From NCBI GenBank assembly GCA_950295325.1, contig OX485808.1, positions 16,698,527 through 16,762,526 on the forward strand: DNA of 64,000 nucleotides. Direction: 5' to 3'. Source of the stretch: Polytrichum commune. Taxonomy: Eukaryota; Streptophyta; Polytrichopsida; Polytrichales; Polytrichaceae. The notes beneath the pieces are model-generated. The model was not told where the DNA came from. It worked only from the letters and a program-made list of their open reading frames with translations, and searched no databases. A program made the translations under genes and the position numbers. Positions 1-64,000 of this stretch are shown here, piece by piece (within the stretch, counting starts at the first letter, position 1; every line of letters starts with the position of its first letter).

Positions 1-1389
1 TTTTTTTGAAAGGGGTGAGGTGGTATTGTGGGTTATTGTATTTGTAGTGATATGGTGTGTGTTTGTATGTTTTCTTATTGTTTTTCGTGTTTGATATGGT
101 TTTTGTTTTGTATATGTGTGTTTTGTATTTTGGATGTGTCCTTTGGTTCTGTTTGTTTGTTTCTTGTGTTTGTCCGTAGGATTTATGTTTAATTTCGGTA
201 AGGTTTTATATGTATAATGAAGTTTGTATTGTTGTTGAGGTCTATATTTTGTGTGTGGCATTGAGTTTGGGTGGGGTTTGTATTTTGGATGTGTGTAGTA
301 TATTGTTTGAGTGTTGCCTTTGTGTGTGTGTATAGTAAGGTAGTTGTACTTGTGTTTTATATGGTATTTTGGGTATTGTAGGATATCACGCTTAGTATGA
401 TAATATCTAGATTTAAAGAGTGTGGGCTTTGTTGTAGGTGTGTATATGGTACTAGGGTGTTGTTGGGTTTCTTTGTTGTTTGATGGTATATCTTTTATTG
501 CATAAGAGGTGTATTGTGGTTGTAGGGCAGTGTAGATATTTGTATTATAGGAATACAAAAGGATTTCTAATCTCATAGGGGATATAGTAATTGGGTTGAT
601 GTGTCTTTGTTGGTAAGGGGTGTTGGGTGGTTTATGTCTTGTTATGTTAGCTGTGGTTTTGGTTTTTTGGTATATTTTTGTTTTGTTGATCTTTTCTTTT
701 ATCTTTTTTTGTTTTTTGTTTTCTTTATTGGCGAGGCCGGTAGGCCGAGCTCGTTCTAGTTTATTACGGTTTTTGTTAATTTTTAACATGGAGGTTGAGT
801 ATTTTACGTGGTATTTGTGTTTTGGGTTGTAGTATAGTTTTGGGTGGGTTTTGAGGTTTGGGCAAGGTGTGTTTGGTTTAGTGATATCTATTTTTTGATA
901 TTTTGTGAATATATATTTGGTTGTGGTGGAAGGGTTAGTTGTGGCGGGTGTTATGTTTCTTACTTGTTTGGGTAAGTATATGTATTTTGGATGTGTTTTG
1001 TATGTTGGGTGGGGTTTGTATTTTTGGTGGAGTTTATATGTTTGGCGAGGATTGTATTTTGGGTGTAATATGTATTTTGTGTGGGTTTGTATTTTGGGTG
1101 TGTATATTGTTTCGTTTGAGTTCTGTCTTTGTGCATGCGTGAAGTAAAGTAATTGTATTTATATTTCATATGGTATCATGGCTGGTATGATGGTATCTTT
1201 TATGATAGAATACGGACTTCGTTGTAGGTGTGTGTATGATGTTTGGGTGTGGTCGGGTTTTTGTTTTATTTATTCTTTGGTTTTTTATAATTATGTTTTT
1301 GGTTATAGTGAAAGGGTTAGTTTTGGCGGGTGATATGCTTTTTATTTGTTTGAGTAGGAAGTATGTGTATTTTGGATTAATTGTATGGT

Positions 1390-1765
1390 ATTTGTATTTT
1401 GTTTGAGTATAGTGTTTTGTTTGGGTATTGTATTTTGCTTGAGTATGGTATTCTGATTGAGTATAGTGTTTTTCTTGAGTATGGTATTTTGCTTGAGTAT
1501 GGTGTTTTGTTTGAGTATGATGTGTTGCTTGAGTATGGCATTTTGTTTGTGTATGGTATTTTGTTTGAGTACGGTATTTTTCTTGGGTATGATATTTTGC
1601 TTGGGTATGGTATTTTGCTTGTGTATAGTATTTTGTTTGAGTATGGCATTTTGTTTGAATATGGTATTTTGCTTGAGTATGGTATTTTGTTTGAGTATGA
1701 TATTTTGCTTGGGTACGGTATTTTTCTGGAGTATGGTATTTTGCTTGAGTATGGAATTTGTGTTC
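1390..1765. repeat. 18-bp minisatellite in LINE-0 spacer
   Basis: About 20 imperfect copies of an 18-bp unit of the type GAGTATGGTATTTTGCTT run in tandem. Read on the minus strand in one frame they give repeated KYHTQ(A/T) units, and other frames are also open because the unit is a multiple of three and lacks stops. Long overlapping open frames on both strands here are therefore a consequence of the repeat and not evidence of genes. LINE-1 and LINE-2 carry different repeats of similar composition in the equivalent spacer. Confidence 0.9.
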
Positions 1766-1983
1766 GTATAAAGTAGATAACTTGTATTTCATATGGTATT
1801 TTGGACATTGTGGGATACTGTGAGTAGTACGATGGTATCTAGTATTTATTCTAGTATTTATTCTAGGTGTAATAGTATATAGAATACTATGTGTAATACT
1901 ATGTTTAATACTATGTCTACATATGTGTATGTATCTAAGATAGTATTGAAGTAAATACTTTTGTTTTACCCGGCGATTTGTGG

Positions 1984-2465
1984 TCAATCCACATTTGGCA
2001 AGTCTTTAATCATAAGATTTGGGTTTACCAACCCAGTAATTTGTTGCATCCCGGTAAGTGCAATGGTTAATGTGCTTTGGATATCCAACATTTGCTTCTT
2101 CAATTTTTCGTTGATGTCATCTACATAGTTGTGGGCCTCTTTGACTATGTCATCCTTCAAGACCTTCATCTCTTTGTGTAGTTCAAGCTTGAGTTTCTTG
2201 TTACCTTCTTCAATGGCCTCCTTCATGATGGTAAAAACTTCGCTTTTGGTGGCATTCTTCTCCCCTTGGTTTTGGTTTTGGATTGCTTCAATGGTGTTCA
2301 CCAAGCAAGTGTTAGTATCTTCAAATCCAAACTTGACCAACAAATCTTTGGAGGGTTTGTCAATACCATCAAGACTTCTACGATGAGGAGTGATTTTCAC
2401 ATGATAAACACCAATTTTTTCCTCTTTTCCTACAAACTTTTTGTATACAAAGGGGTTGAGGCATT
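1984..2465 (-). pseudogene. LINE-0 ORF1, C-terminal part
   Basis: Minus-strand reading continues the ORF1 interrupted at 16227. It encodes the end of the conserved domain (ITPHRRSLDG), a region close to LINE-1 residues such as FGFEDTNTCLVNTIEAI, then a charged helical stretch of coiled-coil appearance and the tail NPNLMIKDLPNVD before a TGA. That TGA overlaps a TTG opening the next frame (TTGA). The same ORF1 resumes on the far side of LINE-1, with the shared codons duplicated as the target site. This copy keeps the C-terminus that LINE-1 ORF1 has lost to a TAG codon. Confidence 0.85.
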
Positions 2466-2476
2466 CAACATTTGCA
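2466..2476. repeat. LINE-1 target site duplication, 3' side
   Basis: CAACATTTGCA (plus strand) occurs here and again at 16227-16237. The flanking LINE-0 ORF1 reading frame is continuous if the intervening 13.75 kb and one copy are removed (codons for S-A-N-V-E-C-L). Confidence 0.88.
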
Positions 2477-2490
2477 ATAATAACAACTTC

Positions 2491-2507
2491 GGTCTCCGAA
2501 GGAGACC
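2491..2507 (-). other. Conserved 3'-end hairpin of LINE-1
   Basis: The minus strand reads GGTCTCC-TTC-GGAGACC, a perfect 7-bp stem with a 3-nt loop, followed by GAAGTT and a short ATT-rich tail up to the target duplication. The preceding bases (GATCGAACAGACACTT then ATTCACGTC) and the hairpin recur at the 3' end of LINE-2 (56612-56628). A conserved terminal stem-loop is a known recognition feature for the reverse transcriptase of several LINE clades; that role here is inference. Confidence 0.8.
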
Positions 2508-5500
2508 GACGTGAATTAAGTGTCTGTTCGATCTACCTTCAATCCCAAGCCCACAGGACAGAGGTATGAAGGAGAAGATCTACTCCCCCCTTTCGAGAGT
2601 AGACACTTTAGACACAAGAAACCAGTAATGTAACCTACGCCTAATATAATACCCTTTGCCCCTTACCCTAACTTTTAAGTTCTGAGTTATGGGGGGTCTG
2701 GATTTTGGGGGAGTGGTTGGTGGTTTTCAATTCTCCTTTTATGGAGGAGAATATACATAGCATATTGTATTGCAATGGTGTTAATATTTTTGAAAGTATT
2801 TTTGATGGTGGCCATAGGTATTTTGAAGTTGGTCTCTAGTGCTTTCATAGATGGGATGTGGGCAGTCGCTCTGGCATCAGCAGTGATAACAATAAGTGGT
2901 TCGATTTTCCATCCTTTGGAAGCAATGCTAGCAATTAGTGAGTTGTATTTATTATTTTTTGCTTCAATTGCTTCTGGGGAGAATCTGTCATTGCAGTATG
3001 TGAATTCAATGAATTGTATGGTAAGGTGAGGGTCGACATCTCTGGGAGGGGCATTTTGATAGGGTAGTCCTTTAACACAGAGGATATCAAGTCTAAATCT
3101 TGCGTTGCAGTGACATCTTTGTGTACTACATGTGCAGGGGAGTAGCCAATTGGGGACTGTGTTTTCTTGGGGGTTGTTATTGAAGGTGCCAGCATTCATG
3201 AGAGTAAAGCATCGGGATTTTTCTGATGAGATTAGGAGCTTCCTAATTTCTCCGACTGCTTTGTTATGTCTTTTAACTCTAAGTGAGTGTATATGTTGGT
3301 GTTTACATGTAAGTAATACATGTATCCATGTATCTGGTTCATTTGAGTTGCATATGGGGCACGTGATAGTGGGAAATCTTTGGTGGCCAAAAAACATTTG
3401 TTTTCTCGCATTCCCCATGTAGGTTCCTGTGCGGAATTTGATGAGGCATGATTTTTGTTTGTCGGTGATAGCGGGATCTGTCCAGAACTCGTTCGACAAC
3501 TCGTTGTCTATCTCTATGTTTTCTGTCCATTTACAGGTGTTGGGGGTTTGTGTGGCCATGATTGGTAGGTTCTTTTCCCTATCATATTTTTTAATTTGTT
3601 TTTCTAAGAATCCAACTGGGCCTTTGTCCGGAACGTCTTCCATCGAGGCCCATACGTCTTTTTGGTAATAGTAAGGGGTGGCGTGGGCATGTTCGTATGG
3701 GTGGGCGGCAATTTTGTGCTCTAATTCTAATCCTTCTTTTGCTAGTTTGTGTGCTTTTTCATTGCCGTCAATGTTGACGTGTGCTCAAACTTTGTATAGT
3801 GTAATTGGTTGTGTCATTTTTTGAAGAATTTTTACCATGGAGGCTAGTGTGGTTTGGTCTGGGTGACTATTATGAAGTGTGGGGTGTTTAATTTGAGTGT
3901 TAAGTAGGTATAATACATTTAGACTGTCTGTGAATATGAATGCGGGTTCGTTGGGATATTGTGTGTTGATGATGCTTAGTGTTTCGTGTATAGCAATCAT
4001 TTCTGCTCGTAATATGTTTTGATGTCCATGTAATCTATTGGCGATGTTTAGCCCTTTGGGGCTGTAGATACCGTATCCGGCTCTTTCTCTTCTCCATTCC
4101 CCAGGGGCTATTTCTTTGGGTTTCATAAAGGAGCCATCAGTGTAGTAGCTGAATTGGGGGTGGAATTTTAGTGGTAGGTTCGTTTGGTAGTTTGGGAGTT
4201 GTGGGGTGGGGGTGTTATTGTTTGGGGGTATCTTTGGGTAATTTGATTTAGACCATTTTTTACTAGAGTTCACTGTGATGTTTGAAGGGGTGGATGGTGC
4301 AATTTGGGTGTGGCTTTGTAATATTTGGAGATTGTCTGCTATGTCCTTTAGTAATTTCATTTGTTTATAGGTGCCTATATTATTGTTTTGGTGGTGGATA
4401 CAAAATATTTGTAGGGTAGACGGTTCTTTTCTTGTAATATTGAGTTCGGGAGGTATTGTGGGTTCTTCATATGCAATCGTATCGGCTGCAAATTGGGCAA
4501 TGATGTGTGTGTCCAAGAATGAACCTATGTGCGGGTTTGGGTTTTTGTACCAGTCGGTATCCGGAGATATAAGTATAGTGATTGTATATGGATCATTTTG
4601 GGCCGCCATGCGAGCCCAGTGAATGGCTTGTTGTAAGTCTGTTGCGTTGTGGGGGTGAGCGTATCCTTTTCCTTGCCATTTGTGGTCGAATGCTTTCCCT
4701 AAGGATCCAAATATTATGTCCCGTGAGAATGGCGAGTAGAATTGGGTGAGTTGCGTGGGGCATGTCACTGGGGATGAGAAGTATGACTGGTTGATATTGA
4801 ATGTGGTTATTAGGAGATCTAATATTGGGGTTGGTATTGTGTATTGGGCACGTTTGAGTGGGTCATTTTTCGGGATTCGGTATTTGTATCTTTGATATAG
4901 CCAAACCATTTCGGTTTCGAAAGATTGGGTGGGCGGTTCTAGACCATGTGTGGTATTTTTTGCCAATTGGTATTGTTTCCATAACCACATTAGTCTGGTT
5001 TTCGGGATGGTGATGAGGTGCCTACCATTATCTTCGTATATGTGAGCGACGTTGAATTGTATTTGGATAGTATCGGAGTTGGTTTCGATGTCATTTTTTG
5101 GGTTACATTCATTAATAAAGATATGTGCTAGTGGGATTATTGTGGTAGGTATGACATATCTTGTGTCTCTTTGTTGTTCGGTGGAGAAGTAGGCATTAAT
5201 AATGTTTGAGAAGTGTTTGTGTTGTCTTTCCGTGTAGTAGTGGGTAAGTAGGACGGTGTTGTGGTTGCATGTGTTGGCATCACAATAGGGGTATAGGTCC
5301 CTTGGGGTTTGCCATTTGTTGCATGTGTGGTTATTTGTTGTAGTCCATTGACATAGGTATGACGTGACTGTTCTTTTTATTCCGTTATGGTCGGTAGATT
5401 GTTTTTGTTTGTGATCAAGTATTTTGTATATGGGATATTGTCGGGGGTCCTTAAGTATGTTGTTGGGGGGAGGGGGTAGAGGGGGGATGGGAGGGTTTGG

Positions 5501-8500
5501 GGGGTGTATGGGGGGAGTCGGTAGGTGAGGTAGAATGTTGTGGTGTCTTAGTATATATTTGTCTTTGAGGGATCTGGGTGGATGGTGTCGTTGGCATGGT
5601 AGGGGGCATTCGGGATTACAGAGAGGTTGGCAAAATAGTTGATTAACGATGTTTAGTGCACTTTGGATGAGTTTGGAAGGGGTGGAGTGGTAGATTTTGA
5701 ATTCGTATAGGTTCATTAGTGTGGTGCCATTAGGCATGGTAATTTGGTCTAGTGTTGTTATATTATGTATGAGCAATTTGTGTAATAGCTTAAGTGAGGT
5801 GTTGGGATTTAGACCCTGTAGCATTTGTGCTTCTTGCATCCACGCGTTTTCGAGTGGGGATGGGTGTAGGAGGAAGTTGTTTATTGTACTTTTAAGGTGG
5901 ACTCCTGCTTCATGCTTGAGCAGAAATAATGTTATAGTAATAGGTGATCTAATACAATGGTAGTATTTAATACGGGTAATTTCTTTAGAACCTCCGTATT
6001 TGGCAAGTATAAATTGCGTTAGGCCGGTATAAATTTTGCCAATTCGGCCTTTATCGTTAAGGGCGTTTTGTAGTTGCTCTCCAATACACCGTAGGTAGGC
6101 ATTTTGTAGTGAAAATGCTTCAATTCCAAATAGGTTGTGGGGGAGTTGTGTAGTAATATTAGATGTGCATTTGGGTATTCCGCATATTGTTTTATGGAGT
6201 GCGATGATCTTTTTGTCAAGTTTTTTTATGGCTGGTATGGAGTATAGTACTGCATAAAAGCTATATGCTATTCCAGCGCGTATGACTGTATCAGCCATGT
6301 TGATTTTTTGTTTCATAGTAGTTGGGCATGCTACGAGGGCTTGATATTGTTTGATTACTTTAGCTGTAGTGGTATTTATTTGTGTTTTCCACTTAAGTGA
6401 TGGTGCGAAATTTATTCCTAGGTATGTGTAGGGTTCGTGTTGGTTTAGGACTGGTATAGGTTGGTTTCTATAGTTTATGTTGGTGGATTGGATTAGGGCC
6501 TTGAAGGTTGTGGGATTAAGTTTAGATTTATTTGGGCATCCAGTTACTGCGCATTTTGGTATTCCTAGATCCATTCCTGCCCATTTGCAGAATTTGTCTA
6601 GTTTATGTAATTGTGTTTGTAGTGTCTCTAGTTTGTTGGCGATTGCTGCAAGGTCGTCTGCATATGCTACTGATGAGATTTTAACTCTCGACGTACCGAA
6701 AGTATATCCATTGTTTCCTTGTTGTAGCCATCTAAGTAGGGGTTGTAGAAATATGATGAATAAGTATGGGCTAAGGGTATCGCCTTGTATTGTACCTCTT
6801 TGGATGTGAATTGGTAGGGTTTTTCCAAAGTGTTCGCCAGCGAATATGGTTGAAGATTGTGAGTATATGTTTCCTATGAGGTTTATTGAGTCATTGGGGT
6901 AACCCAAGTCTTTCATTATGGCTAAGAGTCTGGCGTGGTCAATGGAGCCAAAGGCGTTTTTGAAGTCAATGTAAAGAATGTATATATCTTGGTTTGTGAG
7001 TCTTGCGTCTTCAAGCACTGCAATTAGTATTTGGAATTGTCTGGAGGTGCTTCTTTCTGCTCTGAACCCTTCTTGGCTATCGTGTAGTATTTGGTATCTT
7101 TCTCCGTATGCTGATAGGATAGAGGTTAGTGTACTTGTGTAAAGTTTATATATGGTGTTAGCAAGTGCAATAGGTCTGTGATTCGTTAGTTGTGATTTAT
7201 TACCTTTTTTATATAATAAAACTGTTAGGCTAGTTTTCTATGATGCGGGAATTTGTTTTTGTTTATAGCAGTGCTTAAAGAATAGGAAAAATAATTTGTG
7301 AAAGCGCGGAGGCATATTTTTTAGGATTGAGTTGGGAATTTTGTCTGGACCTGGAGCTTTGTTATTACTCAGGTTTTTAAGACAGAAGTCATAGGTTTCT
7401 TGATCAAAATATGTGTGTAAGGGGATTTGGGGTTCGTCTCGTTTGTCAATTATGTATCCTTCTAAGTCGTGCCATTGGTATTGTCTGACTCCACATGTAC
7501 AGTGTAGTGGATGTGTATTTTGATGGTGGCATGTGGGGACTGTTGGGCGGTTACTGATGGATTGTTGTGCGTAAATCTCTGATGCAATGTCTTCAGGGTT
7601 GGTTAATATGTTGTTTTGTCTATCAATGATGGAGTCAAGAGGTGAGGTTTCAGTGTTTTTGAAGACTTTTTGGTTTATTTTCTTGGGGCTTTTTTCATAC
7701 ATTTGGCGGTATTTCGATACGGCTTTTAGAATGCAGTCTCTAGTATATTTTGTGGTGATTTTTCTGGCTTTTTTATTTGCAGTTTTTGCGATGGCCGCTA
7801 TTGTGTTAATCCATTCATCAGGGGATGCTGCTATAGCGGGTGGGTACGGAATGCTGACGTGTTGGTGGTTTCGGATATCGTTTAGGATGGAGTGCACTTG
7901 CCAGCGTGGATCATGTTGTGCTATGTAAATGGCTTTCCTGATGAGGTGATATGTGTTGAGGTATCTTTTCCATTCTCTAGCTAGTTTACGTGGTAGAAAA
8001 CCACCTTGTTGCGATGTTCTGGTTGTAAGGTTGGGTAGTGGGTTTGCTTTGCAGGTTTTTTCAATTGTTTCTGAGATTTTGTTTATAATGTAGTCCAGTG
8101 ATGTACATACAAGTTGCCATTGATCAGATGTTAAGTGTTGGTGGTTTTCTAATAGTGTGGTAAGTATTTTAAGTTGGGTGGAGTTTTCTTCAAAGAATGT
8201 TATGTTGAATTTTTCTAGGTTTTCAGGTGGTATCGGGTTCAGTATTATAGTTGGTGAGGTGTTTGTAGGGGGTGGGGGTCTGGCTATAAGTGTGTTGTGT
8301 GGGATGTGTAATGTGACTGGATAGTGATCTGAATTTAGATTCATGTTTGTGTTTGTAGTAGAGGTAAATTTGTTGTTGTCTGGGAAGTGAATATAGAAAC
8401 AATCTATTAGGCTTGTTGATGTGTAGTTGTATCCACCTTGTCTGGAGATACTAGTGTTGGTTTGAATATATTCTAAGTTGAGAGATGTGGTGAAGTTTTT

Positions 8501-9712
8501 CCATTGGAAGTCTTCTTCTTGTGGGGGGGTGTTAGTGCTGTTATTTTGTCTGCCCCTGAGTGCAATATCTCTGTTAAAGTCTCCGCATAGTGTGTATATG
8601 TGATTAGGGTGTATAGTGATTTGGTTAGTGATTTCATTCTTAAGGTGTGGGATAAGACATGTGTTTTCTAAGTGCGTGGGAATATACATGTGTATGATTA
8701 GCCAAGGTATTAGTGGGTGGTTATTTATTTTTATTATTTGTAGATATGGGAAGATGTTTGCTGGTGTGGGGATTTTTGTGACATTCCCTGGGAATGCATA
8801 TTTACAATGGATAAATGTAAGTAGGCCACCTCTTCCGGGGGTATAAGGCATCATTTGTTGGATGCACCTTGTGAGTGCGTGTGTGTTGTTGAAAATGAGT
8901 TTGAATTCCGGGAATAGGTTTTGTATATATTTCGTAGATTTGTTTGCAGTAAGTTTGGTTTCTTGGATATGTATGATTGCTGTGTTGTTTTGAGAGTTGT
9001 TTATTAAGCTTTGTAAGTCTGGTAATGATGTGTTGAGTGATGACGCATTCCAAGTTATTATGATTGTTTCATGTTCGGTGTTGGTGTTTATTCTTGTGAT
9101 TGGTGTGGGAGCGGCTGGGAGTGGGGGTGGGTGTGAATATTCGCTGATGTTTTCTAAACATCTAAGTGTTTCAGCTATCAACTAGTTTGGGAGGAAAGGG
9201 AATTATTTCTTAAGGGCGGTTGATGTGGGTGTGGTTACTTGGTTGTGGATGAATTCGTATATTTTTGTGTGTATTGAATTTTGAGGGAGTATTATATGTT
9301 GATTGTTTTCTATGAATGTTGTGTAGGGGTGCGGTGTCAGTATGTGTCGCTCGGGGGGGTTGGTGAGGTTAGCTAGCCTAATGATTAACGTGTTGGTCCA
9401 TATGTTATTAAAGTGGTAGTTTTGGGGTTGGACTAGCATGTTATTGCATATGTCTATTGCGGGGTGGATGGTAATAATTAGGGCGTATAGCATATGGGTT
9501 GGTGGCGACTGGTTTTGTGTTTGGGTATAATGGTGTAGATGTGGGTATGTGGTGATTGCTTGGAGGTGTAGTGGGTGTGTGTGTTTTAGGATAGGGGCGA
9601 ATGTATTTGCTAGGTGTTGGTATTCAGGTTGTAGTTTTATAGTATTTGGGATAAAATACGTGTTGGCTCTTTTTTTGCGTGTAATAGGGTGTGTTCGTAG
9701 AATATCAGGCAT

Positions 9713-9775
9713 TGGTCCCGGGTTAAGTTCGATATCTCCGCATTTTAGTAGATCTAGTATGTCAATGAAGTAATA
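9713..9775 (-). other. 2A-like ribosome-skipping motif in LINE-1
   Basis: The minus strand encodes YYFIDILDLL then KCGDIELNPGP, directly followed by Met-Pro. It fits the 2A consensus D-(V/I)-E-x-N-P-G-P with an upstream hydrophobic, Leu-rich stretch. In known 2A peptides the ribosome fails to join Gly to the final Pro, releasing the upstream protein and continuing translation. Here that would separate a roughly 100-residue leader from the endonuclease-RT protein. 2A-like motifs are established in several animal and trypanosome non-LTR elements. Function here is inferred from sequence. Confidence 0.82.
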
Positions 9776-10012
9776 TCCGTAGAATTGAAGTGTTTTTGGT
9801 TTTCTCATATTTATTTTAAGATATTTCAAACATGTGAATTTGGTTGTGGAAAAGAGGTTAGGCATAGCGGGAGTGGTTTTTTCTACTAGTTCGGGTGAGA
9901 AGTGTGACGTTGCATTGTTTGTAGGTAGTGGGTTTGTTACTGAGTTAGGTTTCCAATTTTTTATGAAGTGGTATGTGTTATTTATGTGGCGAGGCCGGTA
10001 GGCCGAGGCCAT
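9776..10012 (-). other. Leader module 4 (ORF2-proximal, linked to 2A)
   Basis: Starts at ATG 10012 with MASAYRPRH, has a central NWKP motif, then a stretch of the type P.LFSTTKFTCLKY and a Lys-rich segment leading into the 2A motif. The start lies on a GC-rich, partly self-complementary DNA segment (GAGGCCGGTAGGCCGAGGCC on the plus strand) that stands out in otherwise A/C-rich DNA. The homologous LINE-2 leader reads TASASRPRH, with ATG changed to ACG. Upstream sequence back to 10129 is in the same frame but consists of the HPK-type spacer repeat, so I favour ATG 10012 as the start. Confidence 0.65.
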
Positions 10013-10779
10013 TTTGTTATTTGGGTAGGGATTGTATTTTGAATATGGGTGTTTATGTTTTTGGTAGGGTTTGTATTTAGGGTGTAGGTGGTGTTTGGAG
10101 TGGGGGTAAGGTGTGGGGTTTAGGTACAAGTTGTATGTAGGGTGAGGCTTGTGAGATTTTGAGTTGGATTGGGTTTCTTGTTTTGGTTGGTACCAATACG
10201 GTTGTTGGTATTTGTGTTTTGGGTATATTTTGGCTTTTGGATGAAGTATATGTTTTAGGTGGACTCTATGGTTTGGATGAAGCTTATCCCTTGGATGAAG
10301 ATTGTGCTTTTGGTGAGGGCTATATCTTGGATGAGAATAGTATTGTGGGTGGGACCGAGGTATTTTTTGTTTTGGGTAGGAATCTTGTTGTGGGGGGGGG
10401 GGGGTGTTATATTTCCTAATTGATTGGGTGAAGGGCGTGTTTTGTTTGTTTTTAGGTTTTTCATGCTTATGGTTTTAATTATGGTAATCGGGTTGGGTGG
10501 GGTGTGTGTGATGTTACTAGGTTGTTTAGGTGCGAGGGAAGGTTTAGGTTTTGGTTGTGTATTGTGTTTAGGATGTAAACTATGCTTTGGATGTGGTTTG
10601 AGTTTAGGGTGGAATCTATTTTTTGATGAGTACTTGTATTGTGAGAGAGGCCGTTGTATTTTTTGTTTTGGATGGGTGGTAAAATTTGGGTGTGTAGGGT
10701 GTTGTGCTCGGGGGTTGTATTTTGTGTAGTTGTTAGTGTAATTTGGTACATTTATAAGTTTAATATTTGATGTACTTGA

Positions 10780-11031
10780 GATAGTAGGGAAGTATCTATA
10801 TAGGTTAGTTGTTTTTGGTTGTGTCTTACTTGGTTTTTGATTTTTGATGAATGTTAGTTTTGTTGTAGAGGGGATGTGGTGTAGGGTGGGTATTATGTTT
10901 TCTTGTTGTTTAGATAAGGGGCGTGTGTTCACATAGTATTTAGGTACTTGATTTGTTACTAAGGTAGGTTTCCAATTGGTGAGGTGATTTTTTCGGTTAG
11001 TTTTGTGGCGAGGCCGGTAGGCCGAGGCCAT
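10780..11031 (-). repeat. Leader module 3 (no 2A)
   Basis: ATG at 11031 encodes MASAYRPRHKTN, a NWKP motif and the segment P.STTKLTFIKN...KTTNLYRYF, paralleling the ORF2-proximal leader up to the point where that one enters the 2A motif. Here the sequence becomes Ser/Thr-Asn rich and has no NPGP. The palindromic GC-rich start segment is conserved. The lower boundary is approximate. Confidence 0.65.
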
Positions 11032-11569
11032 TTTGTTTGTTGGGTGTTGTTTGTATTTTGAGTAGGGGTATGGTTGTGAGTGGGGGTAGAGTACGGATTT
11101 TTGTCGGGGTTTATGTTTAGGATGTAGTCTATTTTGTTGGCATGCTTTTAGGTTAGGGTAGGTTCCTTGTTCATGATGTGGGTTATGTTTTGGATGAGAT
11201 ATATGTGTTGAGTGGCTTATGTGTTTTGGATGGGATCCATATCTTGGATGAAGGTAGTTCATTGGGTGTGGTATGTGTTTTGGGTACTTTCCGTAATTCA
11301 GGGCGTGTGTAATGTTACTTGATTGTTTAGATGTGAGGGGGGGATTTAGTTGTGGGTGTGGCCTATATTTTGGATGCGGTTTGGATGTAGGATGAAGTTC
11401 GTTTCTTGTGAGGTACCTACATTGTGAGTGAGGCCGTTGTATTTTGTGTTTTGGATGAGAAGTATAGTTTGGATGTGTGGTGTGTTTTGTTCGGAGAGTA
11501 TGTTTTGGGTTGTTGTTGTGTGAGTGGTTAGTGTAATTTGGTTTGTTTATAGATATTTGATTTACTTTT

Positions 11570-11817
11570 GTTGTACTTGAGGTAGAGGGGTAGTATTTAT
11601 GTAGGTTAGTTGTTTTGATTTTTGGTATTTTAATGAGTGCGCGGTTAGTTTTAGAGGAGGTGTGATGTAGGGCAAGTATTATGTTTCTTGTTGTTTGGTT
11701 AAGGGGTATGCGTTTGCATCGTGTTTAGATATTTGGTTTGTTATTGGGGTAGGTTTCCAATTAGTGAGGTGGAGTTTGCGGTTAGTTTTATGGCGAGGCC
11801 GGTAGGCCGAGGCCATT
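11570..11817 (-). repeat. Leader module 2 (no 2A, interrupted)
   Basis: ATG at 11817 encodes MASAYRPRHKTNRKLHL, a NWKP motif and Thr-Lys-Gln-Gln-Glu-Thr, after which the frame closes near 11679 although related sequence continues to about 11570. No NPGP is present. The start segment matches the modules at 11031 and 10012 nearly base for base. Confidence 0.6.
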
Positions 11818-11899
11818 TTGTTTGTTGAGTATTGTTTGTACTTTGGGTGTGAATGATGTTTAGGATGTAATTTATTGTCTTTAGGGATGTACGTTGTTA

Positions 11900-12191
11900 T
11901 TGTGCGAGGTTTTTGATGCGTACTTGATATACTTGATGTAATGAGGTAGTATTTATATAAGTTGAGTATCTTTGGTTTTTTCTTATTTGGTTTTTGATAT
12001 TTGGTGAGTGCAAGTTTTGTTATGGGAGGGATATTGGGTAGGGTGGGTATAATGTTTTTTGGTTGTTTGGGTACGGAGTGTAATTTTGCATGGTTTGTTG
12101 GTATTTGAATTGTTATTGAGTGAGGTTTCCAATTATTTATGAAGTGATGTTGGCCATTAGGATTGTGGTAAGGCCGGTAGGCCGATGCCAT
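11900..12191 (-). repeat. Leader module 1 (most upstream, no 2A)
   Basis: ATG at 12191 encodes MASAYRPYHNPNGQ, then NWKP, a PPITKLALTKYQKP segment and KILNLYKYYLITSS, a close counterpart of the pre-2A segment of the ORF2-proximal module, but with no NPGP. The start segment is slightly diverged (AAGGCCGGTAGGCCGATGCC on the plus strand). Confidence 0.65.
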
Positions 12192-12889
12192 TTTGCTTTT
12201 TGGGTGTCTTTTGTGATTGAAATAGGAGTTAGGGTTTGAGAGGGGACAGGGTTTGGGGTTTAGATGTGGGTTGTGTTTAGAGTGAAGTTTATTTTGTAGG
12301 TGTGGTTTTGAGTTGGGATGTGTTGCTTGTTTTGGGTGTGAACTATGTTTTGGATGAAATATGCGTTTTAGATGACATCCGTTCGTTGGATGGAGTATGC
12401 ATTTTGGGCACTTACCGTATTTCGTATGGAGATTGTTTTTTGAATGAGGTGGGAGGTATTTTGAGTTGAGGGTATGCTTTGTGTGACCATTGTACGTTGA
12501 ATGGTAGTACTTTCTATGTTTGTTGTTTTGTATGTGGGGATTGTATTTTGGTTTGAGTATTGGGTATGTAGTTTTTTGTTGTATATTGTATTTATTCGGG
12601 TATATGAGACATATTTTGTATTTGTATTCCATATGGTTTTTTGGGTGTTGTAGAATACCTTCTTTGTTGTTATGGTATTTTGTAGTTATTCTAGTATATG
12701 TTTCATGTATATGTCTATATATGTATATATGTATATGGTAGTATTGTGATAAATACTTTTTTATTTCTTGGCGGTTTGTGGTCAATCCACATTTGGTTGG
12801 TCCTTTAGCATAAGGTTTGGTTTAACCACACCCGTAATTTGTTGCATTCCCGTAAGTGCCAAAGTCAAGGTGCTTTGGATGTCCATCAT

Positions 12890-14587
12890 CTATTTTTTGA
12901 GTTTATCGTTTATTTCATCCGCATAGATGTGTGCTTCTCTTACTATGTCATCTTTTAACTCCTTCATATCCTTGTGGAGTTCAAGTTTGAGTTTTTTGTT
13001 ACCTTCCTCAATGGCCTCTTTCATGACGGTAAGAACATCCCCCTTTGTTGTACTTTCTTCTCCTTGTGTTTGGTTTTGGATGGCTTCAATTGTGTTTACC
13101 AAACACGTATTAGTATCTTCAAAACCAAATTTGGTTAGTAGCTCTTTGGGGGGTTTGTCATTACCATCTAGGCTACGGCGGTGTGGGGTAATTTCCACAT
13201 GGTAGGCCCCAATTTTTGCTTCTTTACCCACAAACTTCCTATACACAAAGGGGTTGAGGCATTCCACATTGGCACTCCCATTGTGTCTCAAGCCATCTTG
13301 CTTGTGGAACCAAATGGATACCACATTTTTGGTTCCTAGTACCTTGCAAATTTCAAGGGAGGTGTCTTCAATATTCATCAAAATGGGGAGGTTGTAGAAA
13401 GTTAGGGTAAGAGCCTCTTTCCTTGCCTTTTGCTCCATAGTAAGAGAGGGGCCCTTTGTTACTTGCCCATCAAGAATTTGGTGGTGTGTGGATATTTGGA
13501 GGGTTTGTATTTTCTTAGCTTGTAGGGGGGTAGGAGCAACAATGTAGGCATGGTTGTTAGCGGTGGTCTTTTGTACTTCTACAATTTCAAAGTTATGACC
13601 TCTTCTAAAGCTATTTTCAAGGATATCAAGAAAGAGAGCATGAGATGTCAATCCTACTAGAGTGTCATTTGAAATTTTGATGGAGAGGTTGTTATTCCTA
13701 GCAATGGAGTGATATGATTTACATACCTTGCCTAGGCTTCCAACATTTGAGTGGGGCTCAAGGTGGAGAATGAAGGGTCTAAGACCCGTGAGTAAGGCTA
13801 CTCCATCGGTTTGGGGGTGAAGGAGGTGGAGTTTGACTATCCCAGCCCAAACGCCCTTAACCCCTCCTCTCTTGATACTCATGCATAGAACCGAGATAGG
13901 TTCGATGAGGTTAGTACCTAGTGGAATGTGCATGTCATTTAGCCTCTCTTTAACAAGCTCTTTGACATGGTTATGAAATAGGGGGTTGTTGGGGAGTTGA
14001 AAATGAATGGCAATTTGAAAGTCTAAGGACATGCAAGAGATGGGGTCAGTTTCTATCTCTGATGGGAGTTGAGTGAGGTTAAGATGTTGACCCGGTAATC
14101 CATCACTTCTCTCACTTGGGTACAAAGTTTGTGGCACTCTTGGGTATGAAATGCTTACACTCTCTAATTCCTCGGCTTCCTTACGGGGGATGCCTCTTGT
14201 GGTTCTATCAGCAATGGTTTCATCATTAAATAACTCATCAATTCCTTGTTCAATTGCAAGTTTTTCCATGACTTCAAATCCTAACCATAATTTGAGTTTT
14301 GGGTCTGATGTGGGCTCTGTGGCATGAACTACATTGCGGGGAGAAATCACCTTGTGGGAATTCGAGGGTGAGGATGTCCCGGCCCGGTCTCTAGCTCTCT
14401 TCCCATTGGCTGCAGCTCGGGCATTTGTTTTGGCCTTCTCTGCAAGGAGTTTCTTTAGGCTCTGAGTAGGCGAGTCAATCTCCATTATGTCTTCCTCGTC
14501 ACCAAAAACCTTTGCTAGGGTTTTCGGAATCAGGTCCCTTCCCTCCATGTTGTTGTTGTCTCGGGGAGGGGCTCTTGACGCGGCCAT
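12890..14587 (-). pseudogene. LINE-1 ORF1 (nucleocapsid-like protein), 3'-truncated by TAG
   Basis: The start at ATG 14587 was chosen because it parallels the ATG at 17502 in LINE-0: both read M-A, then an acidic segment (GDEEDIMEID versus GDDDNMEVD), then LLAEKA. The frame is open further upstream to 15724 through a repeat array. The product is about 565 residues: basic low-complexity N-terminus; a long conserved region (HLNLTQ, HNHVKELV, GTNLIEPIS, GLRPFIL, ARNNNLSIKI, FRRGH.FEIVEVQK); a segment with RRM-like spacing (LTLTFYNLPI and NGSANVEC as possible RNP2 and RNP1); ITPHRRSLDG; C-terminal coiled-coil-like helix. A TAG at 12890 replaces the Gln that continues the LINE-0 protein, removing about 34 residues. 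RNA binding is the expected role of ORF1 proteins; the RRM assignment is inference. Confidence 0.75.
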
Positions 14588-14639
14588 CTCAGCTAAGTTT
14601 GGGCTTCGGGGTCTGCTTCTGCTTGTGGGATCTGCAAGG

Positions 14640-15480
14640 TCGGGGCTGTGTGTGCTCTGGTACCGCTCTCCTTTCTCTGGTTCGGTGCAGTCACAGGTGT
14701 TTCGGTGTTGCTCACTTCCCCGAGTACAATGTGTATGAGATCTGCCTGTACTGCTAGGGATTACTCCGCCTCTTCTCCAGCTCCACTCGTTGTCTCGGTG
14801 TAGAATGTAGCCTCTGTTTCGGTGATGGGTTTGTTGCCCAGTGAGCTCGGTGCCAGATTCGGTGTAATCGCAGGTTGTCTGATCTTCCCGAATATGTGTA
14901 TGAGATCTGCTTGTACTGCTAGGGATTACTCCGCCTCTTCTCCAGCTCCACTCGTTGTCTTGGTGTAGAATGTAGCCTCTGTTTCGGTGATGGGTTTGTT
15001 GCCCAGTGAGCTCGGTGCTAGATTCGGTGTAATCGCAGGTTGTCTGATCTTCCCGAATACAATGTGTATGAGATTTGCCTGTATTGCTAGGGATTACTCC
15101 ACCTCTTCTCCAGCTCCACTCGTTGTCTCGATGTAGAATGTAGCCTCTGTTTCGGTGATGGGTTTGTTGCCTAGTGAGCTCGGTGCCAGATTCGGTGTAA
15201 TCGCAGGTTGTATGATCTGCAAGGTCAGGGCTGTGGGTGCTCAGGTACCGCTCTCCTTGCTCTGGTGCGGTGCACTCACAGGTGATTCGGTGTTGCTCAC
15301 CTTCCCGAATACAATGTGTATGAGATCTGCCTGTATTGCTAGGGATTACTCCACTTCTTCTCCAGCTCCACTCGTTGTCTCGGTGATGGGTTTGTTGTCC
15401 AGTGAGCTTGGTGCCAAATTCGGTGTAATCGCAGGTTTTCTGATGCTGCTCTACTCTCTGATTGCAGTGTGTGCGAGATC
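14640..15480 (-). repeat. Tandem repeats of about 165 bp in LINE-1 5' region
   Basis: Units recur at about 14731, 14896, 15064 and 15316, with a partial unit near 15467, giving spacings of about 165, 168 and 252 bp. Each contains GTGTATGAGATCTGCCTGTA and several TCGGTG motifs. On the minus strand they are read as repeated GYILH.DNEWSWRRGGV and TCDYTESGTELTGQQTHH segments in frame with ORF1 (open from 15724). Tandem units upstream of a LINE ORF1 resemble promoter monomers of other LINEs; whether they are translated or regulatory is open. TCGGTG motifs are also abundant in the array upstream of LINE-0 ORF1. Confidence 0.7.
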
Positions 15481-15724
15481 TGCCTATTTTGTTGTGGGTT
15501 ACTCCTCTTCTGCGTATGTCTCGATGTGGGGCGTCGTCTTCTTTGTAATCTCCTTGGATTTCTTCTACGACACCCTTTCTGCAACCTCTTCCGCCTTCTG
15601 CAACGATCCCTTCTTGCGCTCCACTATCTTGGGTCGATGGTTCTCCCACCAGTGGATCGGGCTTGTAACAAGGGTTTAGTTCTAGATCTAGGGGACATGC
15701 ATCTATGCTATGTTTGAAAAGCAA

Positions 15725-16226
15725 GATAAATGTATTAATGATATAAATGAAAGAGAAAAGGAGCCTTCGGCTCCTTCTATGCGACTCTCTGGCTATTGCT
15801 GAAACTGTAATTCTGGTACAATGTGACGATCGGAAGTATCAATGTGCCTGAGTCCTGGGTGTTTGCTACCTCTCCCGCCGTGTTTGCATAGAAATCTCAG
15901 ATCTAGATAACTACAAGCAAAAATGAAGTTTTAATCTCAATCACAACCAATCGGAGCCCCAACTCTTTCAGAGTACTCTTCCCCTTGAGATCTAACTATC
16001 ATTTACACGCTTGAGTCTCTAGATCTGGGACTTTGAGCATTCACAGGTACCCCTCAACACATCCAATCACCTCTTCAAACACCCTGACCATCTGTTGTCT
16101 AGTGTATGCGGGGTCACTGCGAGGCCAGCTCCTGGCAGCACACGCACTAGTCTCCAGCGGCTTACTTCACAATCTCACGCCATACCAGAAAATACAGAGC
16201 CCTTAGCAGCTCCTCATCCGTGAATC
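15725..16226 (-). other. LINE-1 5' end region
   Basis: Sequence between the target duplication and the open frame of ORF1. It has no coding signal I recognise. It contains a perfect hairpin at 15758-15776 (minus strand AAGGAGCC-GAA-GGCTCCTT followed by a T-rich run), similar in form but not in sequence to the 3'-terminal hairpin. It could be the LINE 5' UTR or include a smaller, older insertion. Confidence 0.5.
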
Positions 16227-16237
16227 CAACATTTGCA
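16227..16237. repeat. LINE-1 target site duplication, 5' side
   Basis: CAACATTTGCA, identical to 2466-2476. It falls in the LINE-0 ORF1 codons for Ser-Ala-Asn-Val. Confidence 0.88.
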
Positions 16238-17502
16238 CTACCATTGTGTCTAATTCCATCTTGCTTATGGAACCAAATGGAGACAACATTCTTGGTTCCA
16301 ATTATCTTGCAAATTTCAAGAGTTGTGTCATCTATTCTCATCAAGATGGGAAGGTTGTAGAAGGTGAGGGTTAGAGCTTCTTTCCTTTGTTTTTGCTCCA
16401 AGGTGAGAAAAGGCCCCTTGTTCACTTGTCCTTCCAAAATTTCATGGTGTGTTGCAACTTGAAGTGTTTGGATTTTCTTGGCTTGTGAGGGGGTTGGTGC
16501 AACAATGTAAGCATGATTGTTGGGAGTGCTCTTTTGCACCTCTACAATCTCAAATTCATGACCTCTCCTAAAACTATTCTCTAAGATATCTTTGAAGAGC
16601 ATGTGTGAAGAAACATCAATCAAGGTTTCGCTAGTGATTTTGATTGAAAGGTTGTTGTTCCTAGCTATGGAGTGGTAAGTCTTACATACCTTTCCAAGAG
16701 TACCTTGGGTTGATTTGGGGTCCAATTGTAGAATGAATGGTCTAAGTCCTTTCAACAAAGCCACACCATCAATTTCGGGGTGGAGAAGGTGGAGTTTGGC
16801 AATTCCCGCCCAAACTCCTTTTTCCCCACCTCTCTTGACACTCATGCACATGATAGATATGGGCTCAATAAGGTTAGTGCCAAGAGGTATTTGCATAAAC
16901 TCAAGTCTTTTCCGTACTAGTTCTTTCACATGGTTGTGTAGGAGAGGGGTGTTAGGTAATTGGAATTCAATAGCAACATGAAAGTCCAAAGCAAGACATG
17001 TATTGGGATCAATTGGGATATCATATGGGATTTGTGTGAGGTTGAGGTGTTGTCCAAGGACACCATCCTCTCTCTTACCTGGGTAGTAGGTTTGGGGTAT
17101 CCTTGGGAAGGATATTACGACACCCTCCATTTCTTCCGCTTCCTTCCTTGGCACTCCCCTAAGTACCCTATCTTCAATGGATTCACCATCGAAGAGTTCT
17201 TCCAACCCTTCTTCCATAGCCAATTTCTCCATGTTAGTGAAACCATACCAAAAATTTTGACGGAACCTTCGTTCCGGGACAATAGAATTTACCTGTGAGG
17301 CTTGTGGGCGTCGTTGTGGAGTTTGGTGTAAAGATTTATTCGGTGTTGTCTTCTCCCGGGTCCTCTTGGTACCTATTTCCTTCGCAGCTTGATTCTCATT
17401 TGCTTTCTCCGCTAAGAGCCGCATGAGGTTTTGTGTGGATGTGTCTACCTCCATGTTGTCATCATCTCCCAAGATGGGTCGGAATGTGGAGGGCGATGCC
17501 AT
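16238..17502 (-). pseudogene. LINE-0 ORF1, N-terminal part
   Basis: Open from ATG 17502 to the LINE-1 junction, about 420 residues, clearly the same protein family as LINE-1 ORF1 (14587-12890): GDDDNMEVD, LLAEKANEN, a basic Thr/Pro/Gln-rich stretch, then GQHLNLTQ, HNHVKELV, IPLGTNLIEPIS, GLRPFIL, ARNNNLSIKI, NSFRRGHEFEIVEVQKS, LTFYNLP and HNGSANV. Past 16227 the frame runs on into LINE-1 sequence to a chance stop at 16162. The remaining C-terminus is at 2465-1984. The reading frame up to the junction looks intact, so LINE-0 ORF1 was probably still open when LINE-1 landed. Confidence 0.85.
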
Positions 17503-17693
17503 GTTTGAATTGGGGACACGATGGGTAGCCGCTCCTTCTTTGTTGGTGTTGCCTTTGTGTCCTTTGCCTCAAACACCCTCCCTTGGCAATCTCCTTAATC
17601 TTCACAGCTACAAGCTCACAATCTCCCGAATTCTTGTTGTCTTGGTGTAGACTCGGTGCTTACCTTGCTGTCTTGGTCCTGGTGTAGACTTGG
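17503..17693 (-). other. LINE-0 5' flank of ORF1
   Basis: Short region upstream of ORF1 with TCGGTG and CTTGGTG motifs that continue at 24742, on the other side of the gypsy insertion. No gene seen. Confidence 0.5.
17689..17693. repeat. Gypsy element target duplication, left
   Basis: CTTGG immediately before the left LTR, matched by CTTGG at 24737-24741 after the right LTR. A 5-bp duplication is normal for LTR retrotransposon integrases. Confidence 0.9.
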
Positions 17694-18666
17694 TGTCGCA
17701 ACCCTTGCTAAGCCCCCTTGACAATCTTGCCAATTTTCAATTCTAGCAAAGGTTACGAGCGCTAACCATTCGCATTCCGCCATGCTAATGGTTAGCTCCT
17801 CCTACCCCGGACCTTATAGTTCATAGGAGGGAACCAACCCTCCTACTTTGCTTTTGGGACTCACCCCTTAATCGGTAACCATTCCTTAGATGTGGACTTC
17901 CATCCATGGAAGCCCAATCCTATGTTGATCATCGCATTGCCGGAGCAACACTACAACAACCCGAACCATACTAGGCAACTATGGCCTCACAATGGGCCAA
18001 TGCCCATGGACGCCTTGCCGTTTGGCCTCGGGTGGGTGAGGCCACACCACCTCACCCATATAAGCCTCTAGGACTCTACGCGGGGCCCCTACCCCACCGT
18101 CAACCAACCTCTTGTCTCTCTACCAAGAGTTGGGGCCAAGTGGACACTTTCCTTTAGCCGCTGGGCCTAGAAGCCCCCAGCAGCTTCAGACCATCATAAC
18201 TTCCTTGTATGATGTTTGATTCCAACAACAAACCACTCCATCTTCATCTACGCTTCACGTAGATGCCGATGGACTCCTCACTTGCCCCATTCCGGCAAGT
18301 ATTGAGGAAGTTATGCCTGTTTGAACCTTCGCAGTCCCGGGAATCACTCCCAGGCACTGCTGTACCAGGGCGCTGTCCCGGGACAGCGCCCCACTCAAAT
18401 GGCCATAACTCCTAGCTCACACCTCCGATTGAGGTGTTCTTGAGCATTCTAGAATCACCACGCCATGAGCTACGCATAACTCATGGCCTTCCCCTTGTGC
18501 CTCCTAGTCTTCGTGGGTGGGAGGCGTTCTCAACGCCCGGGGCCCTCACCCACACTAGGATCACTTGGGCCCTCTCACCAACGGCGCCACAAGTCCCGGG
18601 TGTCACTCCGGGGTCCCCCTTGTGCCCATGGTGTTTCGGGCACTCCTCATGGAGAGGTGCGCGACA
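17694..18666 (-). repeat. Gypsy LTR, left (3' LTR by element sense)
   Basis: Begins TGTCGCAACC and ends GTGCGCGACA. It matches 23764-24736 line by line with a constant offset of 6,070 and no difference that I found. ORFs inside it are not genes. Confidence 0.95.
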
Positions 18667-18681
18667 CTCACCCCCACCAAA
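18667..18681 (-). other. Polypurine tract of gypsy element
   Basis: The minus strand reads GTTTGGTGGGGGTGAG up to the LTR boundary. This is the expected position and composition for the plus-strand primer of an LTR retrotransposon. Confidence 0.7.
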
Positions 18682-19942
18682 CGGAGTCGATGCCCTCATC
18701 GACTATACTCGTAGTCGGCACACCAATTCTCAAGTTGCCATCCTCTATGGTGCGGCATTGTGTTTACCTTAGGGCGCGACCCCCACAATGCATCTTCAAA
18801 TTTGGCATAGTCCCAAAGGTGTCGTTCCTAGGTGGTCCGTTAGCGACCTTGGATCTCTCCTCCAAGGACCTAACCTACACTAGACCCACCTACTTTGGGA
18901 CTCACTTGGGTTGCCCCTCCTTTGGGGCCTCCCCCGTTAGGCTCCACTAGCCTAACATGACACATCTAGGCGAGACCTCAACGCTTCCACTAAGTTGTCT
19001 CGGTTGCAACTCCGAGATGGCTTTCCATTGTTAAGCCACGCCTCGATCGCACGGGGGTGATGCCAAGTCCCGCCCGACTCGGTTCCCACTTTGCTCTTTC
19101 GAGACATGGGTTCATGACTCCCATGCGCCAACTCTCGTTAGCTCGCGGGTAGCACTTTTATGAGCACGCGCCATCACCTTGCCCCCGCCCGGACAAGCCC
19201 ATAACGAAGAAGTTTCTTGGTTTTATCCAAGGCCCCTCCAAGCCATGGCCCCCAATTACTCGGCTTACCCAACCTAGTTTGGCATATCTATTCCCCCTCT
19301 TCCATTAACCAAGCACAAGTACAAGACTAGGACCTCATCTCATACTTTTCTCTTTGCACCACTAAAGTTTGGACTTTATTCCCTCAAGCCAAAGAACAAG
19401 TTCATGTTGTGGAGTAACTAACCTCGAAGCTAAGTGTGCTACTATCGTCTCTCCCCCACTAAAGGAGATTGATGTCCTCATCAATGCCTACGCTTCATTT
19501 TATTGGAATCCTTAGCCTTAGTTTCTTCAAAGTGCTTCACCAATTCATTGGTGTTCACCATGTCTCTTGCCGCCACCCAAGCGGTTTCTTTCTCATGGTA
19601 TCCTCACCATTTCACCAAGTACTCCTTTGTACATTTTCTTTCATTTTCACTTGGGCTTCCTACACTTGAGGATGCCCTCTTACCTCATGTTCCAAATGAC
19701 CTCCACAAGGTCGGGACGTGGCCTAATCACTTGCTTGTGATCGGGCCACAAGGTGTTGTCCTAAAATGACTTTCGTAATGAGACATGAAATGTCGGATGC
19801 ACTTTGATCTCCGGCGGTAATTCCAACTTATACATGTCCTTGAACACTTGTTCCACAATGGAAAACGAAGCTCCAATTTTGGACATGAACTTTTGAAGTA
19901 AGGCCTTTGGGCAAGGTGAAGTTGTCCACATTCAACAACACC

Positions 19943-20929
19943 TTATTGGCCCACCTCGTACTCCACTTCGCGTCTTCCGGCATTGATTTGCACTCCGTAG
20001 CACCTTCGGGCTTTCTCCACCAACAACTTGGTCATCTCCAAGACTTGTTTACCATCCTTGGCCAAGTCCTCACCATCTTGGTTGAATTCTAGTGTTGAAT
20101 GTGCCCCCTCGAGAGCTAGGTTAATAGGTTGGAGCGCATCCACTCCATAAGCCACCACGAAAGACCACCCCTTGGTAGCCAAGTGCGTGGCTACATTGCA
20201 ATTACACTCCGCTCGACCCACATAGACCGCCCAATCTCCTTGGTCCGCCCCCACCAAGTTCCTCAAGTATTGCTTCAAGACTACATTCACATGCTCCGCT
20301 TTCCCATTCATTTGGGAATGCAAGGCCGTGCTAAACCTTAGTTTCATTCCGACCTCCTTAGAGAAATGCATTGAAAATGCACTTGTGAACTTTGGATCTT
20401 GATCCCACACAATCACTCTTGGCAACCCGTGGTGCCTCAACCATCCTTTGAGAAAAGGCTATGCGGTCTCCAACGCGGTGGCGGTTCCCACAATCGGCAC
20501 CATGTGTGCCAACTTGGCAAACCGCTCTACCATCAACAAGATGGCATCATACCCATGTGACTCCGGCAAACTTGTGATCAAGTCCATGCACATACTATGC
20601 CATGGCCCCGACGGGATAGGCAACGGTTGCAAGAAGCCGCCTTACTTTTGGTAAGAGGCTCGGTTCACTTGGCACTTCATCCAAGCCTTCACAAAGTGGG
20701 CTATATCCTTCTTTATGCACCGCCAATGGTACCCCCATGACACCATTCTATGGCGGTTTTTTCTTTCTCCTCTATGGCCGGCAATAGGACTATCACATTC
20801 TTCCTTCAAAACCGATAGCCTCAACTTGCCTTGTGGCACATACACCCGACTTTGTTTACACTTGAACAATCCGTCCACCAACTTAACCTCTTTGAGCACC
20901 TTGCTCTTGCGAAGCTCACCTAAAAGCAT
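19943..20929 (-). pseudogene. Gypsy integrase remnant
   Basis: Two broken minus-strand pieces. 20929-20642 resembles the integrase zinc-binding region: GHRGERKN, then W..HW.CIKKDI, ending K.WMKCQV, where the first Cys of the usual C-x-x-C is replaced by Trp. 20440-19943 resembles the catalytic core: VIVWDQDPKFTS with the second Asp, and HSQMNGKAEHVNVVLKQYLR with the Glu region, followed by the usual LP-like downstream segment. The pieces are out of frame with each other and contain unlikely substitutions. Strand transfer would be the original function. Confidence 0.8.
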
Positions 20930-21289
20930 TTGTGCTTTGGGGTAGTGAATTTACCCCTCCCGTATCTTGCATCACAAGTTTCCTTCGCCGGCACACATTA
21001 GCCACAAGGTTTGGATGGTTCTCATTGCTTGGAACTCTTCCCGTCTACTTAGCGCATCCGGCACCACATTTCCACGGTCCGGTTTGTGGACCAAATCCAC
21101 CTTCATAAGCGCCAAGCTATCATGCCAACGCAATGACTTGGCGCTCACTTGCGCTTGTATGTCAAAATACTTTTAGGACACATTGTCCTTGTAGACCTTT
21201 ACTTTGTGCGACCCCAACTAGTGTCGCCACATCTTCAAGCAATGCACTACGGCAAAGAAGTTCTTTGTCATGAGTTGGTTGTCTTCTTT

Positions 21290-21940
21290 GCCAACCATCG
21301 AGCGTCAAGCCCCCATATGCAAAGGCCATCCATCTTACATTAGCAATCCATCATTGGCAAAGTTACTCGTCCCCGTATGCACCTCAAAAGGTTTGTCAAA
21401 CTCCACGAACTTGAGCACGGGCGGCGAAGAGAACTTGGTCTTAAGCTCCCCAAAGACTCGTGACAAACATCATCCCACTCTTGGGATAGCCATTTCTTCC
21501 ACAAGTCGAACCATCGAGCTTCATGCTCTCATATGCGATGGCCATCCATCTTGCATCAACATCCGCCAATGGTAAAGTCACTCGCCCCCCGTATGCACCT
21601 CAAAAGGTTTTTCAAGCTCCGCGAACTTGAACATGGGTGGTAAAGAGGAACTTGGTCTTAAGCCCCTCAAAGACTTGGTGGCAAGGCTCATCCCACTCTT
21701 GGGATAGCCATCTCTTGCACAAGTTGGACAAGCTTCTACAACCATGGAGCTTAATGCTCCTATAAGCAATGGTCATCCATCTTGGATCAACATCCGCCAA
21801 TGGTAAAATCCTTCGCCTTCATGTGCACCTCAACATGCTCATGAAAACCCGGAAACTTAACCACATGTTGTGAAGAGAACTTACTCTTGAGCTCCCCAAA
21901 GGCTTGGTGGCAAGGCTCATCCCACTCTTGGGATAGCCAT
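21290..21940. repeat. Tandem repeat of about 240 bp inside gypsy element
   Basis: Three imperfect units, starting near 21300, 21535 and 21780, share CATCCGCCAATGGTAAA-, GTATGCACCTCAAAAGG- and CATCCCACTCTTGGGATAGC-type segments. They lie between the reverse transcriptase and integrase remnants, in the position of RNase H, and disrupt coding. Confidence 0.75.
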
Positions 21941-22102
21941 TTTTTCCAACATGTTGACTAAGGTTCTAGCAACCTTAGAAAAACCATGAATGAAGTGGTG
22001 GTAGTAGTTGTCTAGGCCAACAAATGACCTAAGCCCTTTTCTTGAATCAAGGGCCAATTCTCTTCTTGGATTGCCTTGACATTCTTCATGTTCGTCCACC
22101 AA
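21917..22102 (-). pseudogene. Gypsy reverse transcriptase/RNase H junction fragment
   Basis: The minus strand reads KGLRSFVGLDNYYHHFIHGFSKVARTL, the conserved segment after the gypsy RT palm (usually LRSFLGL.NYYR.FI..FS). Nothing long enough remains to encode an enzyme. Confidence 0.75.
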
Positions 22103-22839
22103 CTTCCTTTGTCACCACATACCTCAAGAACTCAATCTCTCCTTGAGCAAAGTTATTTTTCACTTCTTGGCGGTAACTTTTTGGGCAACACATTGATGAA
22201 TACATCCTTGTATCTCACCAACATCCCACCAATGTGGTTTGGAGGAGGCCCATCTTTCCTAGCCTCCCCATACATTCCTTGGAGTTGCTCCAATTGAACC
22301 ACGACCATTATGTTTTCTATTTTTCATTTGGTCCATTAAGACCAAATTCAACTTGGGTCCTCCTACCATAGGAGTCCTTGTCAATTTGAACTTCAATTCT
22401 TTGCCATTATGACACATCATAATGCACCGCAAGCTCACCAGCTTGCACCTCACATCTATCATGTGAGTTTCAAAGTAGGCGGCCTTCACAATGACATGCA
22501 TTTCATCTATTTCACATGGTGTGAAATTTTGACAAAAATCCAATGTCCCACATTGAAAGTTACATGCATCGCGGCCTCCTTTGTCTCATGCGGTTCGCCC
22601 TTTCCAAACCGCACCTTGGTGGGCTTGCTTTTTCTATCAATCGGCAAGCCCCAACTCCCTTGTGGGTTTTGGGCTCAAGAAGGAGTGGTAGGCTCTTTGT
22701 CAACACATGAGACATTTCTCCCATTCATTGAGCCTCAAGGTACAAAAGATTTGGCCTTGGCTTAAGGCTACTAGCCTTGGCCACAATGCCATCGTCTTAC
22801 ATTCGGTCCTCGGCAACTTGGCTTGGCTTGGTCCGCAAA

Positions 22840-23100
22840 GCCAACTTTAAACATTTCGTCCGCGGGACAAATTGGTTTGGCGCCACAAAACCAATTTCTA
22901 ATAGTTTGTCCGCAAAACAAACATGTTTTGCCTTGGTAGCACAAAGCCACCTTCCCACACTCCGTCCGCGGCACGAACATGAATTGCCTTGGTAGGACAA
23001 ACCCACCTCCCAACATTCCGTCCGCGGCACAAGTATGATTTGCTTTGGAAGCATAAAGCCACCTTTCAACATTCCGTCCGCGGCACCAACATGTTTTGCC
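22840..23100. repeat. Tandem units of about 56 bp in gypsy interior
   Basis: About five imperfect units carrying CATTCCGTCCGCGGCAC or variants. They lie in the 5' part of the element by its own sense, where gag/protease would be, so an array has replaced or interrupted coding sequence there. Confidence 0.7.
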
Positions 23101-23749
23101 TAAGTAAAATGGACCAAACAATTTGCACTCATTTCTTTGGGACCTACTTTGGCTAAAGCCACTTGTGGTGATGCGCCGCCACACTTCTCTTTGGGACCAT
23201 CGGCTTCAATGCTCTTGCAAACTTGATGGTCCCCACCATGTCCTCAAGAAGCCTTAGGGACTTAAACAAGGCATCCACCACCCGCTTTTAAAACCCCACC
23301 TAAAAGGATGCATTTCTTAGAAAGCTCGTCCGTTTTAGGTGTATCCTTCATTTGTGCGTTTGAATAGCGCACATAGGCCTTAAGAGGCCCCGGGTGCCTC
23401 ATTAGCACCAAATTCATTCCAACATCAATACCTTCCAAGCATTTCGAATTGGAATTTCAATCCAACATTAATGCCCTCCAAGGTTTTGGGTGCATTCGGT
23501 ATTCTAGGCCCCAAATGCTTTTTGAGGCGTGCGGGAGCCCTTTCAAAGGACTCCACCATTTTCCTTACCGAATCCACCATCATGCCCACCATTGTCATTA
23601 GAACCAATGGTACGGTCAAATTCCATTTACACATGATCTCTGTTCCAATTTGAGCCTCACAACCTTTTGGAAACCCCGGGTCACCATCACAACCCGCTTA
23701 TTTGATAGCCATGCTTCCCTCAAAGTGCTAGCTCAAAAATTGGAAACCT

Positions 23750-23762
23750 GCTCTGATACCAA
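23750..23762 (-). other. Primer-binding site of gypsy element
   Basis: The minus strand reads TTGGTATCAGAGC directly after the 5' LTR, the standard complement to the 3' end of plant initiator Met tRNA (TGGTATCAGAGC). It fixes the element's orientation. Confidence 0.92.
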
Positions 23763-23763
23763 G

Positions 23764-24736
23764 TGTCGCAACCCTTGCTAAGCCCCCTTGACAATCTTGC
23801 CAATTTTCAATTCTAGCAAAGGTTACGAGCGCTAACCATTCGCATTCCGCCATGCTAATGGTTAGCTCCTCCTACCCCGGACCTTATAGTTCATAGGAGG
23901 GAACCAACCCTCCTACTTTGCTTTTGGGACTCACCCCTTAATCGGTAACCATTCCTTAGATGTGGACTTCCATCCATGGAAGCCCAATCCTATGTTGATC
24001 ATCGCATTGCCGGAGCAACACTACAACAACCCGAACCATACTAGGCAACTATGGCCTCACAATGGGCCAATGCCCATGGACGCCTTGCCGTTTGGCCTCG
24101 GGTGGGTGAGGCCACACCACCTCACCCATATAAGCCTCTAGGACTCTACGCGGGGCCCCTACCCCACCGTCAACCAACCTCTTGTCTCTCTACCAAGAGT
24201 TGGGGCCAAGTGGACACTTTCCTTTAGCCGCTGGGCCTAGAAGCCCCCAGCAGCTTCAGACCATCATAACTTCCTTGTATGATGTTTGATTCCAACAACA
24301 AACCACTCCATCTTCATCTACGCTTCACGTAGATGCCGATGGACTCCTCACTTGCCCCATTCCGGCAAGTATTGAGGAAGTTATGCCTGTTTGAACCTTC
24401 GCAGTCCCGGGAATCACTCCCAGGCACTGCTGTACCAGGGCGCTGTCCCGGGACAGCGCCCCACTCAAATGGCCATAACTCCTAGCTCACACCTCCGATT
24501 GAGGTGTTCTTGAGCATTCTAGAATCACCACGCCATGAGCTACGCATAACTCATGGCCTTCCCCTTGTGCCTCCTAGTCTTCGTGGGTGGGAGGCGTTCT
24601 CAACGCCCGGGGCCCTCACCCACACTAGGATCACTTGGGCCCTCTCACCAACGGCGCCACAAGTCCCGGGTGTCACTCCGGGGTCCCCCTTGTGCCCATG
24701 GTGTTTCGGGCACTCCTCATGGAGAGGTGCGCGACA
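23764..24736 (-). repeat. Gypsy LTR, right (5' LTR by element sense)
   Basis: 973 bp, reads as identical to 17694-18666. By element sense this LTR would hold the promoter. Confidence 0.95.
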
Positions 24737-24741
24737 CTTGG
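24737..24741. repeat. Gypsy element target duplication, right
   Basis: CTTGG, the partner of 17689-17693. Confidence 0.9.
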
Positions 24742-25800
24742 TGTTGTCTTGGTGCGGTCTCGGTACAGATTTGGTGTGGTCTCGATGTTTTCGGTGCTTA
24801 CCTCGATGTCTTGGTGTAGACTTGGTGCTTTCAGTGTAGTCGATACAAATTCAGTGCGGTCTCGGTGTAGACTCGGTGCGTTCGGAGCAGTCGTTACAGA
24901 TTCGGTGTGGCCTCGGTGCTTTCGGTGGTGCTTTCGGTGCAGTCAGGACAGATTTGGTGTGGTCTCTGTGCTTCCGGTGCTTACCTTGCAGTCACGGTGT
25001 GGCCTCGTCGGTGTAGACTCGGTGCTTATGGTGTAGTCTGTACTGGTTCAGTGCGGTTTCGGTGTAAATTCGGTGTTTTTGGTGCAGTCGGTACAGATTC
25101 GGTGCGGTCTCGCTGTAACTCGGAGCTTTCGGTGCAGTCGGTACAGAGTTGTGCGGTCTCGGTGTGGACTCGGTGCTTTCGGCGCAGTCGGTACAGGTTC
25201 GGTGCGGTTTCGGTGTAGCTACTGTGTTTTCGGTGCAGACGGTACAGATTCGTGCGGTCTCGGTGAAGACTCAGTGTGGTCGATATAGGTTCGGTGTGGA
25301 CTCGGTGTGGGCTGTGTTTTTGGTGCAGTCGGGTAGATTCGGTGCGGTCTCGATGCTTACCTTGCTGTCTCGGTGTAGACTCGGTGCTTTCGGTGTGGTC
25401 GGTACCGGTTCGATGCGATTTCGGTGTAGCTTCTGTGCTTTCAGCGTAGACGGTACAGATTCGTGCGGTCTCTGTGAAGACTAAGTGCTTTCGGTGCGGT
25501 CGGTACAGGTTCGGTGAAGTCTCGGTGTGGGCTTTGTGTTTTCGGTGCAGTCGGATAGATTTGGTGCGGTCTCGATGCTTACTTGCGGTCTCGCTGTAGA
25601 CTCGGTGCTTTCGGTACAGGTTCAGTGAGGTCTCGTTGTGGACTTTGTGTTTTCGGTGCAGTCGGACAAATTCGGTGCGATCTCAGTGCAGACTCAATGC
25701 TGTCGGAAGTCGGTGTAGATTCGGTGCGGTCTCAGCGTTTTCGGTGCTTATCAGTGCTGATTTGGTGTCGATTCGGTGCTTTCGGGGCAGTCTGGCTTTC
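24742..25800. repeat. CGGTG-rich array (probable LINE-0 5' region)
   Basis: About 1 kb of short imperfect units such as TCGGTGTAGACTCGGTGCTT, TTCGGTGCAGTCGGTACAG and TCGGTGCGGTC. It continues motifs seen at 17640-17693 across the gypsy insertion. TCGGTG motifs also occur in the repeats upstream of LINE-1 ORF1, so I infer this is the LINE-0 5' region. Open frames across it on the plus strand (VRSRCRLGAFG-like) come from the repeat and are not genes. Confidence 0.75.
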
Positions 25801-26571
25801 GGAGATCGATCTATCGTACTTAGCTAACTTCACAGACGCCTATTTTCTCACAAAGCAATAGATCTGGGAGTCCGTGTAGCAGGCCTCTCTCTATCCTCGT
25901 TCCCTCTCGGTGTTTCTACAGCGATCTCCTCCTTCGGAGATCTGCTCTCACTTTCTTCTTCGGCAGCGACTTTGGTAGTGATTAGGAGTACTGTCTCGGC
26001 AGCGACGTACTTCTTTAGCATTGATCGTTGTGGGGTGCTGTGTATTTGTTGAGTGCTCGGTGAGGATGAGCTCGAGTACCCTTCGGCACTTGTAGTTCAA
26101 GAAGCTGAGGTGTGGTGGCGGACGGTGCACAGGTCCCGAATGAAGAACGCTCCTGGTGCGGGCCTCCAGCTGCTTTCAGAATTAGGTCACCGTGTTTCCA
26201 ACTTTTCCAGGAGCGGCTACATCATTCTTCTTGGGTCCATGTACACTTTCCACTGTCACAACATCGTTTCCTCGAACTCCCTAGTGCTTCCGGCACTTGT
26301 TGAACGTGTTTCTGCACGTTTAACTGCCATCGCTGGTTTGTCAAGTCCATTATTGCGGATGGGATGGCATCGGCAAAGACTAAGCGACGCACCAGGTACA
26401 AGTTCTCAAAGAGATCATACAAAGGAGTCGGTGTTGAGCGAGGGCAGTGGACGACATGAAGGGAGGGGAACCTCCACTGAGCAAGAGGCGCATCGTCGTG
26501 TTCGAACGGACAACATAGAACTTAGATCAAAACCAAATAGTTAAGATGGAACTGTTGGTCAGGGAAGTCGA
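25801..26571. other. Unassigned region between LINE-0 and the HBD-like ORF
   Basis: Contains overlapping open frames on both strands (plus 26053-26544; minus 26422-26222 with ENLYLVRRLVFADAIPS). None resembles a family I recognise and neither strand is clearly favoured. It may hold the true 5' end of LINE-0 or the leader of the next ORF. Confidence 0.4.
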
Positions 26572-27003
26572 ATGGTCGAGCAACCCAGACTAGTTTTCGA
26601 AGGTAAATCTGTAGAGCAGATGAGACCAAGAGCGGCTATTCGTGCTGATGTTGAGCGGTCAGAAGCCATCAAAGTAGAATGGGATGAGATGGTTGATGCA
26701 GTCGTTGCAGCTCGCTGGAGGGAATTGAATGAGAGTGCTCAGAACGGTCACTTTTATGGAGTGGCCGTAGGAAGGGTGCCAGGAATCTATCCTTCGTGGG
26801 CACAAGCTTACCAGCAAGTGCATAAGGTGTCTAGTAACAACCACCAGAAGTTCAGTGAGCTACAACATGCCTTGATGTTCATCCGGGAGCATCAATTGGC
26901 AGTTGGATTTGATGAAGACATTAAACAATTTGGCAGCAACGGAGTAGTTGTAGCGGTGTGGAGATTCCCTCTTGACCAGTGTCGGATTGGAAGGTCGATG
27001 TAG
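26572..27003 (+). CDS. Small protein with RNase H1/viroplasmin-type hybrid-binding domain
   Basis: 143 codons from ATG 26572. The central part, GHFYGVAVGRVPGIYPSWAQ followed by AYQQV and a K-F..L..A..FI pattern, matches the layout of the small domain at the N-terminus of eukaryotic RNase H1 and in the caulimovirus translational transactivator (usual core: Y.V..G..PGIY.SW..C..QV.GF....K.F.....A..F). That domain binds RNA-DNA hybrids or double-stranded RNA. The N-terminal 60 residues are charged and unrecognised; no RNase H catalytic domain follows. It lies opposite to, and almost touches, the copia pol end at 27026. It could be an exon of a host gene, a relic, or part of an unrecognised element. 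Confidence 0.5.
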   Translation: MVEQPRLVFEGKSVEQMRPRAAIRADVERSEAIKVEWDEMVDAVVAARWRELNESAQNGHFYGVAVGRVPGIYPSWAQAYQQVHKVSSNNHQKFSELQHALMFIREHQLAVGFDEDIKQFGSNGVVVAVWRFPLDQCRIGRSM

Positions 27004-27025
27004 CTAGAGTACACTATGTGTTGTT

Positions 27026-28840
27026 TCAGTTGATTTGCCCATGCTGTACATCTTGCAAAGAGTGAAGGCCAATAAAATATCTATGCTTCTCAAACTTGTG
27101 TTTGGGTAACGGCTTGGTTAGAAGGTCTGCTGGATTATCGTCTGTGTTCACGTACTTGAGCTGAATTTCCCCCTCTAGCACTCTTTCATGAACAAAGTGG
27201 TGCTTGCCCTCTATATGCTTCGTCTTAGCATGAAACTGTGGGTTCTTGGCTAATTTAAGGGCACCCTGGTTATCACAGGACAAGTGCAGGTCGGCCAAAG
27301 TTGGTGTAGACGCAGAAGCGAGGTCGCGATGCACCTGTTCGTCCTGGCAAGAGATGGAAACCTTGAGTAAATTGAGAATTTTTAACTCGTTGAGTAGTCT
27401 GCGGATGTAGACGCCCTCCTTAGTAGCCTTGTACTCAACTTCGGTGGTGTTGTCACTCACAGTTGGTTGTTGCTTGCTAGCCCAAGAAACAGGTCCACCT
27501 GCGAGCTTAAATATGTACGAGCCAACCGAGCGTCTAGTAATTTTGCAACTCAGGTAATTAGAGTCAGTAAACCCATGGAGAGTGCTCTCGTCAGAGGGAT
27601 CAAATAGAATGCCCAGATCTGGGGTGAAATTTAAATAACGAATAATGTGTTGGAGGGCACTCCAGTGAGCAGCTTGCGGTGAGTGCATGTAACGACTCAT
27701 GATGCCTACAACATAGGAAATGTCAAGGCGAGTGTGACATAAGAAGATCAATTTACCTACAATGTGACAGTAGGCTGAAACGTCGACTGATGTCATGTGG
27801 GTATCTGCCTCCAGTACAAGCCCTACTGGTAAGGAAATGGTTTCGACCATCCATGGCTCAATGTTGCACTCCTTGAGAAGCTCCATGGTGTAGTTGTGCT
27901 CGTGCAAGAAAACCTTGTCGTCGGTTGTGCACACAAAGTCAATGCCGAGGTAACGATTCACGAGCCCTAAATCCTTCATCTTATACTTTTGACCGAGTTG
28001 TACTTTGATTTCAGCAACTCTCTCCTTGCTACTGCCGAAGATAAACAAATCGTCAACGTAGAGCATCGGAACTATGATAGTGTCACCTTCTCTTAGAAAG
28101 TACAGATTGGGGTCGAGCTCACTGCGAGTCCATCTAGAATTCCTCAAATGATTGTCAATCTCCTCATACCACTGTCGAGGAGACTGTTTCAAGCCGTAAA
28201 GCGACCGATTCAATTGGCAGACTTTATCCTCATGGCCGGGTATAGCAAACCCAGGAGGTTGTTCCATGCTGATGCGTTCCTTAACCTTGCCGTTGAGGAA
28301 AGCGGTAATCACATCCATGTGATTGAGCTCCCATCCTAATGTGACAGATAGAGCGATTATTGCCCGAAGTGTAACCCAGCGAGCTACAGGTGCGAACGTC
28401 TCATTATAATCAATTCCATACTTTTGCTCGAGTCCACGTGCAATGAGACGAGCTTTGAGGCGTATTCTAGTTGGATTAATCTCTGATTTTGCCTTGTAGA
28501 CCCACTTAGAGTGCAGGACGTGTTGGCCAAGGGGTCGATCCACTAATTCCCATGTGAGATTTTGAATGAGGGCATCAAATTCCTCACGTCGAGCTGCTTG
28601 CCATTGAGGGTCATTCTGAGCCTCCCGTTCGGATATCTTATCACTGATGGGGCCAGTGGTCTCAACGATGTCTGTGTCGTCTGATGAGTCCGAACCTCCC
28701 ATGTCGAAGAGGTCAAAATGCGAAGGCAGTCTCCTGGTAGCACGTGGTGGATTGCGTCGGGGTACAGTCGGCGAGGCAGGACTGTCCAGAGGAGTTAGTG
28801 GTGACCTTGGTGGTGTAGACCCCGTGTCATCGTTGTCCAT
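27026..28840 (-). pseudogene. Copia reverse transcriptase and RNase H
   Basis: About 604 open codons in the same phase as the integrase frame, separated from it by one TAA near 28856. The RT starts after an acidic Ser/Pro linker: W..A..EE.DAL..N.TWELVD, FAPVARW, YGLKQSPRQWY and the catalytic YVDDLFIFG. The RNase H part includes VSWASKQQPTVSDNTTE and the closing segment ADLLTKPLPK. It ends with a stop at 27026, close to the usual copia pol C-terminus. The domain itself appears unbroken. Confidence 0.92.
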
Positions 28841-28855
28841 AGGTGTAATGTCTGC

Positions 28856-30340
28856 TTACGTGACTGGGTGCGAGGCCGAGGGCTCGAGATCATTGTCATC
28901 ATCAAGAAGTCTCGCAAAGACGTCAACGAACGGTGTATCAGAGTGAAAATTACCTAGGACTGACTCAAACACTGTCACATCGTTAGACAATATGACTTTC
29001 CATCGGGTTGGACACCATAGCCGATAAGCTTTGGATTGGTCATCATAACCCACCAACACGCATTTGGATGCCTTATGCCCTAGCTTGGTGTGTTTGTCTT
29101 TAGGAATGTAGACATACGCCGTGCTCCCAAGAACTCGAAGTTGAGACAGATTGGGCTGGTAGCCATATAGCTTCTCAAATGGAGTCGTGAGGTTTAATGC
29201 ACGAGTACCTGACCTGTTGAGCACATAGTTAACAACACGGGTACATTCAGTCCAAAGGTGGGCTGAATACTTATGTGAGTTGAAAACGCAGCGTGTTGCC
29301 TCCATTAAGGTCCAATTTTTTTTCTCTGAGATTCCGTTTTGATGCGGCGTATCTGCGATTGTCAATTGTCGTTGAATCCCCTTCTGGACAAGATAACTGG
29401 TGAATTCGGCTGATAAGTATTCCCCTCCGCGGTCGGACCTTAGATTTGCCACAGTGTTTGACCAATCGTGCTCAGTATGTGTCATCGAGTGCACTTTGTG
29501 GGAAAACTGAGTTTTCACTAGCTTTACAAAATCTTTAAAATGTTGGAAGGTGTCGCTTTTCAAACGAAGAAAACGAACCCACGTGTAACGTGTGTAATCA
29601 TCTGTCAACGTGAGTAAGTATTTAAACTCAGTGTCCTTGTGAATCGGTCCACACAAGTCACTGTGCACTAGCTCGAAGGGGCGAGTAGTTCGTTTGACAG
29701 CGCGTTTAGGTCGTCTAGATCTATGTTGCTTGGCGAGTACACAGGTTTCACACTTCCTGTCCTTGCCTACTTGCAAATAGGGAATGCCTTCAACAAATTT
29801 TTTAGACGACATGTTGTGTGTTGTTTGGTGATTGATGTGGCACAAGCGCTTGTGCCACAAGTCGGTGGAATCCTCCTTACTGATGGTCGGAGCCGGTACG
29901 TCTTCCGCGAGTCCTATGAAGTTAGGAAGGTCGAATGGAACCGTGAGTGAAGCGGAGTGTGCGTAGAATTTAGCTCGTTGTAAGCTGTTGCTAACCCTAT
30001 ACAATTTGGACTTAGGGTCCCGTTCACCAAAGAGGACTACTCGCTTTGGGTCCTTCTTTTCTAGAACAAAGCATGACTCGGGAGTAAAAACTACTAGATG
30101 ACCAGTGTCTGTTAGCTTTCCTACAGACAACAAGTTCTTAGTGAGTCCAGGCACGTACAAAATCGGTTTGATGCTTTTATTTGCCTCAACGTGAAGTATT
30201 CCTTTTCCTACAACTGGGAGCCTTGATCCGCTTGCAGTGGAAACTCCAGAGGTGGAGGCTGTCAGCTGGAAAGATGAGAGCGTGGACCTATTGCCTGTCA
30301 CATGGCTAGAGGCACCTGAGTCTATAAAAAATCTCTATGA
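28856..30340 (-). pseudogene. Copia protease and integrase
   Basis: The frame opens just before FFIDSGASSHVTG, the aspartic protease active site (near 30330), then LYVPGLTKNLLSVGKL. The GAG-pre-integrase region has LWHKRLCHIN and C-x-x-C in KCETCVLAKQHR. The integrase core keeps the acidic triad context: VHSDLCGPI, LRSDRGGEY and NGISEKKNWTL. A TAA after SASHPVT stops it 16 bases before the next open frame, in the same phase. Confidence 0.9.
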
Positions 30341-30375
30341 GCCTCAAATCCTGCAAAATTAGCTTCAAGCTCTAC

Positions 30376-31338
30376 CTATTCACATGGGAGCAATTCGCTT
30401 GGGACATCCAGGTCGCCTTCAACCAAGTTGACTTGACGTTTGGCACCTCGTAATGTAGCGGCGTGAACTTGCATTTGCGCTATCTGCTCGTCAAGTTTCT
30501 TCAAGTCGCAGTTGGCGGAGAGGTGATTCTTTCTACTACAGTAATCACACTGAATGGTTCCCGTCGAATGGGTATAGGCTTGCGGGTTGGTGTAGTGCTG
30601 CGAGTTTGCTTGCGTTGACCCATTACCCCCTCCTCGAGAAAACGAGGGAGGACGATACTGCTGAAAAGGTTGTCGGGGACGAAAAGTTTGATGGCCGCGG
30701 TGAGAAAAGCGGGACACAAGATTGGATTCTTCGTCCGCGTCGCGTTGCTGGCCATCCTTGTAGAACTGTTATGAATGAAGGCGCCCAACTAAGTCGTGAT
30801 AGGTGGGCGGAGGGTCGCGAGCGAGCTCTCCATTGAAGTTGGAGACGAAGTGGGACCACGTCGAGGGAAGTCCTTTGAGTGTGATGTGAATGAGCTCCTC
30901 GTCGAGCGTGCGATAGCCAATGGAATTAAGCTGGGAGACCATGGAATCAATACGTTGAATGTACTCGTCTGCATCATTGCCCTGCATTTTAACAGCAGAA
31001 AGAGTTTGGGTGAGAACGAGGCGGCGTTGAGTATTTCGAGACTCATACCTGGACTGTAGATGTTGCCACATGGCGAAGGGATCTTCCTCAAACTCGTTGA
31101 TGGTAGACAGTAAGTCGTCATGAACTGTAGATTGTATTAACGCAATCGCCTTGATCTGGCGCTTGCGATATGTGAGTATGTCGTCATCGGTGGCAGGAAC
31201 TTCCAGGGGTAGTTGAACGACGCCACTATAACAATCCTTGTGACGTAAGATGGTACGGAGACGGATAGACCAGTTGTGGTAATTCGCACGACCTGTGAGT
31301 TTCTCGGTGTCAGAGAGAGGACCAGAAGATTTAGGCAT
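30376..31338 (-). pseudogene. Copia gag
   Basis: ATG 31338. The N-terminal part has LTGRANYHNWSIRLRTIL (copia gag N-terminal pattern), followed by the gag_pre-type region MWQHLQSRYES and LKGLPSTW. One TAA after GRLHS interrupts it; the same phase resumes with QFYKDGQQ and an Arg/Gly/Gln-rich stretch, then a CCHC zinc knuckle CDYCSRKNHLSANC. It would package the element RNA. Confidence 0.88.
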
Positions 31339-31447
31339 TGTAGCGGAAAGTAGGTGGGGATTGAAAACGAGACAACTGCTCGAGATATCTAGAATTGAGA
31401 AGGGACGCAGGGACTTAGAAAGAAGAGGACCAAGGAACGAAGCTAAA

Positions 31448-31456
31448 CTGATACCA
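31448..31456 (-). other. Primer-binding site of copia element
   Basis: The minus strand reads TGGTATCAG directly after the LTR end, then departs from the canonical AGC. It matches the first nine bases of the plant initiator Met tRNA complement. Confidence 0.8.
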
Positions 31457-31765
31457 TGTTGTTGGACTTAAGAACATGACTTATTTGATTAGCGGGAGGC
31501 AAAACGCCTAAATACAAAACAGAGGTGAAATCAAGTGGTCATGGTGAAACCCCTAAATTGGAGCGCCAAGATGTCTACCTATTTATGTGGACTACAAGAC
31601 AAGAGAGATCTCCTCTCTTCCTATCTGCTTAGCCTAAGTGGATTGTCGTGATGTCCCTCGTAAAGTAACTTCGAACAACACCGCTTTGAGTCTGGTGCAT
31701 GTAATGTCCACACCTTTGGTCAGTTGTTGACCGATCCAACCATAAGTGACATTGTCTTCCTCACA
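31457..31765 (-). repeat. Copia 5' LTR (probable extent)
   Basis: The inner boundary at 31457 is fixed by the primer-binding site. By plus strand it starts TGTTGTTGG and I place the outer end at CCTCACA (31765), giving TGT...ACA ends and about 309 bp. No second LTR exists to confirm the outer boundary. Confidence 0.6.
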
Positions 31766-31772
31766 TATCAAG

Positions 31773-32058
31773 CTCGGGGGGTTCACTGGCGAAAATCGTA
31801 GAACAACGTGCAATAAAAAATAGGGTCCAATATATTCATTGTATATAAATTTTATAAAAAATGTACATGTAAAATAGGGGATTTTAAAATAGTGAAACGT
31901 GTTTACATATAAAATACCATCACATATAATATTTTCAGGCTTTTTACATGTAAAATGCCATCACCTTATAATCTTTTATGCAAGGTAAATAACCCCCCCA
32001 AATAATAGGTCCCGAACGCACGTGTATGCAAAATATAAGAGGGAGTGAACCCCCCGAG
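31773..32058. mobile_element. MITE, hAT-like (8-bp target duplication)
   Basis: 286 bp with perfect 15-bp terminal inverted repeats CTCGGGGGGTTCACT, flanked by ATATCAAG at 31765-31772 and 32059-32066. The interior is AT-rich with repeated TACATGTAAAAT-like segments and no coding potential. The 8-bp duplication points to a hAT-type transposase acting in trans, though the termini are not the most typical hAT ends. It inserted at the outer edge of the copia LTR. Confidence 0.88.
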
Positions 32059-32158
32059 ATATCAAGATGTTGGTGTTATAGATTGCGTGTGCATGAAGTA
32101 TGGCCAAACATACAATGCCCTCTTGCTTTTTGTTGTGTACAAACCCAAATGACTAACA

Positions 32159-32644
32159 CTACACCCTGTACCAATAGTGTGTGATAACGTCCTTTAACAA
32201 ATGGTAGATCAACCAATCCATTCTTCGACCCACAAAATGTTTTCTCGTTGAATTCAAAATGCTCTTAAGGTTGGACTGGTAAGATTCTATTGCCGCATTT
32301 GTGTTTTGACCAACATGCGGAATCCTCCTCGCACCCACAACCCACATGTCAATCTTCCCTCTCCAAATTCCATTCATGTATTTCATGAAAGATGTTGCTC
32401 TTGGCCTTGATGTTGCAATTTTGTCAAGCTGCGAGGACGCCCATAACACATGGTCCTCGTCTTCTTTGCACCCTTTGCTATACATTATGGTACCAACGAG
32501 GTTGAGAACGATTGCTCGCTCTTCCACAATTGTTATTTTCTTCACAACATTGCATGCCCATGCCTTCCTCACATGCCAAAGGCATAAAAAAACCTTGACA
32601 TGTGTCCACACACATCTGAACTCAAAAGCATGCACTACCGTCAA
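32159..32644 (-). pseudogene. MULE-type transposase fragment
   Basis: 161 codons. The N-terminal VFLCLWHVRKAW and the later NTNAAIESYQSNLKS, VGRRMDWLIYHLLKDV and HYWY follow the second half of plant Mutator-like transposases and related zinc-finger/SWIM proteins. The acidic catalytic residues upstream and the SWIM zinc finger downstream are absent, so it is a remnant. Sequence on either side shows no terminal repeat I could pair. Confidence 0.75.
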
Positions 32645-33584
32645 TGTCTGACAATGAAGTACACTAGAAATACACTAGAAATACACACATGTTTTACAAT
32701 GAAGTAATCACGCAATCACCGCATACAAGTACGAAGATTGAATTATAGGAAGTCAATGTACCCTAACGTGTTGATTTTAGCTTGAGCATTGTCGACTATT
32801 ATCGATGATGGTTCCCAATTGTTGTTTGTTTTCTTCAACTTATCATCCAGCGTTGCGAGCACTAGAAAAAAAAATCTTATTCTCGTGTGCGCAAAATTAC
32901 AAAAAACGCAACAAGTTTACTGTTCCTCCAATCGTCAAAGACCATCATCATGTACAACGGGTACTGCACACACACCCTTACACAACCATTGTGGTGAGTT
33001 TGCACTTCATTACAAATGAAATGAAGTACATTGAATCACTAAATTCACACAAGTACATTGATGTACATTTCATTACATTGAAAATAAATTGATTGCGATT
33101 AAATCACACATAAAGTATATGTAACAATCACCCACCTTAGTTTGATTTGTCCCAAATGCCGCATCAATAGATACCGCATTGTTGTGACTATATCGTACCA
33201 ACATCTCGAGCTGCTAGTCAATTTGTATCCCAAGAGTAAATGGAGAGTCGTCTAGTGAGCTAGTATTCAAGTCCAATAACGAGTTCTCTTGATTAAAATT
33301 TTTTTTTTCGACAAATCCACATACGCACACTTATAAGGTCAAAAAGGTTATTCTCCCGAAGCATTTTTTTCCTCTTCCGACATATGCTCTGAACATTGGT
33401 GGGCAACACGAATGCGTCTCGTTTGACAACACCATTCTTCAAAGCAAGTTAGCGCACTTCCTCTGTGTGCTATCCCATTAACTGGGCGGGGGATAACCCA
33501 AATGCGTGCATTTGCGCTATCTTTGTCTTCATCTCTTCTAGCTCCTATAGCGTGTCTGAACCCTCTAATCATCATCCTATGGCA
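32645..33584. other. No gene recognised
   Basis: AT-rich sequence with short open frames only; the 83-codon minus frame at 33599-33348 resembles nothing I know. I see no repeat boundary or structured RNA. Confidence 0.5.
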
Positions 33585-34346
33585 ATGTAGTAGGGTCATA
33601 TTAGTATAAGTAATATCCTATGGACAATAAAGTCTTTAATAACTTTCTCTTTGAAAAGTGAAAAGTGGATTGGATATACAATAAAGGTACACATTATCTA
33701 CTCCATGCAAAGGGTAAAGTAGTTCTACACCCATATAGAACTTTAGTTTTCTATATATTTGTGCAATATTTTTAAGGAGGGTCCACAATCCACTATTGGG
33801 AGTAGAGATGCATACCATTTTTATTCAAACCATGTGGAGTTTTCCACAAATATCTCTTTGGCTTGAAGATTCTCATGCATGCAATGAACACTCCCATGTG
33901 ACATTTGAAAGAATAGGAATAAATGGTTTTTGTACTTTTGGCAACACAAGAAAGTGAGTGGTATTACAATACTTTGCCTCAACCATCTTGGTCCCTATAT
34001 CAAAACCTACTTTATTAACACTAGTGCCCTTCTCATTGCACTAATGCAATAGAGTTGCCATCTTCAAGACAGTTGTTTCTAATATGTGTGCACAAAACCA
34101 ACTGCCTTCCATTTCTCCAGCATCTAAGTGTTATGATAATTAACCAACTTGGGAGTCGTTTTACATGATCATTGGGAATAATTATCCACACATTGGTCCA
34201 AGTCCACTCACAGTGGAGCTTCTCCCATGTGATTCACACATTTAAATGAAGCGACAAGCAAAATAATACATGTTATATTTTGGCATGCTTCTAGGTAGTA
34301 TCCCAAAACCTAAACCTTAAACCCTCATATCACATTAGGAATCCTA

Positions 34347-36160
34347 TCAAAATGCGACATCTCTACGATCATGGAATAACTTACCCGTGGGGTGCTCTTC
34401 CCTCGGCAACAAAGCAAGCCACACAATTGTATCCGCCCCTTGCTCCGGAGTGTTCATGGTGGCAGGATCAATGCCCCGGGCATCGATGTAGGGTCGTGTC
34501 ATGTCTGTGAGGGTCAAGCCAGGGCAGGCTGCATTCACAAAAACAACCAAGTGTTGTTGTTGTGTCACAGGGGATCGAATCTGGCTCTCAAAATCCCGTG
34601 CTAGCATTCGTGTGTATGCATTCAAGAATACCTTGGAGATTCGGTATGTTGCTAAGCTCATGAGAATCGTGGAGTCCCTGAACCATCCCTCGCTGTGTAT
34701 CCGGCCGGCCTGCAAGTCTTCAAGATATTTTTTGGCAAGAGAATCGATCATCTCCTCAGTGAGGTTTTGTACATCCGCTATCTTCTCCCTCAATTCCGCA
34801 CTACCTAGATCCTGTGTGGTGACAATCGTTGTTTGTTCAGTAACATTTCTCCCCTTGAAATCTAACTTTGAGCAAGATTACTTTACACTTGTTCAAAATT
34901 GTGTAGGACTTTGAAGATTAATCAAGCTCTCCATAAATTGAACTTTAGACGAGCACTTGTCAAATTCAAGTACCAAACTCTTGAAACTTGCAAGTTAGAG
35001 CTTTCAACTCAAGCTCTAGTGTAAAAAAGAGGCATGCAACAACACTGTAGAGGGCTCTCTATTTCGATAGAAATTAATTATTTTTACCTCAAGTTTTGCC
35101 ACATGCCAATTCTACATTGGTAGAGTTCTTCTTGAATCCCTACGTGGAAACTACATTCCGACACTAATAAAGATGAAATAGAGTGCCCCCTTTACGATAT
35201 TTTAGAGCATTTGAGTAGAGGGTAGATGGGTAGGGTTGATATATTACCTCTAGTGCACCATACATTGAGGAGACATTCACAATGCGTGCCCCGGCTGGAG
35301 AATCCCTAAGCAAAGGCAACAAGGCCTTGGTGACATTCTTCATTCCGAAATAGTTTGTATCAAGTATCGTCACACTTAGCTCGACGTCGTTTGAAATTGC
35401 ACCCACTCCTGCATTGTTTACCTATCCAATTGACCGCAAATGAATATTGCTAAATCGTTTATATAGTTGAAAGAGTAATAAAACAATCATGGTCAAATAT
35501 GCCACAATGTGTAAAGACATGAATTCTACCAATCTCATCCTTGAGCTAGGTCACAAGACTCTTGACAGACATCAACCTTGTGTCCAATGAAGACTTGACA
35601 TGTCGGTGAATTATGAGATGGTGAACATTACATAGTGTTGATGAACTTCATTTTGATACAGGACCCAACAAACATTCACAAGAGACCCAACAATAGTTAT
35701 TGATGATGAACACAAATATGATGAAAAATGTTTAATCGTATATATGTAGTAAAAATGAATACTAAAGTGATCATGATTGAAAACTTACAAGGATATCAAT
35801 CCCACCAAACTCATCCTTGAGCCACGCTGCAAGACTTTCGGCAGATGTTGAGCTTGTCACTTCCAAAGGATGGAAATGTATGTTCTCAAGCCCCTCTTCA
35901 GTTTTGAGGGCCTGCACTGCTGCATTTCCTTTCACATGGTCTCTCGCAGTGAGCACCACAGTGAGGCCATGCTTGGCGAGTTCCTTGACAATCACAAACC
36001 CAATGCCTTTGTTGCCTCCGGTCACCACAGCCACCGTCGCCTTTGTCCATGATGACCTGGAATTAATCTCTCCAAAGACACTCTTAATCGATATGTTTGT
36101 TGGGTCCTTCAGTTTTACACATGAGCCTAAGTCTATGTCAAAGGGTGAAACATCTCTCAT
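34347..36160 (-). CDS. SDR copy A: NAD(P)H-dependent carbonyl reductase-like, 3 exons
   Basis: Exons 36160-35789, 35421-35248 and 34811-34347 (372, 174 and 465 nt) join in phase 0 with GT-AG introns to a 336-residue protein. The cofactor motif TGGNKGIG is at about residue 47, NNAG starts exon 2, the Ser of VSS follows, and YRISK gives the catalytic Tyr-x-x-x-Lys in exon 3. The segment FLNAYTRML and the long insertion before the Tyr fit the plant carbonyl reductase/salutaridine reductase/neomenthol dehydrogenase group; the substrate cannot be told. About 40 residues precede the Rossmann fold, somewhat long for the family. No transit peptide is obvious, so cytosolic action is likely. The frame has no break. 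It is the better candidate of the two copies for an active gene. Confidence 0.88.
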
Positions 36161-36940
36161 TCACGCCAAAATACGGTTGGCGTCATCTCTCTTTCACTAC
36201 TTATGTTGGTTTCTCTATTGAAAATTGATATTTTAGTCATAGTACCCTTCTCCCATGTCGAAACATTGCACAAGATCGAGGAACAAATAAACAAGGAATC
36301 CACAACATGACAAAACCAAAGTATTTTACAACCACATGACCACGCACATGACGCAATTGCACACCCATGTTGCAATTTGAATGCAAAGGAGAAGTCCATT
36401 TGAAAAAGGTTACACACAATTGCCTTCTACTTCTCAATTCAGATTCACCAGCAAATGGCGTTTCCTCCCCATGGTTCAGATGTTTGAACAAACCAATGAC
36501 CAAGAGAAGATTGTTTGTTACTTCCTCCACTTCTAGTGACATCTCACATGACTGCTCCAAATTCATCAACAATAACATTGCAAACTACGTATTGAGGAAT
36601 TGGGTGTGAGAATAATGCCTTTGGGAAGCCACATCCTGATCTGCCATTTTGGATGGAGGTACGATCCCTTGCAATTGCCACTCAAGCCACTTAAAATTCA
36701 CTTTCACTTTCAATCCAGTTGTCACATTCCAAAACACTGCGATGGATTTGAGTTTTGAAGCTCGTCACTCGCCTTCTCTTGATATGCAAGTGTACAGAAC
36801 TGGACATGGAAAGGACTCGTCACTTGATTTCCTCTTCCCAGCAGGTGAGCTGAGACTAGCTAGTGTAGGAGTTGTTTTGTCCACCATGAAGCCTCTGAAA
36901 GACCTTTGTACTTGAGAAGCTTTCCATTGCTACTCACTGG
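36161..36940 (-). other. SDR copy A leader
   Basis: 780 bp between the TATA-like box and the ATG of exon 1. It contains an upstream ATG (near 36933) opening a short frame (MESFSSTKVF...) that stops soon, and a second segment starting MADQDVASQ (ATG near 36666) that is open in copy B but has TAG at 36587-36585 here in place of CAG. The leader may contain an intron; I cannot fix its ends. Confidence 0.5.
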
Positions 36941-36948
36941 CTTATATA
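36941..36948 (-). promoter_or_regulatory. TATA-like box of SDR copy A
   Basis: The minus strand reads TATATAAG, placing a start around 36915-36910. In copy B the aligned sequence near 43856-43862 reads CTATGAT, so the box is not conserved there. Confidence 0.6.
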
Positions 36949-36960
36949 CTTATGCCCCCT

Positions 36961-39900
36961 TCCACCTAAATTTTGCCTCCTTCACACTTGATTTTAGCTA
37001 AGCTTAAAAGTTGGTTCTAAGAACACGGCCTTCACACCATTGACACTATCTAGCCCTGAGCTTAGTTGGCAAATGATGTGGCATGGTTAAAACATGGAGG
37101 TTTTAAGCCCCAAGCATCAATCCTCCTATCGGTACTAAGAGACGTGGCAAGAACGTAGGACTCTTAAAAGTGTCGCCTCCCGTCCTTGTGATTGGGTATT
37201 TTTAGTCGTGGCTACGAGTGCACGAGGAGCTCCTTTAATAAAGATCAACTTCTTCTTACTTTAGGGCTTTTGTGTTGAATGGATGGGAGGTACGCTCATA
37301 CATGATAATTCCCTCTCTCCACGCCACTCGTAAAGTTTGTACCAATGTTGGATTGGTATATAAGTGAATGCATGGTATTAGTATTCAATGTCAATAATCA
37401 ATATAAAAATACAAGAAGGGCTCAAGAATGAGCCTTTTATGTTGTCAAAGAACGTACCCAACTACCTAGTCTCAAAACTATAATACCATTGAAATAGTTA
37501 TATTGTGTGGGGATCTCAAGATGAGAGGAAAAATGTACACATGATTGACTATTTGGGTCAAGTCATTTATTAACCATGTTGTCACTAAGGTGATTTTACC
37601 TAAGTTTAAATGCTCTAGGATTGTATTTAGACCTGAATGATATCACAACCAAAATTCTCCTCAAATATTCATACCCGTCTTGTATCAAAGTAATGTGAAT
37701 TCTTCATAGTAGATATCCCAATGGTATTAAATAAATAAACAAAATGACACCAATCCAACACCGGTTCATACCTATGCATGTACCATGTTGCCTTATCAAT
37801 TTTGGCAGAACCTATATATTTCATGAGTGTGAGTGCCACATGTTGTACAATGTTTGGTTGGAATATTGAAATTGTTGGTGTGGCATGAGAATAGAATCAA
37901 TTTTGACAAGGAAAGTGATAACGTACTATGGTAACAATAATTCTTGTTAGCCAACAAGAGACGCAACCCTCTAAAGTCATCCGTCACTTGATTTTTGAAG
38001 GTGTTGCATGTTTCCCATTCAAATGTGCAACATTTAGGATTTAAAAAGCATTTGTGTTTTGTAGGTGGGATGATCAATTCGAAAATGAAACAACACCATA
38101 ATTCATGCTAGTGGCAACATCGCAGTCATCTTTCTATCTTTCTTAGGTGGGATGAGCATGTGGTTTTGCTCCGAAAACTCAAAAAGCCCATAACTTAGAG
38201 AACAATTTTAGAATGGTTGTTGAAGATGCTCTTACAACGACCCCCACACCCACTTGAAGAGCACTTTCATTACACACAACCCAAGGATTGTAACATTGTG
38301 ACTAATGAAACTATAAGTACCTTTGACATTGAATATTGGGCAGTGTTCCCTTGGGGGTTCATTGGTAAGTTTGGGAGCCCCTTATAGGTTTAATAGTAAC
38401 AACCATTGAGAGATTGTGGTATTGGGTGATATGGAAGCAATAGATAAGGCTAGAAATGATGGGAATCGAGTTATACTAATTCATGACCACTTGAATTAAG
38501 TCGATATGCATTAAATAATCAAGGTTGTCAATGTACAATTATAGTGTATGATTTGTACTTGCATGCAGTTTGATTTCATTGATTTTTGCATGCTTCCCCT
38601 TGAACCTTGGAACAAATCTTGGGAATTTACTTGAGCTAAGTTGATCAACACAATATACATGAGTGCAAGGGTGGGCTAATGTCAAATTCTCGTCTCACAC
38701 ATAAATGCCCAAACAATTTCAAATCATCATTCCTTGGTGATCATCGAATGAGAGACAACCATGTTAAGCCCGTTCACTCTCAATTTATTGAGGGTTTAAA
38801 GGGTTATCTTAGTGGGCAATAAGGATATTTTAACACACATGGGTTTTGTGGGTGGGGCGAGCATGTGGACTTGCCCCCAAAACATGTAGAAAGCGGGTTA
38901 TACGTGGTATAGTTCACTGTACAGTCACAAGAAGAGGGGTTCATAACCCTCTTTTGAAAGAGTCTTTCATATTTTTCATTTTTAGAATATGTGCCAATGT
39001 TTAAATACAAATTGAAGTTAAAGCTCCTTTAGCTTCTTTTCCAAGACTATAAACTTTTGGAATCCTTTGAGTTCCATTCTTGGGTTTGCCTCTATTTGGA
39101 GAACACAAAAGTGGTGAGAGGAGGAAAGGGTGTCCAGGTAAGATATGTGCTTATAAGTGGCAAAGAACATGAGAATATTTTTAGTTATATAAAGATGAAA
39201 CATGTCATCACCTAAAACTCAAAGAAGTTCACCAAGACTTTCCGGTTACATTCAAACTAGGGGAACTTGTCTTAAATTCCCCTATTTTTCCTAGTTTTTT
39301 TACGGCAAATTTTATTGAGAGCCTAAGTTACAGTGGCCATATATAGCAATTGCTTGTATGGTATAGCAGTTATAGTGTCCAATTTGATGCACGAATTGAG
39401 TATGTTTCCACCATTGTTGAGGTGTGTGGGGTTTACATGGTCACCCTTCTTCATCGGATGTCTATATTTGAGTAAAGGAGGGAGAGAGAGAGAGAGATGA
39501 CACCGACCACTTGTGTTGGCGTGAATGAGCGAGGGATGCTTCACCTCGATCATCGTTGCGAGCTCATGTGTGAAGCCAAAGCGGGTTAATTGAGCAAGGA
39601 TATTTGAGTGGAGGTATATGGAAAGGTGGTTAGTTAGTAATGGCCACCATAAAGACATGTACATTGTGTTATTGGACGATGTACTTAGAACATAGGCACC
39701 ATAGTTAGTTGTAGGCTTTAAATAGTTAGCACAATGGGGAAGGTCTATGTGATTGTTTGAATGCCACAATTTTCTTCAATTTGGCCTCTTTTTACTTTTG
39801 AATCTTTCCAACTTTAGACATAAATTTTGAATTGACAATGTACATGATTCACAATTTCTAATCATATGAGATAATTCTTGCTATGATCCAATGGTCAAAA

Positions 39901-41369
39901 ATTGCATGTAACATTAGAAGTGACCACAATAGGTCACATGCTTTACGCATTGTTGGATGCACCAATTGGGTCATTTTTCTTAATTGGATACCAAAATATT
40001 TGATTAGCATATGGCAAGCCTCATAGTTAAGAATGGGCACAAAAAAAGACACATATCACATCTCAATTGGACTAAGCGCTTAGAGTAGACACCGCTTCAA
40101 GCTCAATAACAAATACAAATTGTCTGAAGACCTACGTAATCACTTAAAACGAAATAGAATCTTCATTTCAACTTCTTATAACTTTTGCATATCAACTTCG
40201 ATTGTGGAACTTGAAATGTGAACTTGTGTAAATGACAATTCCTAACCAAATAAGACAAATTCCAGTCCGATCGAACATCCAAAATTGCATGTGGAGTTGA
40301 AAGAATGCACAATAGGACCCACGTACGTTATGACCCCTCCTCAACTAACCTTAAGGTGACCATTTTAAACTAATAACCAGCTTTTACAAAGCTTGTTCTT
40401 CACCAGTCCACTAAGGGCCACTTCATGCACGAAACTGTGAGCCCGTGACCATAACACTTCAAGCACTCTCATTGGTGGAAAAGGCAGAGCCGGTCCAAGT
40501 TTGCTTCACACAACACTCGAGGGACCAACGGAGTATGTGAATGCAAGATGGATGTAAAAGTCTACATGGATTCCTACATGGCATGGCATGGATCATGTTT
40601 CATGGTCACTTGGACTATTTTCAAAAATCACCTCTTGGACGTAGGCCTCACACAAAACCGAGAGACCATGGCACTTTGAACACTCACAACCATTGATTGA
40701 TTTTTTGATTTATTTATAAATACATTTTTATCATGTGTGAGGACCCACATGAATAGAAATTCATTGAAATAGCATATGGTTCGGGGCCTGGTCACATATG
40801 ACTTCACATTACACTTGAGGATATGTGACCACACTACATGATTTTGGAGGTGTGTTGGGGCGACCTTTGGACACTTTCTTTTGGGCTCTCACAATTTCAT
40901 GGTCACAACTTTTGGCTTGTACATGAAGTGACCCTAACTCTTCCCCAATCGTAGGTTGGCGTCCTTGCTAGTGGAGACAAAATGCGTTAAAAACCCCCCT
41001 TAAATGCCGACCTTGTGGACCTTGCCATGTTGTGCTTCACGTTCTATGTAGCTATAAAGCTTCCACAAATGTCTATGCTCATTGGCCAAGATGCTGATAG
41101 TGAGGGCCTCATGATATTGAGGGTTAATTTTCATGGAGCTTACCATGGTCAATGTTTGGTGTTCTCGACAATTAAGTTTCACAACACTTACCATGGGGGA
41201 TGACCTCTATAGGGTTGTGGTTAGTGAATCGAAATTGGATCCCACTAGACTAAGTTGGGGCCTTTGAATCTATTCCAGCGTCAAAATGCTCCTATAAATT
41301 TATCTATCATGTTCAATGGACTAACTGATGGGTGCGGTTTAGGAGGCACACCAAATTCTTGATTTAATG
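36961..41369. other. Intergenic, no gene recognised
   Basis: AT-rich DNA between the divergent SDR promoters. The only longer frame (minus 39769-39323, 148 codons) is not recognisable. A GA-rich microsatellite lies at 39476-39498. I saw no transposon ends that pair. Confidence 0.5.
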
Positions 41370-41816
41370 GCTTAAATATTTCATTTTTGTCTTAATTGTA
41401 TAATTAGCACCTTAATTGTTGCCTTATTAGACTAACCCATTGCCTAAACCATACCATATGCTTGACCTCTTTTATTAGGAGTAACTTTCTAGTTCTAGTC
41501 GAACGTAAAGTAATGGCCTCTATGCAACGTAGAAAGGGTCTTTTCATGGTAAGAACACGGGTTCGAATTAAATGCTTAAATGTTTCATTTTTATCTTAAG
41601 TGTGTGATTAGCACCTTAATTGTTGCGTTATTAGCCTAATGCTATCTTGTTTATGCTAATTGTTGCATTATTAAACCTACTTGTAGCCTAAGCCATACTA
41701 TATGCTTGATTAAATACTTGATTTTTTTCATTTTTATCTTAAGTATGTGATTAACGCCCTAATTGTTGCCTTATTAGTCTAATGCAATTGTATTTATGCT
41801 AAGTGTTGCGTTATTA
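41370..41816. repeat. Three imperfect direct repeats
   Basis: Units near 41370, 41567 and 41706 share TTTCATTTTTATCTTAA, then GTGATTAGCACCTTAATTGT and GCCTTATTAG, and the first two end in CATA-TATGCTTGA. Unit lengths vary from about 110 to 195 bp. Function unknown; possibly the remains of a satellite or of an old element. Confidence 0.75.
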
Positions 41817-43125
41817 GAGGAGTGGAGAGGAGAGGAGAGGAAAATAATTTACCCCCTATAGATTGACGGGCGAGATGAGCTCAATCCAACGGATGAGCCC
41901 AATCTGACCCCAGATGAAAATTCGGGCCCAGGAAAAGCTCGTCCCCATTTCTTCAAGCTGGCATGATGGTTTGATGCCAAAATTGTGCCACCTAGGATGC
42001 CACATGGGATGAGTGAGTGTTCGAACCGGCCCCTAGTATAAAGCCCTTGGGCCCGATTTGATGAAATCGAGCCATGGGCCGGCCCTCAATCCGGCCCCAA
42101 GTATAAAGTGACCCTTAATAAAAACAACCCTTCTACTGTATGAGCGAGAACATCGAATTCTGTTGTGGGTCGGTTGAATTTGTGGCTTGTTTGTCTGGAA
42201 TCCTGTGATTTCGAAGAGTTTTCTACAGCTCACTACAATGTTCAGCTTGCGATTACGAAATGGATGACGCTCTGCTGCTGATCGCTTCAATTCGGTACCT
42301 GCTAGTCCTCGAAGTCTTTTCTACTCTTCTGTGCTGACAGCTTCATTTCGGCACTGAAGGGGGCGGCATTATATCAAGTTGGACCCTTCTGCCGGGCGTC
42401 GAACCCACTGTCCAGGTTGGAATCTTGAGCATAATCAGTCAAAATCCTGGAGGATCCAAGTCCACCCGCTTCCATGTAGATCTCCCGGGTTAGCTTTAGT
42501 AAATTCAGTTGTGTTCTACAGATGCGTCTAAAATGATAGGTTATTCTCCTGAACTTCAATCGGTTGTTGTCAAACTCAACTGGTTCATCTGAATCTAGCA
42601 GTTGCTTCTCTTTGTTCCTTGGTTGAACCCTGCTTGGAGATTTGCAATGTAGTACTTTGCTGCACTCAAGAGCACTTGGTGTCTGAATTCATCACTGTCA
42701 GGTATGTGGGTGTTATTTGGTTTGTGCTTAATGTTCTCCTACTTCTATTGATTAGGTACTAATTAGCCTCACTGCAATCAACTCACAGAGATCACCTTCA
42801 AAGCAAAACCCCAGGTAAATCAACCTACCCGAATGTGGGAAGGTCGCAGAGCCACTTCACTTCAAGCTCGCTGTCCACGGAAAGCTTAAGGATTTGGCAA
42901 TAATCACAGATGAAACCACAAGCAGTTCAAAGAGAGGGAGGAAGGGCCGAATTTTCACTTGAATCCCTCGCTCAGAGCAATTGCGGGCGTTGCCTTGGTG
43001 CAAAATAAACCCCCGGCAGACTCCTCAAACCTTGTCGCAAGGAGCAGGTGTGGACGGAGGTCTTCTGGGCTGCCTAGGTAGTAGAGATCGTGGATAATAC
43101 CACAACGCTGAGTGAATGACGAGGT
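41817..43125. other. Intergenic, no gene recognised
   Basis: Starts with a GGAGA-rich tract (41818-41842). The 42000-42120 stretch has self-complementary GGCC-rich pieces and two CAAGTATAAAG-like repeats. Short open frames only. Confidence 0.45.
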
Positions 43126-43128
43126 TAA

Positions 43129-43723
43129 GGGCCGGTTCACACTGTGCCCAAGTCGAGAGGAGAAGCGTCACTTTTCTGGACCCAACTATGTTGAGAGGAG
43201 AAGCTGTATTCAGATTTTGAATATTTGAATGAAAAAAAAGTTTGGCCTCTCGACGGAAGTTTGGGTCGAGCATTTTGCTCGACTCATACCAGGGCCACAC
43301 CAAAAACCCCAGCAGCTCCAGTAGCCAGAAACACCAGCCCGACGTATTCTCCAGAAATATAGGGTTGGAATTTCAGATGGCTGGAGCTACTAGAGTGGCT
43401 GGAAGTAGGCGGGTAGCCTACAACCAACAGCTCTAGTCATCTGAAATCTCACCCCTGTATTTACGGAGAATACGTAGGGCTGGTATTTCTGGCTGGGCCG
43501 CTCGGTGTGGCCCTCTAGGCTGGTATCAAACTTTGCTCGAGAGGCCGAACTCTTGGCGCCATAACTTCCTAAAAGTGTTGCCACCTAGGCTCTTTTGGAG
43601 GCGACGTCCTTTGGACTTCGGCCTCTAGTGTGAAGGCCGAGAGGACGGACTTTGGACATTTCTGCATTTTCATTGGTCCAAACGCCTTTCCTCTAGAAGT
43701 TTGGCCATAGTGTGAACCGGCCC
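43129..43723. mobile_element. MITE, Harbinger/Tourist-like
   Basis: 595 bp with inverted ends GGGCCGGTTCACACT flanked by TAA at 43126-43128 and 43724-43726. A 3-bp TAA/TTA duplication and GGGCC-type ends are characteristic of PIF/Harbinger MITEs. The interior has internal inverted segments and no transposase. Confidence 0.82.
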
Positions 43724-43849
43724 TAACTCTCTGGCCACTTTTTGACCCAAAATCCACTTATTGACCCTCCACCGTGCAAACATAGCCACTGCACTTTCCT
43801 GGAGCATTATCACATAGCCACTATTTGCTAGGAGGGTCAACTAAGAAGG

Positions 43850-43904
43850 GGCCATAAGTCTATGATCCAGTAAGTAGCTATGGAAAGGTCCTCAAGTATG
43901 AAGG
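43850..43904 (+). other. Copy B promoter-proximal fragment, cut off by LINE-2
   Basis: GGGGCCATAAG-, CAGTAAGTAGCTATGG and TCAAGTATGAAGGTCTTTC parallel the copy A leader start (GGGGGCATAAG-, CAGTGAGTAGCAATGG, TCAAGTACAAAGGTCTTTC). The homology then jumps to 56646, on the other side of LINE-2. The TATA-like box of copy A is not preserved. Confidence 0.8.
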
Positions 43905-43917
43905 TCTTTCGGAAGCT
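43905..43917. repeat. LINE-2 target site duplication, 5' side
   Basis: TCTTTCGGAAGCT, repeated at 56646-56658. The undisturbed copy A leader has the corresponding TCTTTCAGAGGCT once. Confidence 0.9.
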
Positions 43918-44097
43918 GAATGCCGAGAGAGGTCTGCGTTTGTTGCGGTGAGATTTGGTCAGAAGGTTGCCGGAGGTAGGGAGGAGGGAGGAAAGGGTCG
44001 AAGCGGCAACAGTCTATTGCTCCCCAAGCTTCCCTCCCCCAGCCACCCACCCTTTCGATGCCCGAAGGGTCACCCAGCTAACGTAGCCACACAAAGA

Positions 44098-44109
44098 GTA
44101 TAAAAACCT
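44098..44109 (+). promoter_or_regulatory. TATA-like box within LINE-2 5' region
   Basis: AGTATAAAAACC followed by a C-rich stretch, looking like a pol II core promoter about 180 bp inside the element. A start near 44130 would not reproduce the element's 5' end, so its relevance is unsure. Confidence 0.35.
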
Positions 44110-44639
44110 CCCAACCCATCCCCACAACTCATCTTCTTGTGATCTTGGTTAAGACAGAGACAGAGTTGAGACAGTGCTGTCGACAACGGTGGGAGCTACT
44201 ACGGACCTGTTGCTGCCCAAGAGCGACACCGGAGAGATACACCATAGAGTTGCACGGAGAAGGACTTGAGATCTACTACGAGGAGCTGCTCTGACACTAG
44301 GAAATGTGTTGCTGCACTCACGAACTTGGGATGTGCTACAAGGAGGAACTACTACAACATGAGTGGTGCTAATACATCAATAAACTTGAGATCTAAAACG
44401 AAGGAGTTGTTATTGCACCAAGAGCCGCGCTACTGCATAAACAAGACATTGGCGAAGGCTTTGCAAGTTAGAGCTGCAGACAACGAGCTACTGTGGAGTT
44501 GTGTGTTGTGTGAACCGAGCGAAGGAACTCAACAAAGCACTGCCCAGATGAGATCTAACCCTACTCTCTAAAGTTCAAAGATTGGAAACGTCATACTATA
44601 CCAGATCATGACTTAGATCTAACATTATGCTCAAAGGAT

Positions 44640-45850
44640 TAAAACTTAGCAAAACCTTGCTCTCTTTGATTAGCTGACAGGAACCGCATGATTGTTGTTG
44701 GCCGGAGTACATAGATAGCTACAGAAACTAAAAAAGCTTCTGAAAAGGAAGAAATCGCTTCAAAAGATAGTATTGCTTAGGTGACCTCAGATCAACCCCC
44801 ACTCAGATTAGATTCACAATAACTCAAAAATCTCTGAAAGTTTAGCTTAATCCCTGTTATCAACAATACGCATATATGAGTCCGATATGCCCAAAAGCAA
44901 CCCTCTGATAGATCAGACCTTACCTTAGTTCATGCTTCAAAAAATCGGGAGTTTAGCTTAACCCCTGTTCCTCACAAAAAACCCAGATTAGATCACAACC
45001 TTAGCTCAAAAATTTCATACAGACTAGCTTAATTTCTTGCTACCAGAGTTGTTAGGTGACTTTAGCTAATCTCTGTTTCGATCAGATCTAACTAGTGATT
45101 GAAGATTAGCTCAAAACCTCGACAATTTAACGAACCTAGTACAAATAATCCAGCAAATAGAGATTTGTTAGCATAACGTCTCTTCTTGATAAAACGTACT
45201 CAGATTTGTGAGGTGACTCCTGCCGAATCAATTCTTACCAGGACTTAGGACTAAAACTTAATAAAACCTTGCTCTTCCTATTAGTTGACAGAAACCACAT
45301 GATTGTTGTTGGCCGAAATAACTACACAGCTACATAAAAGGAAGAAATCGCTTCAAAAGATAGTATCGATAAGGAGACCTCAGATCAACCCGTGATTAGA
45401 TCAGATCCACTCTAACCTCTAAAGTCTCTGAAATATTAGTATCATCCCTGTTACCAACAATACGTGTGCCCAAAACCAATCCTAGATTAGTTTACAACCT
45501 TAGCTCAAAAAAATTCTTACAAACTTGCTTGATATCGGCTTCTAGAATTGTTTGGTGACCTTAGTTCAAACCTTAACTTCGATCAGTACTCACTAGCTGC
45601 TTGAATATTAGCTAAATCTACGATTTCAGCAATCTAACGAATCTAGAAGAGACAATCCAACAACTAGAGACTTAATCAACTTTAATCCCTGTTAACAGAA
45701 CTTCTGTTATCAACAATAAAGGTGTCCATATTCGTGAAGTGACCCCTGCTGGATTAGCCTAATCCCTGCTTCCGATAAACTAACGAATCTGTGACTGTTA
45801 AGGGATTTCAGATTAGAGCTGAGGAGCTGTTAAGTTAAGTAGAGCTACGG
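44640..45850 (+). repeat. Duplicated unit of about 0.6 kb in LINE-2 5' region
   Basis: Two imperfect units starting near 44640 and 45245 share AACCTTGCTCT, CATGATTGTTGTTGGCCG, GAAGAAATCGCTTCAAAAGA, GACCTCAGATCAACCC and ATCCCTGTTA. Duplicate units before ORF1 again resemble LINE promoter monomers. No coding sequence is evident; a 101-codon open frame at 44266-44571 lies upstream of the units and is unrecognised. Confidence 0.8.
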
Positions 45851-45878
45851 AGCTGCCTGCCACCTCCTTCGCTACCAG

Positions 45879-46434
45879 GTAAGACTTCTCAGCCCTCCTC
45901 TTAAGCACACAATTAGACACTTAGAGCACACACTTAATTAACAAACAAACTCTCTTGATTTCATAGTTGACACACACATAGGCACTTAGAAGCACACACA
46001 TAAGACTAGTTAAGCACACAACACTTGTAATTTATTAGAAGTAGTAGTAGTTGCACCTAGTAATAGGCACATAGAATTGTTAGTTATTGTTAGGTTAGAT
46101 TAAAAATGAAGGTTGCAACCGCATCATGCCTTGTTCTCATGTGGTTGCTCATTACCACACTATATTGGAACAACTCTCACAGCGTCCTCTCTCACACTCT
46201 ATGGAAATGTTATGCACAAGCATGTTTTACTGCTATAGCTACATTTAAAGGAACATCTAACGGAATTGCATGGTATTTTGTAAATGATAGTAAGCAACAC
46301 ACACACATAAATAATAACATCTTCCTAATACCCCCCCTACAAAGCCCACTTATTTATAAGTGGAAAGGGAATGGGTTGAGGAGCAAAGAAAATGTATCGA
46401 AAACATGCAATAACAACATACTTTACTTTTGCAG
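45879..46434 (+). other. Possible intron before LINE-2 ORF1
   Basis: A strong donor (CCAG|GTAAGA at 45879) and a strong acceptor (CTTTACTTTTGCAG at 46434) enclose 556 bp. The acceptor is followed at once by A-ATG, the ATG at 46436 starting MTYARSLEK. The open frame upstream of this ATG (from 46106) has no counterpart in the other ORF1 copies. Confidence 0.5.
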
Positions 46435-46435
46435 A

Positions 46436-48049
46436 ATGACATATGCTCGTAGTCTTGAAAAGTCATTGGATGGGGTAAAAGATATGGAAGTAACTCAAAC
46501 AAAAAAGAGGACATCAAGTAATGCATGCCTAACTATTGTTGATAAAACTAAAAATCGGTCTAGCACACAAGGAAAATCCCTTCCGTTGTGGCTTGGATTC
46601 AAAGCAATGAATGCTTTGAATGCAAGCAACAAACTAGCAAAAGAAAACCATAAGAGTGTTAGTGAGCTAGTCAAAATGGGCATGTATGAAGGAGAAGCAC
46701 TAGAATGCCAGGATATTGTTGTCTCATACCCGTATGTACCTCAAGAATTATGGCCTAGTATGAACAACCTAGGTAAACAAAACTATCATCACACACAAAT
46801 TCCTTCAGAGATAGAAACTTGTGATGGCTTTGCAATGGATTACCACGTAGCTTTATTCTTTGAGTTAGATGAGATGATTATTCCCAAAGAAGAAGCACTT
46901 ATAAGCATCACCAAGAGGATGAATGAAATGAGAATCCCTCTAGGTGATGATATAAGTGACCCAATTGCTATAATGTGCACACATGGAGGCAAGCAATGGT
47001 CGGGACAAGCTAAAATACATTTAAAAAATATACAAGAAGACGGTATTCCCATGCTTCAAGGACTTAGGCCATTTATTATCCGGCTCCCGGATAATAAATT
47101 GCACAGGGGTAAAATTTGTAAGTCTTACGACACCATTGCCTCAAGCGAGATGTTATCAGTCAAAATTACCACTGATAGCATCAAAGATGAGACATGGTAC
47201 AAAGTATTTGATGAAGTGGTAAATGAAGGATTTCATAGAGGGCACAATTTTGAAATTATCCATGTGCGAAAAGGGGAAAGTCACAACTTTGCTTGGATCG
47301 TTGCAACTAGCCCGGAACAAGTAGAAAATATAAGAAAGAACAAAATAACATTCGGGCATGAAAGCATTGATGTTACGATAGGAAAACCCTCGGGCGACGA
47401 CTTAGCTAAAAAGAATGCACTCATCCTCATTGCAAAAAATTTAAATATATTAAAACCTAAAGAGGTCATTGAAACCGAAATAAGGGCACGCATGGGTGAG
47501 AAAAACGTCTTAAACATCTTCTTCAAAACGGATGACAAAGGCAAACTCACCGGTGTATACAATGTGCAATGCTTAAGTATGGCGGTCTATAAATTTTTTG
47601 TAAAAAAGAATCATAAAATATGTAATAAATATGTCGAATTTGCTCCTCACCCAAAAAGCTTAGATGGAATATCTAAACCTTCGGGAGAGGAGCTTATACG
47701 ACTAGGCTTTAACAATATGAACACCGCCTTAGCAAACACCGTAGAAGCCATGGAAAATGCCCCATCCAATGGACTAAGAAAGAAAGACATACACCAAATG
47801 GTTGAGGAAGCTGTGGCCAAAGGGACCGCTATAGTGAGAGATGAGATGCAAACCATGGAGACTCGCTTAACAAGCCAAACGAAAAACTTTGCAACATACG
47901 CGGCAGAAAAGGCAGCTAGGGCACTCAAAAAAGAGATGGCCACACTCCGACAAGCCCTCACCAAAACCATGGCAGCCTTGGACTCCTCAGAAATGCTCGA
48001 CAAAGAATATTCATCAAGCGACAAAGAAGATTTAATGGCGATAAACTAA
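46436..48049 (+). CDS. LINE-2 ORF1
   Basis: From ATG 46436 the protein has 537 residues. The frame is open back to 46106, but I prefer 46436 because homology to the other ORF1s begins after it and a splice acceptor precedes it. It shares with LINE-0/1 the order LWLGF.AM, VSYP.VPQ, H.TQIPSEIE, MRIPLG, DPIAIMC, GLRPFI.RL, CKSYDTIA, SVKIT, GFHRGHNFEI, ..VA..P.Q, a segment NVQCLSMAVYKFFV and APHPKSLDGISKP, then a C-terminal coiled-coil-like tail with Lys/Ala-rich helices. No zinc knuckle. Overall it is diverged but collinear, and unlike LINE-1 the frame is intact. Likely an RNA-binding nucleocapsid-type protein. Confidence 0.78.
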   Translation: MTYARSLEKSLDGVKDMEVTQTKKRTSSNACLTIVDKTKNRSSTQGKSLPLWLGFKAMNALNASNKLAKENHKSVSELVKMGMYEGEALECQDIVVSYPYVPQELWPSMNNLGKQNYHHTQIPSEIETCDGFAMDYHVALFFELDEMIIPKEEALISITKRMNEMRIPLGDDISDPIAIMCTHGGKQWSGQAKIHLKNIQEDGIPMLQGLRPFIIRLPDNKLHRGKICKSYDTIASSEMLSVKITTDSIKDETWYKVFDEVVNEGFHRGHNFEIIHVRKGESHNFAWIVATSPEQVENIRKNKITFGHESIDVTIGKPSGDDLAKKNALILIAKNLNILKPKEVIETEIRARMGEKNVLNIFFKTDDKGKLTGVYNVQCLSMAVYKFFVKKNHKICNKYVEFAPHPKSLDGISKPSGEELIRLGFNNMNTALANTVEAMENAPSNGLRKKDIHQMVEEAVAKGTAIVRDEMQTMETRLTSQTKNFATYAAEKAARALKKEMATLRQALTKTMAALDSSEMLDKEYSSSDKEDLMAIN

Positions 48050-49040
48050 ATAAGCTCACCACTTCAATACCAAAAAGATACCAACAAAAATCAAATAAAA
48101 AGGTATTTATAAATACCCCCCTCAAACAAGAAACACTTATCAAAAAATCCAAAAATAGAAACAAAACTAATCATACACATAAATATATAAAACCAATACA
48201 TATCACAACACATAAAATACTTACCCCTAACCTTATTAAACTATTTATCTCAACTCTTGAACAAAACCCCTTAAAACTATATACCAAAACAACTATATAC
48301 CAAACCGAATACTAAATCAAATACCAAAATCCAACCAAACAACAAATCAAATACCAAACCAAATACCTACATCTTTTCAAATACCAACACCAAATAAAAT
48401 ACCAAATAAAACACCAAAACCAAACCAAATACCAAATCAAATACCTTCTCCAAATCAAATACAAAACCAAGTACCAACACCAAAACAAACACCGAAACAT
48501 ATACCAAACTAAATACCAAACCCAATACCAATATCTAAACCAATACCCAACCAGATATCAATACAACCACCAACACCCACAACTATACCAGCATCAAAAC
48601 CACCACCAACACCCAAACCTCCACCAAAACCATCACCAAAACCAATATAAAAAACAACACCAAACCCAAAACCCAAAACTAACAACAAAACTCCCTGTGA
48701 CATACAACTACCACCCAATATTACCTAACTTATTTTTTACAAGCAAATACACACTTATACAAAATCACAAAATAGCCGACTCAAAAATTAAACAATACCA
48801 CAAACACTACTTCATCAACAACAACGCTATAATAAAATATTACACAATAATACTAAATACCATACAAAAAATACACATAAACACAATATTCAATAATACT
48901 CCAACTAAAACAAAAACCAAAACCAAATCACTTACCAAACACGTCAAAAGTAATAACCAAACAAACAACACAACCAGTAATAAACCTACAAAATACCACC
49001 AACAAGTGCCTTATACACCTGGGAAAGGCGGATAAAACGG
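48050..49040 (+). other. LINE-2 inter-ORF spacer
   Basis: Nearly 1 kb of A/C-rich minisatellite-like sequence built from AAATACCAAACCAAATACC-type units (48250-48560) and CCACCACCAACACC-type units (48540-48650). No stable frame. It has only one leader module, at its end, against four in LINE-1. Confidence 0.75.
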
Positions 49041-49276
49041 CCTCGGCCTCCCGGCCTCGCCACAAAACTAAAAACAAATACCAATTCACAAACATCTGGA
49101 CACCCAACACAATAACAAATAACGAACCTAAAAGCAACACAAGTACACACTTTCCAACTTTCCAACTAGCAAACATAATACCCGCCTTACCTAACCTATT
49201 TACTACAACTAAGTTCATACTCAATAAATATCAAAAAATACATAAGAAAAAACCAAAATTACTTCAACTCCACGGA
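49041..49276 (+). other. LINE-2 leader module before 2A
   Basis: CGGCCTCGGCCTCCCGGCCT encodes, in phase with the 2A motif, TASASRPRHKTK; the initiating ATG of LINE-1 is ACG here. It is followed by IWTP in the place of NWKP and by PALPNLFTTTKFI, collinear with the LINE-1 leader. Confidence 0.7.
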
Positions 49277-49342
49277 TACTACTTCATCAATAAATTAACA
49301 TTATTACAATGCGGAGGAGATATAGAACCTAACCCCGGACCA
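49277..49342 (+). other. 2A-like ribosome-skipping motif in LINE-2
   Basis: Encodes YYFINKLTLL then QCGGDIEPNPGP, followed by Met-Pro-Asp-Ile-Leu as in LINE-1. The D-I-E-x-N-P-G-P core is kept although neighbouring residues have changed (one Gly inserted, L to P at the variable position). Confidence 0.82.
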
Positions 49343-52300
49343 ATGCCTGATATCCTACGCACACACCCTGCTACACATAAAATGAGACCCAAAACATATT
49401 TTATCCCAAACACAATAAAATTACAACCAGAGTACCAACACATAGCAAACACGTTCGCTCCCATACTAAAACGGAATCACCCACTACATCACCAAACAAC
49501 CATCATATATCCACACCTACATCAATACATCCTAACACAAAGTCATTCCCAATCAACTCATATACTATATACTTTAGTCATTACAATAAACCCCTTAATA
49601 GACACATGTAACAACATATTAGCCCAACCCCGCATGTACCACTTTAACGACATATGGACCAACACACTAATCATTAGACTGGCCAACCTTAACAACCCTC
49701 CCGAGTGACACATTCTAACACAACACCCATACACAACATTTGTTGAAAATAACCAAGATATAATACACCCCAAAAATTCTATACATACCGAATTATATAA
49801 ATTTATACACAACCAAGAGACTCCACCTACACTAACCACACTCCAAAGGAAATTCTTCTTTCTCCCTGTAAAACTGATTACCGAGTCACTCCGGTGCTTA
49901 GAAAACATAGATGAATACTCACATCCACCTCCACTTCCAAACATCCCCACACCAGCCCCAAGAACAATTACAAACTCTAACCACGAAACAAATATAATAA
50001 CATGGAATGCCTCGTCACTTAAAACAGCCTTACCAAACCTACAAAGCTTAATAAACCATTCCTTTAGCAACATAGCGATTATAAATATCCAAGAAACCAA
50101 ACTCACAGCAACTAAATCCACTAAATACATTCAAAATCAATTCCCTGAATACAAGCTCATTTTTAACAACACACACGCCCTCACAAGATGCATATAACAA
50201 AGAATGCCTTACACCCCCGGTAGAGGTGGTCTTCTCACACTTATTCATAACAAATACGCATTTTCTGGAAATGTTATCAAGATACCCACACCAGCAAATA
50301 TCTCCCCTTATCTACAAATAATAAAAATACACAACAATCCACTCCTGCCATGGATAATCATACATATGTATATGCCCACACACGTAGATGACACCCACCT
50401 CATTCCCTACCTCAAACCACAATCACCAACCAAATAACTGCGCACCCAAACCACACGCACATTTTATGTAGATATTTTAATAAAGATATTGCACTTACCG
50501 GAGGACAAAATAACAACAATCACACGGTACCACAAGAGGACGACATCCAATGGAAAAACTTCACTACAACCCTAAATCTAGAATATATTCCAACAAACAC
50601 TAACTTTTCAAGACAAGGAGGTTATAATTACACGTCAACCAGCCTTATAGACGGTTTCTATATCAACTCACCAGATAACAACAGATTCGCCTTTACAACA
50701 ATCACAAACATAAATCTAAACTCAGACCACTATCCAGTCACCTTACACATACCCCAAAACTTACTTATTGCTAGACCACCACCCCCCGCAAATATTACAC
50801 CAACTAGAATACTAAATCCAATCCCGCCGGAAAACTTAGAGAAATTTAATATAGAATTTTTTGAAGCAAATACCACGCAAGTAAACGAACTAACCATCCT
50901 ACTAGAAAATCACAACAACCTCACCCCTGATCAATGGCAAGAAGCTTGTACAGCATTAGACAACATTGTAGAAAAAATTTCAGTTATCATTGAAAAAACC
51001 TGCAAAGCAGCCCCAATACCAACCCTTACAAATAGAACAGCTCAGCAAGGTGGCTTCCTACCACGAAAACTATCCAAAGAATGGAAACGACACCTCGACA
51101 CATACCATCTTATTAGAAAAACAATATATATTGCAAGAAACAACCCACACTGGCAAACTCATCCCATTTTAAATGAAATCCGTAACCACCAACATGTGCA
51201 AATTCCACATCCACCTACAACAACCACTCTCCCAAATGAATGGATTGACACCATAGCCGCTATCGCAAAAACCTCCAATAAAGAAGCCAGAAAAATCACC
51301 ACAAAATACACCAAACAATGTATTCTAAAAGCCGTATCAAAATACCGCCAAATGTATGAAAAAAGTCCCAAAAAGATAAATAGGAAAGTCTTTAAGCACT
51401 CCGAAACCTCACCCCTCGACTCCATCACGGATAGACAAAATAACATATTAACCAATCCTGAAGATATTGCAAAAGAAATATACATTCAACAATCCATCAG
51501 TTATCGGCCAACAGTATCCACATGCTACTACCATAACATTCACCCACCACATTGCACATGTGGCGTTAGGCAATATCCATGGCATGACTTAGAAGAATTC
51601 ACGATTAAACAACGGAGAGAACCCCAAATCCCCCTACACACATACTTTGACCAAGAAACATACGACTTCTGCCTCAAAAACCTAGGAAATAATAAAGCCC
51701 CAGGACCAGACAAAATTCCTAATTCAATCATAAAGAATATGCCTCCACGTTTCCACAAGCTACTCTTTCTATTCTTTAAACACTGCTACAAACAAAAACA
51801 AATCCCCGCATCCTGGAAAACTAGTTTAACGGTTTTACTATACAAGAAAGGTGATCCATCACTACTTACTTACCATAGACCTATTGCACTAGCTAACACC
51901 ATATACAAATTATACATAAGCACATTAACCTCTATTCTCTCAGCTTATGGTGAAAGACACCAAATACTGCATGATAGCCAAGAAGGATTCAGAGCAGAAC
52001 GAGGAACATCTAGACAACTTCAACTCCTCATTGCAGCATTAGAAGACGCAAGATTTACGAACCAAAATATATATATCCTCTACATTGATTTCAAAAACGC
52101 TTTCGGTTCCATTGATCATGCAAGACTCTTAGCCATAATGAAAGACCTTGGATACCCAATAGATGCAATAAATCTTATCGGAAATATATACATACAATCC
52201 ACTACTATATATCTTGGAGAATACTTCGGCAAAACCCTACCCATCCCCATTCAAAGAGGTACAATACAAGGAGATACTCTCAGCCCTTACTTATTTTTAA

Positions 52301-55300
52301 TATTTTTAGAACCCCTCCTTAGATGGTTACAACAAGGTGACAATGGATATACCTTTGGAACTTCCAAAATTAAAATCACATCCGCAACATATGCCGATGA
52401 TCTAGCAGCGATTGCCAACAAATTAAAATCATTACAAACACAACTAAACAAATTAGACAAATTCTACGAATGGGCGGGAATGGACCTTGGAATACCCAAG
52501 TGTGCAGTGACCGGATGCCCTAACAAATCTAAAATGAACCCCATAACATTCAAAGCCCTGATTCAATCCACTAATATAAACTATAGAAACCAACCATTAC
52601 CAGTCCTAGATCAACACGAACCATATACCTATCTGGGAATCAACCTCGCACCATCTCTTAAATGGAAAACACAAATTAATACCACTACAGCTAAAGTTAT
52701 TAAACAATGCCAAACCCTTGTAGCATGCCCAGCCAACTTGAAACAAAAAATCAACATGGCAGATACAGTCATACGTGCTGGTATAGCCTACAGCTTTTAC
52801 GCAGTACCATACTCTATTCCGGCTATCAAAAAACTCGATAAGAAGATTATAGCACTTCATAAAACAATATGCGGATTACCAAAAAACACATCTAATATCG
52901 CTACACAACTCCCGCACGATCTATTCGGAATTGAAGCATTCTCTCTACAAAATGCCTACTTGCGTTGTATCGGAGAACAACTACAAAATGCCCTCAATGA
53001 CAAAGGTAGACTCGGTAAAATCTATCATGGCTTAACACAATTTATACTTGCAAAATTTGGAGGTTCCAAAGAAATAACCCGCATTAAATACCATCATTGT
53101 ATTATATCACCTATCACTAGAACGCTATTCCTACTTAAACATGAAGCCGGAGTCCACCTAAAAAATACAATAAATAGCTTCTTATTAAACCCATTCACAT
53201 TTGAAACCGCATGGTTGAAAGAAGCTCAAAACCTACAGGGCCTAAACCCCAACACTTCACTTAAATTATTACAAAAACTTCTATTGCACAATATAATAAA
53301 ATTAGAACAAATAATCATGCCCAATGGCACAACCTTAATGAACCCAGACGACTTTAAAATATACCACTCCAATCCTACAAAACTCATCAAGAGTGCATTA
53401 AACATTGCGAATCAACTATTTTGCCATCCTTCCTGCCACCAAGAATGCCACCTACCATGCCCACACCATTAACCCCCACGAACCTTAAAGAATAATTACA
53501 CAATAATAAATCATACCATCCTCCCCCAACACCCAACCCCCCCTATACACCCCCCAAACCCCCCTATCCCCCACCTACCCCCGCCTCCCAACAATATGCT
53601 TAACAACCCCCGTCAATTTCCTATACACACAATACTAGATCACAAACAACGACAACTCATAGATTCTAACGGGATTACAAGAAATGACACATCATACCTA
53701 TGCCAATGGACTACAACAAATAATACCAAATACAACAAATGGCGCACCCAAAGAGATTTATTTCCCTATTGTGATGCCTATACTAGTTGTCACAACACCG
53801 AACTACTTACCCAATATTATACGAAAAGGCAACACAAACACTTCACAAATATCGTCAACGCATACTTCTCCACGGAACAACTAAGAGATACTAGATACGT
53901 TATCCCTGCCACAATAATTCCATTAGCACATATCTCCATTAATGAATGCAACCCAGAGAGTGACATCGAAACAAATACTAACACTATCCAAACACAATTA
54001 GACGTCGCTCACATATATGAAGACAACGGCCGGCACCTCATTACCATCCCAAAAACTAGACTACTGTGGCTATGGAAACAATACCATCAAGCTAAAGATA
54101 CCCCACATAGTCTAGAACCACCTATCCAATCATTTGAAACTAAAATCGTGTGGCTATATCAAAGGTATAAATACCGTATTCCTAAAAATGACCCACTTAA
54201 ACGTGCCCAATATACTATACCAACTCCAATACTAGATTTCCTAATAACAACATTTAATATCAACCATTCAAACTTCTCATCCCCAATTATTTGTTCCACA
54301 CAATTCACCCAATTCCACTCACCATTCTCTAGGGATAGAATATTTGGATCCCTAGGAAAAGCATTTGACCAAAAATGGAAGGGAATTGGTTACGCCCACC
54401 CCCATAACGCAACAGACTTACAACAAGCCATCCATTGGGCCCGCATTGCGGCCAAAAACGACCCAAATACAATCACTATACTTATCTCAAAAGATATGGA
54501 TTGGTACCATAACTTTAACCCATACACTGGCCCATTCTTAGACACACACATCATTGCCCACTTTGCAGCAGACACCATCATATACGAAGAACCCACAATT
54601 CCCCCTGAACTCAATATCACGAGAAAAGAATTATCAACACTACGAATATTTTGTATCCACCACCAAAACAATCATATCGGTACCTACGAACAAATGAATC
54701 AACTCACCAACATAGCAAATAACCTCCAAATATTACAAATTCACACACAAATTGCACAAACCACCCCCTTAAATACCGCCGTTAATTCTAGCAAAAAATG
54801 GGCTAAATCTAATTATCCAAACACACCCAATAATAATAACATACTTATTCCACAATTCCCTAATTACCAAACCAACTTACCATTAAAATTCCATCCATAA
54901 TTCAGCTACTATACAGACGGTTCTTTTATGAAACCCAAAGAAATTAACCCTGGAGTATGGAGAAGAGAAAGAGCTGGATATGGAATCTATAGCCCGAAGG
55001 GCCTTAACATCTCCAAAAGACTACATGGACTCCAAAACATACTACGAGCAGAAATGATAGCCATACATGAAACACTAACAATCATTAATACACTATATCC
55101 AAACGAACCCGCATACATATTTACCAACAGTCTCAATGTATTATACTTACTCAATACACAAATTAAACACCCCACACTTCACAATAGCCACCCTGACCAA
55201 ATCACCCTCGCCACCATGGTACAACTACTTCAAAACCGAATACAACCAATCACACTATACAAAGTCAGAGCACACATCAACATTAACGGCAACGAACAAG

Positions 55301-56368
55301 CAGACAAATTGGCAAAAGAAGGGCTAGAACTAGAGCACAAAATTGCCATTCACCCATATGAACATGCCCATGCCACCCCATACTACTACCAAAAGGACGT
55401 TTGGGCCTCAATGACGGACGTTCCTGATAAAGGCCCCGTTAGATTCCTAGAAAAACAAATTATTAAATACGATAGGGAAAACAACTTGGAAAGCATGGCC
55501 ACACAAACCCCCAACACTTACAAATGGACAGGAAATGCAGATATAGACAAAGAACTTTCTAACGAATTCTGGGAAAACCCGGAAATCACGGATAAACAAA
55601 AATCATGCCTCATCAAATTCCGAACAGGAACCTATATGGGCAATGCTCGAAAACAATTGTTCTTCGGTAGACAATCATATCCCTCTATTACATGCCCCAT
55701 TTGCAACTCATACGAACCGGACACGTGGTTACATGTACTACTTATGTGTAAACAACAACATATACATTCACTTCACGTCAAAAGACACAACAAAGCTGTA
55801 TGGGAAATTAGGAAATTACTAATCTCATCTGAAAAATCTCGATGTTATATTCTCATGAACGCTGGCACCTTCAATAATACATCCCAGGAAAACACCGTTC
55901 CCAATTGGCTACTCCCTTGCACATGCGGTACACAAAGATGTCATTGTAACTCCAGAGTTAGACCTGACATCCTTTGTGTTAGAGGATTACCGTACCAACA
56001 TGACCCCCCCCACAGACATGGACCCCAACCTCACCATACAATTCATCGAATTCGCATACTGTAATGATAGATTCTCTCCAGAAACACTCGAAGCAAAAAA
56101 TAACAAATATAAACCATTAATTGATAGTATCGTTGCTAGAGGATGGAAAGTTGATCCCCTTATTATAATCACCGCAGGCACTAGAGCCACTACACACATT
56201 CCTTCAATGAAATCACTCGAAAATAAATTTAAAATACCTATGCCTATCATTAAAAATACTTTTAAAAACATCAATACTATCGCTATTAAGTATGCCATGT
56301 CTATCCTCCTACACAAAAGAAGAATAGAAAACCACCAACCCCTGCCCCAAACACTAGACCCCCCATAG
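49343..56368 (+). pseudogene. LINE-2 ORF2: APE-RT-RNase H-zinc finger, broken
   Basis: After the 2A motif: MPDILRTHP segment; APE endonuclease with ITWNASSL and IQETKLTA (about 50000-50770, several stops and at least one phase change); RT from 51196 in a long frame with NNKAPGPDKIPNS, IDFKNAFGSIDHA, GTIQGDTLSPYLF and YADDLAAI (52390); linker; RNase H with YYTDGSFMKP, AEMIAIHE and HININGNEQADKLA (54900-55330); zinc-finger region CPICN..C (55693) and CTCGTQRCHC. In-frame stops include TAA at 53470 and at 54898 (Gln to stop, CAA to TAA against LINE-1). A phase change occurs in a C-run near 56007. The RT domain is unbroken. Confidence 0.9.
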
Positions 56369-56611
56369 ATAAAGCCATAAAACTTTAGTAACTAAGCCAC
56401 TCTACTCCATCCACTAACAAATGCACTAGCGACTTGGCGACCCAAACCATACTAACAATCCCCCCTAAAAACTAACCATTTTGGTTCTTGTTACTAGTAA
56501 CTGGTGACTATAGTGTCTACTCACGAAAGGGAGTAGTAGATCTTTACCTCCATACCTTTGTGCTGTGGGCATCGGATTGGAGGAGGATCGAACAGACACT
56601 TCATTCACGTC

Positions 56612-56628
56612 GGTCTCCTCCGGAGACC
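56612..56628 (+). other. Conserved 3'-end hairpin of LINE-2
   Basis: GGTCTCC-TCC-GGAGACC with the same stem as LINE-1 and a changed loop, followed by GAAGTTTTTCTTCTTCT and the target duplication. The upstream GATCGAACAGACACTT and ATTCACGTC are shared with LINE-1. Confidence 0.82.
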
Positions 56629-56645
56629 GAAGTTTTTCTTCTTCT

Positions 56646-56658
56646 TCTTTCGGAAGCT
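56646..56658. repeat. LINE-2 target site duplication, 3' side
   Basis: TCTTTCGGAAGCT, the partner of 43905-43917; SDR leader homology resumes here. Its first bases could also belong to the CTT tail. Confidence 0.88.
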
Positions 56659-56688
56659 TCATGGTGGGCGAAACAACTCCTACACTAA

Positions 56689-57519
56689 GGGCCAAGTTCC
56701 ATGTGCCGGTCCCGGTCCGTTTTCTTCAAAATAAATGGGTGGGCCGGTGAAAAGAGGGTGGTGCCATGTGCCCATCCCTCTCACCCAAGGACCGGTACTC
56801 CCCATGGATGGGTGTCCCACATTTTGTGTTGTGCAAGAACGGGTGCCAAAGGACCAGCGGTCCTAACGGTCATAAGAAGGACATGTGCCGGTTATAAAGT
56901 TTTGGTGACCGGATCGGCCGGTCACCTAGGGTACACCCTTGGATACTAAAGGCCACTTTGTTCTTCAAGTCCTTTCTTTTGAGGAGTACTCTTAGGGAAC
57001 GTGTATTTTATGATGTTTTTAGAATCTAGATCTTAAAACTATATATATATATATAAGGCAAACAAACCAAAGGAAACACTCATGAAATATTTAAAAGAAT
57101 ATTTTGGTGTCATTTAGGTGTCACAGTTAAAATCACTTATAAACAATGTACAATGACAATTTCAACTAAAATAATAATAAATATAAATATTTACATATTT
57201 CCCTAGATGACAGTAGTACCAACCTACGCATATCAACAACACATAATTTGGAATTCATTCAATAAACATATGGAAATTGATGTGCAAATCAAATATGAAA
57301 AGTTAAATGATGATGACCTTCATTGCCGGTGACCTTCATAAAGTGTCATGTCTTATCACTCACCAAATTTAGTTAGAAAGTAGGAAATCGAAATAATCCC
57401 GCACCCCACATAGAAGTACCCCTCCATAAAATGGGTGACATCACCCATTTTTTAGATGATGTCACCCGTTTCTCACCCATTTAAAAAACGGACCAGGACC
57501 GGCACATGGAACGTGACCC
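56689..57519. mobile_element. MITE, Harbinger-like, in SDR copy B leader
   Basis: 831 bp. The ends match as inverted repeats over about 38 bp with a few mismatches, starting GGGCCAAGTTCCATGTGCC on the left and GGGTCACGTTCCATGTGCC on the right. They are flanked by TAA at 56686-56688 and 57520-57522. Copy A shows the uninterrupted leader across this point. The interior lacks a transposase frame. A (TA)n tract is at about 57041-57054. Confidence 0.87.
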
Positions 57520-57522
57520 TAA

Positions 57523-58189
57523 CTAATTTAAGTCTCAGAGCTCACTTGCTAGGAAGAGGAAAGCAGCAGAAGAGTCCTTTCCATGTCCAGTTCGGTACAC
57601 TTGCATATCAAGAGAAGAATGATCGCAGTGTTTTGTAACATGGCAGCTGGATTGAATTGAATTTTAAGTGGCTTGAGTGGCGATTGCAAGGGATCGTAGC
57701 TCCATCGAAAATGGCAGATCAGGATGTGGCTTCCCAAAGGCATTATTCTCACACCCAATTCCTCGAAACGCAGTTTGCAATATTATTGTTGATGAATCTG
57801 GAGCAGTCATGTGAGATGTCACTAGAAGCAGAGGAAGTAAAAAACAATCTTCTCTTGGTCACTGGTTTGTTCAAACATCTGAACCATGGGGAGGAAACTT
57901 GCAGGTGAATCTGAATTGAGAAATAGAAGGCAATTGTGTGCAACCTTCTTCAAAAGGACTTCTCCTTTGCATTAAAATTGCATCATGGGTGTGCAATTGA
58001 GTCATGTGCGTGGTCATGTGGTTGTAAAAGACTTTGGTTTTGTCATGTCGTGGATTCCTTGTTAATTTGTTCCTCTTGCGCAATGTTTCGACATGGGAGA
58101 AGGGTACTATGACTAAAAAAATCAATTTTGAGTAGAGAAACCAACATAAGTAGAGAAAGAGAGATGACGGCAACCATATTTTGGTGTGA
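57523..58189 (+). other. SDR copy B leader
   Basis: Collinear with the copy A leader. A frame starting MADQDVASQ (ATG 57711) is open for 65 codons to 57908 and ends at a plausible donor (GCAG|GTGAAT near 57904). In copy A the same frame has a TAG. It might be a former first exon or an upstream ORF; no joining acceptor is convincing. Confidence 0.5.
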
Positions 58190-60028
58190 ATGAGAGATGA
58201 CTCACCCTTTGACATAGACTTAGGCTCGTGTGTAAAACTTAAGGACCCAACAAACATATTGATTGAGAGTGTCTTTGGAGAGGTTGATTCTAGGTCATTG
58301 TGGACAAAGGCGACGGTGGCTGTGGTGACCGGAGGCAACAAAGGGATCGGGTTTGTGATCGTCAAGGAACTCGCCAAGCATGGCCTCACTGTGGTGCTCA
58401 CCGCGAGAGACCATGTGAAAGGAAATGCAACCATGGAGGCCCTCAAAACTGAAGAGGGGTTTGAGAACATACATTTCCATCCTTTGGAAGTGACAAGCTC
58501 AACATCTGCCGAAAACCTCGCAGCGTGGCTCAAGGATGAGTTTGGTGGGATTGATATCCTTGTAAGTTTTCAATTATGATCACTTTAGTATTCATTTTGA
58601 CTATATATATATGATTAAACATTTTTCATTATATTTGTGTTCATCATCAATAACTATTGTTGGGTCTCTTGTTTATGTTTGTTGGGTACCCTATCAAAAT
58701 GGAGTTCATCAACACTATGTAGTATTCACCACACTATGTAGTATTCACCATCTCATAATTCGCCGACATGTCATGTCTTCATTGGACACAAGCTCGATGT
58801 CCGTCAAAAGTCTTATGGCCTAGCTCAAGGATGAGATTGCTAGAATTCATGTCTTTACACATTGTGGCATATTTGACCATGTTTGTTTTCTTACTCTTTC
58901 AACTATATATACGATTTAACAATATTCATTTGCGGTGAATTGGATAGGTTAATAATGCAGGAGTGGGTGCAATTTCAAACGAGGTAGAGCTAAGTGTGAC
59001 GATACTTGATACAAACTATTTCGGGATGAAGAATGTCACCAAGGCCTTGTTGCCTTTGCTCAGGGATTCTCCAGCCGGGGCACGCATTGTGAATGTCTCC
59101 TCAATGGCGGGTGCACTAGAGGTAATATATCAACCCTACCCATCTCCCCTCTACTCAAATGCTCTAAAATATCGCAGAGGGGGCACTCTATTTCATCTTT
59201 ATCAGTGCCGGAATGTAGTTTCCATGTGGGTATTCAAGAGGGTCTCTATCATTGTAAGATCGGCATGTGGCAAAACTTGAGGTAAACATAACTAATTTCT
59301 ATTGAAATAAAGAGTCCAGTACAGTGTTGTTGCATGCCTCTTTTTAACACTAGAGCTCCAGCTGAGAGCTCTAACTTGCAAGTTTCAAGAATTTGGTACT
59401 TGAATTTGACAAGTGCTCGTCTAAAGTTCAAATTACGGAGAGCTTGATCAATCTTCAAAGTCCTACACAATCTTGAACAAGTGTAAAGTAATCGTGCTGA
59501 AAGTTAGATTTCAAGGGCAGAAATGTTACTGAACAAACGACGATTGTCACCACACAGGATCTAGGTAGTGCGGAATTGAGGGAGAAGATAGCGGATGTAC
59601 AAAACCTCGCCGAGGAGATGATCGATTCTCTTGCCAAAAAATATCTTGAAGACTTGCAGGCCGGCCGGATACACAGCGAGGGATGGTTCAGGGACTCCAC
59701 GATTCTCATGAGCTTAGCAACATACCGAATCTCCAAGGTATTCTTGAATGCGTACACACGAATGCTAGCACGGGATTTTGAGAGCCAGATTCAATCCCCC
59801 GTGACACAACAACAACAACAACACTTGGTTGTTCTTGTGAATGCGGCCACCCCCGGCTTGACCCTCACGGACCTGTCACGGCCCTTCATTGATGCCCGGG
59901 GCATTGATCCTGCCACCATGAACACTCCGGAGCAAGGGGCGGATACAATTGTGTGGCTTACTTTGTTGCCGAGGGAAGAGCACCCCACGGGTAAGTTATT
60001 CCGTGATCGTAGAGATGTCGCATTTTGA
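58190..60028 (+). CDS. SDR copy B: NAD(P)H-dependent carbonyl reductase-like, 3 exons
   Basis: Exons 58190-58561, 58948-59121 and 59558-60028 (372, 174 and 471 nt) join in phase 0 to 338 residues. Motifs are as in copy A: TGGNKGIG, NNAG at the start of exon 2, VSS, and YRISK; all key residues are kept. It differs from copy A by scattered substitutions and by two extra Gln codons in a CAA run in exon 3. Introns are 386 and 436 bp. The open frame is undamaged, but LINE-2 (12.7 kb) and a MITE lie between this coding region and its original promoter-proximal sequence. Expression would need a very long leader, splicing, or a new promoter. Substrate unknown. Confidence 0.85.
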
Positions 60029-60904
60029 TAGGATTCCCAATGTGATATGAGGGTTTAAGGTTTAGGTTTTTGGGATATTACCTAGAAGCATGACAAAATA
60101 TAACATGTATTATGTTGCTTGTTGATTCATTGAAACATGTGAATCGTGGGGAGGAAGCACCATTGTGAGTAAACTCGACCGATGTGTGGATAATTATTCC
60201 CATGGATTATGTAAAACGATTCCCAAGTTGGTTAATTATCATAACACTTAGATGCTTGAGAACTGGAAGGCGGTTGGTTTTGTGCACACGTATTAGAAAC
60301 AACTTTCTTGAAGTTGGCAACTCCATTGCATCAGTGCAATGAGAAGGGCGCTAGTGTTACTAAACTAGGTTCTGATATAGGGACCAAGATGGTTGAGGCA
60401 AAGTATTGTAATACCACACACATTCTTGTGTTGCCACAAGTACAAAAGCCAGTTATCCTTATTCTTTCGAATGTCACATGGGAATGTTCATTGCATGCAT
60501 GAGAATCTTCAAGCCAAAGAGATATTTGTGGAAAACTCCACATGGTTTGAATAAAAATGGTATGCATCTCTACTCCCAGTAGTGGATTGCGGACCCTCCA
60601 TAAACACATTGCACAAGTATATAAAAATCTAAAGTTCTATATGAGTGCCACATCGTTTAAACAATGACCCACCCTTTATAAAATGGGGGGTGTGCTCTTC
60701 ATCCTAATCCTAATTAACATGTGCGGATGACTATGAAATGAACCCCATTGTATACATGAAACCTATACATAAAAAACAAAGATATACGTACTAATGTATA
60801 CGATTGATAATAGGCTTGTATGTTTACATTAAGATTATCAATCAATGCATGAAAGTCTCAAGTACATACACAAGACATAGATCATGAAAAATATAAGCCT
60901 TTAT

Positions 60905-60940
<36 letters not shown>

Positions 60941-61185
60941 AAGAAGAAGAATTGTGGTCTTTGAATGAGGTTGGAGTGAATAAAGTATATGCTCATAAAA
61001 CATCCTTGGCCACGTCCTAAAGGACAATGACTTTGGGTGTAGCACTAGTTCACCCTTTGTAGGGAGTAGATGTACTATGTCCTTTTATTGTATATACACT
61101 CCACTTTCGTTTTCCAAAGAGAAAGTTATTAAAGACTTTATCGTCCATTGGATTTTACTTATAATAACATGACCTACTGCATATG
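60029..61185 (+). other. 3' flank of SDR copy B with a copy-specific insertion
   Basis: Matches 34346-33585 reversed, except for about 385 bp (roughly 60650-61035) found only here. That extra piece carries a TAG/AAG microsatellite (60904-60950). Its left and right ends did not give me a clear duplication or inverted repeat. No gene seen. Confidence 0.65.
60904..60950. repeat. (TAG)n(AAG)n microsatellite
   Basis: Twelve or so TAG units followed by a few AAG units. Confidence 0.95.
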
Positions 61186-62780
61186 TCATTGAAGCTAAGG
61201 GAATGAATTGGATGAAACTAGCACATTTATTATCAACTTTTTCTCTAAAATTTAGGAACCCCCTTTTGACATCTACCTCTACTTTATTTACTTATTTGGC
61301 ACAAATTGAAGACATCTACCTCTACTTGAAAAACCCTGATAGGAATCTTATTTGTGTATACTAAAGCAAAACAATTACCCCCCCCCCCCTAATGTACACT
61401 ATGTACATTAATGCCTCGAGTAATTCCCCTTGTTACACTTGTGTTAGTTCATATGTGGTACAAAGAATGCCCCTGCCCATCTTGGCTCCTTCCCAACTTC
61501 CTCCATTCCTTATGCCTTCCGTGGGTCTTTGTTTACTTCAAATTTCCAATGTGCATTCAAGATGGGAAATGTTGTCATATGAGCAATGAGCAATAACATG
61601 TGAGCAATGAGCAAGAAAATGTCCACGGTAATACATGCACTAATATCCTATAACTGTGATACATTTACCTAGAAAGTGCATTTGAATGCACATAAATATG
61701 ATGTATTGTACGATTGCTATATTCACAAATTTAAACATTGCCTTTGAAGATGCCACTAAATAAACATCATATAAGCAACATGAGGGAAATGCAAACCATT
61801 AAGTGGTTCCAAACCCTTCTTCGAGCATTGGAAAAATGATTGAAGGGCTTTGTGATGCACACATTGTCTATAGCTCCTTGCCAAGGTCTACGACAGACAT
61901 TTTATTGAACTTCTAAACCTCAACATTTAAAAGATTGCAACCTACAATTACACGTTATGGTCCAATTTGAATAGTGCAATTGACAATATAATGAATTTTA
62001 GATGGGGTCATATTTGTCATCATAAACAAAGAACAACTTGAAGCAATCTTATAGCAAGGCCAGTGGATCCTAGACTTGCATAAGGAAAATTTTATGCAAA
62101 GCAAATGTCAAAAATGATGCATGTGTGGATCAGAAGCATGTGATGCACATGTGATGTTATTTCCATAAAACGATTTGCAAGTGATGTACATGAAAGAAGA
62201 AGTGTCTAGGAATGAGTGGCACATTGAATCGATAATTTTCTTGCATTGGACTGTGTATGTACGAGATTCGTACGGAGAATTACACAATGTAGGAGACAAA
62301 CACAATCAACGCATTTTAGGAAAGAGTGTGATTGATGTGTTATCAAACAAGTGTCCATTTTCCCAAATGAAGGTCAAAAGTCCACTCGCCTTGCTATTGA
62401 ACAACTTTAAGATATGGAGCTTGAAGTGGTTGGATCAACTTATATTTATCTTTGGTACAAGATTTATTGTTTTAATAAAATATAAATGTCATTGACAAAA
62501 TAAATTTTGAATTTCCCCACTAAAGTATAAAACTCGGACTTTGAGCCAATCACATCAAAGATAAAGTGATTTTGATACATTGTGAAAAATTAGTTGTTTT
62601 TAAGGGGAAAATGCTTCTAAAAACATTTGGTAAAAAAATGCAAGGTAGATATTTGTATTGCAACCCAACATATTATGTGGTCTAAAAATCACTCTCTTCA
62701 ACTTTCTCTTGTGTTCGGCAACTCCCAATAAGGTTTTTGAATTCGTATTTTTACAAGACATCTCTTGATTCGGGTGGAAA
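61186..62780. other. Intergenic, no gene recognised
   Basis: AT-rich, with a C-run at 61380-61390. The longest frame (plus 62175-62495, 106 codons) is unrecognised and has ordinary intergenic composition. Confidence 0.5.
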
Positions 62781-62971
62781 CCAAGTTAGGGCCCTTTGGG
62801 ATTGTGAGACTTTGAAGCGAAAGCTAGATGGATGGAGTGCTCATATGGGGGACGTTGGGAACTTTGGGAACTTCGTCTCTCTCAAGGCGTGGGGTTCAAG
62901 AAGCCCCAAACCCTAAAACTTTAGCTCTGAAGTTCGTGAAGGAATTACTGTTGAGATTGAGTCTTCGGCAG

Positions 62972-63081
62972 GTAATCTGTGCCCGATTGAATTCGAATCC
63001 AGCTTCACGTTAGATTTCTACTGCGACTCGGTGGAATCATGATTTTCAAGGAGGCGATGAGTTGAACCTTCTGTTTCGCAG
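62972..63081 (+). other. Probable 5' UTR intron of the spastin-like gene
   Basis: Donor CGGCAG|GTAATC at 62972 and acceptor TTCTGTTTCGCAG at 63081 give a 110-bp intron ahead of the coding start at 63302. Transcription should therefore start upstream of 62970; I see no TATA box there. Confidence 0.55.
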
Positions 63082-63301
63082 ACTCTGTTGGTGCACTTCG
63101 TGATTGAGTCGAATTATACCTCAGAACTGTTGGACCTAAAAATAAGTGAATCACCTAAACGTTGCACCGAGGAGGATGTCGAGACGAATTGGGACATGGA
63201 AATTGCCAATGAACGAAATTTCCTGCTGCCTTGGAGGTTAAAGGAGCTTTACAGGGTCGATTGCAGATTGCCCTGGAGCATCCCAACCGGTATGCGGAAG
63301 T

Positions 63302-64000
63302 ATGTGGAAGCTCTTTGAGAGCCTGTCCACGGCGTTGCTTCCATCGGGGGATGAGCAGTCGTCGCAACAAGGATCACGGGGAACAGGGGCAGGGCCAGAT
63401 GCTGGCATGGAGAGAGGGACGTCGCTTGTATTGGGGAACGTGGATGGCGAACGTGTTGTGGAGAAGCTGAAAGGATACTTCAGTCTGGGGAAGAATGAGA
63501 TTGACAAGGCAGTGCGGGCGGATGAGTGGGGGCTTCTGGCGGATGCGTTGCACCATTATAGAAGTGCGGATCGGATTTTGTCGGAAGGTGTGTCTGCTCC
63601 GGCAGCCGTGGAGTCCAGCAGGTGTGGTGAAGAAACCCTTGGAATTGCTTTATGACCATGAATTGCAAGAGATGATCATGGTTGTGTTGAATTGGTGGAG
63701 TTTTAGTATATTTAGGGTTTTAGTACATGACAGCTATGTGTGGTGTGGTCAGATTAGCAGATGAGGTGAGGCAGAATAAAGAGAAAATGGCCAAGTGGAG
63801 GGGCAAGATTGCAGAAAGATTGCAAGTTCTCGAAAAGCGAGCGCGGGCAGAGAATATCGACACGGTACATAAAATGTTGTCACCTGATTCTATCAGCTTG
63901 GAGCTATGAAGGTCTTTGTTGATTGTGCAATTTTTGTCAACCGTAGAGTTACTCAATGGGACTCGTCGTTGGGAGTTGGTCCACTTTGATTTTCCACAGG
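63302..64000 (+). CDS. Spastin-like MIT-domain AAA ATPase, 5' part (continues past window)
   Basis: Exon 1 runs from ATG 63302 to 63621 and exon 2 from 63753 to about 63864. An acceptor at the very end (TTTTCCACAG to 63999) suggests exon 3 begins at 64000. Exon 1 encodes MWKLFESLSTALLPSGD, a Gly/Ser-rich stretch and then the MIT domain: KLKGYFSLGKNEIDKAVRAD, EWGLLADALHHYRSADRIL. Joining exon 2 in phase 2 gives SSRLADEVRQNKEKMAKWRG and a charged helix ending KRARAE, as in plant single-MIT spastin/katanin-like ATPases. The AAA module would lie beyond the window. The MIT domain is a microtubule-interacting and trafficking helical bundle that binds ESCRT-III tails; the family severs microtubules or remodels such complexes. 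Confidence 0.85.

Follow-up and report, generated by a model that had tools for sequence, protein, structure and literature searches.

The question raised by this locus is whether a 2A-like peptide encoded at the head of a LINE open reading frame in the bryophyte Polytrichum commune is a working ribosome-skipping signal. The 2A signal is best known from animal viruses, the ribosome releasing one protein and proceeding to the next, and 2A/StopGo has been widely engineered into plants. A 2026 survey found no plant virus that uses 2A naturally, though 2A works in plants (PMC12846837). The reading preferred here, held at a probability of roughly 0.85 and judged from sequence, is that a functional StopGo/2A stands at the ORF2 head of a Dualen/RandI-like LINE and would free the enzyme from a loosely constrained leader. 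The whole stretch of 64,000 nucleotides that was analysed is termed the window; it lies in G000:C6 of the 408-Mb assembly that was searched.

Position and reading of the motif

By translation of the ORF, LLKCGDIELNPGP was located on the minus strand at 9751-9713, in frame with LINE ORF2. Its octapeptide (9736-9713) conforms to the core (D/G/C/N)(V/I)ExNPGP given for StopGo/2A, ahead of which L-rich upstream motifs end in (A/S/C)G before D (PMC12846837, accessible part). The minus-strand ORF 10129..9203 reads ...GYYFIDILDLLKCGDIELNPGPMPDI, with MPDI directly after LLKCGDIELNPGP, and the match was right in coordinates and reading as originally predicted. The 2A/StopGo-like peptide GYYFIDILDLLKCGDIELNPGP occupies 9713..9778 (minus strand), and the break is predicted between Gly and the final Pro (9715-9713). 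Upstream of it the leader, from MASAYRPRH to the 2A (9779..10012, minus strand), is weakly constrained, and its Met is not conserved between subfamilies. Downstream follows the post-2A domain, MPDILRTHP...YFIPNTIKLQPEYQHLA... (9203..9712, minus strand), in which a TAA is met within frame in the window copy. The ORF2 frame of this copy extends through EN, RT, RNase H and RLE as far as 2687 and contains three in-frame stops (TAA 9205-9203, TAG 9184-9182 and TAG 7240-7238), so that the full-length protein cannot be made from it. On the plus strand, a second copy encodes the 2A-like peptide GYYFINKLTLLQCGGDIEPNPGP (49274..49342), with LLQCGGDIEPNPGP at 49301-49342, and a third copy of the element lies at G000:C6:16696692-16697591 (minus strand), about 1 kb beyond the window's left edge.

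Element architecture and classification

In the window copy the APE-type endonuclease (8309..9070, minus strand) was recognised by the motifs IITWNASS, QETK, GDFN and SDH, and a Pfam search returned 0 families for the ORF bearing them. On the same strand follow the reverse transcriptase (6407..7360; PF00078, 4.9e-21), broken by the TAG at 7240-7238, PF12237 (PCIF1_WW; 4661..4945; 3.7e-9, over cut-off) between RT and RNase H, RNase H itself (3857..4150; PF00075, 2.5e-5, just below cut-off in this copy) and a CCHC zinc knuckle with a restriction-like endonuclease (RLE; 2984..3361), assigned by motifs and by a C-terminal profile that matches R2. An open genomic copy, L032, has a frame of 2625 codons (P0001) in the order leader, 2A, post-2A domain, APE, RT, PF12237, RNase H and CCHC with R-P-D...E-F-T-Y. 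P0001 gave PF00078 at 2.3e-29, PF12237 at 5.3e-8 and PF00075 at 5e-13; PF03372 was below cut-off in it (0.00088), with the usual APE motifs present, and over cut-off in the relative P0167 (5.4e-6). NPGP had been expected just upstream of the APE endonuclease: it does lie upstream, but does not adjoin it directly, since a post-2A domain of about 210 residues intervenes.

PF12237, at 1871-1964 in P0001, was assigned in 16 of 45 relatives. PCIF1 is a cap-adjacent adenosine methyltransferase, and the domain in these LINEs is possibly an RNA-modifying or derived one.

The identification as LINE-1 in the original prediction had to be given up, since an RLE stands beside the APE in ORF2 and the RT is nearer R2: against PDB, the RT of the open copy matched R2 at 2.6e-29 and LINE-1 ORF2p at 4.5e-15. 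A profile of seven C-termini matched solved R2 proteins at CCHC-RHN and at the RLE end with a best whole-sequence E of 3e-7, the single R2 stretches scoring 0.0053 and 0.023 and four other matches 0.0073-0.025. Plant LINE superfamilies are given as L1 and RTE in the accessible part of a review, and the element resembles them in APE endonuclease, RT and, often, RNase H (PMC9033089); it differs from them in the RLE, the RT nearer R2, the 2A and the lack of poly(A) in two copies. The set of features that marks plant L1 (L1-type RT, no RLE, poly(A) tail) was not found. Because APE, RLE and RNase H are combined in ORF2 and the RT is nearer R2, the element is classed as a Dualen/RandI-like LINE and not L1, by domain layout and R2-type matches. 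With green-algal Dualen/RandI it shares APE and RLE in one ORF2, and RNase H (PMC4640811, PMC3747384), but the host here is a bryophyte, and 2A is not mentioned for those elements in the accessible parts of the two sources. RandI is tabled there under green algae, with non-poly(A) tails (PMC3747384). The Pleodorina starrii protein P0011 falls within the same RT tree as the element's relatives. An APE + RLE LINE is hereby placed in a land plant.

No poly(A) tail was seen in the two copies whose 3' ends were examined, which end in GTTTTTCTTCTTCTTC and GTTGTTATTATT. Both close with the hairpin CGGTCTCC...GGAGACCG and with a short tail of TTC or TTATT, in the minus-strand copy within the 3' untranslated end (2476..2686, approximate bounds) and in the plus-strand copy at about 56491-56643. 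The 3' end of the minus-strand copy directly abuts coding sequence of the ORF1-like kind, as would result from insertion into a different element.

Upstream of the element, an ORF1-like protein (12890..15724, minus strand) was assigned by position, the same order being present in the plus-strand copy and in L031 and L032. Repeat units of about 1 kb, with partly open frames and 18-nt repeats, lie between ORF1 and ORF2 (10013..12889, minus strand); the units at 9940-12785 each have ATGGCCTCGGCCTACCGGCCTCGCCAC and resemble the ORF2 leader at the protein level, and 2A was not seen in them. In the second copy the ORF1-like protein is at 46106..48049 and the broken ORF2, with RT, RNase H and RLE, at 49343..56368 (plus strand, 3' bound approximate), the RPD of its RLE being encoded at 55951-55986. 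Within the ORF1-like frame of the minus strand, a 165-bp tandem repeat was noted at 14719-15218 (three copies, 94% matches). At the start of this frame (15724..12890), DLELNPCYKP at 15682 (minus strand) is like a decayed 2A core and may be chance.

Copies in the genome and control patterns

With back-translated patterns, 273 coding sites for D(I/V/M)ExNPGP and 156 further sites for D(I/V/M)(H/Q)xNPGP were found in the whole genome. The reversed form of each pattern gave 0 sites genome-wide, as did the scrambled order D(I/V/M)ExPNGP, and a chance match was ruled out by these controls. The bryophyte genome holds 429 natural 2A-like sites, and those translated all belong to one LINE group. The 308-aa ORF, used as genome query, gave 128 scored matches from 920 candidates; among the 30 best, which include the window copy and a few near-duplicates, DIExNPGP is kept in 28 and NPGP in 29, the exceptions being L007 (NLGP) and L020 (DIKPNPGP). 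The exact core was present in 44/51 ORF-query matches on C1 and C2 (<64.1 Mb), and both translated ones of the remaining seven read DIKPNPGP (L020, L033). Motif-bearing copies occur on all seven large contigs, which rules out contaminant DNA. The motif stands directly ahead of the same post-2A domain in 30/30 fetched pattern loci, and so it does, wherever this domain is still readable, in 31 additional stretches, which account for 32 of the 70 other sites among those listed and were chosen mostly for non-window families. That ORF2 of a plant LINE carries a conserved 2A-like motif in frame close to its head, as first proposed, was borne out. For the host, contig C8 bears the plastid genes rbcL and accD side by side; accD is nearest to entries labelled Sphagn... 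(93%), Flatbe... (92%) and Pallavicinia (92%), and a 19-row tree groups it with bryophytes at a level above class. The seven large contigs would suit Polytrichaceae, with n=7.

Two samples were drawn without the motif as a requirement. When the genome was queried with only the post-2A domain of family G, 150 matches were scored; from these the first 20 in rank with a query start within 4 residues and no stop were taken, self left out. NPGP was present in 16 of these and the canonical core in 10; six of the 16 read DIH or DIQ, and the four lesioned copies showed NPGA, NLGP, NPGS and a frameshift. Proteins were searched with a 720-residue query from L032 that contained the motif but did not require it, which gave 137 proteins, 120 of them assessable as listed. 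The core, with H/Q at p14 counted, was found in 33/35 environmental proteins with the domain anchor at least 35 residues from the N-terminus, the two exceptions reading NPDP and NLGP, and in at least 16 environmental proteins outside this anchor test (51 of the 120 proteins being judged). Absence of NPGP from all relatives would have marked the motif as fortuitous; it is instead kept across families with unrelated leaders and in 33/35 environmental relatives, and the two controls gave 0 sites. An account by chance match, or by recent copying without selection, is therefore regarded as hardly tenable, even if many copies are closely related, the window copies are broken and near-identical copies show no constraint.

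Gly precedes Asp, at p11, in 90/95 loci (a few copies counted twice, e.g. L019/L048), and the upstream hexapeptides are of a known class: exact LLLLSG (6 loci), LILLSG and xLLKCG fit the L-rich motifs 2/6 with D at p12. Departures at p14 are H and Q in family G, and K in L020, L031 and L033, the K copies speaking against a working 2A; natural p14=H has over 95% activity and E14Q 56% or 26% (PMC12846837, accessible part). The likeness to RNA-virus StopGo/2A comprises the core, Gly p11, Asp p12, an L-rich hexapeptide including LLLLSG, and p14=H (same part of PMC12846837), whereas the carrier here is a plant retrotransposon and copies with p14=Q and K occur. These copies would constitute a natural plant StopGo system rich in native variants (p14 E/H/Q/K) and also offering tandem arrays. 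That no plant LINE is known to have been described with a 2A, as the original prediction put it, agrees with the open-licence PMC literature searched, where none of the titles and abstract openings listed tells of one. Odon et al. reportedly described 2A in 2013 in the trypanosome non-LTR elements L1Tc and Ingi and in animal CR1, L2, Rex1 and Crack. As in those elements, the 2A precedes an APE endonuclease/RT protein in the same frame; unlike them, the present element belongs to an APE + RLE group, has a land-plant host and a kept ORF1, and bears two or three motifs in some copies.

Protein constraint around the motif

dN/dS was calculated by distance from the Asp codon in five family sets of 17, 12, 6, 11 and 4 copies (50). 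Expressed as means over non-independent pairs, without intervals, it was 1.02, 0.98, 0.97 and 0.96 in bins from -480 to -135 nt, 0.46, 0.57 and 0.75 in bins from -135 to -36 nt, 0.52 at -36..-18 (four sets), 0.25 at -18..0, the last six codons ahead of the octamer, 0.04 in the octamer, where it is partly built in for the pattern-chosen families (E-I), and 0.24, 0.15 and 0.31 from +24 to +220. For the ORF-query set, not chosen by exact pattern, the octamer value was 0.07. The fraction of aligned codons that keep a common frame averaged 0.43-0.44 beyond -270, 1.00 from -60 to +60 and then 0.92 and 0.84; at 114-220 it fell to 0.50 in family G and 0.70 in E, the downstream frame often being lost because many copies are decayed. 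Some results fit less well. The window's own set (A-D) keeps the frame from -360 on, with dN/dS of 0.71-0.75 far upstream and 1.36 at -180..-135, a bin in which values spread from 0.46 to 1.77 between sets; in family E a value of 1.20 was obtained at -36..-18. Near-identical group A copies show no downstream constraint (dN/dS 1.81, 0.82, 0.77), and, upstream of the motif, close families have a weak excess at third positions or none. Variable sites in family E, by codon position, numbered 3/3/17 at +24..150 versus 7/11/10 at -120..-36, and family H (3 copies) agrees, with dN/dS of 0.16 at -36..24 versus 1.07 at -90..-36. All four codons are used at P17, G18 and P19, which indicates selection on amino acids; together with the mean dN/dS of 0.25, these free synonymous codons point to selection on the peptide rather than on RNA. 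The rough onset of protein constraint leaves a constrained zone of some 20-45 codons, about the content of the ribosome exit tunnel. Foot-and-mouth disease virus 2A needs more than 30 native residues for full activity (PMC12846837, accessible part).

The motif is reused with unrelated leaders. The families ending ...GYYFINKLELLKCGDIEPNPGP, ...HLLLLLSGDIETNPGP, ...SSKLLLLLCGDIETNPGP and ...YYTWNNSTLILLHGDIELNPGP are without obvious likeness beyond the last 10-20 residues. The defined leader protein of about 100 residues that had been proposed did not hold up, as Thr or Lys replaces the Met of MASAYRPRH in 9/30 best copies (L012, L015, L016, L019, L021, L022, L024, L025, L026) and the leaders of other families are unrelated; a conserved protein of this size was rejected on moderate constraint in families A-D only.

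A rival account, judged improbable, has ORF2 beginning at the Met that in most families comes next to NPGP, with the stretch ahead of it untranslated and NPGP unused. Met does follow NPGP directly in 84/95 loci, the leader Met is lost in the 9 copies listed above, the short upstream frame of L054 is without ATG, and there is little third-position excess upstream within close families. An ORF2 start just after the motif is nevertheless disfavoured by the ...YYTWNNSTLILLHGDIELNPGP family, where the motif is followed mostly by L, sometimes by F, I or S, and not by Met; in family G and relatives the residue there is L, F, I, S or V, yet NPGP is kept in most, and both the octamer and the codons at -18..0 are constrained as protein while their synonymous sites are free. 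Slightly less probable again is a 2A-like stretch that is translated but serves as a hydrophobic signal/anchor or pausing site, the product not being split. A signal or anchor would have no need of the NPGP end, yet this end is retained, and families A-D have lead-ins of only mild hydrophobicity (e.g. GYYFINKLELLKC), although LLLLL lead-ins are present in some families and in sea urchin a 2A also functions as a signal sequence (PMC4981915, accessible part).

Proposed release and entry into ORF2

Under the preferred reading of a functional StopGo/2A, a ribosome entering the ORF2 frame upstream would make a leader that varies in both sequence and length. At ...LL(K/L)(C/S)G-D-I-E-x-N-P-G the bond to the next Pro would fail, the leader would be released and the ribosome would go on. 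As release would occur at NPG with the next Pro first, the endonuclease/RT protein would always begin Pro-Met-Pro-(D/N)-Ile (in family G, Pro-Leu-Ser) no matter where translation had started, and the entry route would become immaterial to the enzyme N-terminus. We infer all three: the release, the entry route into ORF2 and the benefit of a fixed N-terminus. They would offer a simple reason for 2A in retrotransposons, namely a constant enzyme N-terminus with a leader free to change.

The ORF1/ORF2 junctions differ between copies. An ORF2-frame ATG overlaps the ORF1 end in L031 (ATGACTAG), giving a leader of about 556 codons, an arrangement resembling the coupled termination-reinitiation reported for SART1 (accessible part of the review PMC5972666). 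In 5/6 copies of the MDLTN family showing that end, L061 being the exception, and likewise in L032, the ORF1 stop comes about 22 nt after the point where the ORF2 frame opens. Stops lie between ORF1 and ORF2 in L038 and L047, and L054 combines a long downstream frame with an upstream frame of only 27 codons. There seems to be no single ORF2 entry rule, the route appearing to vary among families.

Tandem motifs

Three 2A-like motifs in one open frame were found in L096 (DIQ/DIE/DIH) and L074 (DIQ/DIE/DIY), each open over all 1141 bases; L090 has two, and a stop lies 14 codons upstream of the first of them. For spacing, the first 100 sites among those listed for each of the two patterns were paired on the same strand within 1500 nt: 28/35 neighbouring pairs, or 18/25 distinct spacings, were separated by a multiple of three, a third being expected. 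Two motifs each were also present in the environmental proteins P0199, P0207 and P0243. The module, and not only the motif, is thus duplicated in frame. Whether part of the group thereby has a multi-2A polyprotein ORF2 shedding two or three small leaders, the 2A acting as a portable 'start-site eraser' that would allow leader swap or duplication without harming endonuclease/RT, is judged an even bet. Picornaviruses with several 2A-NPGP copies likewise have several motifs in one polyprotein (PMC11512398, accessible part), but here each motif follows a repeated module of a LINE leader. Upstream in L037, SKDTETNLGPML at about 1170-1243 (match orientation) is perhaps a decayed second 2A.

Related LINE proteins

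Among 45 more distant LINE proteins, a recognisable motif was found in eight (P0010, P0014, P0015, P0018, P0020, P0042, P0026 and P0041); that of P0031, at the start MHPNPGP, is doubtful, and P0002, the nearest of the 45, has none. P0026 and P0041 come from LINEs of the pseudoscorpion Cordylochernes scorpioides and read CIELNPGP; they are an animal example of the known kind. A single gain of 2A was rejected on the relatives' RT tree, where 8 changes are needed and clustering was not beyond shuffles (92/500 as low), in a set in which many proteins may lack the true N-terminus and P0031 was counted as motif-bearing on its doubtful start. No relative was found in the viral contigs scanned with EN/RT. 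Cysteine protease-like domains occur in the giant ORF of some relatives, namely OTU in P0002 (below cut-off), Ulp1 in P0004 and Josephin in P0011, P0013, P0018 and P0037. They are perhaps another route to product processing; an exchange of protease for 2A among relatives is only an idea, and P0018 has both.

Other features of the window

An array of repeats of about 51 bp (TTCGGTGCAGTCGGTACAG...) occupies 24808-25733. On the minus strand, pieces resembling a Ty1/copia polyprotein were recognised by eye at 27026-30301.
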